Below are positions 1-64,000 of a stretch of 64,000 nucleotides of DNA, one piece after another. The notes beneath the pieces are model-generated. The model saw only the letters and a list, made by a program, of their open reading frames with translations, was not told where the DNA came from and made no database searches. Position 1 is the stretch's first letter, and each line of letters opens with the position of its first letter. This DNA is from Miscanthus floridulus (lineage: Eukaryota > Streptophyta > Magnoliopsida > Poales > Poaceae): NCBI RefSeq assembly GCF_019320115.1, contig NC_089581.1, forward strand, positions 70,452,448 through 70,516,447. The letters are read 5' to 3'. The translations under genes were made by a program, and so were the position numbers.

Positions 1-369
1 TGAGGAGCAATATAAAGTGATATGCCGCTAAAACTCCTATAAAAACCTAGTGGAAAAATTAGGAGAAAATGTGACGACATATTATTGGTATTGCCTCTTG
101 GATAACTCACATGAAAAACCTTTTCAGGGAAAAACCATGAATGAGTTATGAGGGCAATATGTGTCTTTGATATTTCCCACAAAAACCCCGGCAGGGAAAA
201 TAAGAAATATGACACATGCTTATGTTAATATTACCTCATTAAAAACTTTAACAAGAAATCTTATAAGTGAAACTTGTGAAAGAAAAGAGTATAATATGAT
301 GCTGGTATAGGTCAACATTTAGGAGATGTCTCCCCTGCATCTGGCAAATCCCAAAGTCACCGCATACCA

Positions 370-1170
370 ATTCCATGTACCAATTTTTAAAACACAGAAG
401 TTGGTAAGGACTTAGTAAATAGGTCAGTGAGATTATCACATGACTTGATTTGCAAGATGTTTATTTCCCCATTTTCTTGTAATTCATGGGGATAAAATAG
501 TTTAGGAATAATATGCTTAGTGATATTGCTCTTTATGTAACCTGATTGCATCTGTGTAACACAAGCGGAATTATTTTCATAGATAATTGTAGGTGATTCA
601 ATTGAACCAATACTACATGACTATTGTATGTGGTTAATCATTCTGTGAAGCCATACACATTCTCGTGATGCCTCGTATAGAGCAATAATTTCAGAATGAT
701 TAGTAGAGGTCGTTGTCAGAGTCTGTTTAGAAGACTTCATGAAATAGCTATACCTCCACATAAGAATACAAATCTAGTTTGGGATGGGGACCAGATAAGT
801 AACCAGCATCAGTGTATCCAATCATATTGGGATCATGATTTCTCTTAAAGAATAAACCAAGATCCTTTGTGCCACTAAGATATCTGAGGATATGCTTCGC
901 TCCCGTCTAATGACGGTGAGTTGGATTTGCACTATGTCTAACTAGTATATTCACTGCAAATGCGATATCAGGCCTGGTGCAATTTGCAAGATACATAAGT
1001 GCTCCAATGACACTAAGATATGGAACCTTGGTCCCAATATCTTTTCTCCAATATTTTCTAGATATAGGCTAATTGATGCACTAAAATCCCTGATGGACGG
1101 TGCTCAAGTTGTAAGCCTAGACAATATTTGGTCTTACCCAAATCCTCCATCTCGAATCCACATGACGGAA
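370..1170 (-). pseudogene. Copia RT C-terminus and RNase H remnant
   Basis: Minus-strand translation gives typical Copia blocks: an EDLGKTKYCLGLQLEH-like RT/connection motif near 1085-1160, then YLSVIGALMYLANCTRPDIA near 961-1020, IGYTDAGYLSGPHP near 783-825, and an RNase H end with NHSEIIALYEASRECVWL near 655-710 followed by a DLFTKSLPTS-like block near 420-450. Several stops and frame changes interrupt it. It belongs to the element spanning 1-6677 and is not expected to make protein. Sequence below about 240 is a post-pol, AT-rich region containing aaaaacc-type repeated phrases. Confidence 0.85.
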
Positions 1171-1671
1171 ATTGTATCTCAAATGATTGCATAATTATTT
1201 CTGTATCACGATGATATCAAAATAACCAATATACGCAATCATGCTTAATTATACACAATGTATGTTGTGATTTGTATTTGGATTTAGAATATGAAGTCCA
1301 TTGGGACTTATACGTCCAAATCTATCAAATTCATTTGATATGCCGATTATTGAATTTGGAAAACTTCATTTTCACACATACCATGGGGTATGCTATGCTG
1401 GGTCTCTGCGTGAAACCATATGCTACAAGCTCTCATTGTTCACCACCTTGCTTCTGAAAAGAAACTCTATGAGGGAAGATATTACTGTGGTAATACTTCT
1501 CATCATTGAACAAGAGCAATCTCCTTAATTGTCACCTTTTAGTTTGACCAAATTTGAGTGTGAAGACACTCTGCCTAGAACTTTTGGTCTGGATCCAGTA
1601 AGGTAAAAAAGTAATCTTTGAGGAGTATATGCCGTGACAATTTGTAGTCTTTAAATGATTGATTCGGTTCT

Positions 1672-2079
1672 TCAAATCAATATAGCATGTGAAAATGTTA
1701 ACCCTTTTGGACTCCGAGTCATATCCCATATGGAGTCAGGGTGTTCCAATGTCCTAGGATCAGAATTTGGGTGCACCGTTGATCCGGGTGGATTTTGATC
1801 CGGGTTTTGGATGCTCATCCATTTTGGGTGTCTACCAACTTGAGGTTGGCTTGGATTTACTGATTTGGAGGATATTGTCCTCGGTATCCTCGGACACTTA
1901 CTTGGAGCATTATCCTTAGGAGCGGCCATACTTCTCCCCCGCTTCTTTGGAAGTGGGAGTTGAATGGTTTTAATTGGTACCTCCATTCTTTCAGGCGCAT
2001 TATAAGTAGGATAAGAGGATTTTGTGACACCCTTATTATTAGTAAATATTTCTGGCAGATTCTTTGCAATATAATGCAA
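1672..2079 (-). pseudogene. Copia integrase-RT linker remnant
   Basis: An open minus-strand stretch of 135 codons contains YNAPERMEVP followed by basic and proline-rich sequence. That matches the variable region between integrase and reverse transcriptase in a common plant Copia group. It is collinear with the RNase H remnant at lower coordinates and the zinc knuckle at higher coordinates. The open frame is a fragment, not a gene of its own. Confidence 0.6.
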
Positions 2080-2099
2080 ATATAAGACATTCTAAATGA

Positions 2100-3560
2100 T
2101 TAGATTTAGAATTTTTGGTACGTGGATGTGAGGATTGCTCTTTTGATTCTTGGCATTCTTAATGTGGTATAAATCTCCCCCTAATGCCTGAAATTATCCT
2201 CAAATGTGATCAACATACGGGTAATTTATAAATCCCCTGTAGAGTTACCTCTTGGGATCCCTAATGCCCATTGGTATGTTGGGGTGGTGGTATGTGTATG
2301 TGAAAACATACTCGATGCGCAGATGGGAAATGTTTGGCTACAGCCAAAGTTTCACGTACATACTGCAACAGAGGGAGTTGTATAGTGCAGCTTGATGAAT
2401 TTGAATTAACGATGCGGTGTGTAAGGCCGCATGAAAACGACTTAGTTCTAGTAAATTACAATTCTATTTTAATATGTCATGCAATTTGATTCTCAATAAG
2501 AGACTCAATAAAACCATTATTGGTATGGACATAAGGTACTTGATATATAGTACCCAAAAACCAAACTGTTACATATAAAATGGATTTGATCCCACATCTA
2601 GGATAATTTGCTCTAAATTGAAGATTTCGAGTAATGAGTTTGGTATAGTGATGGTTCTCATGACTAAGAGACACACCTGGGACTATATTATGGATGCATA
2701 AATGTGCATTACATAGTATCTTTATGGTCCATAAAATGGTAAATAGAGTCACATGTATGTTCTTGAATTTATTCAAGAAATGTAGTGGCTCATATTGATG
2801 TTATGACCAATAGAATTGACAATAATTCTCAAGTTATCTCTATAGTTGAATAACTAAGGCAAATATGCCAAGTCTTGTTGACATCAAGAGAGAGAATTAT
2901 TTGTACACAACATTGGATACAGGTTATGTATATGTAATCAAATCCAACTGAGGATGTTTTGTTTAAGTATTGCCATATCCGTTGTTAAGAGAAAAATACT
3001 CCTCTTAGTTGTCATCTTGGGATTTCTATATGAAAACCACATTGATGGATATCTCTATAATTTTAATTGGGTACATTTTGGAATCAGAAAACAAGAATGA
3101 ATTCAAGATTATTATTTAAGTACCAATAGGGAGTATGATAGTAGGACAACCAAAACCCACTATCATGACATCGCGTCAAGCGATTAAAAAAATATTTCCT
3201 TGTCTCTATGTAAGAGTTTAGGAATATTTTGCTTCCCTATGTATAGAGTTTGTGATGCAACTATCCACTAAGCAAAATTCCTCTTTGCATTTGGATTGAC
3301 TTCCATATAGGTCTATATATAGCATGAAGAATATAATGTCATTTTTGCAAATATATAGATTACATACAAGTTAATTAATGGAATATCAAATGTGATGGCA
3401 CATTATTGTGATATTCAATTAAAATTGATGATAACATTTTATATTACAACACCAAAATGGGACGAAGATACTAGGTATCTTTGTAAATGGAAGACAAATT
3501 TGGTCTCCAAAATGGATCAAGCGAAGTAAATTCGATGATCATGCTCTCCATGCTCATAAG
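2100..3560 (-). other. Unrecognisable Copia internal sequence (expected protease-integrase)
   Basis: About 1.5 kb of AT-rich sequence lies between the linker remnant and the gag remnant, the place and roughly the length expected for protease plus integrase. I could not read integrase HHCC or DDE motifs in any frame. Short ORFs here show no family resemblance. Confidence 0.4.
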
Positions 3561-3855
3561 ACCCACTTATTAATTAAGTGTTTGGTTGCTACTTGTTTTT
3601 TTTTATGAAACTTGTGAACAACTGGCCTTCCTAGTGGTGTCAGGTTGAAGATAGAAGCGTGCTTCGTATCTTTATTATTGAGCCGGATATTTATGTTCAA
3701 TGGATTTGTAATACCGATCAATTAAATGTTTTAAGGTATGACATTTCCAAGTTGTGTGGCTGTAACATACACAATTGGGACAAAATATGGTTCTGTCATA
3801 TTTGGGAAATGCCTTGACCCTAAAGAATGCATGGGGCTACTACTTCTTTTTGCGT
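3560..3855 (-). pseudogene. Copia gag C-terminus with CCHC zinc knuckle
   Basis: On the minus strand, 3741-3782 encodes CPNCVCYSHTTWKC, an exact C-x2-C-x4-H-x4-C zinc knuckle. It is preceded by KYDRTIF and followed in frame by HTLKHLIDRYYKSIE. The basic phrase KHL(I/V) after the knuckle is typical of gag in this Copia group. The frame is broken by stops shortly after. It lies in the right place for a minus-strand element with its 5' LTR at 6442-6677. Confidence 0.75.
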
Positions 3856-4742
3856 TAAATCTTACCATTAAAGTTCTATGGATGGCATTACTACATGGCA
3901 TCGAACTTGTAATGATTCTAAAAATTCAATGTACTTTAGATGATAGAGCATCACTATAATGCTAATGATGATTCCTCGATAAGAGTTTATCATACACTTA
4001 GATCTGAAGTAATGTAGGAATTAATCTATAATACATTTGGTAAGTTGTGTGCTTTCGCGAAAACGCAATGTTGAGGGATATTTTGGAACAATATAATTAT
4101 ATTCTCAGGTGGACATAAAGTCCTAGAGATAAAATTGTGACCAATCATACTTGGCATTTGGACAAAATTATTGACATATGTTGTTCATATCACTATGCGA
4201 GAGCTAGCCATACAATGCATCGATTTATATCCATTTAGATGCACATATCTTGTGATCTGGATGTTTATGATGTTGTATTTAAATAAAACATCATAATTAA
4301 ATTGATCAGAATAGGAGATGCTCTCTTATGAGGAGCATCAAGTATTGATATGAATCCATAGAACGACAAATTTAACTTTACGTCCATTGACCATGTTAGA
4401 TAATGGTGACCATCAAGAGCAAGAGATTTGTTGGCTATTATTCTAGCAAGGTTTAAACCATAGATTTTCTGAATTTGCGCTAAGGGTAGATTTAAAATTG
4501 CTATGGTGATGTTGTATTAATTAATGCAAAATAAATAGGAGACAATATCTATCTCACTAATAGTGTAAACCTCATTTATGCTAACACATTAGAGGTAGTC
4601 ATCATAAAGATGTAGACCTCTAATAATATGGACATAGTCTGTTGAACAGTAGATGCCAAGTGATGTATGCAATTTGTATAAACACATTTTAAGGTAATCA
4701 TCAAAAGATTGATGTAGACCTTAGTTAATCTGCAAATAAATT

Positions 4743-4985
4743 AGGTACGCACGTTGAGGATAGCCACTAAGTTGTGGACTTGGTGTAGATCTCGCAGTAG
4801 CAACTGTGGTGCTACCTTGTGTATGGCCAATAGGAATGCTGATTAATGGTAGTCATCTTGTGAAAAGATGTAGACCGTATGTTCTAATTTATGATGTTGG
4901 GTACGCACATTGAGGATAGTCACTAAGAATTTAGTGTAGATCCCACAGTAGCAACTATGACGCTACCTTGTGTATGGGCAACATA
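4743..4985. repeat. Two-copy direct repeat, about 85 bp within a 160-bp period
   Basis: The phrase starting gtacgcac(g/a)ttgaggatag and ending gctaccttgtgtatgg occurs at about 4744-4830 and again at about 4904-4979, with scattered differences. A shorter related phrase (agtcatc...gatgtagacc) recurs at about 4594, 4690 and 4850. The block lies in the gag-proximal part of the left Copia element. The rest of 3860-5150 shows nothing codable. Confidence 0.7.
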
Positions 4986-5151
4986 CAATGTGGAACATTT
5001 ATGTTATACAAATAATGAGGTAATACACTTAATTAATTTTACATTAAAAAATGTAAGCGCTATAAGCTTTAAATAAAGCATAAATGGGCTTAACATAAAA
5101 TGAAAATTGCAAATAACAAAGTAGTTGCAATGAAAACGTCGTGATAGTAAT

Positions 5152-5313
5152 ACTACATGTTTATTGGGTTTGCCATTTTGGACAAACACTTTGAACAATG
5201 TAATGATTATACTACATGTTTATTAGGTTTGCCAATTTGGACAAATACTTTGAACATGCAATGTTAATATCACATGTTTATTGGGTTTGCTAATTTGAAC
5301 AAACGCTTTGAAT
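5152..5313. repeat. Three tandem copies of a ~60-bp repeat
   Basis: The unit begins acatgtttatt(g/a)ggtttgc and continues (a/t)atttgga(c)aaac..tttgaa. It starts near 5155, 5214 and 5272, so the period is about 60 bp, with a few substitutions between copies. It is noncoding and AT-rich, inside the left Copia element. Confidence 0.75.
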
Positions 5314-5635
5314 AGTACTAAAAAAATTCCAGAAAACATAGGGTCTGGAAAGCGAATTTACAGTGGTAAATTCATCTACAACAGTACATGTCATGATTTA
5401 TTTCTTGATGACACATGGGTCTCAAAAATACTTATTTACAGGAGGTAAATATTATGCATCATAATGCATTTTAAATCTAAGGTGTAAAATGAGCATTTAC
5501 GTGGGGTAAATATAGTACACCGCAGTATGTTAAAACCTGAGGGCTTAAACATAAATCTGGAATACATCAATAATCTATTAGGATTATCATGTAATTCATA
5601 GGAGAATGAAGGATTTTTTGTGCAAATTTGCACTG

Positions 5636-5975
5636 CCTTATCCCAAGGACGGTTTCTCCATCGAGAGAAAACGTCGCGCGGCCGAGATGCGGATGCCACC
5701 GCTATGGGAAGTCGCTCGGGGGGCGCGGACGCCGATACACGGTGGCTGTAGGGGCCTTCGGCGTGAGGTCGCGGGCACGAAAGCCGCCAAGAGCTGGACA
5801 TCGCTGCCGCCGGGGAAGGGGTCTCGGACTGGGCCGGCCGTCGCCGCGTGCTCGGCCGCGAGGACCACCTGGGCGCAGCAGGCTCCCGGCCACAGGGCCG
5901 CTGGCCATGGGGGCGTGGGAGGGACATGGAACTCGCCCATCGTGCAATTTCTTAGAGAGGTAAGAATATCTTGAA
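5636..5975. other. GC-rich block inside the Copia leader/gag region
   Basis: In an otherwise AT-rich element, about 340 bp is very GC- and CpG-rich and open in several frames on both strands. The encoded peptides are low-complexity, rich in Pro, Arg and Ala, with no domain I recognise. It could be captured host sequence or an unusual gag N-terminus. I do not call a gene. Confidence 0.5.
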
Positions 5976-6441
5976 TTGGGAAAAACACAGCAGTACATAC
6001 CATTGTTGGATTGAGGCTTGCAATCCTTTCATGTTCTTTTCCAATTAGCACTCTTTCAGCGAAATCAAAGAAACGGGTCCCCATGCTTCATATTGTCTTG
6101 CTCCTCCGTCTAACATGTGATGCAGATGATTCAAGGTGCATCAATTTCGGAAGACAAGAAGCCGGATGAAGATCTTCTCCACTGGAAAGAAAAACATGAG
6201 TTGCGAAAAGCAATAGACAGAAGATGAAGATCATAGCTTCCATCGCCACGAAGAACGGCATTGTCGTCGGTGAACTGCTTGTCTCCGGTGATGTTCCTGT
6301 GGCGAACTGCCTTCGGCCTTCCTCGTTCTTGAGATCGATGGCCGTACAATAGTTCATCAGTTCATTGTCTGTTGTCTCCGGTGAGGCATGCATGCCTCTC
6401 CGTTCTTCTGACTTGTTCGTAGAGCAACAGTGCTGATAACG

Positions 6442-6677
6442 TGTTAGAAGTGAATGTAAAATGAACAAGATTTGGGAGAATTGTTGCTTTCATTGATCTC
6501 GGAAATATATTTATACAAGTGAAGGGGTGTCACAAAGGGACATAACTGTTCCCAAAAGACATGCCCTTTGAAACTAAAATTAACTATCTAATCCTATCCA
6601 CTAATCATGTGCTTGATGGATGAGATTATTCGTGAAAAGACGCCTGTTCGTCCATGTATAGGTATCGTTTCACAACA
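6442..6677 (-). repeat. 5' LTR of the left Copia element, with TATA box
   Basis: The minus strand reads TGTTGTGAAACG at the high-coordinate end and ends CTTCTAACA, giving a 236-bp TG...CA LTR. A TATA box (tataaatata, complement of 6505-6514) lies inside, about 65 nt before the internal edge. Directly inside the LTR the minus strand continues CGTTATCAGCAC, a string I associate from memory with the primer-site region of plant Copia elements. The second LTR is not visible, so the outer boundary rests on the TG/CA ends and promoter layout only. Confidence 0.65.
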
Positions 6678-7250
6678 GTAAGAACCACGTACCTGGGTAA
6701 AAGACACCGGTACCCACGCCTATGCTATCCGCACCACATCCTTTTCCCCTTCGTCGCGCTGCTTCTTCTCACTCGCCGCCGCCACCCGTTTCTGCCGCTC
6801 ACCACCGCCTAGTACGCCCGCACCCCCGTCCTGCTACTCCACTCCTCTTGCGCTTGCGGACGGCCCCTGGCACGGCGCAACCACGTGGGAGGCTCCGCGG
6901 ACCAAGCTGGGCCTAGCGACGGGATGACACACCAGCGCGGCGCAGCGGCATCGCAGAGGCTGGCCACGCGCGGCGGCGGCAGGGCGTGCGCCGCTTGTCG
7001 AGGGGCGTGCCTCCTTGGAGATCTGGTTGGCGTGCTACTCACGTCCTTGGGGAGAAATTTGTGGGTGCTGCCTCCGCCGCCGACGTCGGACCTAGTGCTC
7101 CATCAGTTGCCGCCGACGTCGGATCTGGTGCTCCATCAGTTGCTCGTGCCTGCTGACGGATTTCCTCCCAACGCCGTCGAGCAACTAGACCCGGTCGCCA
7201 GCATCAACGAGCTGGGAAACAAGCTCAGGGGGCATAAATGACTTTGTATT
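6678..7250 (+). other. GC-rich, CpG-rich stretch without recognised gene
   Basis: It resembles a grass 5'UTR/first-exon composition. Plus-strand ORFs at 6722-6916 and 6885-7241 are low-complexity (Pro, Ala, Arg) and match nothing I know. A 33-bp direct duplication (ccgccgacgtcgga..tagtgctccatcagttg) lies at about 7078-7143. It could be the remains of a gene's first exon. Confidence 0.35.
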
Positions 7251-8569
7251 GAGATAGTACTATTGGGAGTCCTTAGATCCAAACATGACTGAGCTGATCA
7301 GTAGTCAGCTAATTAGTAGTTCTAGCTAATCATTAGTCCTAGTCTATCAAACATATAGTTATGCTGTTTGTTTCGCCAAAATTTAACTTATGTTGAATTT
7401 TTGTGAGAGGAAATTGTTCGTTTCGCTGACTGCTGAAGTCGTTCTATCGACGGTTTCGTCTTTTGCCTTGCAACGCGTTGGATGTGGCGTCGCCGCGTCG
7501 GTAGAACAAACACCGACCCACGTCCTGACAGCACATTGCCGGTCACATTTTGAAACCGTGCCTTCACCCTCGGTTTATCTGTAGATTTGCGGCTTCCGGT
7601 GTATTAATGGCATAAATAATATATATTATATTACTAGATATATGCCTTGCACTAGTTGCATCAATACCAGATTTTTTTATTAAATAAACCTTACTAATCG
7701 GACACAACCGCTAATATCATGATTTTTTAGTGGACCTTAATAATCAGACGCGGCCACGTGGATTAGTCTTCGTATTGGAACCGGTTAGAATATAGGCACG
7801 TGAGCTCCAAGTGAAGCATGATAAGTATATTAATAAATATAGAAAATGAAAACAAGCAATTTTTTTTGTGGCTCTGGCCCATTAGAAGAAAACTAATATT
7901 CCAAACTAGAAAATTTGAAAGAATTGTGGGCTTGTGGCCCGTTTAACCCTGGACGATTTGGCTCCTCGTCGCATATGTGACGTAGTGTTCCAAATTATGT
8001 CGTCTTAGTTTTTTTTTTCTAAATAATCAAACTTGTCAGGATCTAAAACATCAAATTAGTCTCATTAAACTATTCATGAAATATGTTTTGATAGGGCTCT
8101 TCATGAACTGATAGATATTAATATATTTTTTCTAGAAACTTGGTTAAAGTAAGAACAATGTATTCTTTATTAGGATAAAACTAATTTGAGTTCTCCCTCG
8201 TTGCCAAGCTCCTACCGCCATTGCAGTAGTGCGTGCACATATGAGTAACGATTTTTGTACAGAACGTGCTATGCACATGTATCATTAAGAGGAGGGAAAA
8301 CAACCCACAAAAATATAGTACAAACAAATAGAAAAAGGACCTGCACGCGAAGTGCCTAGAAAGACAGAAAACAAAGAGAAAGGAGACAAGGAAAGAAAAA
8401 TCCGAGCCACGACACCACATACGGCTCAAACCATACTCAAAGCTACCGTTCCTAATGCCGCTATATATCAGGCAAAAGGATTAACTTGGCTTTGCGAGCA
8501 ACGACATGCTTCCTAATAAGCCTACAAAAGTATGATTAACGATGTTTTTGTTTTTGCTTCACTAGTAGA
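7251..8569. other. Intergenic AT-rich DNA; no gene seen
   Basis: No ORF here has family resemblance. About 7270-7370 has several palindromic short words around tagctaatta of the kind seen in MITEs, but I could not define inverted ends or a target duplication. Poly-T runs occur near 7860 and 8010. It separates the left Copia element from the CACTA-1 5' end. Confidence 0.4.
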
Positions 8570-8589
8570 GAACAAACCTTTGATCTAAG

Positions 8590-8885
8590 GGCTAAACCGG
8601 GCTCTAGTCTCGGGAAATATTGCGCCGGGACTAGAGAGACATTTAGTCCCGATTGGTGGCTCCAACCGAGACTAAAGGTCTCTGCCCAACGGCTCCTGCG
8701 CCAGGCTGTTGTAGCAGGGGACCTTTAGTCCCGATTGAAGCCACCAACCGGGACTAAAGGTCGACCTTTACTCCCGGTTGGTGGCTCCAACGGGAGTAAA
8801 TCTCTTGTCCCGGCTAGTGGCGTGGCCCGGGACGGGAAAGTGACCTTTAGTCCCGGTTGGATCCACCAACCGGGACTAAAGGCCC
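8590..8885. repeat. CACTA-1 5' subterminal repeat array
   Basis: The words tagtcccg(g/a)ttgg and ccaaccgggactaaagg alternate and form short palindromes at about 8640-8680, 8718-8760, 8763-8800 and 8843-8882. Such subterminal motifs are transposase binding sites in CACTA elements (established for En/Spm and its relatives). A TATA-like tataaat follows at 8889. Confidence 0.85.
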
Positions 8886-8888
8886 CCC

Positions 8889-11417
8889 TATAAATCCTGC
8901 TGGCCGTCTTCTTCCTCCCTGAGCCCGCCCGAGAGCTTCAGTTCAAATTTAAGTAGTGTTCTTGCTCTTTCTCCATCCATTCTTCGATTCCTCCATCGAT
9001 TTCTTCGATTCCTCCGTCGATTCTTCGGTTCTAAAGGTTACCAACTTCGTACTCTCATGTTTCACCATTGTCTTATCTCATTTTGTTCACTATATATATA
9101 TATATATATGTGGTTTTTTTTCATTTGTAAGCAATTTGAGCTCAAAATCACTTCAAGCTTGCATATTTACATGAAGTAAGGTTAAAGTAGCTATTAAAAA
9201 CTAGTATTCACCGTTCATTTGTAGCATGCATAGCACACTTCATTGTTTAGAGATATAGAGAATATAAGAGTTTTTTAATTTTATTTGTTTATAAAAGGAG
9301 AAATTTATAGTGTATTAAAAAATGAGTATAGGGACTAGTGCCTCCGACTGGTATGACAGATGCAATGCAAGGCCGTGCAATATGAAGCAAATCTGTTCTC
9401 TTTTAACGATACGTCCGAACAGCCGGGCCTGACAGATTTGGTGGTTGAACGGGTCCGTCGGCCGTCACCGTGCGACTGTACGACAAAGAACGGCATCGAT
9501 CGACCATAGTATTTTATTGTCCGGAGTCCGGTCCGGGGTGCAATGCAACGCAATGACAATTGACAATGCGTTGCAAGGTCAAAATATGGTCATTTCTATG
9601 GACTCCGCGACTAAACATTTTATTTTAACTTTTTATGAAATAAAAAACTTAGAAAATAGTTAGAAAATTATAAAAAATCCGTACTAGTTGAACTTGCGGA
9701 CCGTGTTCATTTCGGCGAGTATATTCTCTGCCGAGCGGTAACGGACATCAAGGAGGAGCTTTGATTCTACGAGGGAGAGCGGCAACGGTCGTGGAAGACC
9801 GTGTTCCCTTCCTCGTAGAATCGGAGCTCTTCCTTGACCAAGTATGGTGTCGTCCGGTGGAGAAATGCTCGCCGAGATGATCATGTAAGCAATGTCAACT
9901 AGTACGGATGGTTATTTATTGAAACATGTTTTTGAGCTATAAATCTTGCTGGCCGTCTTCTTCCTCCCCGAGCCCGCCCGAGAGCTTAAGTTCAAATTTA
10001 AGCAGTGTTCTTGCTCTTTCTCCATCAATTCTTCGATTCCTCCATTGATTTCTTCGATTTCTTCGTCGATTCTTCGGTTCTAAAGGTTACCAACTTCATA
10101 CTCTCATGTTTCACCATTGTCTTATCTCATTTTGTTCACTATATATATGTGGTTTTTTTTATTTGTAAGCAATTTGAGCTTAAAATCACTTCAAGCTTGC
10201 ATATTTACATGAAGGAAGGTTAAAGTAGCTATTAAAAACTATTATTCACCGTTCATTTGTAGCATGCATAGCACACTTCATTGTTTAGAGATATAGAGAA
10301 TTTTAGAGTTTTTTTTTAATTTTATTTGTTTATAAAATAAGAAATTTATAGTGTATTAAAAAATGAGTATAGGGACTAGTGCCTCCGACTGGTATGACAG
10401 ATGCAATGCAAGGCCGTGCAATAGGAAGCAAATCCGTTCTCTTTTGACGATACGCCCGAACAGCCGGGCCTGACAGATTTGGTGGTTGAACGGGTCCGTC
10501 GGTCATCGCCGTGCGACTGTACGACAAAGAACGGCATCGATCGACCATAGTATTTTATTGTCCAGAGTCTGGTCCGGGGTGCAATGCAACGCAATGACAA
10601 TTGACAATGCGTTGCTAGGTCAAAATGTGGTCATTTCTATGGACTCCGCGACTAAACATTTTATTTTAACTTTTTATGAAATGAAAAACTTAGAAAATAG
10701 TTAGAAAAGTATAGAAAATCTGTACTAGTTGAACTTGCGGACCGTGTTCATTTCGGCGAGCATGTTCTCTGCCGAGCGGTAACGGACATCAAGGAGGAGC
10801 TTTGATTCTACGAGGGAAAGCGGCAACGGTCGTGGAAGACCGTGTTCCCTTCCTCGTAGAATCGGAGCTCTTCCTTGACCAAGTATGGTGTCGTCCGGTG
10901 GAGAAATGCTCGCCGAGATGATCATGTAAGCAAGGTCAACTAGTACGGATAGTTATTTATTGAAACATGTTTTTGAGCTATAAATCTTGCTGGCCATCTT
11001 CTTCCTCCCCGAGCCCTCCCGAGAGCTTAAGTTCAAATTTAAGCAGTGTTCTTGCTCTTTCTCCATCCATTCTTCGATTCCTCCATTGATTTCTTCGATT
11101 CCTCCGTCGATTCTTCGGTTCTAAAGGTTACCAACTTCATACTCTCATGTTTCACCATTGTCTTATCTTATTTTGTTCACTATATATATGTGGTTTTTTT
11201 CATTTGTAAGCAATTTGAGCTCAAAATCACTTCAGGCTTGCATATTTACATGAAGGAAGATTAAAGTAGCTATTAAAAACTAGTATTCACCGTTCATTTG
11301 TAGCATGCATATCACACTTCATTGTTTAGAGATATAGAGAATTTTAGAGTTTTTTAATTTTATTTGTTTATAAAATGAGAAATTTATAGTGTATTAAAAA
11401 ATGAGTATAGAGAGTAG
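8889..11417 (+). repeat. 2.4 tandem copies of a 1041-1049-bp promoter/5'UTR block
   Basis: Each unit begins with tataaatc and ctgctggcc. Starts are at 8889, 9938 and 10979, so the period is 1049 then 1041 bp. Copies 1 and 2 are complete; copy 3 stops after about 440 bp where the GRF gene begins. Each full unit also has a hairpin with 12-bp perfect arms (gattctacgagg/cctcgtagaatc) at 9763-9822 and 10804-10863. Units differ by scattered substitutions and a (TA)n in copy 1 at about 9090-9109. Since each begins with a TATA-like box, the block multiplies the element's promoter. Confidence 0.9.
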
Positions 11418-11950
11418 ATGGCAACTGCTTCTGGGTCCTCGGCCTCTCATGGGTTTCCAAAGCGATTTAGGCCGGGCCTCCCACTCATTGCATGCGGCAA
11501 GTGTTGTGATGAGACGAAGATTGTGATGGAGTACCGAGTGAAGAAGGAGGGTCCCAACAAGGGTCGCATTTTCTACAGGTGTCCGGATCGCAATGTGAGT
11601 TATTTTATCATATTTAATGACTATGGTTAGTTTATACCTATTTTCATGATGGTTGTGATTAAAGTTCTAATTTTCTGTTTTAATTTCAGTGGGATGGCAC
11701 TGGATGTTCAGGCTTCTACTGGGAGGAAGAGTATGTTGAACTCGTGCAAAAATATCTTGCACAACAGGCAGATATGGCGGCTAATGAGGCAGTGATCCAG
11801 CCGAAGAAGCCCAAAGATGTTGAACAAATGGGGGATCTGTCTGTTTTAGTTGGGATTGGTCGCGAAATCCTTGTGCTGCTGAAGTGCATTTTAGCTTTAG
11901 TGTTTTTAGTGGTATTTGGGATTGTCTACATTGTAGCGAGGCTTTCTTAA
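11418..11950 (+). CDS. GRF-type zinc-finger protein with C-terminal membrane segment (two exons)
   Basis: Exon 1 is 11418-11594. An intron 11595-11689 starts gtgagt and ends ttttaatttcag. Exon 2 is 11690-11950. The joined frame is open and gives 145 residues. Residues 24-75 carry a zf-GRF domain: C26, C29, the block PNKGRIFYRCP with C55, then WDGTGC with C65 and FYWEEE. Residues 119-141 form a hydrophobic, probably membrane-spanning helix. GRF fingers bind nucleic acid in other proteins; the role here is unknown. It lies between the triplicated promoter block and TNP2, and unlike every other transposon gene in this window its frame is undamaged. Small GRF-membrane proteins are common near grass CACTA elements, as far as I recall. 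Confidence 0.8.
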
Positions 11951-12038
11951 ATTTATAGCTTTTGTGGTGGTATGCATGTTGTATAATTAACTAATTATAT
12001 TCTATGTTTTAATACGGTATTTATGTCATGTAATGCAG
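11951..12038 (+). other. Short spacer/intron between GRF gene and TNP2
   Basis: AT-rich spacer ending in taatgcag directly before the TNP2 ATG at 12039. It could be a 3' intron end if GRF and TNP2 share a transcript, or simply 5'UTR. Confidence 0.35.
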
Positions 12039-15000
12039 ATGAGTCGGCATTGGATGTACAATGCTGATCGTCACTCCCAAGAGTTTATGGACGGCGTGCA
12101 TTCTTTGTTACGTGCGGCCGAGGCAAACAAACGCGATGGTTTCATGTGCTGCCCATGTGCCGTATGTAAGAATACGATGGAATATGCTAACTCAAAGACT
12201 CTTCATTCACACTTGTTCAAGTCGGGTTTCATGCCAAACTATATTTGTTGGGCGAAGCACGGAGAAACCGGAGTTGTAATGGAAGAAGGTGAAGAAGAAT
12301 AATGAGGCGATGATGACATTTTTGCTGAATATGGTGCCTTTGATACTGCAATGGGGGAAGCTAAAGAAGAGGTGGGGGCAAAGGAGAAACACGCTGAAAA
12401 AGAGGTGGGGGTAGAGGAGAAGCCCGCTGAAGAAGAGGTAGGGGTAGAGGAGGAGCCCGCTGACGATCTTGGTCAGGCCATTCGTGACGTACAAAGAGAA
12501 TGCAAAAGTGAAAAGGAGAAGATCAAGTTCGACCGCATGCTAGAGGATCACAAGAAATTGCTATACCCAACTTGTGATGCGGGGCAGAAAAAGTTAGGTA
12601 TCACATTGGAATTGCTACAATGGAAGGCAAAGAATGGTGTATCTGACAAGGGATTCGTGGAGTTACTAAAAATCCAAAAGAAGATGCTTCCAAAGGATAA
12701 CGAATTGCCTAGCACTACGTACGAAGCAAAACAGGTAGTCTGCCCTTTAGGATTAGAAATCCAAAAGATACGTGCATGTCCTAATGACTGCATCCTCTAC
12801 CATGGCACGAAGTACGAGAAGTTGGATGCATGCCCTGTATGTCACGCATCGCGGTATAAGATCAGGCGAGATGACCCTGGTGATGTTGAGGGCGAATGTC
12901 CCAAGAAGAAAATCCCTGCCAAGGTTATGTGGTATGCTCCTATAATACCACGCTTGAAACGTCTTTTTAGAAACAGAGACCATGCAAAGTTGTTGCGATG
13001 GCACAAAGAAGACCGTAAGGTAGACAATATGTTGAGACACCCTGCTGATGGGTCCCAGTGGAGAGCAATCGATAGAGAATTCCCCGAGTTTGCAAGTGAC
13101 GCAAGAAACTTAAGGTTTGCTTTAAGTACGGATGGTATGAATCCTTTCGAGGAGCAGAGCAGTAGTCACAGCACTTGGCCTGTTACTCTGTATCTACAAC
13201 CTTCCTCCCTAGTTATGCATGAAGCGTAAGTTTATTATGATGCCGGTGCTCATCCAAGGCCCAAAGCAACCTGACAACGACATCGATGTGTACCTGAGGC
13301 CACTAGTTGAAGAACTTCTACTTTTGTGGAACAAGCCAGGTGTACGCGTGTGGGATGAGCACAAGTAGGAGCACTTTGACCTGCGAGCATTGTTGTTCGT
13401 AACAATCAATGATTGGCCAGCTCTAAGTAATCTTTCAGGACAATCAAACAAGGGATATAATGCATGCATGCACTGTTTCGGTGACATGAAAGGTATATTC
13501 TTGAAAAAGTGTCGCAAGGTCGTGTACCTTGGGCATCGACGATTTCTTCCTGCAAATCACCCCGTAAGAAAGAAAGGCAAGCATTTTAAAGGTAAGGTAG
13601 ACCACCAGACCAAGCCTCGCAACCAAACTGGTGAGGACGTCCTCGATATGGTCAATGATGTGAAAGTAATATTTGGAAAGGGACCTGGCAGCCAACCTGT
13701 TTTGAAGGACACCAATGATCACGCACCCATGTGGAAGAAGAAGTCCATATTTTGGGAGCTATCCTATTGGCAAGTCCTAGAGGTTCGTAGCACGATCAAC
13801 GTGATGCACCTGACGAAGAATCTTTGTGTAAACCTACTAGGCTTCATGGGCATGTATGGGAAGCCTAAGGACACAATTGAAGCACGACAGGACCTATGGT
13901 GTTTGAAAGAATGAGACAACCTGCATCTAGAGAAGACAGATGATGGACGCCAGTACTTAAGTCTTGCCACCTACACTCTTAGCAAAGAAGAGAAGGACAG
14001 CTTGTTTGAATGCCTAGATAGCATTAAGGTACCATCTAGATTCTCCTCGAATATAAAGGGTATAATAAATGTGCCAGAGAAGAAATTTGGACACTTAAAG
14101 TCCGATGACTGCCACGTGCTCATGACTCAATTGCTTCCAGTTGCATTAAGAGGAATTCTACCGCCAAATGTATGTCTAGCCACCGTGAAGCTATGTGCAT
14201 TCCTCAATGCAATTTCTCAGAAGGCAATCGATCCAACGGATCTAGTGAAACTACAGAATGATGTGGTTCAATGTCTTGTCAGCTTTGAGTTGATGTTCCC
14301 TCCTTCCTTCTTTGATATCATGACACACCTCCTAGTTCATATGGTCAAGGAGATTACTATTCTTAGTCCTGTGTTCCTACACAACATGTTCCCCTTTGAG
14401 AGGTTTATGGAAATCCTGAAGAAATATGTTCACAACCGGGCTCAGCCAGAAGGAAGCATCGCCAAGGGCTACGGAACAGAGGAGGTCATTGAGTTCTGTG
14501 TTGACTTCATTCCCGATATTAACCTGATTGGTGTTCCTGATTCGTGACATGAGGGGAGACTAAGTGGAAAGGGGACACTAGGGAAGAAAACATATATTGA
14601 TAAGGGTGATGATTATTTCAATAAAGCACACTACACAGTTCTACATAACTCCTCCTTGGTAGATCCGTATATCGAGACACACAAGAACCTCCTCCGATCT
14701 GAGTTCTCAGGGAAGTCTAAAGCATGGATTACACGTCAGCACATGGAAACTTTCAGCGACTAGTTGCGAAAAAGAATGTCAGGGTGATGAGAGTATTGAT
14801 GAGGAGCTGTATTTGTTGGCTAGGCAGCCATCGTGGCATATCCTCACATACAAAGGGTACGAGATAAATGGGAATACATTTTACACAGTAGCACAAGATA
14901 AAAGGAGCACCAACCAGAACAGTGGTGTCCTCATAGATGCCACCGGCCCTAGTGGGAACAAGCAAACATACTATGGCTGCATAGAGGAGATATGGGAACT

Positions 15001-15454
15001 AGACTATGCATCTCATTTTAAGGTACCTTTGTTCAAGTGCTAGTGGGTAAAGATGACTAGAGGCGGCGTAGCAGTCGACAACCAGTATGGAATGACAACA
15101 GTGGACCTCAACAATATTGGGTACAAAGGCGAACCGTTTGTCCTTGCGAAGGATGTGACTCAGGTGTTCTATGTCAAGGACATGTCTACAAAACCAAAGA
15201 GAGGGAAAAACGATAACCACCCAATCAATGATGAGCCAAAGCGCCACATAGTTCTTTCAGGAAAAAGAAACATCGTCGGAATCGAAGACAAGTCAGACAT
15301 GTCAGAAGATTATGAAAAGGATGACCGAATTTCACCCTTCACAGTGAACAAAGACCCTAGCATCCAGCTAAACGATGAGGACACTCCATGGTTACGGCAT
15401 GATCATAACCAAGGGACATACGTCAAGAAGAAGTTCATTACTGTGCCCGCTTGA
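12039..15454 (+). pseudogene. TNP2-like CACTA transposase pseudogene
   Basis: Domain order fits TNP2. A Transpos_assoc zinc region comes first (12039-12302, CCPCAVCKN then HSHLFKSGF). An acidic linker follows, then the Transposase_21 core (about 12750-13910, KVMWYAPIIPRLKRLF, DGMNPF, a frame-shifted CMKRKFIMMP, VTINDWPALSN). Next come DUF4218 (14002-14547) and DUF4216 (about 14813-15250). In-frame stops lie at about 12300 (two), 13208, 13366, 13912, 14545 and 14761, and there is a frameshift near 13190. Most stops are where the family has Trp, Gln or Arg, so C-to-T decay is likely. The transposase would cut and paste CACTA ends; this copy cannot. Confidence 0.9.
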
Positions 15455-15510
15455 TATATATATTGATGTTCAATAGTGTGTATTAGAGATATTATGTAAT
15501 AATTGTGAAT

Positions 15511-15662
15511 TTATGTTTGATGTTGAATTATGTCATGTTGAAATGATGTGAAAACAAATTTATGTTTGATGTTGGGATTATGTCACGTTGAAATGATGTG
15601 AAAACAAATTTATGTTTGATGGTGGGATTATGTCACGTTCAAATGATGTGAAAATAAATTTC
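15511..15662. repeat. Three tandem copies of a ~52-bp repeat downstream of TNP2
   Basis: The unit reads aaatttatgtttgatg(t/g)tgg, then gattatgtca(c/t)gtt and aaatgatgtgaaaa, repeated three times with few changes. It sits just after the TNP2 stop, in the probable 3'UTR. The rest of 15455-15925 is AT-rich noncoding. Confidence 0.8.
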
Positions 15663-15927
15663 CAGTCAAAACACAAGAGTTTTTCGGAATTTAATTAAAC
15701 ACTATAATTTTGCATTATCAAAATAGTAATTTAAACACTATATTGTGTTTTAAAACTTGCTAAAAAAATTAAAACTTTAGGTCACATAATTTTCCTGTGT
15801 GTAATAAAGCAAAATAGAATCTATATATTTTTTTAAATATTTTTATGTCTTTTATTTAATTTTCTATGCAATTAAGTATCCTTTTATCATTTGTGTAAAA
15901 AGAAATATATTAAAATCCTAATAAATT

Positions 15928-16106
15928 GGCGGGCAGCGAAACTGCAGTTCGGCTGCCCGCCAAAAACCTTTAGTCCCGGGCGCCACCACCAGCCGGGACT
16001 AAAGGTGTGACCTTTAGTCCTGGGCGTTAACAGGGCCCGGGACTAAAGGGCCTTTAGTCCCGGCTAGTGGTGGCACCCGGGACTAAAGGTCCTCTCCCTT
16101 ATATAG
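15928..16106. promoter_or_regulatory. Internal CACTA subterminal array plus TATA box, second promoter
   Basis: A 34-bp palindrome-like string (ggcgggcagc...gctgcccgcc, 15928-15961) is followed by alternating cctttagtcccggg and cccgggactaaagg units. A ttatatag box follows at 16099-16106 and then a CpG-rich leader. The layout copies that of the element's 5' end (array, then TATA), so it probably drives the downstream Transposase_24-Ulp1 gene. It could instead mark the 5' end of a second CACTA element fused to the first; I see no CACTA terminus beside it. Confidence 0.65.
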
Positions 16107-16631
16107 CCTCTGCGCCCGCCTCGGCCCCTCTTCTTCCTCCTCCCCACTGCCGAGCCAAGCCCTAACAGACCGCCACCGCTCGTTCGATCCGCTGCCGACG
16201 CCACACCTCATGAGCATCCGCACGCGCATTGGCGCCCCACCGCCCTGACATCACGCGCTCGCCGACACGCCGCCCCCCGACCACCCCAGCCCATCCCCGC
16301 TCCACCGCGGGCCGTCCCCGCCCCGGCCCCGCTCCACCGCGGCTAGCCCTGCTCTGCCGTGGCCCTCCCGGCCCTGCTCCACCACGGCCGTCCCCGCCCC
16401 GGCCCCGCTCCACCGTAGGGCAGTAGAGGAGAGAAGGGAGAAGGAAGAAGGAGAAGGGAGGAGAAGGAGAAGGGAGAAGGAAGAAGGAGAAGGGAGGAGG
16501 AGCCTCGGCCACTGGCCATGCCCCTCGCCGCCTCGACATCACCGCCTCTGGACGCCCATCACCGCCGACCCCTACGTACGTCGATCGTCACCGCCGACCC
16601 CTACGTACGTCGATATGTGTTTGTATGTGAT
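16107..16631 (+). other. CpG-rich leader of the second CACTA-1 gene
   Basis: Very GC-rich DNA, with repeated ccccgccccggccccgctccaccg phrases near 16300-16415 and a purine-rich gaaggagaaggga run at about 16430-16500. A duplicated phrase accgccgacccctacgtacg occurs at about 16560-16610. The ORFs here are low-complexity. I regard it as 5'UTR or promoter-proximal sequence. Confidence 0.45.
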
Positions 16632-17083
16632 ATATGCAGAGGAATGCCTCGTTGTGTTGTATGCGGAGCAACACCGCCTCATTGTGTTGTATGCGGAGCA
16701 ACGCCGCCTCGTTGTGTTGTATGCGGAGCAACGCCACCTCGTTGTGTTGTATGTGGAGCAACATCACCTTGTTGTTGTATATACGGAGCAACGCTGCCCC
16801 GTTGTTGTATATGTGGAGCAACGCCGCCTCGTTGTGTTGTATGCGGAGCAACGCCATCGTTGTGTTGTATGTGGAGCAACGCCGCTTCGTTGTGTTGTAT
16901 GCGGAGCAATGCCGCCTCGTTGTGTTGTATGCAGAGCAACGCCACCTCGTTGTGTTGTATGCGAAGGAACGCCGCCTCATTGTGTTGTATGCGGAGCAAC
17001 GTCGCCCCGTTGTTGTATATGCGGAGCAACGCCGCCCCATTATTGTATATGCGGAGCAACGCCGTCCCATTGTTGTATACCCT
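16632..17083. repeat. Minisatellite A, ~30-bp unit, about 15 copies
   Basis: The unit is approximately gttgtatgcggagcaacgcc followed by gcctcgttgt, length 27-30 bp. Since 30 is divisible by three, every frame without a stop in the unit stays open, and four or five overlapping ORFs appear on both strands. These are artefacts of the repeat. It lies between the internal promoter and the Transposase_24 start. Confidence 0.9.
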
Positions 17084-17357
17084 AGCGAGAACAATGATTC
17101 GCCCTAGCAAGAACGACGATTCGCCCTAGCGAGAACGACGAATTCGTCCTAGCAAGAACGACGAATTCGTCCTAGCGAGAACGACGATTTACCCTAGCGA
17201 GAACGATGATTCGTCCTAGCGAGGACGACGATTCGCCCTAGCGAGAACAACGAATTAGCCCTAGCGAGAACGACGAATTTGCCCTGTCGTTCTCGCTAGA
17301 GCGAGTTGTCGTTCTCGCTAGAGGGCGAATTCGTCGTTCTCGCTAGGGCGAATTCGT
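17084..17357. repeat. Minisatellite B, ~23-bp unit, ending in inverted copies
   Basis: The unit ccctagcgagaacgacgaat(tcg) is repeated about nine times to about 17282, then about three times in opposite orientation (gtcgttctcgctag...cgaattcgtc) to 17357. The two parts can fold into a hairpin of several units. It abuts minisatellites A and C. Confidence 0.9.
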
Positions 17358-17685
17358 CGTTTATATGACTTGTTTACATATATGACTTGTTTATATATAT
17401 GACTTGTTTATATATATGACTTGTTTATATGACTTGTTTACATATATGACTTGTTTACATATATGACTTGTTGACATATATGATTGTTTACATATATGAA
17501 TTGTTTATTTATATGACTTGTTTATATATGTGACTTAGATTTATTTTGTTTATGACTTATTGTACATATATGACTTGTTTACATATATGACTTGTTTATA
17601 TATATGTGACTTAGATAAATTTGTATATGACTTATTGTATATATATGACTTGTTTATATATGTGACTTAAATTTTGTTAAATTTG
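17358..17685. repeat. Minisatellite C, ~20-bp AT-rich unit
   Basis: The unit atatatgacttgtttacat, with ttatat variants, is repeated about 14-15 times with interspersed longer variants (tatgtgacttagat). It ends only a few bases before the ATG at 17692, so it would be the 5'UTR of the following gene. Confidence 0.85.
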
Positions 17686-17691
17686 TTAGAT

Positions 17692-20600
17692 ATGGCAGCC
17701 CCGGGAGACAACATGGAGGAAGAAATGATGAATATTATTGCCAATGCTGGTGAGCAGGATGTTGATGATGGAAGTCAATACCTAGCTCTTGAAAATGAGC
17801 AAGAAAATATTTGCAAGAAAATACAGGTGAGGTATATATACTAAATATATATTATATGTGAATATTGTATATATTTCTGTGTACAAAAGATATTTTTTTA
17901 TTATTTTTTTATATGTAGCCCTTTGGATCGGCGACCACAACGGCGAAGAGCAAAAATGTTCGAGGACCGAAGAAACCACTGGAGGGCCGGTACATAATAT
18001 CGGAATTCAACATCGAGACAGGCGAACCACTTGGTCCACATAAAAGGAAATTCGTGGAACACTGTGGGTACCTTGTAAGGGATAGAATTCCGATTAGTAT
18101 CCATGAATGAAAGAAAAAGATCAATGAGCTTGATGTTAGTTTTGTCTCTGATGTTGACAAGAATTTGCTCTAAAATGATATCCTTGCCCATTTCACGTTG
18201 CAAGCGGATGATTATGATGATATCAACGATGATGAATTGAAGGACCTAGTTCGATCGTGGGCTATGAAGAAGATGGCCACACAATTCTAGACTTGGAAGA
18301 AACACCTATACAACACATACATCAAGAAGAACGAAACGCCAAATTTCAATACTGTTATGGGCACGATCTCGAAACAGAGGCCCTATTGGAATGATTTTGT
18401 AGAGTACAAGACATCAGTAGAGGGTGAGGCACGGGTGAGAAGGAACCAAGAGAATGCCCGAAAAAAGGTATACCACCATGACATGGGATCAGGTGGCTAT
18501 GATACTACCATTCCGAAGTGGCAAAAAATGGAAGCGGATATTATTGCCAAGGGGATCGAACCAGAATCAGCCAAGTGGCCCCCATGCCCGAAGAATTGGT
18601 TTTTTGGTCATGGGGGAAGACTCGACCCACAGACCGGCCTTGCAGTGTATGGGCAAAAACTCGAAACTGCAGCACGTCGATTGGCTTTTGCTATAGAAGC
18701 TAAAGAGATTGGTGTGTTCAAGCCCAATAGAGAGAAGGATGAGCTGACATATGCCATCGGGACTGCTGAACACACTGGCCGAACTAGAGGCTTAGGACGC
18801 AACACTCCATGGGTTCATGGTTTCCCTAATGACAGGGAAACCTACCGAAGCCACCAAAGAAGCAAGGAGGAGCAAGCAGCGCGGGTGACAATGTTGGAGG
18901 AAATGGTGCTTGAAGCAAATGAGCGAGAAAAAGCAATGGAAGCAAGAATGCAGGAAGAAATCAGAAAGCAAGTGCAGATAGCAATGAGTGCCCAGAGGCA
19001 GGCATCAGAGCCAGGAATGAATGTTAATATTAGCCCCCTGGTCAGTTGAAAAGCAGCTGCGCTTCCACTAAGCTGTCAAAGCAAGATGATGCAGCGCTGC
19101 GCTTCCCCGTGGATGATGTCACTACTCCAATGACATCAATTGAGCTACATGTTCCAAGGAGGAATGACACAATCAAGGTCGCTGTCGGTGTTTTTACTCC
19201 TCCAGACCCTACCAAGACACCAAGAATCCATGGGGCACCAATACAACCTAGATATGCTAGGGTCGCAGTGGATAAAGTGAGCAAAGGTTATGATGATCTA
19301 GCTCTTGACATTCCTAGAGGTGATGGAGAGAAGACTCTAGGAGAAGCAGAGAAGGCATATATACTATGGCGCAAGCGCTACATCATTATCCTTGGGACGT
19401 CTGCTCCACCGCCAGCAGACATTAGGTGCGGACAAAAGTTAACAAAACAATTTTTTGATAATTTTCTATGGGCATGACTAATAATAAGCATTTACTTATA
19501 TCTCATTATTTTTTATACTCATAAAGCAGGGCCTCCGCCAACCAAAGTCCAGTTGTTGCTTCTCCCGACCATCATAGTGCTCAGGGCAATGATGATGCCT
19601 TCGAAGGCACTGCTGCATCCCCACCATCTCCAACTCCTCCGCCACCTCCAAGGAAGTCCACAACTCCTCCTCCGAGGTCTCCAACGCCTCCGCCGCCTCC
19701 AAAGTCTGCACTGCCTCCAAGGTAGTCTCCCCCGCCTCCCCCGCCTCCAAGGAAGCCAGCCCCTAAGAGGTCCGCCCCGCAAACAAAGCCGTTGCCCTGC
19801 CCGCCGGCAAAGAAGCAGAAAGCAAATACTCATCCAGTTATTCCCCAAAAACTATCTTATGAGAAAAGTGAACAGGAATTAAAGGATGCAGTACAAAAAT
19901 AAGTTACAGATTTCTTTGAAGGTGCAAAACAGGCATGACGAGCGAGGGAGAACCCAGAGCCATCATACTTCTTCCTACCTCCAAATCAGCTAAGAAAGAA
20001 GTTGTAACAAAAAAAATGGGATTCTCTTAAGAGCGCCGCGAAACAACCGATATCGGACTTTGACCGCTCTCTCACCAAGTCATATGAGGCGGCGCAAAAA
20101 AAGAAGAGAGTAGGGAAAGCTGTTGCACAACTCAGACAACAAACGCAACAATCAATCCCCCCCTTGTCGTTCCTAACGAATATGATTCAAACTTAAACTT
20201 AGTGGCGGAGGTAGGCGGCTATGAGTCGTTTCTTCGGTTTTATGAGGAAACTGGTTTGAACCTTGCCGAAGTGCTCGCTGAAGGACCATCTGCTCCGGAA
20301 GTGGATCCTTACAAGAAATTTGTACCAGGCCAAAGTCTATACAACCTAGAGAAATTAGGTGAACTGCATACGCAAATGTACCTGCTAAACGGGTGGTACA
20401 TGTCGGCGTCTAATGCGGGACAAATCTTTCTTTCTATCGGAATTAGAAACCACCATTACTTCCGTGGCAATGACATTATCTATGTCGAGCTTGTAGAATT
20501 ACACCAACTATGCCACCTGGACTCTCTCGACAAAAGTCTCATTAGCTGCTATTGTCTGTAAGTGTGATTATTTTCTACTATATTCATAATTTCTTTATTA

Positions 20601-20987
20601 TATATTCACAATATATATATTCACAATTTTCATGTATGCAGATATGAGATAACAGAACTTAGAAAGAGAAAGGATAATGATGTTGGGTTCATTGATCCAT
20701 ATGTCGTATACAAACACCCTAACCCCCCGAAGGATTATAAGCCTCAACCTGAGAGAAATCTCATGAATTTCTTAGTGAACCAACGCGACAAGGAGATACT
20801 CTTCCCCTACAACTTCAAGTGAGTATTATTATAAGTAATTAATGTCGATCATACATATGTATATATATTGATGGTCATCGATATGGCCAATAGTAGATTG
20901 AAAATCTTAGACTCGTTGAGAAAACCGCAAACGGAGTATCAAGACATGATAGATATTATACAAGGGTAACTAATTTAGTTTCTCTAT

Positions 20988-21036
<49 letters not shown>

Positions 21037-21654
21037 GGCACCGATCTCTCAACAATTATTAAAGGTTAAATTATTTTTTTATTTTATTGGGAGCAGAGTT
21101 TGGAAAAGGTTCATTGAGGAACAAAAAATGAAACATTGCAAAGCGCCACTGGGTGTAATTGCACATAAAGTAAGTACTATAGCTACACATTTATATTCAA
21201 TTAACACCATATGATGATTTCAATTCACCCTAATTGATTTTTTTGTCGTAAAAGTGGGTTCTAAGGCAGGAGTAGGGTAACAACTACTGCGGATACTATG
21301 TTTGCGAGTTCATCATGACGTACTCAAAGAGAACTTCTGAAGAGTAACTCAAAGTACGTATATAAATACTTTTTCCTTTATATTATTTTAATCGTATATT
21401 TATAATTTCTTTATTGCTCTCATTTGTATAAGTAATTACATGAGCAATAATACACATACATATATATATATTAATACTTTTTTCTTTAACTTTTATTGAA
21501 GACTGAATGGTTGAGGAAAATAGTCATACGACTTGACCAACTTAAAGCAATTCGAGAGACTATAGCAGGATTTTTAAATGACCAGGTCATCAACCCCAAC
21601 GGCGAGTTCTACAATGACCCGAACGAAACGTGGATGCCAAATCTGGAGGAGTGA
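17692..21654 (+). pseudogene. Transposase_24 - DUF8039 - Ulp1-like CACTA ORF, spliced pseudogene
   Basis: Exon 1 is 17692-17826 (donor gtgagg) and exon 2 starts at 17919 after tatgtag. The frame then runs through a Ptta/En-Spm Transposase_24 domain (about 18000-19030, ending in a coiled-coil with EEMVLEANEREKAMEARMQE). A frameshift near 19033 leads to a DUF8039-like domain (19046-19410), a proline-rich linker (about 19600-19800), and a C48 Ulp1-type protease (20202-21654) in several exons. Stops near 18107, 18172, 18288, 19722, 19900 and 19937 make it dead. The protease Asp region (LKILDSLRKP, about 20900-20930) and Cys region (NNYCGYYVCEFIM, about 21274-21316) are visible. The catalytic His (usually in an HW motif before it) is absent. 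Confidence 0.8.
20994..21034. repeat. (TA)n microsatellite
   Basis: About 20 uninterrupted TA dinucleotides in an intron of the Ulp1 part. A second (TA)n run of about 26 copies lies at 21694-21745, just after the gene end. Confidence 0.95.
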
Positions 21655-21693
21655 ATTGCTAAGGACATAAACAATTTATATATCAAATCTTTG

Positions 21694-21750
<57 letters not shown>

Positions 21751-21956
21751 AAATAACGTGTGTATATATATGATCATCATATATATTTGCATGTACGTGT
21801 ATATTCGTTTGTTATTTATGTACAAAGTTCGAACGAAAACTTACACGTGCGAAGTACACATATATATTACTATTAGCAGCATATTCGAAAATGTATTTTA
21901 ATATCAAAACTAATCATTAAATGAAAAAAGAAACCAGAAAAAGAAAAAAAAAGAGG

Positions 21957-22180
21957 GACATTTAGTCCCGGTTGGCGGGACTAAAAGTCCTGCCCCGTGG
22001 CGGTCCCTGGCCAGACCTGGAGGCCCCCTTTACTCCCGATTGGTGTTTTCAACCGGGACTAAAGGTCCCCTTTAGTCCCGGGCGTCAAGCCGGGACTAAA
22101 TGAGGGTACCTTTAGTCTCGGATTGGTGCTCCCGGTTGGGAAACCGGAATTAAAGGGGTTTCTCAACCGGGAGCAAAAAG
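21957..22180. repeat. CACTA-1 3' subterminal repeat array
   Basis: Units tttagtcccggttgg, ccaaccgggact, ctttagtcccgggcg and gccgggactaaa repeat in both orientations, mirroring the 5' array at 8590-8885. They end about 30 bp before the presumed terminus. Confidence 0.85.
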
Positions 22181-22286
22181 CCTTGCTGCACCCGTGCTTC
22201 CTAAGCCCACTAGTAATAGCTTATTGTCAAAATTTTTGTAAAACTCAAATAAATGAAGTCTAGCTATGAATTAAAACATCGATCAT

Positions 22287-22372
22287 GTTCGCTTGTCTTA
22301 TGAACCATACTATTTCAGCGAACGAACAATGTTTTTCTCTCACAACAAATCAGCGAACACGAACAGGGCCAT
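22287..22372. mobile_element. MITE fragment
   Basis: The strings gttcgcttgtc..., agtgtttttctctcacaaca-like and cagcgaacacgaacaggg match the ends and centre of a short inverted-repeat element very common in grass genomes. Arms (gttcgct / agcgaac) are inverted. It is degenerate with no clear target duplication. It lies downstream of the AARE 3' end. Confidence 0.45.
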
Positions 22373-22603
22373 CGTAGCTGAACAGATAAAATTATTTAAA
22401 TAGGGAAGAGGTTAATGCATTAAATTTCTATCAAATATGTACATAAATAAAAGGAACTAGAACGTCGTATGAAACCGAATCAGCATTTATATTTTTCACA
22501 ACAAAGTTTGAATTCTTCCCAAACTTATAGGAGCACTGCTCTACAAATATTTGAAGTTCATGGTTGCCTAGTCCCTTAACCGAATGAACCACCAGGATCT
22601 GCT

Positions 22604-23362
22604 TCATGCCGCTGCATTCAGATGTTTCTTGAACCATACTCCAATGTTGAGGAAGCTTTCGAAATCAGACCGCGGTCTGCAGAGAAAAATCACCAAATCC
22701 GAGCCCAATTCAAAAAGGGGAAAGGGATGGCCAAACAAGCCTCGCTGCATGCGACCGAAGAACAGAATTAGCTTACAGATTGATTTCATGTATGTCCTCT
22801 GGGAACATCATGATTTTGACCTCGCCTCCTCTTTGTCTCAGGCCCCTCGCGTACTGAAATTATGTGAAATCAAATATGTAAACAAGAGGCATCTGAGAAG
22901 ATAGGACGGGAATGCAGAGACAAATTAGTATGGGAAGTTCGGTCACATGAAATTCTATCATCGTAGTATAAATAAAAAGAGGCGTACCCAGTGTAGATAG
23001 CTCTCACTCTGTGCGGGGTCTAGAAAAGGGTGTTGGTGGCAAGCTTTACCCTCCCCTGTGCAATGCGAGGAGACCGCGACTCAAATTCGGGACCTTCAGG
23101 TCACAGACGGTAAGACTCTACCGCTTGCGCCAGACCCGCCCATCCATCATAGTATAAATAAGACTAGCTAAAATATTTTTACAGCAATGCGTTGAACTTG
23201 AGACCCATCTGTAGTTGTAAATGTGTTACCACATCTTTCCTTGACGAGTTAGAATAGATCCGCTGAAGCAGATCTCAAGAGATATTCATGTACCTGTAGG
23301 CCATTATAAACAGGTACTCGACGATCAGCTCCACCAAGAAGCCTAAGAAGGGGCGCTTTCAC
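22604..23362 (-). pseudogene. AARE: AARE last three exons (catalytic Asp and His)
   Basis: Exon 16 (23294-23362) encodes 23 residues, including LLGGADRRVPVYNGLQ, with the charge-relay Asp. Exon 17 (22777-22853) encodes YARGLRQRGGEVKIMMF and then EDIHEIN with the His. Exon 18 (22604-22676) encodes SDFESFLNIGVWFKKHLN, two further Ala and the TGA stop. Acceptors read gtgcag, atttcag and ctgcag; donors are gtacat and gtaagc. Phases join cleanly. These exons are undamaged, but the CACTA-2 terminus lies only 31 bp upstream of exon 16. Confidence 0.92.
22974..23146 (-). mobile_element. tRNA-derived SINE in an AARE intron
   Basis: On the minus strand the element starts with gggcgggtctggcgcaagcg. The Pol III A box tggcgcaagcggtagag is at 23116-23132 and a B-box-like ggtcccgaatttgagtc near 23077-23093. 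It ends cctcttttt near 22974. Direct repeats tagtataaata flank it (about 22963-22973 and 23150-23160), as expected for LINE-driven insertion. It resembles a tRNA gene only in its 5' half; the rest is the SINE body. It lies between AARE exons 16 and 17. Confidence 0.8.
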
Positions 23363-23399
23363 CTGCACAATCAGAAAAGTTCCATTAACCATACACTAC

Positions 23400-23735
23400 T
23401 AGAAACAGTAGGTATGCCGAGTGTCTGGTATTTTGCCGAGTGCATTTCTTCAGGCACTCGGCAAACAGTATCTTTACCGAGTGCCTACATGTAAAAACTC
23501 GGCAAAACAAATGCACTCGATAAAAAAAAACTTATTTGTCAAGTGCAGAAAATAAAACACTCGACAAACAACAATAAGACACTTGGCAAAGAATAGACAC
23601 TCGGCAAAAGGTCGCCACGTGTGCCGGCCGTCGACCAGGGTGGTGGCCGTTAGTACTTTGCCGAGTGTTCTTATCTGGCACTCGGTAAATAGGTTCATTT
23701 ACCGAGTGTTTTATTTTGGCACTCGGCAAGTTAAA
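23400..23735. repeat. CACTA-2 5' subterminal motif cluster
   Basis: The 11-12-bp motif tttgccgagtg(t/c) and its complement occur about ten times in both orientations, with decayed copies such as aagacacttggcaaag. A second cluster at 25715-26035, after the 678-bp repeats, has the same motif. These are the presumed transposase binding sites. Confidence 0.85.
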
Positions 23736-23740
23736 AAGTT

Positions 23741-25712
23741 TTTTTCCTCCCCTGACCTTGAAACTTTTTCTACACTCCATATACAACATGTGGTACTCAA
23801 TGTTAAAATTTAGTATATTTCTGGATCTGTTTGCTATATTTAATTAATTTATTGCCTTTAAAGTATTTTTTTGCTATAAGTTAAATTTGAACTGCAAGTG
23901 ATTCAAATAATATAATAAAATAAGTACAAAAATGATATTCATGTTATTGAGAACCGTGTGAGGCCATATCCGAGAAATGAAAGGAAATTTTGAACATCTT
24001 GTTCACGAAACCCGACCACGAACGTGTAGCCGAATGATTTTTAAATTCTTAAAAAAACAAACGAAGTCTGAAAATCATGAGATTTGTCAAGATCTCATGA
24101 TATCATACGTGGAGGCCATGGTAAAAAAATGAGAAGGTTTCGCACAATCAGTCATGTATGATGTTTACAAACCGAAGTATCTCAGAAGAAGAATCCTATC
24201 ATTGAGAAGGATTCGGTAAGATTTGGAGTCAAAGTGACGGTCGAATTAGGGTTTGACTTCAAAACTTTTTGTATATGCAATAGAGAACATAGATTAATTC
24301 ATGTGTAATTTTGGTAAATTTTTTGATCCATTCGATAATTTTAATTTGTTAAGTGCAGTTATAGAATTTTAATTGATATACATTGAATTTGAGCTACAAC
24401 TATATGAAATAATAAGTTTTTTTCCTCCCCTGACATTGAAACTTTTTCTGCACTCCACATACAACATGTGGTACTCCATGTTAAGATTTGGTATATTTCT
24501 GGATTCTGTTTGCTATATTTAATTAATTTATTGCCTTTAAAGTAAATTTTTTGGTATAAGTCAAATTTGAACCGCAAGTGATTCAAATAATATAATAAAA
24601 TGAGTAGAAAAATAATATTCATATTATTGAGTCCCGTGTGAGGCCTTATTCGGGAAATGAAAGAAAATTTTGAACATCTTGTTCACGAAACCCGACCACG
24701 AACGTGTGGCCGAATGATTTTTAAATTCTAAAAAAACAAACGAAGTCTGAAAATCATGAGATTTGTCAAGATCTCATGATATCATACATGGAGGCCGTGG
24801 TAAAAATTGAGAAGGTTTCACACTATCTGTCACGTATGATGTTTACAAGCTGAAGTATCTCACAAGAAGAATCCTAGCGTTGAGAAGGATTCTATAAGAT
24901 TTGGAGTTAAAGTGATGGTCAAATTGGGGTTTGACTTCAAAACTTTTTGTATAGGTAATAGAGAACATAGATTGATTCATGTGTAATTTTGGTAAATTTT
25001 TTAATCCGTTCGATAATTTTAATTTGTTAAGTGCAATTATAGATTTTTAATTGATATACATTGAATTTGAGCTACAACTGCATGAAATAATAAGTTTTTT
25101 TCCTCCCCTGACCTTGAAATGTTTTGTACACTCCACATACAACATGTGGTACTCCATGTTAAGATTTGGTATATTTTTGGATCCGTTTGCTATAATTTAA
25201 TTAATTTATTGCCTTTAAAGTAATTTTTTAGTATAAGTCAAATTTGAAATGCAAGTGATTCAAATAATATAATAAAATGACTAGAAAAATGATATTGATG
25301 TTATTGAGTCCCGTGTGAGGCCTTATCCAGGAAATGAAAAAAATTTGAACATCTTGTTCACGAAACCCGACCACGAACGTGTGGTCGAATGGTTTTTAAA
25401 TTCTTAAAAAAACAAACGAAGTCTGAAAATTTGAGAACAAGATGTCACATATGATGTTTACAAATCGAAGTATCTCAGAAGAAGAATCATAGCGTTGAGA
25501 AGAATTCAGTAAGATTTGGAGTCAAAGTGACGGTCGAATTGGGGTTTGACTTTAAAACTTTTTGTATAGGCAATTGAGAACATAGATTGATTCATGTGTA
25601 ATTTTGGTAAATTTTTAGATCCGTTCGATAATTTTAATTTGTTATGTGCAATTATAGAATTTTAATTGATATACATTGAATTTGAGCTACGACTGCATAA
25701 AATAATAAGTTT
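23741..25712. repeat. Three tandem copies of a 678-bp noncoding unit in CACTA-2
   Basis: The marker cctcccctga(c)cttgaaa occurs at 23746, 24424 and 25102, exactly 678 bp apart both times. Other shared phrases include cgaaacccgaccacgaacgt. Copy 3 lacks about 70 bp (after gtctgaaaat). The unit is AT-rich and has no coding potential I recognise. It splits the 5' subterminal motif cluster in two. Confidence 0.9.
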
Positions 25713-26035
25713 GCTAACTTTGCCGAGTGTCCCTGAGATGGCACTCAGCAAAGATTGGGTTTGTTGAGTGTCAAACCTAGGACACTCGGCAAACAGCTTC
25801 ACGGGCCCCACACACGCGCATTATAGTTTAGGATTTGGAAATGGGAAAAAATAAAACGTGTTTGCCGAGTGCCCACGATTTAGCACTCGACAAACCTGTA
25901 TTTTGCTGAGTGTCATAACTGGGACACTCAACAAACAGCTTTATGAGCCCCACAAGCGCAGTAGTTTAGGTTTTCAAAAATGAAAAAATGGGGGTTTACC
26001 GAGTGCTAGATCATGGGCACTCGGCAAACCTCCCT

Positions 26036-28230
26036 CGTAACCACCCCCCGCACCCGACCGCACACACATGGTCACTCTCAAACCCACAACTACGCCCAAA
26101 CTAGACCACGCCGCCGGCCCCGCACCTGCCCACACAAGCCCCCGACGCTCGGCCTCCCGCCCTCGACGCCCGCCGCCCGTGCGCCCACCGCCGCAGTTTC
26201 ACCGCCCCGAGAGCCCGCCGCCTCCGTTTCGCCACCCTAGGAGCCCACCGCCGCCGTTTTGCCGCCCCAGGAGCCCACCACGGCTTACCCTATTCCGATC
26301 ACCACAGAGGAGCTACTGCTGTTGCTGATTGAAGAGCTGCTTTTTCCCAACACCGCGACTCCGAACCAAGAGGTCCAAGAGAAGGACGAGGAGCCCCTCT
26401 TGCTCGCCACCGCACCGCCCTCTTCGACCTCATCGCCGCCAGTAAGCACTGCCCCGCCCCGCCTCGCTTCCTCCCCCCACCTACATTCCCTGCTATGCAT
26501 GCCCGGCCTTTCGAGCCGCATCACCTTTTCTACATAGCATGAACCCAAGCACGAGCGGCCACGAGCTCTCACTCGCCACGGCGCTGCTCGCCGTGCGCAC
26601 CCTCACAATTACGGCCTCTCTGCTGGCCACTTGCACGCCCGCGAGCACAGATGTCCTTGAGATTTAGGGTTCTACTCGATTCTGAGGTTGGAAACCCCGT
26701 TAGTGCTAATTGGTGATTATAGTTTATCTATGAATTTCTAGTACATATTGCTTGTGAGGAAATTGGGATGAAATGATTTAGTCGAGGCACTAGATACTTG
26801 TATAGATGATTATGGTTTATCTGCCAATTTGTACTGTTGTTTGTCAGGAAATTGGGATAAATGCTTTAGTCAAGGCACTGGATACTTGTATTGTTTGTTA
26901 CAGTCGCTCCTAGATGCATGGGCGTGGGGCAATAATTAAAGTCCTTCAGATATTATGTTATTCGATTAACTGCATATGAATTTGAGCAAGTTTTAGTAAG
27001 AACAGTTAGTAGCAATTAATCTAGGATTCTCTGGTACAGCATAATTTCTATCAGCTTAGTGATGCTGATTGATGTTTATGGCTTGTTTGTGAATCTCTAA
27101 TAGTGTTGCATGTGAGATACTTTATAAATTATGAAGGTGGGATAAACTGGGATTGGAATGATTTAGTGGAAGACACTTCTGTGATATTATTATTCGTATT
27201 ACATATGCTTTTGATGACATAACTACTATGATGATTGCAGCATAAATTATGTTTGATGTTTCATGCAATTATCATGGTCTACCTTTCCACATTACATCTC
27301 TTTCTTTTTTTGATGATTGAGGCAATGCTCACAACTGAACCAACCATCATCCCCAAAGTTGACACTACCTTTGTACCTGTTCAATGATAGTTAAAGCAAT
27401 GCTCAATGGTTGCATCTGTTTTCGTGCATTTCTTCCTACCTCTTCTGCTTTGTGTAGTTTCTAGGCACCAAAGACAGGTACTGTTTATTGCATGTGATGA
27501 TTTCTTTCTTTGTCTAATTTGATCGTTGGCAAGTTCAAGATGTAAGAATTAATTTTTCACTTTCACCCTATTTGGTGGGGATGATCCATCATAACTGTGT
27601 ATGTGGTTGTTGGCCATCGTGCCATTGGTTTGTTGCAAGTTGTGGTTACCTCACCATGCAGGGGAGGTGCTGCCGAAATTTATAATTGACACTATTATGT
27701 TCCTTTGTTGTAGGAGAGGCCATTGCCAAGATCGTTCTCCACCAACCTCGACTCGTCACTTTGCCCTACCGCAAGGTGAGGCATCCTACACCCCTCTTCC
27801 ATATGATGTGAAATATAGGATGTTTGTATATCACGTAACCTAGCTAGGTGTCTCACGTTCGAAAGAGATACGGTTGGAAATATACAGATCTTTGCATATC
27901 TATATCCGTATCTGTTTTGAATTGTCCATATTTTTTGAACAGTCCGAGGATGTGTAGATGGGGTTAGTTTCCATGCTCTACTCTGATCCGAGATAGAGTT
28001 TCGGTAGCATCTCCCTGTTGTTCTCTGGATACACAATCTCCATGCCAGGATGTGTATTTGGAGAACAGCAGGGAGGTGCTGTCAAAATTTTGTCTCGGAT
28101 AGGAGTAGAGCATGGAAACTAACCCCATCTACATATCCTCGGGTGGGATTAGGACCTATCTTCACCTATTAGACAGTATAGGAACTTGTAGATGCAATTG
28201 ATTTTATATTACATGCTGATATGTTAGAGG
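26036..28230 (+). other. CACTA-2 CpG-rich leader and intron-like region
   Basis: About 26040-26560 is CpG- and proline-codon-rich, with plus-strand ORFs of low complexity, like a 5'UTR/first exon. About 26640-28220 is AT-rich and intron-like, with an inverted repeat at 27944-28142. I see no domain. The TNP2 fragment follows at 28231. Confidence 0.5.
27944..28142. repeat. Inverted repeat with ~91-bp arms
   Basis: The left arm (27944-28034) begins ccgaggatgtgtagatgggg; the right arm (28052-28142) is its complement with roughly 80 percent identity. The loop is 17 nt. The transcript could form a long hairpin just upstream of the TNP2 ATG. It may be a MITE or an element-specific control structure. 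Confidence 0.9.
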
Positions 28231-29190
28231 ATGGATGGCCGTGAGTGGATGTACACGGGCTACTCTAGTCAGGGTTCGTTCACCGATGAATGGATTGAGA
28301 AGACCGATGCTTTCTTGGAACTAGCATTTGCAAGGGTTAAAGGAGCGCGTGACACTTGGTGTCCTTGCAGTATTTGTGCAAACATGCGTCGACAAACAAA
28401 GGTGGTCATAGGTAAACATCTTTGTAAGAATGGATTTACGGCGGACTATACCTAGTGGATCTACCATGGTGAATCCAATCATGTGAGAGACAAGGTCATG
28501 AGACAATGCATCGAGGATTATGATGCTGATGCTAGGGTAGGAGACATGTTAAATGACTATCATGAAACACACTTCGATGCAGGATGTAGGGAGGAGGAGC
28601 TAGAGCCAACCACAAAGGCGTATTATGATATGTTGTCTGCAGCACAACAACCCCTTCATGGGCATGCCAAGATTTCTCAACTAGATGCCATTGCACGCCT
28701 AATGGCCGTAAAGTCCCAATTTAGCTTGAGTCAAGAAGCCTTCGATGTTATGCTGACAGTTGTTGGTAGCCTGCTCCCGGATGGTCACATCCTGCCAAAG
28801 AGCATGTATGAGGCACAGAAACTGCTTCGTGCACTTAAGATGTCATATGAGCAGATACACGCTTATCCGAAGGGATGCATCTTATTTAGGAAAGAACATG
28901 CGGAAGCAAAGTACTGTGTGAAGTGTAAATCATCTAGGTTCCTGGAGGTAGACTCTGGTGATGGTCAGAAGAGGTAGCTCGCCATCCCCGTGAAGATCCT
29001 ACAGTACCTTCCATTCATATCGAGCATCCAATGGCTTTATATGACTGAGGAATCCGTGAAATAGATGACATGGCACAAATACAGACGTCGATACAATCTT
29101 GAGAAGCTGGTGCATCCATCCGATGGTGAAGCATAGACAAGGTTTGATATGATTCATCGTGAGAAAGCTCTAGAGGATTTATATGACTGA
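28231..29190 (+). pseudogene. TNP2 N-terminal fragment of CACTA-2
   Basis: It starts MDGREWMYTGYSSQGSFTDE, with a Transpos_assoc zinc region (TWCPCSICAN then IGKHLCKNGF) and a stop in place of a residue at 28453. The TNP2 entry follows (KSMYEAQKLLRALKMSYEQI, CILFRKEH, CVKCKSSRF), then stops at 28975, 29062 and 29134. The catalytic part, DUF4218 and DUF4216 are missing. This is a deletion derivative that would need transposase from elsewhere. Confidence 0.8.
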
Positions 29191-29243
29191 GATTAATTAT
29201 GCTTAATTTTATCTTCTTATATGTCATATACTTGATGATGTAG

Positions 29244-30160
29244 GTGCCTCCGTGGTGGTGCGCCTTTGATCTACAGTGTTGGGCTCGGATTATGGACAGG
29301 TGGTGCGACCCCGTGTGGGAGGAGAATCACAACGCTTGCCGGGAGTGGCATTTGCTGATGCCGAGTGCACCACACCATCAAGGCAACCTCAACCTCTCAG
29401 AATACGCGGCTAGATGGGTATGCGAATTCATTTCTTTATTCTAATGCTCAACTCTGCATAATTTCTAATCATATTGTTTTTTTATAGTCTGTGGCACATG
29501 GTGGCTAGCCTTGCTCCTAGTTTGTGGCATATGCTTTGGCCCACAAGGGGAAGGCGATGTTCGACATCACCTACAACCCAGAGGACCTGCCCTCGGCGTA
29601 TAGCAACGAGTTCGTCCATAGCCGCCTCGATGGATACACATCGATGGCAAGGGTGGTCCATAGCCCAAAGTACGATCTGAGCACCCATGACCTTGATGGA
29701 GAAGTGGGCATGAGGGCAAGAGGAGGCAAGAAGCATGGCCGGTTCTGGATTGGCGATGGCACAATCGACACAGCCAGTACTCCCACTCTCTCCCAGATTC
29801 GAGCACGGAGCACAGGTTCTAGTCCGGCGATACGCCCATGGTCGGACTCTACACGGTTCCAGATGAACGCACTCTAGGTTATTTCTATTTTATTCATCGT
29901 TCATTCATTTTTACATACTTTTGCATTGCATTGTAACATTGGAATGAAATATTGTAGGCTCGGCTGGAATAAGAAACGAGGCATCGGGAGGAGCTAGAGG
30001 CGAAGATGGAGGCAGAGCGGTAGAGGATGGAGCAGCAAATGTTTGAATATATGAGGGGTGTTTACGCTGCAATTGGTCAACCTCCACCACCGATGCCAAT
30101 CCCTCCTCCTCAACCTGCTCCAAACACTGTTTTTAGGCACTCTGAGTTGCTTTACAACTA
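29244..30160 (+). pseudogene. Transposase_24-like (Ptta/En-Spm) fragment of CACTA-2
   Basis: Exon-like pieces read ENHNACREWHLLMPSAPHH, then (after an intron near 29419-29487) AYALAHKGKAMFDITYNPED, GRFWIGDGTIDTASTPTLSQ, and a charged tail before PPPPMPIPPPQPAP. This is the second CACTA gene, joined close to the truncated TNP2 gene. Stops and frame changes are present. Confidence 0.65.
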
Positions 30161-30517
30161 GTTGTGCAGCAATCTCTTCTCCTTTGTGCAATCTTGACTC
30201 ACACATGCAATCTCTTCTCCTTTGTGCAGCATCAATCGGTGGCATCGAATGAGCCTCATGATCCAGCGTGGTCGTAGTGGAACTCGTGGCCTAAGTAGAC
30301 TTGTGATTTTATTTGCATTTGCATTTGTGGATTACCTATGATTATTTGTGGTTGTGAATGAACCTACTAGTGATTTTAAAGTTTATTTGCATTAATGTGT
30401 TGTCCATATATCAATATGAACTGCCTGTGATGCCTATTGTGAACTATCTGTGATGGATGTGATATTTATTTGAATGTGGTATGTGGCTGTCACCGAACCT
30501 AATAAACTGATTATATG

Positions 30518-31010
30518 TGGCAGCTTTGCCGAGTGTTACACTGGGCAAAGAAGCCTTTTGCCGAGTGCCAGGGTTAAAACACTTGGCAAAGTGGACGCGT
30601 GGCAAAATTCTGTGCATTCTGGGACTAAAATGGCTTCTTTGCCGAGTGTCTACGCTATGACACTTGGCAAAGAAGCCAAAATTCTATGCATTCTAGGATG
30701 TGTTTGCTGAGTGCCTAAACTTTAACACACGACAAAGGTAGAAGCTTTGCCAAGTGCCTGGAATATGACACACGGCAAAGGAAGAATCTTTGCCGAGTTC
30801 CTGAACTTTAACACTCGGCAAAGAAAGAAGCTTTGATGAGTGCCCAAACTTTGACACTCGACAAAGAAGCATAGTTTGCTGAGTGCATGAGATTTGACAC
30901 TCAATAAACGCGCCATAACCGTCTCCACTCCGTCACGTTACTTTTTCTCACCGAGCGTCAGTTTCAGCTCTTGGTAAAATCTTTGCCGAGTGCCCGATAG
31001 AAAACACTCA
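30518..31010. repeat. CACTA-2 3' subterminal motif cluster (left part)
   Basis: At least twelve copies of tttgccgagtg or cactcggcaaag lie in both orientations, several decayed. The cluster resumes at 31863-31995 on the other side of the inserted solo LTR. The stretch 30161-30517 before it is AT-rich 3' sequence with no feature. Confidence 0.85.
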
Positions 31011-31862
31011 TGATGTAGACCAGGCCCGATCTTACAAAAGGTATGATAGCGTTGATTGGTGGAGACTCGACATTCACGATCTAGGCTTTGAACCAAGACT
31101 GATTCGGACCCCCGCAATCATTATACCATTGCTCTGTTGGTTATCAACCACGCGAACGTGATTGACCTCGCCGAGAAGGCTTTCCTACAAGCAAATCGAG
31201 AACACAAGCAAGAACGAGATGAACACAATCTAAAATTGCAAATAAATATGAGGATTATGATAATGAGAAGGAGTTCAAGTCTTTATTCGAAAGGACTAAT
31301 CGCCACAGGCGAACAAGATCAAGAACTGGGGCCCTGGTTCACAGCAAGCGGCCTTGGCGGCGATAGTTGCAGCAAAACAACGTCTGTTTCATGAGGAAAT
31401 CAAGAACTAAACAAAACCCAAACCCTAAGGAGAGCGATAGCTGCTATTTATAGAGTCTTGGGCGTCACCCCCCTGGACACGCCCCCTAATGGGCCCAAAC
31501 ACGATACACGGTCCAACGGACCAAAAGACGGTGTCGTAGCACCCTGACAGATTCTGGACGATGACTTGTTTCGACAATTTTCATTGATTCCGAAGGGCTT
31601 TTGATGTGAGACCACTTGCATTGGCTTCCTTATCAAATTATCTTTCCAACCATACGTGGATCGTCGAAAACGGAGTCCGGATGCGTCCTGGGTGACCAGT
31701 TTAAGGCAGACTCAAACTTGAGTTGCTTTGGGCCTCCACCTCGGGGACTCGAACCGAATTAGCCTCGGGCCTCCTTCTTGACTTGGACACCCTTGCTGGC
31801 CTCCTACCCCTCCTAACTATGTGCCAAACATGGTCGTAAGCATGGGTGTCATGTTCTCATCA
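31011..31862 (+). mobile_element. Solo LTR (Gypsy-like) inserted in CACTA-2
   Basis: It begins TGATGTAGACC at 31011 and ends GTTCTCATCA at 31862 (852 bp). It is flanked by actca (31006-31010) and actcg (31863-31867), a 5-bp duplication with one G-to-A difference. A tatttatag box lies at about 31443-31452. No internal domain remains, so it is a product of LTR-LTR recombination. The Gypsy assignment is a guess from length and style. Confidence 0.75.
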
Positions 31863-32239
31863 ACTCGGCAAAGAGCCGTTTGACAACACTGTAGATGTCG
31901 TGTCCTGTTTGCCGAGTGTTACACTCGACAAATTCTTTGCCGAGTATTTTTTGGGCTTTGTTAAGTGCCTGTGGCATACGGCAAAGCGACTGTTTCTGGT
32001 AGTGATACCACCAAAATGATAATTGACCTAATAGTTGAGACAGGGAAAACATACTTTAGAGATATGGGCAATTGGTGATTTCTGATAGAAGAGATGAAGA
32101 TGGTTGGATGAAGGGGCTTTAGAGGCATCTAGTATATCAAAGCAAGTTACTTTGGCCGCCTCTTAGGGTGTCCACATCGCCCTGAATTCTCCTGGCCATC
32201 CGATCCTCCATCGTGTGGCCCAAATTGTTTGTAGCCGCT

Positions 32240-32860
32240 TCTGTTGGAATCAGCTTCTACCGGCTCCTCATCGCTCTGGGTTCTTTTTGCTAGCTTCTGT
32301 GCCTTGTCATGCGAATCTGGTGGAACAAATATATACTCGGCTCTAGCTTCTCCTTGCAGATTCTTCCCTCCTCTCTCTCCCCGTCGGTCTCTCCCTCTCT
32401 GTCCTGACGTGAGCAGGGGCGATAGGCACGAGCCGGGTACGGCGATGACGGTGACTGTCCTCCTCCTCCTTCATCCTCCCTCGCCTACCTCTCACCTCCG
32501 TTTCTCCCTCCCCTTCCTCACTCTCCCCTTCCCTCTCGATGCTACGGCAGGCGCAAGGCGGTGGCAGGTGCCAGGCGACGGCGCCGCTGCGGGTGATGCG
32601 CCGCCGCGGGAGGGGCTCGGCAGCCCCTCCCTCTCCCCCATCCTCCATGCGGCCGCCTGAACGCCTCCTCCCGCTAGGGATCTTGTGCAACTTTGCTCGA
32701 CGAAACCCTAGGTGCCTGTGCGGCGGCGACAGCGGCGATGAAGCTCGGCGACTGGATTTGACGGTGACTCACCCTCTTCTTCTCCTCCTTTGTCCCATGG
32801 CTCCTCCCCTAGATCCTCTCTCCCTCGCATTTTTTTGGAGCGGAAGATCCTCACAATAAT
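32240..32860 (+). other. GC-rich 5'UTR/first-exon-like captured segment in the Helitron
   Basis: A pyrimidine-rich stretch (ctctctctccccgtcgg) is followed by a CpG-rich segment with overlapping low-complexity ORFs. The composition is that of a grass gene's promoter-proximal region and unlike the AT-rich Helitron around it. The origin is not identifiable from this sequence. 32861-34060 is AT-rich, intron-like, with no domain seen. Confidence 0.45.
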
Positions 32861-34069
32861 TTCTATGGCAATTAAGAACAGTAGATTCTAAAGCTTTTGC
32901 TGATTTTATTCCCTTTAATATTTTATTTGCTATTACCTGAATTAAAATCTGCTGGTTGGTTCAAAATAATACCTCTAGGTTAGTAAAAATGGTTACATGT
33001 ACAATCTTGATATATTACTGTGCATTGATTTGTCATCTCCTCGTAATGAATTATGTCCATTCATTAAAAGAGCAGGAAGGCCAGTGACCTTTTTATGCCA
33101 TTTTTTCCTTGTGTGATTTACGATACTGATTGGTTAGTGCATATGTCCATGTCCTCCTTCCAGGAGATTCCTGTTTAACTGAAACCAATGAGTTTCCAGA
33201 AAGAATGATGCTCTTTTTTTAATGTCATGCCAATTTTATCTCTATCTACACTGATGGACTCCATTTTCTTTGTTTCCTGATGTTTCCTGATGTGCATACC
33301 ATTTTTTATCTAGACATTTTTACTAAGTGTAGTTACCTAATGCTTAAATCTAGATGAGTTCTTGGTTCTCACATTGGTATTACTAGCTACTTCTGCAATT
33401 GTTATTTAGCCTGGTTCAGCAGGACCATGTCACAGAGAAGAAAAAAGAAGAAACCATATGCCTCAATGCATTTTAACTGATTTTAAGGTCAGCGGGCCTA
33501 AATCTTGGAATGTTCAAATTGCAATGTCTGTAAAGCTTAGGTTGCCATGTTTTTCTAAGGACATAAAAGCATGGCTCTTACATGCATTTGATATATGTAG
33601 GTTGGTGTCCCCCCCTCCCCAACACGAACTGGTGTAGGTGCTCCACGTAGAACCGCTGATCGTCGTTTCGTCGGCTCGCAGGTTCACTTCCTCTCTTGCT
33701 CCCCCTTTCTCCTTACCTCTCCTTGCCGGACCTGCCTCTCCCAATGCTCTCAGTCCTCATGGAAGCGGTCTTCCTGACACCTTTGTGCTTTCCCTTTTTT
33801 TCTTTGATTATCTTCAATTTGATATACGATTATAGTTGCTCACGGTTTATTGATATACGATATGGCTCACGGTTTTTTGTAAATTCAATATACGATTATA
33901 GTTGCTCTTAATGTTAAAAAAAGGTCTGTGGCATTTTCATATCGTCTTGCCAAAAACGTGTCTGCTTAAATCTCTTAGGTATTTTTTTCGTTCGGTTTTA
34001 CGGTAACTGCTGAACAAATTTCTGGTTGCATCTTGATTAGCCTTCCTAGTCAATTCTCATACACATCAG

Positions 34070-34330
34070 GTTAAGATTTGCGAATTTGGGACTGCTAGCA
34101 GATTGGTACACTTCTCTATTTTAGTTTATTCCTGCTGAATATGTTCATGGGTTTAATAAAGTGAAATATCCATTTCAATTCCATGGCAAGCCAGACATAT
34201 CGTACATTTGCTCGCGGTATTATAGGGCACCTGAACTAATATTTGGAGCTACGGAGTATTAAAGCTGCGATTGATATCTGCTCTGTTGGTTGTGTATTGG
34301 CTGACCTTCTAATTGGTCCGGTGATGCTGC
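34070..34330 (+). pseudogene. Captured GSK3/SHAGGY-like kinase gene fragment
   Basis: Plus-strand pieces read VKICEFGTAS (subdomain VII DFG region, with D changed to E), then after an intron [20 protein letters not shown] and GATEY. After a one-base shift the frame continues AIDICSVGCVLADLLIG. The block [19 protein letters not shown] is diagnostic for plant GSK3/SHAGGY kinases (subdomain VIII). It is an exon-intron-exon fragment carried by the Helitron and cannot make a kinase. Confidence 0.85.
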
Positions 34331-34530
34331 CTTCAAGACCTTATGCATCGAAATAAAATAATGTAGTTTCAGACTATCTGAATTGGTGGCCTCTGAACAA
34401 AATGGTGGAAAAGGTACGTAACTTAGCGGTGCCACTTCTAGCTGTACCTTAACCTTATGCAGCAAAAATAAAATGATAAACTTTCAGGTTATCTAAATTG
34501 GTGGCTTCTGGACAAAATGACGCTTTACAA
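34330..34530. repeat. Two-copy ~118-bp tandem duplication in the Helitron
   Basis: The phrases ccttatgca(t/g)c, aaataaaat and ctgaattggtggcctctgaacaaaatg recur at about 34338-34405 and 34452-34522 with substitutions. It follows the kinase fragment and suggests a local duplication after capture. Confidence 0.7.
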
Positions 34531-35129
34531 TTATGGCGGTGGCTTATACCTTGACCCAGTAGAAAATCACACACTAACGGCTGCTTCTTTCTGGGAGGTA
34601 TGCTAATTTTTAAACCGTTCCTCTGTTTGTCCTTTCTTTACTATCCTAAATGTGATTGAAGGTATGTTTGCAAAATATTTATGATTTAGAAAAGTAATAT
34701 TTAAATCTAATATAGCTTTGGTTTTCCTTCTCAGTGCCGCTTCATTGAGGGCACCTTGAGAAAGTTCATGTCTCGGGATGATTAGTGTAGCTGTAGCGTA
34801 CCTTATTTGTGGAAGACAGAAAAATCTAGATTTTAACATTCCAACAACTTAGGTATAAACGCCGTTACATGCACGGTTTGATTTCCGTTTAATCGCGCGC
34901 AAAGACGCGCGTGATGGACTAGTATTGCTTTACTTCAGTTCCGCAGGCCACTATGTAACACCAGTCTGGAATGTCAGTGGTGCCAATCATCAGTGACAGG
35001 TTGCAGACAGGGTTCCGAGCAGCTGCCACGGCAAATCTGTCTGGAGCCTGCAGCCAAACTGCATATTACACTAGGAACAATAAACAGGAGTATAGCTACC
35101 CCGACTCTGAAACCCATTAGCATGCTAAC

Positions 35130-35631
35130 CTGACCAATCAAATGAGTTGTCAGGAATCCACCATGTGAAATCCCAACAACAGCTACTTTAGATGCATCTA
35201 CCAGCTCTTCCTTAATGGCGAAATCTAGTGCTGTAAGGCAATCTTGAACATCCTGCTCAACAGAGTTGGGAATAGATTGGTTCAGGAGGAACAAAAATGC
35301 TGAATTCAACTAGAGTACGTACCTGGGATCCAACTTTTCCAGGAAGTGATTGCAAAGCTTCCTCTCCGTAACCTGGTGTACCTCTTTTTAATAAGATACT
35401 AGTCAGATTGGAAATATTGCCATACATAGCTAGTAAAGTGCATTGGAATCCCAAGAGAGTACCGGTAGTTTGTAATAAGCAGATTAAATCCAAGCGAAGC
35501 AAGAAATGCTGAAGATTTTGAATAGCTTGATACAGACACTGAGTGTGGGCCACCATGAAGGATTACAACAGTTGGACTGTGCGAACTATCCTTGCAGGAC
35601 ACAAATATGGCCTCGAATGGAAGTTTTCCAC
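35130..35631 (-). pseudogene. AARE: AARE exons 12-14 (oxyanion HGGP and catalytic Ser)
   Basis: Exon 12 (35451-35631) encodes GKLPFEAIFVSCKDS, VVILHGGPHS and LGFNLLITNYR. Exon 13 (35323-35372) encodes GEEALQSLPGKVGSQ. Exon 14 (35130-35252) encodes DVQDCLTALDFAIKEE and KVAVVGISHGGFLTTHLIGQ with the nucleophile Ser. Between exons 12 and 13 the donor reads ga instead of gt and the acceptor phase is one base off, so correct splicing is not possible as written. Confidence 0.88.
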
Positions 35632-36972
35632 CTACAGAACAGGAAAAAACATACTACCTGGATAAAAAATATCACACCCTAACTAATGATATCTCTAGTG
35701 TTCAGGGTTATACCATCAGAAAGGTCATCAGAAGGGCTAGGGGCAGGAATTTTAAGTATACTACTGACACTGTGATGCAGTAACAAGGACTTAACCTGCA
35801 ATAGAAGGCAATGCCGCAGATGAGAATACATGAAGATAACTGCGCTCTTGAAAGCTGTCAAGACAAACATTTATGCAACTCAAACTTCACAGCAACTTAA
35901 AAGCTAACCTTACTGTTGGATGCCATCAATGGACTAGTAACTTCATCCCAAGTCCATCTACGTGCTTGACCCTCTGGTGTCACCGGATGTCCATACCTGA
36001 TGTAAGGAGGGTCGATGGGACTACTTGACACTATACACCATAAGAAAGAGAAAATTACAAGTTTGATTTTAGAAATTTTGAAGCATGAGTTTAGTACCAG
36101 TTTACAACTATAATTTTTGAAAGACCAATTTACAACTATAATTACCAGCAAGAACATTGTTGCCATCTAATGCAAGAGCACTCCATGAGTAATATGAGTC
36201 TTCCGGAGTTATTCTTGTTACTTTGCCACTGTAAAATGAATCAATATAGGATATCAAAGTGGTTCTTTGAGCTCTGGAACAGGATTACACCAACACCCTA
36301 TGATTTACCTTAAAACATCTATTGATAATATCACTTCAGTACTTCTCCAAGCAGATGTTAATATCATTGTGCATCCATCAGAGAGCCAAGGATCGGATAG
36401 CATGGATGAACAATAGAGGCCTGGAAAACAGCCATCTTCAGGGCACATTACAATAGGCACCTGGGACAGTTCAAAAGCTACTCAGTGAACAGGCTGCAGA
36501 ACATAACCAATAATTTAGTCAAGAAAATTTTCCTCAAAAAACAAATAATCAAGAAAAAAATAGATGGGCATACCACTTCATTAACATCGAGTTGTTTATC
36601 CATTTTCCATTCTGAAGGCCAATTGATTATATGCAGGGAATCCGTTGCATTATGTGCACCACTGTCTACAGCCTGTTTTGAAGATAGAAACACCAGAAGT
36701 TTTCCATCCCGGATGTTAATTTGTATAATTATTCAGATAAAGGCCATCAGGGGTCCAACATCAAATCTACTGGAACACTAGTACAAACATACCTGGACCG
36801 TGGAAACAAAGCACTGCTAAAGCCTGTGGTTAAGTTGCGCACTACTACACCGGAGTCTGATTTACCATCACTGGTAAAGGGAAATAACATATTATACAAA
36901 ATGGTACCTGACGATGCTACTAAGTACTGACAAATGCACAGTCAAAGGCCCAAAGTTGTTCTTTCTATTTCA

Positions 36973-37207
36973 GCGCGTGTTTAGTTTAGGGAATTTGGGC
37001 TACTGTAGCACTTTCGTTTTTATTTGGTAATTAGTGTTCAATCATGAACTAATTAGGCTCAAAACGTTCGTATCGTAATTTCCAACCAAACTGTGCAATT
37101 AGTTTTTTTTTCGCCTACATTTAATGCTCCATGCACGTATCGCAAGATTCGATGTGATGGGTACCGTAGCACTTTTTTGGGAATTTGGGGTTCAACTAAA
37201 CACGCGC
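36973..37207. mobile_element. 235-bp MITE in an AARE intron
   Basis: The ends are inverted: gcgcgtgtttagttta at 36973 and aactaaacacgcgc ending at 37207. Both are flanked by tca. The internal phrases ctactgtagcactttcgttt and ccgtagcactttttt are typical of a very abundant grass MITE. It lies between AARE exons 4 and 5 and should not affect coding. Confidence 0.8.
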
Positions 37208-37727
37208 TCAACATAACAACGATAACTGATAGGCTGACTCTGAAACTGCAGAGTACAAACTCTAAAGTTATGAATCATGATTTTAAGAGGGATGCTCACC
37301 TAGCTGGTGTATTGTCAGGCTCGGATCCTTCAAAAGGGCAAGGAATTGCATAAAGAGCACATGGCCTGTTAGAACAGTACTTGATACCAAGTTTTCTAGC
37401 AGTGTTCTGGAACCCGTTGTGTTCTAACCATCCAACGAAAACCAGATACTTTTGACTTCCACTTGATGATGCTGGAGCCCAAACAACATGGCCAACACTC
37501 AATGATGTTGAAATGCCTTTAGCCGCTCGTACTTCTCTGCATACACCAAAGACAGCAGCGGGTCTTAGGCTTGAAGCCATATTTCCTGATCTAGGAACTA
37601 GCTTTTACAAACTGTTGTGTTGATTAATAGGCATGGAACAGACCTGGCAATGTCAAGAACAAACAATGAGAGTCTCCCTTTATTGGAGTATCTTTCACCC
37701 CAGTCCTCTTCCCAATCGCCCTGTCCT

Positions 37728-38006
37728 CACTGGCGGAGCCAAGGGGGGGCTGGCAGGGGCCATGGCCCCCCCATGTTTCACAATAAAAAAAATTAGTAGT
37801 ATGACTTAATATTTTTTATTTATATTAAGAGGAAGATTATATAAAATTCTTGTTATATATACCTATTAATATCTTCTAGATAATATAATTATACAAAACA
37901 CAACTAGATAATAAAATTATCGCAATGAAAAAGACCGAGCCGGCCCCCCCTAAGTATAATTCCTGACGGCTGGCCCCCCTGAGTATAAATCCTGGCTCCG
38001 CCACTG
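37728..38006. mobile_element. 279-bp hAT-type MITE in AARE exon 3
   Basis: The ends are cactggcggagcc and ggctccgccactg, near-perfect inverted repeats. The 8-bp direct repeat cctgtcct lies on both sides (37720-37727 and 38007-38014), the hAT target length. Subtracting element plus one repeat copy leaves a 222-nt exon whose frame reads CNTWKGQGDWEEDWGE without interruption. It introduces stops into AARE. Confidence 0.93.
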
Positions 38007-38757
38007 CCTGTCCTTTCCAGGTATTACAGTCTTCCTCAGAAGAACCTTCCCTTCTATATCCAGAATGATTAAAAGCTGGATTTGGTTCGGTAGGAGCTTC
38101 AGCAATATATGCTATCAAGGTCTCTTCTTGATTCCAAGAAATACCATGAAACCTGTAGCAACAAGAATAGTGATGTACTGTCATGCAACTGTAGCTGTGG
38201 AAAGCAAAGGTAGAAGTAAATCCAACCACTATGTTTTACTTTTTAGTTTTTCCTCACCATTCATCGGTATAAAGAGGGCCATGCATAGACTTCACTACAT
38301 GTATCTCCTCCACATGTGATTGATAAACAATTTCAAGCTTAGTGGGGCAACCTTTCTCCCCGTTTCGCACTACAAGAAGCTTCGATCCCGAAGGGGATGG
38401 AACAATGACAGACTCCAGTTATCTCAGTGGGGAAAGGAGACCACTGGAAATCCAGAGAGTTGGTGCCAGCTCTTGTAATATGAGAATACAAAATGTATTT
38501 TCTGTTGCTGTTCGCCAGTAGGTCTGGCTGGCTAACAGAGAACATTGCTGTGGATCTGTCTTCTGCAATAATAAATTAAGCACTGTTTAGAACTTTGATA
38601 TGAATTCTGAGAGATCAGAGAAGTATATGATGATTATGGACAAAGGAAGTAAAGTGAAAAGACTGTCCATACCATTGTTGGTTTTTAGGATCAAAGCACT
38701 ATCAATGCTTGGGACATTGGTAAATTCTTGCAGTAACTTGGATTGGGAGGCATATTC

Positions 38758-38994
38758 TGTTGGAGGTAACACAGACTTGATTAGCCTGAAAAGCCACAAA
38801 CCCCAGGCCGTCTCCTTGATTATATATAGAGATAGACATTGTATTGATTACAAACAGCTCACTAGAGCATAGCTAATCAGATAGGTGCCTTGGCAGCCGT
38901 ACACACCTCTTGGGCTGCCCAAGGTCTTTAATGACTGTAATTAACTAGCATAGTTATCTAGGAAGTGCTTAGGAAGCAGGGCTTATTAACTACA
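38758..38994 (-). repeat. Left (3') LTR of the inverted-LTR Copia, with PPT
   Basis: On the minus strand it reads TGTAGTTAATAAG ... ACCTCCAACA, with a tctatatataatc TATA box about 85 bp from the U5 end. The polypurine tract ttagggggagaaa (complement of 38995-39007) directly precedes it, after the pol stop. This is the normal 3' arrangement. Its promoter points into the rest of AARE in the sense direction. Confidence 0.93.
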
Positions 38995-39015
38995 TTTCTC
39001 CCCCTAAGACCTGCT

Positions 39016-42000
39016 TCAACTAATCTTGATCTCCTTGATCCCAATCCTGCTCCTCATCTCTTCCAGCTTGGTTTTGCCCAAGGCTTTAGTCAGTATATCA
39101 GCGAGCTGATCTGCAGTGGGAATGAACTCTGTCTTGATGCTACCTTCTTCCACACAATCTCTGATGAAATGATGCTTGATTCTAATATGCTTGCTCCTGT
39201 CATGGAAAACAGGATTCTTTGCCAAAGCCAGAGCAGACTTATTGTCTACTCTGAGTTCCACCACCTCAACTTTTCTTCCCAACAAATCTGCAAACAGTCT
39301 TGACAACCACAAAGCTTGGGTTGCAGCTGTTGTCATCGCCACATATTCAGCCTCACAGCTAGACAGAGCAACAACTCTCTGTTTGACAGACTGCCAGCTG
39401 ACCAGGCTGGTTCCAAGGAAGAACAAACATCCAGTTGTGCTTTTGCTTGAATCAACATCTCCAGCCAAATCTGAATCACTGTAACCCACAAACCTTGCTT
39501 TGCCTGTTGTTCTGGTGTAGCAGAGCCCATGATCTAGAGTACCAGCCAGGTATCTCAAGATCCTCTTCATAGCCTGAAGATGTTCAGTTGTTGGCTTCTC
39601 TAGAAATCTGCTAACATACCCTACAGCAAAAGCCAAATCTGGTCTTGTGTGCACTAGGTATCTCAAGCTGCCAACCAGTCTTCTGTACTGAGTTGGATTT
39701 ATTTCCTTTGCTGTGCTTTCCTTGCTCAATTTCAACCTTTCTTCCATGGGTGTGGTGGCTGGATTACAACCTACCATACCACCAAGCTCAAGTATCTTCT
39801 TAGCATAATGGGTTTGCTTCAGAGTGATGCTCCCCTCTGATTGTCTCACCTCAACTCCCAGATAGAAAGACAGAAGACCCAAATCACTCATTTCAAAGGT
39901 TTGCTTCATCTTTGCCTTGAAAGCTTCAATCTTCTGCTGATTGACTCCTGTGATGATCAAATCATCAACATAGACTCCAATTACCAGTAGGGAGTCACCT
40001 GATCCCTTCGTACATAGCAGCTTCATACACATTCTGCTCAAAACCCATCTGCTTGAGAGTCAAGTCAAGCTTGGCATTCCATGCCCGAGGAGCCTGTCTT
40101 AGGCCATACAGAGCCTTGTGCAGCCTGTACACTTTCTTCTCCTCTCCTGGTACTACAAAACCTGGAGGCTGTGTAACATAAACCTCCTCCTGGAGTTCTC
40201 CATTCAAAAATGCAGACTTCACATCCATGTGATGTACTACCCATCCCTCTTGTGCTGCTAGGGCAAGCAAAACACGCACTGATTCCATCCTTGCAACCGG
40301 TGCAAAAGCATCTTCATAATCAACTCCTTCCTGTTGCACAAAACCACGGGCCACAAGTCTTGCCTTGTGCCTAATTACAGCTCCATGTTCACCCTTCTTC
40401 AGCTTAAACACCCATTTCAGTGAAATTGGACGGTGACCAGGACGGGGAGAAACAAGTTCCCAAGTCCCATTCCGCTCTACTGATCTCAGCTCCTCCTTCA
40501 TCGCTGCTTGCCAATCTGGATCATCTTTGGCTTCTTCATAGCTTGTAGGCTCACCAGAATGGGTGAGATTCAGTTCTATAAACAGCCGCTGCGCCGGCGG
40601 AGGGGTTGGCTGATCACCAATAATGTCATGAATCTTCCGATAGCGGAGTTCTTCATCGTCGTGGCAGGCATCCACCCTTTCATCATCATCCTCCAAGGGG
40701 GTCACATGCTCAACCTGAGGACTTGCTGGAGCTGGTGTAGGTGTTCTGGGCGACGCAGGCACCTCTGCCTCCGCTGCGGTCTCCTCTGCTTCCGCTGCAG
40801 GCTCTCCTTCATTCACCGGAGAGAAACCAGGCGATGCAAGATGTGGCGGAGGAGATAGTGAAGGCGACGCTGAACTTCCTGCTTCAGGGAGTTCCTCCGC
40901 CCATGGGAATTCAACAGTAAACTCACTGCTCGCTGCTTCTGGTGTGCCTGCTGCCGGTGATGCCCAGTCCCAGCCGCGGCCTTTGTCGAACACCACATCG
41001 CGGCTGACACGCACGCGCTGGGACACTGGATCATAGATACGGTATGCCTTGGCCCCTTCCGCATAGCCGATAAACACGCCAGCCTCGCCGCGGTCATCGA
41101 GCTTGCGAAGCTGAGTAAGCTGCCGGGTATAAGCCACACAGCCAAAGACCTTGAGGTGGCCGACTGTTGGTGCCCGGCCGTGCCACGCCTCATAAGGAGT
41201 GGCATTCTTCAGCGCCTTCGTCGGGGATCGATTCAGAATGTGCACAGCCGTCATCACAGCCTCCCCCCAAAACCGAGAGGGCATCTGGCGTTGCTTGAGC
41301 AAAGCTCGTGCCATGGCCACCACTGTTTGGTTCCTGCGCTCAACAACACCGTTCTGTTGCGGTGAATAAGGGGCACTGAAATGCCGTTTAATACCTTCAT
41401 CAGCGCAGTATGCAGTAAACTCCGCGACAGTGAATTCGCCGCCATTGTCGGTGCGCAGGACCTTCAACTTGCGCCTGCTTTCCACCTCTGCTGCCACCTT
41501 GACCTTCTTAATTGCTTCTGCTACTGCGTCCTTGGATGGCAGCAACACAGCCCACATAAAACGGGTGGCGTCATTGACGAGCAGCAAGATATAACGGTTG
41601 CCCGCCGGTGTCGCTAGCGTGACCGGACCGCACAGGTCACCGTGCACCAGCTCAAGCTGATTCTGGGCACGGTATGCTGCTGCAGCCGGAAAAGAACGCC
41701 GCCTCTGCTTGGTGGTAACGCAGGTGTCACACACCTGCTCAACATGGTCAACCACCGGCATCCCGCGCGCCATCTCCTCCTTGCTGAGTCGCCGGAGTGC
41801 GTCGAAGTGCAGATGGCCGAAACGCTCGTGCCACTGCCACGCCTCTTCATCCTTGCGTGCCACAAGACAGAGAGGTTGTGCAGCCTCAAGATGCAGAATA
41901 TACAACCTATTCTTCCCTCTGTGTACCTTGGCGAGCAGACGGCGGCTCTTGTCCCAAATGCGAAGCACGCCATCATCAATCACAACCTTGGACCCTCCTT

Positions 42001-42590
42001 CATCAAGCTGTCCCAGACTTAGGATAGAGTTCTTCAGTGCCGGAATGAAGTAGACGCCATGAAGAACCCTCTGCTCACCGGTCTTGGCTTGGAAAACAAT
42101 AGACCCGACGCCCTTGATCTCTACCTTCGACGCATCCCCGAACCGGACCGTTCCTCGAACGCCAGTGTTCAGATCAGCAAAGAACTCTTGGCGCCTGGTC
42201 ATGTGATGCGTCGCGCTGGAGTCCAGGTACCAGCCGCTGTCCACCTCTTCTTCGTCCATGCCGAGATAGGCGCGAGCACGTGGCTCGGAGAACTCGACGT
42301 GCTACGCCGTGTAGCTGTGCGCCAGCGTGCTCTGTTCCAGGCTAATGAAGCCATGTGCCAGAAATAGAGCGCCATCTTCATCGCACTCGGCGTACTAGGC
42401 GCGCGCCTCATGCCTTCCTTGGTTCCCGCCACGCTGCCCAGCCTGATTTCCGCCGCCACGACCTCCACCACGATTGCCACTGCCGCGGCCAGTACGGTTT
42501 CCACCTCCACCGCCGCGCTCTGCATCTTCACGGCGCGGCTGGGGACACTCACGTGCCCAGTGACCCTCCTGGTTGCAGTTGAGGCAGGTG
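39016..42590 (-). pseudogene. Copia gag-pol, truncated at gag
   Basis: From the high-coordinate end: a zinc knuckle CLNCNQEGHWAREC, a Gly/Arg-rich tail with stops, protease WYLDSSATHHMT (Ser where Gly is expected), and integrase with its HHCC zinc region and catalytic contexts VHGDLCGP, LRTDNGGEF and NGVVERRNQT. Next come RT (HMDVKSAFLNGEL, YGLRQAPRAWN, YVDDLIITG) and RNase H (SDSDLAGD, SSCEAEYVA). The 754-codon frame 42259-39995 is open. A frameshift near 40010 separates it from the RT-RNase H frame ending at 39016. Gag before the knuckle is absent. Confidence 0.92.
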
Positions 42591-42603
42591 TTAGGGGGAG
42601 AAA

Positions 42604-42839
42604 TGTAGTTAATAAGCCCTGCTTCCTAAGCACTTCCTAGATAACTATGCTAGTTAATACCTTCATTAAAGACCTTGGGCAGCCCAAGAGGTGTGTACGG
42701 CTGCCAAGGCACCTATCTGATTAGCTATGCTCTAGTGAGCTGTTTGTAATCAATGCAATGTCTATCTCTATATATAATCAAGGAGACAGCCTGGGGTTTG
42801 TGGCTTTTCAGGCTAATCAAGTCTGTGTTACCTCCAACA
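42604..42839 (+). repeat. Right LTR, inverted, with its own PPT
   Basis: The plus strand reads PPT ttagggggagaaa (42591-42603), then TGTAGTTAATAAG ... ACCTCCAACA. It matches the left LTR's reverse complement with about three differences over 236 bp (two transitions and a small changed patch near 42658). A normal element would have this LTR in the opposite orientation, followed by a primer binding site. None is present. Confidence 0.93.
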
Positions 42840-42865
42840 TATTCTTCAGATGTCATTGCATCCAT

Positions 42866-43520
42866 TCTGAGTGGGTTCTCTTTCTCCCAAGACATGCACA
42901 CTTTTATGACCCACTGGAGGGGCAAACTTTACTAGGCTAAGCTAGATCTGCAGTTTACAAAGACATATGTTACACATATTGTAGGATTGCAGCAAATTTT
43001 GCTGCCAATACATTAGGGCACATGCAATGTATGGATAGCAGTCAAGCTCCATTAAGCACACTAATCAGTCTCACCTAAACTCTTATTTGGTTACAGCTTG
43101 CTATGCAAGTCAATTTTCAAGAGGTTTGCAGTATCAAGGTTCTGACTAGTTTAATTTCAAAACAAATACCAGTCTTACTTCTTCACGAATTCCATTAAAA
43201 ACCTTGCATTTTCAATATACAAAATTCATGAAAAGATGAAACACTAAAGAATCTAAGATGGAAATCATTGAGTGTCGGTGATAGTGCCTGAGTGAGACTA
43301 ACTGGACACAACTTCCTGTATTGCCACCTGACCTCCCGAATTCACCTACTGCAAGAGTGCAAAAGTTATATGAAGTCGGAAGTCAAGTAATTCTACTTAC
43401 TAGGCTAAACTGATCGCAGTAGACATGAACTCATCTTGAACTAGAGTAAGCAGATGATTGAGTTAAGCCAAGTACAGAAGAAAGCAACCATATAGCCATA
43501 AAATTGTCCATAACATCAAA
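42866..43520. other. AARE upstream region
   Basis: Sequence upstream of the AARE ATG (42863-42865). A cataaaag string lies on the minus strand at about 42904-42911, about 40 nt before the ATG, but I cannot call a promoter. No other gene is seen. At 43521 it passes abruptly into the chromovirus LTR. Confidence 0.4.
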
Positions 43521-45396
43521 ACTTTCCTAGCTCAAGTTATCCATTTTACAAAATTGTAAACATTCAAGAAGCACTTATCTAGCTATATTTTATTCACCTA
43601 GAAAAGTACTAGAAATAGTGCATATCAATTTTTTATAAAATACTTTACTTCATGAGAAATCCAACAAAATTTGGTTCACCAAAATGGGACATTCCTAGAT
43701 CAAGATATGATTTTCCAAAGTTAGAACAAAAATCTATAAAAGAAATAACAAAAACCCTAAACCGCAGTCACTGATGTGTGGGACCCAAGTGTCAGCGGGG
43801 TCCACCTGTCAGCCTAACCGAAATAGAGGGGCGCATTTGACCGGTGCTAGCTCGCCAACGGCGAGCTCTCTGACGAAACCGACCCACCTACGTGATCTAC
43901 TCACTAACATGCGTCGATTGGTACCCGTGGTGGCAGCGCGGACGCACCGGAGCTACCTCGTCGTTGGCCATGGTGGCACGGCAGCGCCACCCTGAGGTAC
44001 GACGGCCGCTACAAGCCATGGCAAGGCTCGGCGAGAAGTGCACAAGCTCCGCGGTGACCAAACGAGTCTACTGAGGCTACTTAGACTAGGTGACCAAATG
44101 AGTCTACTAGAGCTACCTCGTCGCCGGCCATGGCGGCACGGTGGCGTGGCGGTGAGAGCGCGACGGTGCTGCACGTCGTCTTCCATGCCGGTGAGGCAAT
44201 CGTTCACTGTAACGTCATACCCCAAGCTAGGACACACCCTAACCAAGCTCTAATGCGAAGAATAAGATGGAATGCTCAAGTGAGCTGAGCGGCGGCGAGC
44301 TCGCGTTGAAGGCGGCCATGGAAGCCGATGTATCGATGAGGACGAGAACGGCGATTTCGCCCTCACCGTAGCTCGCCTAGCCCTGCTACTGCGTCGAGGA
44401 GGTAGAGGAGAAGACAACACGGCTGCTAGCTAGATGGAGGTGACAATGGTGCGGTGGCACGGGCGATAGGCGATGGTGGAGCAGCGTTGTGGCTCAGCGG
44501 CGCTCGGTGCTTCCACGGTGAGAGCGAGAGAGAGCAGTGGAGAGGGAGAGAGCGCGAGGGAGTGAGCCAAATGGGCAGCGCAGCTCCTCCTTAAGCGCAC
44601 ACTAGTGCGCTGCGATGAGGGCCCGATGCCAGCCAGCGGCAGCCACACAGCGGCCAGGTGTTGTGCCTGGTCGGCCACGACACGGCACGACGCGGCTTCC
44701 ATCGGAGCCCAAAACAGCGACTGACAAAGCATTTTCTTTCCCTTCTAGATCCTAAACCATGATTAGTTAGCACAAACTCTATTAATAAAAGTTGGAGATC
44801 TATATACCAGCTAAAAATTACTTTAGAACTCATCTCCTAATTTGCAACGGTTATGGAGTTAAATCATCACAAAGTCAGGCATGTCAACACTGTCAGAGTA
44901 GTTAGAAAAAATTTCAAGTTCTAGAATCAGTACAATGTTGATACTTGTGATCCAAATTCAAGCATGTTAGGAGCTAAACTAGCCTATGACCCAAAAATAA
45001 AACTTGTTACACTACTTGAGTTCTACAACTTTGTTTTAGGGTACATAGCCATGCAAAGTTTCTAAAGTGATATTCAACTCTAGTCAACATACAACTTGAA
45101 AATGATGACTTACAGTATAACTATGACCTAGAGACCAAACTAGCCTTAGTCATGAATACCAAAGTTGTTCCTAGTAACATTTTAAACATGTTAAAGGTAC
45201 TCCTAGGGTTCCACAATTATTTCATACATTGGTTACATGTAAACCCTAACAAATGCAAGGCAATTTAGTGACAACACATGCAATATAATCCAACATAGAG
45301 ATAATAATTGAGATGCTCATGCTCATAAAGGATCAATGATGCTTATGCTCATGCAATGCCAAGGCCAAATGCAAGCTTAACACCTAGGGTGTTATA
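43521..45396 (-). repeat. Truncated 3' LTR of the chromovirus
   Basis: It is collinear and highly similar to 54891-56752, for example the shared cctagctcaagttatccatt and gtgtgggacccaagtgtcag. It ends (minus-strand start) in TATAACACCC where the other LTR has TGTAACACCC. The U5 portion of about 2.8 kb present in the right LTR (52084-54890) is absent. Plus- and minus-strand ORFs inside, such as around 44000-44700, are LTR sequence and not genes. Confidence 0.88.
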
Positions 45397-45410
45397 GCCC
45401 CCCCCCTTAT
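45397..45410 (-). other. Polypurine tract of the chromovirus
   Basis: The minus strand reads ataagggggggggc immediately before the 3' LTR start. Position and composition fit the plus-strand primer of a Gypsy element. Confidence 0.85.
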
Positions 45411-45414
45411 AGAA

Positions 45415-48400
45415 ATCTCATCCCAAGATTTGCAAGACCTACCATTCTTTGAAAAAGGCAGGATAAACCTCACGTAAGTAATCCTCCCGTTCCCACGTGG
45501 CATCTTGTTCACTATGGTCATTCCACACCACCTTGTAGAACTTAATGACCTTGCTCCGTGTTACTCTTTCCATCTCTTGTAACACTTGGATTGGTTTCTC
45601 TTCATACGTCAAATCTGACTGGAGCGCAATGTTGGTGGGTGCAATGGCTTCTTCAGGTATACAAAGACATCTCTTAAACTAAGAAACATTGAAGACATCG
45701 AATATAGCACTCATCTCTAGAGGAAGTTGTAACTTGTAAGTGACATTTCCTTTCCGTTTAGTAATCTTGTATGGCCCTACATATCTAGGTGCAAGCTTTC
45801 TTTTCACTCCAAATCTCTATACTCCTTTCATGGGTGATACTTTTAAGTATACATAGTCTCCCACTTCAAAAGTCAGTGGTCTTCTCCTTTTATCAGCATA
45901 ACTCTTTTGTCTTGACTGAGCTGCTTTCATATGTTGTTAGATAATGCGCACCTGCTCTATAGCTTTAGTGACAAAGTTAATGCCACAGTATCTTCTTGCG
46001 CCGGGCTCAATCCAATTCAAAGGAGTTCTACATTTCCTATCGTACAAGGCTTCAAACGGAGTCATCTTGATGCTTGCTTGATAACTGTTGTTGTAGGAGA
46101 ACTCGGCTAAAGGTAGCCATTTCTCCCATGAACCCTTGGAAGATATAACATAAGCTCTCAATAAGTCTTCTAAGATCTGGTTTACTCGCTTAGTCTGTCC
46201 AGAAGTTTGTGGATGGTATACTGAACTTCTGATTAGTTTAGTCCTCAAGGCTTGGTGCAAGTGTTCCCAGAAATGAGCTATAAACTATGATCCTCGATCT
46301 GAGATTATAGTCCTGGGTACTCCGTGTAGTCTCATGATCTGAGAAATGTACAACTAAGTGTACTTCCTAGCTAGATACCTTGTGTTCACCGGTATAAAAT
46401 GTGTTGACTTGGTGAGACGATCTACAATAACCCATATTGAATCGTGAGCTTGCTGTGTCATAGGAAGGCTTGTAATAAAGTCCATACTTATTTCTTCCCA
46501 TTTCCAACCTGGAATAGGCAATGGTTGAAGTAATCTGGTAGATTTCAAATGAACGACCTATACTCTACTGCAATTATCATACCTAGCGATATAGGCGGTG
46601 ATCTCTTTCTTCATCTTGGTCCACCAAAAATGGGTTTTTAAATCTTGGTACATTTTGCTGCTACCCGGGTGGATAGACAACTTGGACGAATGAGCTTCAT
46701 CAAAAATTTGATTTCTAAGCTCACGGTCTTTCGATACCACAAGTCGGTCCTCAAACCATAGCACACCTCTTTCATCTAATCTAAAATGCTTGGTTTCTTG
46801 TTCTTTCATCTTTCTCTTGATGTGAAATATACCTACATCTGTCTTTTGCAGTTCTATGATTTTTCTCTCAAGTGAACTGATAGTGATATTGTGCAACACA
46901 ACAGGATGTAACAAATTAAATCCATCTTCCAACAATGCTTCCAAAGTGTTGCAATGAGATTTTTGACTAAGTGCATCTGCTACAACATTGGCTTTTCCTG
47001 GATGGTAGTGCACTTCCTAATTGTAGTCCTTGATCATCTCTAGCCATCTTTGTTGTCTCATGTTCAGCTCAAGTTGAGTGAAGATATATTTGAGACTTTT
47101 GTGGTCAATGTATATGTGACATACGTTGCCCAACAAATAATGTCTCCATATCTTTAATGCATGTACCATAGCTGCAAGCTCTAAGTCATGTGTAGGGTAG
47201 TTGACTTCATGCTTTCTCAACTACCGAGAAGCATAGGCAATAACTCTTCCTTCTTGCATAAGCACACACCCCAAACCTATACCCGATGCATCACAAAACA
47301 CATCCAAAGGCTTTTCAATGTCATGTTGTGCCAAAAGAGGAGCTGTAGTTAACAGGGTCCTTAGGATGTGAAAAGCTACTTCACACTCTGGTGTCCAACT
47401 GAACTTTTCGTCTTTCTAAAGGAGTCTAGTCATGGGCTTAGCTATCTTGGAGAAATCTAGAATAAAACGACGATAGTAACCTGCTAACCCTAGAAAACTC
47501 CGAACTTCTTGAACCAAAGTTAGGGCCTTCCAATCCATGACCTCTTGTACTTTAGATGGGTCTACAGAAATTCCATCTCTTGATAAGATGTGACCCAAGA
47601 AAGGTACTTTGCTCAACCAAAATTCACATTTGCTAAACTTGGCACATAACTTATGTTCCCTCAATCTGGACAGAACAACCCTCAGATGCTCTGCATGATC
47701 TGCCTCATTCTCTGAATAAATCAAGATATCATCAATAAACAAAACCATGAACTTATTGAGTTTGGGCATGAATACCGAATTCATCAAGTACATGAAGTAG
47801 GCAGGAGCATTTGTTAGTCCAAAAGACATGACCAAATACTCATATAAGCCGTACCTAGTGGAGAAAGCTGTTTTAGGTATATCCTCTGGCCTGATCTTTA
47901 TCTGATGATAGCCTGAGCTCAAGTCAATCTTGGAGAATACCTTTGCTTTTGCCAACTGATCGAACAAGATATCGATACGAGGTAAAGGATACTTGTTTTA
48001 ATGGTCACAACATTAAGTGGCCTATAATCCACACACATTCTTAAAGATTTGTCCTTCTTCTTTACAAACAAAGTTGGACATCCCCATGGAGATGAACTAG
48101 GTTGAATGAGACCTTTGTCCAACAGTTCTTGTAACTGAATTTTAAGTTCAGCTAATTCATTTGGTGGCATCCTATAGGGTCTTCTTGAGATAGGTGTCGT
48201 ACCTAGCACTAACTCAATCTTAAATTCCACATCCCTAACAGGTGGTAAACCTGGTAACTCATCTAGGAATACATCAGGAAACTCACAAACCACTGGAATA
48301 TCACAAAGGGTAGTGGTTTGGATAGCACAAGACAAGTTTTGGAGTTCAAAATTTTGGGAAAGTGGTACTAGAAAAGCATTAGCTCCCTTTGGCTCTCTCA

Positions 48401-49846
48401 ACATAATTGTACGAGTGCTAGTGTTAATAAGAATTCCATGATCGCTCATCCATTTCATGCCTAAGATCACATCTATAGATAATCCGGGCAATACTATCAG
48501 ATCCATCATGTACTCCCTCTCTTGTATAGATATGAGCACATTTCTGACCATCTTATTTGTAGAGATAATAGCCCTAGCTGAACTTATACTATAACCACCC
48601 TTGCTTACCTCAATAACTTTTTGATCATTTCTAGATGCAAATGTTTGGCTCATAAATGAATGAGAAGCTCTAGAATCAAATAAAACAATGGCGGGATGTT
48701 TGTTAACAAGAAACATGCCAGCGGTGACAACCTCTCCCACGGGAACCTCTTCAATAGCGGTATAATGCATGTATCCAGGATGTGCTTTAGGATTTGCTTG
48801 TCTCTGATTGCTCTGGTTCTGGTTATTCTTCTTCTTAGGATAGGGGCATTCCTTGGCCCAATGACCACTTGATTACAGTTGAAGCATGGTTGATTGCTCC
48901 TAGGTCCTGCTGAGCTTCCTTGCCCTCCATTCCCCTTGGGTAAGGCAATGGTGAACGCCTTACGAAACACCTTCTGACGTCGATTAGCCTAGGCTTTTGG
49001 TGGAGGAGGCCTAAACTTGGGCACTGGTGGTCAAAACTGTGGCCTAGCTACCACTGGAGCTCTAGACTAAGAAGACCCTGAGGCACCTGCCTCAGCTACC
49101 CTCTTACGGCCCTTTGCTACGGCATGCAGATTGTTGTGGTTCTCCTGAGTCAAGGCATCACTAATGAACTCATTGTATGTGGTACACCTTGAGTTAGCCA
49201 TAGTTTTCATTAGCTTAGTGCCAAGACCTCTATTGAAGCTTTTGATCTTCTTTTCTTCTGTATCGACAAAACCTAGGGCATAACGGGACAAATTGTTGAA
49301 AGCATGCATGTATTTAGTAAGGGTCTTAGTCCCTTGTGTGAGTCGCATAAACTCAGCTGCCTTCATGTGCATTAGGCCTGGTGGAATGTGGTGTCCTTTA
49401 AAGGCTAACTTGAATTGCTCCAATGTGACCTATGCATTGGTAGGTAAAGAGGATAGGAAATGGGTCCACCATATCCTGGCTGGTCCCTATAGCTGATGGG
49501 GCGCATATTTTGCCTTCTGATGTTCTATGACCCTCAATAGACAGAACTTTGGCTCAATAGTGTTTAGCCATTCATCCGCCTGGAGCAGTTCTTCGGCCAC
49601 CATGAAGATAGGAGGCTTGGTGTCAAGGAAATCTTTGAAAGAGCTGTACTGATTCGGCTCAGGCCCTTATTGTTGCTGGCAGGCACGAGCCATGTTCTGT
49701 GTAATGAGGCATATGGTTTCCTCCATAGTTGTTTGACTTCCTAGGAATTGGGCAAAGAATTCACTAGCAGACGGTGGTGGCGGTGGTGGTAAGTCACCGT
49801 CATTGCCCTCTTGACTGTTGCCTGCTCCAGCACGAGTGTGAGTCAT
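45415..49846 (-). pseudogene. Chromovirus gag-pol with chromodomain
   Basis: Gag starts at 49846 (MTHTRAGAGNSQEG). Its capsid-like core is at 49067-49423, and the zinc knuckle near 48875 is broken by a 1-nt loss after CFNCNQ. Protease follows with [10 protein letters not shown] (Arg where Gly is expected). RT (about 47416-48000) has [13 protein letters not shown] and FIDDILIYS. RNase H is at about 46980-47220, the integrase zinc region at about 46600, and the core at 45937-46548 (DFITSLP, YHPQTSGQTKR). The chromodomain (about 45440-45620) has a VVWNDHSEQDATWE core. Numerous stops leave it inactive. Confidence 0.92.
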
Positions 49847-50218
49847 CTACAAAGTTGCAACAATAAGTGATTATTGGATGATGTCAAGAGATTGCAGATG
49901 AATTGTATAATCATGCCAAACTAAAATTACTGGAGAGAATCTTAAATTCATACAATAAAATAGAGGCATAATAATTCATTCTCGCAACATGACATCACCA
50001 ATTTGATCACTTATTAGGCTCACAGCGTGTTAACATACAAGTCATAATCACCAGTAAAACGAAACTAGAATTTCATTAAAGTTCAACCCATCATGAAACA
50101 ACATGCAAAGTGCCAATATTACACGGAAGTCCAATCGCAATTAACAAACTTTGAACTACAAGTCCATTACATAAATAGCAAGGATACATCTAGCGCTTTA
50201 ACTAGTCACTAGGCGATT

Positions 50219-51283
50219 CTAATCTTCATTATGATCGTTGTTGAGGTCAGAGATAGGACCATCCTCATTCTCTAGCTCCACTTCTTCCTTGTCCCAGCCG
50301 TCATCTTCAACTAACATCTCTAGATCTTCTTCTTCCTTGTCAAGGATCGGGTGCAGTTGATTGTTCAAAAAATGCACCTCATGTTGAAGATCAACCACTA
50401 CATTCTGGGCCTATGCAAGCTGCTGGCGCAAGTCTCTCTCGACACAGTCCTACTGGATGCTCATGGCGTGGGTCCTATCTCATTCTGCTTCTGCCATAGC
50501 TGCACAGTTGTTTGCCAGGATCTGCTAGCGTGTAGCTATGAACGCCTCGACATGGGCGGCCTCCAGCTACTCCCGCAGTCCTACTAACATTGCTTGATCA
50601 TCCGCTCTTGCCTCTTGGGCAATGGCTCTCTATCGATCAACTTGCTCCATTTGGGTGTGGAGATTTCCCAAAGCTACATATGCTTGATCAGTTTCCCATC
50701 GAGCCTCACTTGCTGCCTTTTTATGCTTGCGCACATGCTTCTTTAGCTTACGCTGTGCAGCTTCAGCTCTCATGAGCTTATCCATGCAAGTGGTATAGGA
50801 CTCCTACTAGAAGTCCCTGGTGTCCTGACGAGTGTAGAACATCTTCATTACTGCAAACATGACACTCATAGCAGGACTAGAACTATCTATCCACTCATCC
50901 CAATCTCAGATCAACGCATTGCTATTGCGCTGTGCCCACACGGTTGTGGACAGATCCACCTAAGGAAAAGTACCAGCGGCACTGCCGGTAAGCTCATCCC
51001 CGTGCTGCTGACAAATCTGACTCAGTACCTCAAAGGCTACTACTTGGGCAGCCTCCCAAGGAGTTCTTCCTTTAGACTCCACCTTCCATTCCTACTAGAA
51101 GGGTGCTTGGGTAGAAGCTGGTATGGTTAGCCGTACTTCATACCATGGTTGTCCCTCTAGGTATACTTCATTCCAGTAATAGAGGGGTGATTCATCATAC
51201 ACCTCATAGTGCAAGACTCTCTAAAGTAGGGCAGGAGTACCAAACATCAACATGAAACTCTCACTTACAGCCGATGCTGCCAT
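50219..51283 (-). pseudogene. Extra ORF between primer site and gag of the chromovirus
   Basis: Starting MAASAVSESFMLMFGTPALL, one frame runs 1065 nt (354 codons) to a TAG. It is interrupted only by point stops at roughly a dozen places (mostly TAG, two TGA) with no net frameshift. It has a folded-looking N-terminal half (VLHYEVYDESPLYYWNEVYL, PWYEVRLTIPAS), then a long charged coiled-coil-like part (MRAEAAQRKLKKHVRKHKKA) and an acidic tail. It is in sense orientation before gag. I know similar hypothetical proteins from panicoid grasses but no function. Confidence 0.7.
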
Positions 51284-52069
51284 CTGTACCAACAATAGGT
51301 GCGATTCTCATGAGACAAAGTCATAATGGATAAGAGTTACATAACTGAGTAAGAGATTTACAAGGGGAGGAACAATGCAAGTATGGAATAATAATTTATC
51401 ATGATACATGCATGTTCCGTATGTCCTTATAAACTTAGGAAAAATTATTTCTAACGACATACACGGTGGCATACATACGTTCTCTCATATATAGTGTAGC
51501 TAGTTGGGCTACACGTTTCGCTGTTAGTGTACCTGCACAAGAATTTCATTTCGGCCCAACCCTACAATTATATATGCAGAATGTAAATCTAGGCTCTAGG
51601 TTGTAATCTAAATACTTCCATATATATATATGCCCATATATATATACTTCTGTATCAAAACTACCCGATGACAATTTATTTCCCATAATTAAATATGCAC
51701 CATACACACATGCAAGCATGCATACATAGCTGTATCAAAGCTAGCTCTCCCCGACCGCACGCTCACTTCTTGCGGTCATGTCACTCATCAACTTACCTTC
51801 TTACCTGGCATAGAGGCATTTGATCCATACATTACCACTCAAGTGAATGGCATCCATACAATAGCACACCATATGGGCGACGAAAGTAAAAACCCCCAAG
51901 TTAGTACTTAATTAGCCACCTAAAGTCCCTAATTAGGCATAAAGGAAGTGATCACTAGCACACTCTAGATTTCAAACCCTATTTATATAGCTATTAGTTG
52001 CTAGAAACTAGTTTTGGAAAACAAAAACCTTTGTTTTAAATACACATGAGGCAATTAATATTGAATCTT

Positions 52070-52081
52070 GCTCTGATGCCA
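52070..52081 (-). other. Primer binding site, initiator tRNA-Met type
   Basis: The minus strand reads TGGCATCAGAGC two bases inside the LTR edge. This is one substitution from TGGTATCAGAGC, the plant tRNA-iMet primer site used by most Gypsy elements. It fixes the internal edge of the 5' LTR at 52084. Confidence 0.85.
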
Positions 52082-52083
52082 GC

Positions 52084-55000
52084 TGTCGCAGAACCGACCA
52101 ATTTATAAGAGCACAAGTACAATGGTAGTCCGCAAGCGGTCGCACTGTCGTACTTGAGCCCATATAAACCTGGTAGTCCGTTGAGTACCACGACGGGTCT
52201 CGATTAACGATCCACATAGAACCAAGATCGTACATGATTCAACATATATGTCACATGTTACATAAAGTTCACAGATATAGTTCATTCATTAGAGTACGAA
52301 ATAAGGTTATTACAAACCAAGTTCGATAGATAGTAGCGAAAGCAAATTAAAGTCCAAAACTAGCATTTGCCAACATAGTTCAAATACAGTGCCAACTCAG
52401 GATCACAATCCACAAAAGCATAATAGAAAGATTATTAAAGATGCCTACCTAGGGCTCACTCCTCATCCACGGCGGGATAGAAATAGTGCTTGCAATAGCC
52501 GTGATAAACTATACCATCTGCAACAATGGGAATAAAACCCTGAGTACGAGGAGGTACTCAGCTAGACTTACCCATCATAAACTAGAAATAAATTGACTCC
52601 AAGGATTATGCAAGGCTTTATAAGTGGAGGAAGCTTGACAACATTTTGCATAAAAGTGATTAACTTAGTTATACAAATATACTTTGGTCATCAAGTTAAT
52701 TATAGCTATTCATCTCTAGATTAGCAACTAACATGTGCCAAACATGAGGTATATCCTTTGATAGCATACAATAGCAACCATAGCTGGTGTAGTAATTTCC
52801 ATGTTTATCCGAACCATCACATTCCATAATACAATTAATACGATGTTGGGACTAGCCAAGTATCTCACTATCTGGGAGAGATGGTGATTCGAATTGATTT
52901 CAACCAGCTGATAATTTATTCCTAGCACAAACCCAGGCAGACCAGATCAACGGTCACCTTAGGTCACCTTTGGTACAACTCAAGTCCACATTTCATGGGT
53001 TCACCTAGCGCCACATAATCAGGGACAACCAGCTGCCACGACGTTTAGGCCTGGCCTTCCCTTGGGCTCACATCTGGCTCCCCGCATATCCTTACTACCA
53101 TCCAGAGTGCGCACTTTTATAGAATGGGGCCCGACCTAAGTTGAGCTACTCGGCTTCACGGTTGGAATGAGTTATCCGTCCAGCTAAGTGAGAGGCATGC
53201 GTTCAATCTTGTCAAAAGCACCAACAATGGTATGGTCCTTAATCGGCATAGACAGAATCACATGAGTCAACCTACACATAGACCCTATCTGGCCTCCATT
53301 TGCATTGCCCCATGGTTCTTTTCCACGATAGCAAATATAGCCAACCGTGCTTCGGTATCCATCTATATCTCGCAGGTGACAGGAAATCACTAGACTTCCA
53401 CCGGTCTAAGCATGGCTAAGCATATATTCGATCCTAGACCTACATACCATTAAAGGTGTATATATCTAGATAAGGTAGTTCCATGCATCAAGTGTTTCCA
53501 ATCAACTCTTATAACCTAATGCATCAAACATAAAGGACTCAAATAATCTTTTTGTAAACATGGGAGACTTAGAATGCTCCAGGGCTTGCCTTTGAGTAAA
53601 GAGGTGGGTCGGTGATCTAGGCACTCAGGGAGCTCTTTGAGAGTCTGCTCCTCTTCTCCTAGAGCTATGGCTTGAGGAGTCTCCTACTGACCCTCCTCCT
53701 CTTCTTCGTTGAATTCCATCAACGTTACCGCTTCAGACGATCCTATATGCATGAGCATGAAATAAGTTATCATGAATGCATATACGATGACACATGTAAT
53801 ATGATATAACATGATGAATGCATCCTCATAAGTACTTTCAATAGCATGGTATAAAAGTAATAACAAGTGCATCTCATTTTACTAAGTAGGTGCATATCTC
53901 ATCTCTATTACTTAAGCAAACACTTATGTAATCTATTTACCGGACTACAAGACAACAGCTAATTGTTTTGACCATAACTGGAGTTATATACATCAAAATA
54001 ATATGGTTGTGGACATTCTGGAAAGCTTATGAAATTTTCTACAATTTTCTTTTAATACCCTCAATGTGATTCAATAGTTATCTAGGTAAAACAATTCAGT
54101 TAATCAAATCTATCCAGAAAGTAAACATTTCAGACAGCAAACTTCTAACATCCAAAACTCTTAAACCCTAACGTCTATCACTATGAAAATTTAACACAAG
54201 ATAGATCAGTAAGTTATCTACAACTTTGTTATAAACAAGTTTTATAGAAAAGGCCATTATCAATATGAAATTATCAACTCAACCGAAACTATGCATACAG
54301 CCATTTATTTGAATTATAAAGCAATAATTAATTAGTTGCATATAACCAATTTCTTCTAAGCCTTACTACTAACATCAACAGTTCATATGCATTACAAGTA
54401 CCTTAGAAAAAATCATGGTCAAGCACAATTTATTTATTTAAATGCCTTTATTAATTTAATTAGATAATTAAGTGAAATAAAAAACATATACCAAATTTGC
54501 ACAATAAATTAACATAAAATTACATTAGCTTCCAAGTACACCCAATAGACTACTATAAAAATTTCATACCATTTGGACGTGTATAACATCCTCTACAAAA
54601 ATGACAAGCTAGCAAGGTTTATTTTAATAAAAATAGTTAACCCTATAGAAAAGTGTCAAGCAACAGATTCTATATTTTTCTTAGCTCCTTCCTAGTGCCT
54701 TAATACTGTACAAAAATTTGCAGGGCAATATGTTTCTTATTTTTATCCATATAATTTTCCTCAGAAAACACCATTTATTAATAGATAAATAGAAAGACCC
54801 TATTTCAATCAAGTTTACGGCAAGTTTATTATTTTTCCTAGCTAGAGCATGTCAACACAAGACCAACAAAATTAGAATCATAATTTTATCACTTTCCTAG
54901 CTCAAGTTATCCATTTTACAAAATTGTAAACATTCAAGAAGCACTTATCTAGCTATATTTTATTCACCTAGAAAAGTACTAGAAATAGTGCACATCATAT

Positions 55001-56752
55001 TTTTATAAAATACTACACTTCATGAGGAATCCAATAAAATTTGTTTCACCGAAATGGGACATTCCTAGATATAGATATGATATTCCAAAGTTAGCACAAA
55101 AATCTATAAAAGAAATAACAAAAACCCTAAACCGCAGTCACTGACGTGTGGGACCCAAGTGTCAGCGGGGTCCACCTGTCAGCCTAACGAAAATAGAGGG
55201 GTGCATTTGACCAGCGCTAGCTCGCCGACAGCAAGCTCTCCGGCGAAACCGACCCCACCTATGTGATCTACTCACTAACCCATGTCGACTGGTACCCGTG
55301 GTGGCAGCGCGGACGCACCGGAGCTACCTCATCGCCGGCCATGGCGGCACAACGCTAAGGTACGTCGGCCGCTACAAGCCACGACAAGGCTCGGCGAGAA
55401 GCGCACGAGCTCCATGGTGACCAAACGAGTCTACCGAGGCTACTTAGACTAGGTGGGATGCACCGACGAGGGCTGTCCACGTGCATGGTGGCACGGCAGT
55501 GAGAGCATAGCGACGCTGCGCGTCGTGTTCCACACCGGCGAGGCAACAGTTCACTGTAACATCATACCCCAAGCTAGGGCACACCCTAACCAATCTCTAT
55601 TGCGAAGAATAAGATGGAATGCTCAAGTGAGCCGAGCGGCAGCGAGCTCGCCGTGAAGGCGGCCATGGAAGACGATGTTCCGGCAAGGACAAGAACGGCG
55701 ATTTCGCCCTCACCATAGCTCGCCTAGCCCTGCTACTACATTGAGGAGGTAGAGGAGAAGATGCCATAGCTACTAGCTAGATGGAGGTGATAATGGCGTG
55801 GTGGAGTGGGCGCTAGGTGATGATGGAGCAACGTTGTGGCTCGGCGGCGCTTGGTGCTTCTGCGGCGAGAGCGAGAGAGAGAGCAGTAGAGAGGGAGAGA
55901 GCGCGAGGGAGTGAGTGAAATGGGTAGCGTAGCTCCTCCTTAAGCGCACGCCAGCACACTGTGATGAGGGCCCAACGCTTGCTAGAGGTGGCCATGCGGC
56001 GGCCAGGTTGTGTGCCCGGTCGGCCACGACATGGCGCGACGCAGCATCCATCAGAGCCCGAAACAGCGACTGATAGAGCATTTTCTTTCCCTTCTAGATC
56101 CTAAACCATGATTAGTTAGCACAAACTCTATTAATAAAAGTTGGAGATCTACATACCAGCTACAAAATTGCTTTAGAACTCATCTCCTAATTCACAACGG
56201 TTTTGGAGTTAAATCACCACAAAGTCAGGCACGGCAACACTATCAGAGTAGTTAGACTTAGAAAAATTTTCAAGTTTCAAAATCGGTACAATGTTGATAC
56301 TTGTGATACAAATTCAAGCATGTTAGGAGCTAAACTAGCCTATGACCCAAAAATAAAACTTGTTACACTACTTGAGTTCTACAACTTTGTTTTAGGGTAC
56401 ACAGCCATGCAATGTTTCTAAAGTGATATTCAACTTTAGTCAACATACAACTTGAAAATGTTGACTTACACTATAACTATGACTTAGAGATCAAACTAGC
56501 CTTAGTCATGAATACCAAAGTTGTTCAAAGTAACATTCTAAACATGTTAAAGGTACTCCTAGGGTTCCACAATCATTTCATACATTGGTTACATGTAAAC
56601 TCTAGCAAATGCAAGGCAATTTAGTGACAACACATGCAATATAAGCCAACATAGAGATAATAATTGAGATGCTCATGCTCATAAAGGATCAATGATGCTT
56701 ATGCTCATGTAATGCCAAGGCTAAATGCAAGCTTAACACCTAGGGTGTTACA
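52084..56752 (-). repeat. 5' LTR of the chromovirus, 4669 bp
   Basis: On the minus strand it starts TGTAACACCCTAGG at 56752 and ends ggttctgcgaca at 52084. The distal 1.86 kb matches the 3' LTR; the proximal 2.8 kb has no partner in this window. It contains no coding region I trust. If the primer site at 52070 is correct, the whole stretch is one LTR. Confidence 0.75.
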
Positions 56753-56758
56753 ATAAAT

Positions 56759-59700
56759 GTTGAATTGACACTTGGAAGCAAGACTTTGCTCACTACATTC
56801 TTTGTCATTGATGGAAAGGGTTCATATAGTTTACTCCTTGGTTATGATTGGATTCATACCAATTGTTGTGTACCATCGACTATGCATCAATGCTTGATTC
56901 AGTGGCATGGAGACAATGTTGAGCTAGTTCATGCTGATGATTCTGTAAGTATAGCAACAGTTGATCCAATGTATTGGGAACTAGAAGATTTTGAGTGTTT
57001 TTCTAGCAAGTGATGGGATGGAGGCTTCATTAGAATCAATGATGAAGGCCAACAGCCGATCCGAGCTATTGGCTCTGAAAGTTTGTTTTAATGGATAATC
57101 CAATAGATGGTACAGATGGTAAACTAGGACATGGCTTTACGTCGGCCGATAAGTTAGAAGAAATAGATATTGGTCCTGGAGATAGGCCTAGGCCGATGTA
57201 TGTAAGTGCTAAATTGGATCCTGAGTATAAACAAGAATTGATAGATTTGTTAAAGGAATTTATAGATTGTTTTGCTTAGGAATATTATGAAATGCCTGGC
57301 TTAGATTGATCAATTGCTGAACATCGGTTGCCAATCAAACCTAGATATTGGCCATTTAAACAAGCTCCAAGGAGATTTAATCCAAATGTTCTTGATGATA
57401 TTAAGGAGACTGAAAGGCTACTAGAAGCAAAATGTATCCGACCTTGCTGATATGCAGAGTGAATATCGAGTGTAGTTCCTATGTATAAGAAAAATGGAAA
57501 GTTGAGAGTCTGTATTGATTTTAGAGATTTGAACAAGGCTACACCGATGGATGGTTATCCGACGCCAATAGCCGATATGTTGGTAGATACAGCAGCCAGG
57601 CACAAGGTAATTAGTTTTATGGATGGTAATGCAGGTTACAATCAATTTTTTATGACTAAAGAAGACATAGCAAAAACAGCCTTTAGGTGCCCCGACGCAA
57701 TCGGTTATTTGAATAGGTTGTGATGACTTTTGGATTGAAGAATGTGGTGCAACTTATCAGAGGGCAATGAATTATATTTTTCATAAGTTGATCATCAGGA
57801 TTGTTGAAATTTATATTGATGATGTGGTGGTAAAATCCAAAGGGTACATAGAACATCTGGCTGATCTGTGGGAGACTTTGGAGTGCACAAGAAAACATGG
57901 TTTAGAGATGAATCCTAATAAGTGTGTCTTTGGAGTGTCAGCTGCACAATTTTGGGTTTTGTGGTCCATGAGAGAGGAATTGAGATTGGTCAAAAAAGTA
58001 TGAAAGCAATTGATGAGGCAGTACCTCCAACTAATAAAATATAATTACAATCTCTGCTTAGTAAGATTAATTTTATCAGAAGGTTTATTTCAAATGTCAG
58101 AAAGGATTCTACCATTTTCTCCTTTGTTGAAGTTGAAAATGATCAAGAATTTAAATGGGGTGATATACAACAAAAAGCATTTGAGGAGATAAAGGAGTAT
58201 ATGAAATCTCCACCTGTGCTGGTTCCTCCTCAGCAAGGTAAGCCTTTTAAGTTGTACGTGTTGGCCGATAGCCAAACGATTGGATCGGCCTTGATGCAAG
58301 AGTTTGAAGGAAAGGAATGGGTTGTTTTCTATTTAAGTAGAAGACTTTTGGATCTAGAAACAAGATATTCTCCTATTGAAAAGTTATGCTTATGCTTATA
58401 TTTCTCCTACACTAAATTATGACATTATTTATCATCGGCTGAGTGTACAGTTGTATCTAAAGCCGATGTGATGAAACATATGTTGTCAATGCTGATATTA
58501 AATGGGAGAATGAGAATGTGGATTCTTACATTATCAAAATTTGACTTGAGGTAAGAATCGGCTAAAGCAGTCAAAGGGCAAGTGATGGCTGATTTTATTA
58601 CTCCACACCATAAACCAAACATCAGCTATGTGGAACTTATGCCTTGGACATTGTTCTTTGATGGATCATCATGCAAGCAAGGTGGTGGCATTGGTATTGT
58701 TATTATTTCGCCTCAGGGGGCAAGTTTTGAGTTTGCCTTTCAAACTAAACCAATGACCACCAATAATCAAGCAGAATAGGAAGTTATTTTTAAGGGACTT
58801 CAACTTCTTCAGGAAGTAAAGGCCGAGTCAATTGAAATATTTGGAGATTCATAGCTAGTTATTAATCAGTTGATCGGCCTATATGAATGTAAAGATGATA
58901 TTCTGAAGGGATACCAAGATGAATGTTGAAATCTACTTGAGGAGTTTCCCCTTACTTCTCTTTAGCATATTCGAAGAGCACAGAATCAAGAGGCCAATCG
59001 GTTAGCTCAGAATGCGTCAGGCTATCGAGTGTTCCAAGAAATCTTAAGTAGTGAGACCTTGGCTAATGATTGGAGAGTTGAAATAGCTGATTACCTCAAG
59101 AATCCAACATAGAAGGTTACCAGAAAATTGAGATATAAATCTACTAAGTAAGTTTTGTTAGATGATCAGTTGTATTACAAAATAGTCAATGGAGTTTTGC
59201 TTAAATGTTTAAGTCAAGAAGAAGCAAGAGTATTGATGGGAGAAGTACATGAAGGAATATGCGGAGCTCATCAATCAGCTTATAAAATGAAATGGGTTAT
59301 TCATAGGTCTGGATATTTTTGGCCAACAATATTAGAAGATTGTTTTGAATATTACAAGGGGTGTCAGGATTGTCCATGTTTTGGTAATGTTCAGAAATCA
59401 CCGGCATCAGCTATGAACCCAATAATTAAACCATGGCCATTCCAAGGCTGGGGAATTGATTTAATTGGCTAGATTTTTCCACCTTCAAGTAGAGGGCACA
59501 AGTTTATATTGGTAGAAACAGATTATTTTACCAAGTGGGTTGAGGCGATTCCTTTAAAAACAGTAACTTCAAAGAATATGGTTGAATTTGTCAGGGAGAA
59601 TATTGTTTATCGTTTTGGGATTCCTCAAACCATTACTACTGATCAAGGGACAATGTTCACATCAGAAGAATTCAGAGATTTTGCTGCCAGTATGGGAATT

Positions 59701-60237
59701 AAAGAGCAACCAAGGAAGTGGTACCTAACACTTAATGAAGCATTGTGGGCATATAGGATGGCTTGCCATGGATCAATTAAATCATCACCTTATGAGTTAG
59801 TATATGGGCATAATGCAATTCTTCCTTGGAAGATTTAGACTGGATCAAGATGTGTTACATTGCAAAATGATTTGACAGCCAAAGTTTATAAAAACCTTAT
59901 GATGGATGATTTGGAGGACTTAAGTTGTCATCGGCTACACGCTCTTGAAAATATTGAGGCCAATAAATTGAGGGTTGCAAGGCATTATAATAAAAAGGTC
60001 AAGAACAAACAGTTTGGTGAAGGAGACTTAGTTTAGAAAGTAAGATTGCCGATTGGGTCTAAAGACAACAGGTTTGGCAAATGGTCGCCTAATTGGGAAG
60101 GTCCTTATCGGATTAAACGTTGTGCGTCTGGCAATGCTTATAATTTGGAAATGCTAGAAAGGGAATAGGAGTTTGATAGAGCAATCAATGGAAAATTTCT
60201 AAAGAAGTATTATCCTAGCGTTTGGATTAATACTTGA
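56759..60237 (+). pseudogene. Tat-lineage pol pseudogene
   Basis: It starts VELTLGSKTLLTTFFVIDGK, then LLLGYDWIHTNCCVPSTMHQ, the protease-RT linker. RT (about 57290-57990) shows PMYKKNGKLRVCIDFRDLNK and a YIDD box at 57812-57823. RNase H (about 58560-58860) shows LFFDGSSCKQGGG. The integrase zinc region lies near 59230-59400 (HQSAYK...CQDC) and the core at 59440-59840 (VETDYFTKWVEAIP, TTDQGTMFTS). It ends near FLKKYYPSVWINT. Frequent stops and several frame changes make it inactive. Most of protease and all of gag are missing on the left. Confidence 0.9.
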
Positions 60238-60469
60238 TAGCTGATTTATTTTGTCATCAGCTCTAATAGTCGTTACTAGGAGGGTATCGCCTTTAGTTCA
60301 AAAAAATTTTAAACTGAAGGGGTAAAAGCCGATATGATATGTATTGCCTATAGAGTAAAAGCACACACAAAGACAATCATGATTCATATTATGGCAGTTT
60401 TAGAGATGAATTCATAAGGAAAAGGCAAAAACTTTATTCATTCATCATTTGCTCCTAGTACAAACTAAT

Positions 60470-61241
60470 CGAACACCTTGTTCAAAACGTCTTGGGCTGG
60501 TGTGATATCCGCAATGGCCACCATGGTGTCATCGAAGTCCTTAATCAGCTCCTTGTGCATGTTAGGATCATCGGCCATTGGGAAGCCTAGCTCCATGGTG
60601 CGGAGGATGTGTCTGGTCTGGACTTGCGTCGTGGCTAGAGCCACCGCTGCGCCGGGATGAACACCATGCAGGGCAATCTCCTAGGTGCGCACCGGGATGT
60701 CATGCAGACAGTTGATGAGCAGAGGGCCCCGGGCATTAACGGTCGCCGTAGCTGTGTTCGTCGCCAGTTGGAGGTTTTCCAACTGTACCGTCAGGGCCAG
60801 CAATCAAAGAGGCAAGAAGATTGTGAAGAAAGGGGCGGTGAAGATAAGAATGAGGGTTTTCTTGGAACTAGGCCAACCTCACTCGAGCGGCATTGGCTTC
60901 CTCCTCTATGGCGAGGAGGGTGGCCTGGGAGGCCTCGAGATTGATCTCAAGCTGACCATTTTCTCGAGTTGCCTTGGAATAATGGTCTTTGGTAGCCCTA
61001 CACTCTTAGATGAAGCGCCGGGCAGTGGTAGGTGCAGCATTGGAGGGCCCATCAGCCCTAGGAGCAAGAGGTTGGAGTCTGTCATTTAGGACAAACCTAT
61101 GAACAAGTTAGAAGACGATTTGTTGTCATGAATAGAAGACGTTTGATCTTAACTCATGCGGTGGAGGTGCTGGCTCATCAGCATGTTCTCCTTCGAGACC
61201 TCCTCCATTGTGCGCTTGCCGTGGTTGTCTTCACCAGCCAT
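60470..61241 (-). pseudogene. Antisense ORF 1 of the Tat element (degenerate)
   Basis: A minus-strand ATG at 61239-61241, in good context (accccATGGCT), begins MAGEDNHGKRTMEEVSKENM and stops after 30 codons. Related coding-like stretches continue to about 60470 with stops and frame changes (YSKATRENGQLEINLEASQA, EEEANAARVRL). It looks like a coiled-coil protein. Antisense genes after pol are known in Tat elements; function is unknown. Confidence 0.6.
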
Positions 61242-61361
61242 GGGTTTTGGTTTAGATCTTGAGAAAGGAAGAAGAAATTGCTACAGGGTTCTTGAAGGTA
61301 GAAAGATGTGAGAGAATGAGAAATAGTTTTAGATACAGATGTGTTTGAGGCTGAGGCCCTT

Positions 61362-61378
61362 GGCTAGTATTTATAGCC
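61362..61378 (-). promoter_or_regulatory. TATA box for the antisense ORF
   Basis: The minus strand reads ggctataaatactagcc, a strong plant TATA box, about 125 nt upstream of the ATG at 61241. The intervening leader is CT- and A-rich, as in plant 5'UTRs. This supports an independent antisense transcription unit. Confidence 0.7.
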
Positions 61379-61699
61379 ATGAAGGCGAGATGGTAGATAT
61401 CTTGGAACATGTGAAAGCAACCCCAATTAATGGAAGGGGAAGCGTCGCTTTGCTAATAACGAGGGGAATGAGGCATTGATGACTGAGAAGGAATTTGCGG
61501 GGTTTTTGCAATAAGGACCGTTTTCAGATTCAGTTAAGTCAGAGTAAAGTGAGAATCGGGAATCAACTAATTTAAATCAGCTATTCTAGCCGAACCAAGA
61601 AGTACACTAGACCAACAAGAAGAGTACAGTTATCATTAGGTTTACACAGAATATATACTATAGATGCTAGAACATAAATTACAAGTTAAGAGCATTATG

Positions 61700-64000
61700 A
61701 ATTGCACTTAGTGCTTTCAGCTGAATAGCATCAACTTCTGCAATTTATTGTTTGTCTTCTTTAGCTGATCCGGGAATGCTCTCAAGACTGCTGCAAATAG
61801 CTTTGCCTTTCTTAACCTTGGTCAGCATCTCTTGTTTCTTCTGTTTGATGGCATTGGAGATCTGAGTCAAGTTAGACTCATGACGGTCAATGGCGGCTTT
61901 CACACTTTCATGTTCCTGTTCGAGCTCAGCATGCCTAATTCTCAGCTAAGTCAGTTCTGGTTCAATTTTGGAAGAAGAATTCTTTAGATTGTCGATCAAT
62001 TGTGCTAATTCTTTAGCATCCTGCTTGTTAGAGTTCTTCTCAGCCATCAAAGCTTCACGGTTGGTCAGGTTTCTTTGAGCCTTTTTCACCTTGGGAGCTT
62101 GATCTTCAATGTTGGACAGAGGTATCAAGGCTTCAGCAAGATTTGGGGGTAGATCATCCTTAATGGCTAAGAAGATTCTTCTCATTGGATCTGCATCCTA
62201 GACCAAACCGGCTATGTTCCTCTTGAGCAATGGCAGCATGTCTTTTAGCCAATTTTTGGTCTCATCTTATAAGATTTCTTGAGAAGAAATGGTTGATGAG
62301 CTTATCTCACTTTCATCTATATATTCCTCAAAGTTGAAAGAATAGCTCAAAGCAGGAGAGTTAAGTGCCTATATGTGAACAAAAGAAGTCTTATTAGAAA
62401 TAGCAAATGAGTTGACAATGAGATGGATGGTGAGAGGGAGACAATACCTTTTCTGAAAGAGATCCTGGCTAAGGAGAAGGAACAGCCGATGATGTGTCAA
62501 CATCCTTTTCAACATCCGGTTGAATTATCTCTGGGCTTTCGATGCTAGTGTCTGCAGGCATCAAGAAGTTTTTCAGTTTATAATTGCTATAGAAGGATAA
62601 AATGAGCATATGAATTTCTTACCATCGATTGTTTGCTGAGCTAGAGAATCAATAGTTTGAGTAAAAGAAAAGGATCAGAGAAGAGTGAGGACTGCATAAG
62701 ATTGAAGGCATGAGAAGATACCTTGGTAGTATCATGTGGTGAAGTAGAGAGGTTCTCATCTTCTATCGTCTAGGGTCTGTCAGGGACATTAGTTGCTTCA
62801 ATTATAATCGGCTCCTTAGGAGGATTAGCCGATGAGAGATTAGCATATGCTGATTTAAGTGCTTGGGATAGTAGTTTGGCACCCAAAGTAGATTGAGATG
62901 CAATAGTTGATGACTGCAAGAAAGGAATTGAATTAGAAGTTGAATATCATCTTAAGAGAGAAGATAAGTTAATTTACCTAAGCAATTGATGATTTTGTTC
63001 TGCAAAGTCTCTTCCCAGTGGTGGTTTTTTGAGTTATACCTTGGATTGCCTTGCATTTGGAAGACTGATATGTGAGTATTGTTGGGGCAGCTAGGTTTTT
63101 TATCAACTTTTTTAGAGTGGGTGCAGTTGATCCCATTCTTGAGGCTGGACATGGTGGATAATATTCTATGGGATGCCCTTTCCTATCCACACTTGGGGGA
63201 TCAAATTCGGTATCCTACAAAAAAAATTGATAGATGAACTGACAAGAGAATTTGATAATCCTTCTAAAAGGAAAGTGGTGAGTTACCTCACTATCAGAAG
63301 CAAAGTCGTCATCTAGGGCTAAACAGTTAGGATGAATTGAGTTGTAGAAGAGGTGAGTGTGCCATTCTTGCCACTAGGAGTCAAACAGGTTTGAAGAGAA
63401 GGTGGCTCTTGTCCATTCATGCAGACAAAGAGAAGGAAGATCTGACCCTAATTGAAAGACTCTGAAAGCTTCCATTATTTCACTGATGCCTTCTCTTGGC
63501 TTTAGAGTATTCCTAAAGAATAGCTGAGGGGGTAGTTGACCAAGGTCGAATTGATGGGCCATAGAAGAGGGGTTATAGAATTCATAAGTTGGGAGATTAT
63601 CTAGGGAAAAAACCACCAGTAGCCATTTTGCCATGACCATGGCGAAATTCAGTAGGCAACACGTAGGGTTTGATGATGCAACTAAAAATTGCAGCAGTTG
63701 TTTCATCTAAACAGCCAGATTCAAACTAGAATTTAACTGGCAGAACTAGCTCATTATCTTCATCTTCATCATAAGGCAGCCAAGCCAAGATGTTTGCATC
63801 AAACCCTCTATAAAATTTCTTGAAAAGGTGGCCTACATCAATAGCAATTGTTATGGCTGATGCAGCTTCACCATAATTTATACACTGTAGAGTTCTTCCT
63901 TCTTTTCCTTTATAATCTTCAACAAAGTTAGAAGAAGGAAAGCTTAGATTCCTGAGATTGGGTCTTACAATCTTATGCATGTACAGATTCAGCCATAATT
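61700..64000 (-). pseudogene. Antisense ORF 2 of the Tat element (degenerate, 5' end outside)
   Basis: Minus-strand coding-like blocks in order: 63980-63726 (SSNFVEDYKGKEGRTLQCIN, FYRGFDANILAWLPYDED), 63706-63374 (MAHQFDLGQLPPQLFFRNTL, EAFRVFQLGSDLPSL), 63190-62980 (HPIEYYPPCPASRMGS) and a Lys/Glu-rich coiled coil at 62185-61700 (KNSNKQDAKELAQLIDNLKN). The central block resembles the N-terminal part of Tat antisense proteins, which some annotate as plant mobile-domain-like. Many stops are present. I infer one long spliced or broken gene whose start is beyond 64000. Confidence 0.6.

Follow-up and report, generated by a model that had tools for sequence, protein, structure and literature searches.

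Inverted LTRs and two outer U5 ends in a truncated Ty1/copia element of Miscanthus floridulus, probably produced by a strand switch in reverse transcription

A truncated Ty1/copia element with inverted LTRs, one polypurine tract (PPT) per LTR and U5 at both outer termini (TGTTGG... and ...CCAACA) was identified at 38758-42839 of the window, the 64,000-nucleotide stretch of Miscanthus floridulus DNA analysed here. It was inserted as one unit in one integration event. Very probably this copy, from a low-copy Ty1/copia family, was dead on arrival, having been made by a strand switch in reverse transcription and inserted by integrase via two identical U5 ends.

The left LTR (38758-38994, minus strand) and the right LTR (42604-42839, plus strand) both read U3-R-U5 with the U5 end outward. 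The PPT GGGGGAGAAA is found on the U3 side of each; that of the left LTR lies at 38995-39004 (minus strand) and has 2 mismatches to the junction pattern. BLAST paired 42577-42839 in inverted orientation with 39021-38758 (264 columns, 97.3%) and a repeat finder gave the same arms, which bears out the inverted LTRs with a PPT each that the sequence-only reading had described. On the minus strand between them are pol, with GAG-pre-integrase, integrase core, SH3-like and reverse transcriptase domains (39995-42301), its frame broken relative to the open frame of the pol 3' part (39016-40059, RVT_2, from the end of the reverse transcriptase domain onward), and a CCHC zinc knuckle (42539-42592), the final gag sequence ahead of the inner junction (42577-42603, plus strand), which runs into the PPT at 42594-42603. 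Integrase precedes reverse transcriptase in a single pol frame (rve residues 217-314, RVT_2 611-764).

The element shares the pol order, the PPT and the 5-bp duplication with Ty1/copia, but its LTRs are inverted and lack the direct orientation with outer U3 and outer U5 of that group, both outer ends are U5, no 5' LTR is in place, and the PBS and about 1.2 kb of leader and gag, with most of gag, are missing. These losses had been claimed before. The PBS TGGTATCAGAG was not found in the element at up to one mismatch; its single match in the whole window is at 52071. Of the 16 control LTR pairs, 15 had direct LTRs, U3 at one outer end and U5 at the other, and a 5-bp duplication without mismatch; the remaining pair is two LTRs 20 kb apart. 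TGGTATCAGAG or a variant adjoined the 5' LTR in 15 of the 16. Because both of its LTRs point outward, the window copy is not expected to make normal genomic RNA.

The element is flanked by TATTC at 38753-38757 and 42840-42844 (both plus strand), so the perfect 5-bp duplication reported earlier stands. The three further copies of the left flank that a genome search turned up are all empty paralogous sites, each with a single TATTC, and the joined window flanks agree with the empty site at C2:73.4 Mb at 199 of 200 positions. It means that the structure entered in one integration, and the empty sites exclude chance. The joining of two U5 ends by integrase, also proposed from the sequence alone, gains support from the empty sites and from the exact boundaries between LTR and duplication; insertion of the window element by copia integrase through two identical U5 ends is thus well supported, as judged from these sequence features. 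Purified Rev-A integrase is reported to join two U5-mimic ends in vitro in a concerted reaction with a 5-bp duplication (PMC3790719). The locus is known here from assembled sequence, and an assembly error or chimera might be considered. It is exceedingly unlikely, as three paralogs confirm both flanks, the homology at the junction and the exact duplication at the boundaries are biological signatures, and a second locus carries the same junction.

The two window LTRs differ at five aligned columns, by 4 substitutions and the loss of a single base; the sequence-only reading had counted about three events. The changed state is in the right LTR at four columns and in the left LTR at one; four of the five changed states were found in 0 of 37 other LTR rows and the fifth in 1 of 37. 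These 37 rows represent 35 places, with two LTRs fetched twice and matches shorter than 200 bases dropped (L014 gave none). Two minority states relative to the other LTRs are common to both window LTRs, which is expected if one LTR was copied from the other or if both came from near-identical RNAs. The window LTR sequence is 97-99% identical to the other scored LTRs (best 40 of 157 candidates).

The inner junction lies in the best match between gag and the PPT flank. It carries gag-type bases at 42583 and 42590 and is PPT-type from 42593 onward. The homology at the window junction is 18/20, as the sequence-only reading had counted, but in the parental sequences it is 17/20: the antisense strand of the zinc knuckle agrees with the PPT flank at 17 of 20 positions in 26 of 28 normal gag loci and at one less in the other two. 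In the normal-gag reading, this 17/20 pair is the best 20-base inverted match of the PPT flank to pol/gag, and 1 of 200 dinucleotide shuffles attained it. Within the 1.5 kb beside the gag break in one normal copy, the 30-mer that terminates at the break ranked 1 of 1481 when scored by its energy of pairing to the PPT strand. When 16-base windows including the LTR were compared, the site 42335 also reached 14/16, equal to the junction site. Position 42593 is A in the window junction, whereas the second junction copy and all 28 of the 28 normal gag loci have G; to account for this A, either the primer ended earlier or the base mutated later.

In the proposed course, minus-strand cDNA synthesis would start at the tRNA, pass U5-R, U3, PPT and pol, enter gag, and stop at or just beyond the zinc knuckle. 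The cDNA 3' end (...AGTTGAGGCAGGTGTT[GGGG]) would anneal to the PPT-flanking stretch of minus-strand DNA, for which 39002-39021 (minus strand) is the proposed annealing site pairing with the gag zinc-knuckle strand. The partner might be its own 5' part, by fold-back, or a sister cDNA in the same particle. Extension by reverse transcriptase across PPT, U3, R and U5 as far as the tRNA end would yield a molecule whose LTRs are inverted and which lacks the 5' leader. Once the second strand was made and the tRNA removed, two U5 ends would be left, and integrase would join both with the normal 5-bp stagger. The order of synthesis and the identity of the template strand are what we infer. Of the strand switch or fold-back suggested before, the switch ahead of integration at the gag/PPT match is kept and is well supported by the empty sites, the exact boundaries and an independent second instance of the junction; fold-back is not distinguishable here from switching to a sister minus strand.

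A self fold-back hairpin has a single duplex end, and extra steps are needed for a two-ended linear duplex. Sister-strand switching avoids this single-end problem.

Strong RNA structure beside the gag break is not established as a cause for reverse transcriptase to pause there. The 120-base RNA at the break folds at -50.4 kcal/mol, no better than shuffles (z -0.69, 41 of 200 as stable). In one normal copy, the most stable of the 25 24-mers tested there fell in the lowest 2.6% of all 24-mers of that copy, which is a biased and loose measure.

Autointegration, in which an activated cDNA end attacks its own cDNA and the product integrates, is a known source of circles with inverted LTR arrangements. 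It would join the LTR terminus TG/CA straight to an internal site, however, and at the inner junction the PPT is complete and the homology stretch beyond the LTR is still present. Since PPT and flank are kept, autointegration is refuted unless a second rearrangement is assumed, and as an origin of the window element it is scarcely credible.

The strand switch is also recorded at a second place. Genome-wide scanning of the 2.68 Gb Miscanthus floridulus genome for the inner junction pattern found it matched perfectly twice, in the window and at C18:75.15 Mb; in the search for the junction by similarity, the best 40 of 264 candidates were scored. The element at C18 is scrambled: it has three LTRs, the outer ones direct and the middle one inverted, and a CTATT duplication of its own. 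Two empty sites were found for this insertion, and its joined flanks agree with C18:75.38 Mb at 200 of 200 positions. The two empty sites were the full-length non-self matches among 84 in the flank search (best 40 of 1550 candidates); the remaining matches fall on a repeat within the flank. Sequence of the PBS and tRNA end is fused to gag in this element at nearly the same gag point as the junction, which points to reverse transcription.

The two pol 3' segments of the C18 copy differ at 6 of 752 positions. At three of the six, the odd state was found in 0 of 24 rows, and at the other three in 1 or 2 rows; these rows include the window, with two places fetched twice, and the comparison used 20 fetched 3' segments (L090, with no 650-base match, was left out). 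The C18 gag part with its LTR is 97.3% identical to the normal copy L020, whereas C18 pol differs from L020 by 0.7%, so the gag part is possibly from another parent. Two different co-packaged RNAs may be the source of the C18 copy.

A normal insertion with a later local inversion was already raised in the earlier reading; here it would mean that the 5' LTR was turned round in place and that leader and gag were lost. The outer breakpoint would have to sit exactly between LTR and duplication, the inner one would have to coincide with the best gag/PPT match, and C18 holds the same junction within an element from one integration event, which leaves this course highly improbable.

In the sequence-only reading, a second copy of the junction with a different duplication would have been a sign of repeated mobilisation. 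In that case an inverted-LTR parent would be read through and copied with the help of a normal element, and the window and C18 would share an ancestral junction. The same inner junction is indeed present on two contigs with different duplications, and the two junctions are only one base apart. But the tree of the flanking 1.58 kb of pol/gag puts the window and C18 in different subgroups, with the window in a 100/100 clade of 9 normal copies and C18 outside it, and the AU test rejected a single clade of the two (delta lnL 79). This tree was reduced from 28 normal loci to 26 by dropping L015 and L018 (no 1200-base match); L020 and L024 are identical. Over the 100 bp closest to the junction, a single change separates the window from a normal copy, against 5 that separate it from C18, and all 12 non-majority states shared by the window and C18 are also in 11 or 12 of the 26 normal copies. 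To be rescued, remobilisation would need later gene conversion across all of the flanking sequence, and we consider it very unlikely. Since common ancestry is rejected, the phylogeny instead indicates separate formation at the same site, twice and before integration. These comparisons give good support to an independent origin of the two junctions, each at the point of similarity between the antisense gag zinc knuckle and the PPT flank.

Among the matches listed, the PPT reading of the window family occurs at 34 places in the genome. Exact U5 ends occur at 59 places: 42 make 21 direct pairs within 12 kb (paired by hand), 5 are in the two inverted-LTR loci (window 2, C18 3) and 12 are single or far apart. 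An inverted LTR is therefore found in 2 of 23 loci with at least two exact U5 ends within 12 kb, of which one is the window, picked for it; only exact U5 ends are counted, leaving out copies with a mutated end. A sister family, with the PPT followed by AGAACTGTAG, accounts for 61 of the 100 places listed in the junction pattern scan (110 counted). Its zinc knuckle matches its PPT strand at 16/20 in five of eight fetched stretches and at 11/20 in three. The pattern scan gave no sister-family junction at 0 or 1 mismatch; its gag half was that of the window family, so such a junction could be missed.

DIRS/PAT-like elements have inverted terminal repeats, a tyrosine recombinase and no target duplication. 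The window element is like them in its inverted termini, but has an rve integrase core and the TATTC duplication. Inverted circles and deletions were described in older retrovirus work. Among the open-licence papers that the searches listed, none showed by its title or the start of its abstract an LTR retrotransposon integrated with its LTRs inverted and U5 at both ends. Complex insertions made by template switching in Triticeae, rice and maize (Sabot and Schulman 2007, PMC1950507) carry three LTRs, all of them direct. Aberrant strand transfer in reverse transcription, single integration and 5-bp duplications are common to these complexes and the window element, which likewise shows one integration, a target duplication and near-identical outer LTRs. 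The window element differs in having two inverted LTRs and a probable switch onto minus-strand DNA, while the C18 copy has three LTRs too, but with the middle one inverted. Inversions within integrated proviruses are among the reverse-transcription defects of HIV-1 (PMC9278108); the passages considered here speak of inversions in the genome and of LTRs that are unequal, and do not describe a pair of inverted terminal LTRs with U5 at both ends.

The window element is a natural record of copia integrase apparently inserting two U5 ends with the normal 5-bp stagger, an arrangement that is used in in vitro assays, as with Rev-A integrase. In one family, reverse transcription very probably switched onto minus-strand DNA at least twice before integration, both times at the same fixed site of homology. 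With somewhat more doubt than confidence, we suggest that the antisense gag zinc knuckle might be a recurrent, sequence-encoded switch point, and that the family may keep making inverted-LTR cDNAs, some integrating via two U5 ends, as an overlooked class of LTR insertion. Annotation demanding direct LTRs would miss such insertions, but they could be counted by a signature that combines divergent PPT-LTR pairs, U5 at both ends and a short target duplication.

The insertion at 38758-42839 (4082 bp) has the target-site duplication TATTC on both sides (38753-38757 and 42840-42844). Its minus strand encodes GAG-pre-integrase, integrase core, SH3-like and RVT_2 domains in a single frame (39995-42301), an additional RVT_2 part beyond a frame break (39016-40059) and the CCHC zinc knuckle of gag (42539-42592), and the class matching this domain order is Ty1/copia. 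The left LTR has the normal orientation relative to the coding strand, and the right LTR is its reverse complement, facing outward on the plus strand. U5 lies at both outer ends and the polypurine tract (PPT) GGGGGAGAAA at both inner ends, so the element's sequence confirms the inverted arrangement described in the sequence-only reading. Because both LTRs face outward, this copy is not expected to produce its own genomic RNA.

Normal copies in the same genome, with direct LTRs, are about 5.3 kb (e.g. C8:58773888-58779183). Compared with them, the window copy has no 5' LTR in the proper place and has lost some 1.2 kb of the leader and gag, and no primer binding site (PBS) was found inside it, which bears out the earlier claim that the proper 5' LTR, the PBS and most of gag were lost. 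The inner junction is within the zinc knuckle. At this point the gag strand reads GGTGTTGGGG then CC in normal loci (28/28 examined), and GGTGTT, then AGGGGGAGAAATGTAG, then PPT and U3 in the window copy.

Sixteen control LTR pairs were put together by position from the LTR search (best 40 of 157 candidates). In 15 of them the LTRs are direct, one outer end is U3 and the other U5, and the 5-bp duplication is perfect; the 16th was two LTRs 20 kb apart. A genome scan with the last 21 bases of U5 at zero mismatches gave 59 places, sorted into 21 direct pairs (<12 kb), 12 single or far apart, and only two inverted-LTR loci, the window and one on contig C18. Therefore LTR inversion in this family is exceptional, yet not unique.

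The left flank had three other genomic copies (C2:73.40 Mb, C1:73.27 Mb and C1:86.23 Mb). All three paralogous sites are empty, with the left flank running straight into the right flank and a single TATTC, and the joined flanks are identical to the C2 paralog at 199/200 bases. Therefore the whole inverted-LTR structure entered as one insertion and gave a duplication of the family's usual kind. Between the two LTRs there are 4 substitutions over 236 columns and one deleted base, which gives about 0.7 million years at the rate used for LTR dating, 1.3e-8 per site per year. The right flank differs from the nearest empty paralog at 22 of 1439 positions, an age roughly equal to the LTR-based one, which would make the insertion only slightly younger than the duplication that gave this paralog.

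The insertion-site segment (36347-44276) had three further genomic copies, of which one shares its contig and two lie on a different large contig; this suggests segmental duplication, perhaps old polyploidy. At 37728-38006 there is a small DNA-transposon-like (MITE) insertion of 279 bp, absent at the three paralogous sites by alignment, with 8-bp flanks CCTGTCCT and terminal inverted ends CA[C/G]TGGCGGAGCC; from the 8-bp duplication, we take it to be hAT-like. The window also had a direct duplication of about 1.9 kb with 89% identity (43521-45394 and 54891-56750), and direct duplications with a dense repeat cluster (8888-11417, 23732-25712 and 16600-17670).

The junction search (best 40 of 264 candidates) revealed two junction-spanning places, the window and C18:75149993-75150151. 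A junction pattern scan (<=3 mismatches) counted 110 places; among the 100 listed, two had 0 mismatches, none one, 34 two and 64 three. The 34 two-mismatch places are PPTs of the family, including the left PPT of the window copy and two of the C18 copy. A sister family, found genome-wide with a nearly identical PPT flank (PPT then AGAACTGTAG), made up 61 of the 100 listed.

The C18 element occupies 2486-8846 of its fetched locus (L039, C18:75.15 Mb), with CTATT at each side. The two outer LTRs are in direct orientation and have the same sequence, and a third, inner LTR is inverted and one base off them. In coding sense it starts with 5' LTR, PBS and the first part of gag; tRNA-end sequence, LTR, PPT, pol and zinc knuckle follow in inverted orientation, and the remainder is the same gag/PPT junction, about 75 bases of U3, a jump back to pol 3', PPT and 3' LTR. 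PBS/tRNA-end sequence is joined to gag, and the gag parts meet at one gag point, GTCGG|CCCC (+/- few bases common to both sides). The joined flanks match C18:75.38 Mb at 200/200 bases, and this site and C19:66.25 Mb are empty paralogous sites with a single CTATT (best 40 of 1550 candidates). So the C18 molecule was scrambled before integration, as was that of the window copy. Base 42593 is A (PPT-type) in the window junction, whereas the C18 junction has G; the A would mean that the primer ended about four bases earlier, or else that this base mutated later.

The tree (1583 columns, 28 sequences) placed the window copy within a ten-member clade (100/100) with nine normal copies, and the C18 element outside it, adjoining normal copies L020 and L024 (88/72). 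Constraining the two together cost 79 log-likelihood units. In the 100 bases beside the junction, a single change separates the window copy from normal copy L011, against five for C18. The 12 minority states common to window and C18 are each also present in 11 or 12 of the 26 normal copies. By these comparisons, the inner junction arose twice. Thus the second junction copy, of separate origin in the tree, speaks for a hotspot and against the repeated mobilisation for which such copies had been proposed as a test.

The zinc knuckle and the PPT flank on the minus strand are alike at 17/20 bases in the sequence that most normal copies have; the match claimed earlier is present at the junction, with a parental figure lower than the 18/20 first given. 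This pair is the best 20-base inverted match of the PPT flank with pol/gag, and 17/20 was reached in 1/200 shuffles. A second site, at 42335, reaches the same 14/16 as the junction site when the windows are 16 bases long and the LTR is part of the comparison. A 16/20 version of the gag homology was found in 5/8 fetched stretches of the sister family. In one normal copy, pairing with the PPT strand was computed for 1481 30-mers of the 1.5 kb beside the break, and the 30-mer that ends at the gag break pairs most strongly (-18.9 kcal/mol). Against shuffles, the RNA at this break is not unusually structured (z -0.69), though local 24-mers there are fairly stable. Homology is the better supported cause of the switch site than RNA structure.

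In the proposed mechanism, minus-strand cDNA would extend as far as gag, and its 3' end would anneal to the PPT flank on minus-strand DNA and copy PPT, U3, R and U5. The template may be the cDNA's own 5' part (fold-back) or a sister cDNA in the same particle. Of the fold-back or template switch proposed from sequence, the strand switch onto minus-strand DNA is supported, and fold-back is not separable from sister switching. The latter would give two duplex ends more simply, as fold-back requires a loop to be filled and opened. Lastly, two U5 ends were joined to the target. Purified Rev-A integrase is reported to join U5-mimic ends in vitro, leaving a 5-bp duplication (PMC3790719), and one HIV-1 integrase/LEDGF complex to bind two U5 duplexes (PMC3623958).

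At the level of titles and abstract beginnings, the open-licence literature searched gave no integrated element whose LTRs are inverted and whose outer ends are both U5. Older retrovirus papers deal with inverted circles and deletions. Inversions are reported in HIV-1 proviruses (PMC9278108). Sabot and Schulman (2007) described complexes from grasses that arose by template switching and carry target duplications; these resemble the window copy in both respects but have three direct LTRs instead of inverted ones (PMC1950507). The interpretation first made from sequence is supported once three points are corrected, and the empty sites and the independent second junction add to its strength. The window copy represents a known type of reverse-transcription error in a new form.
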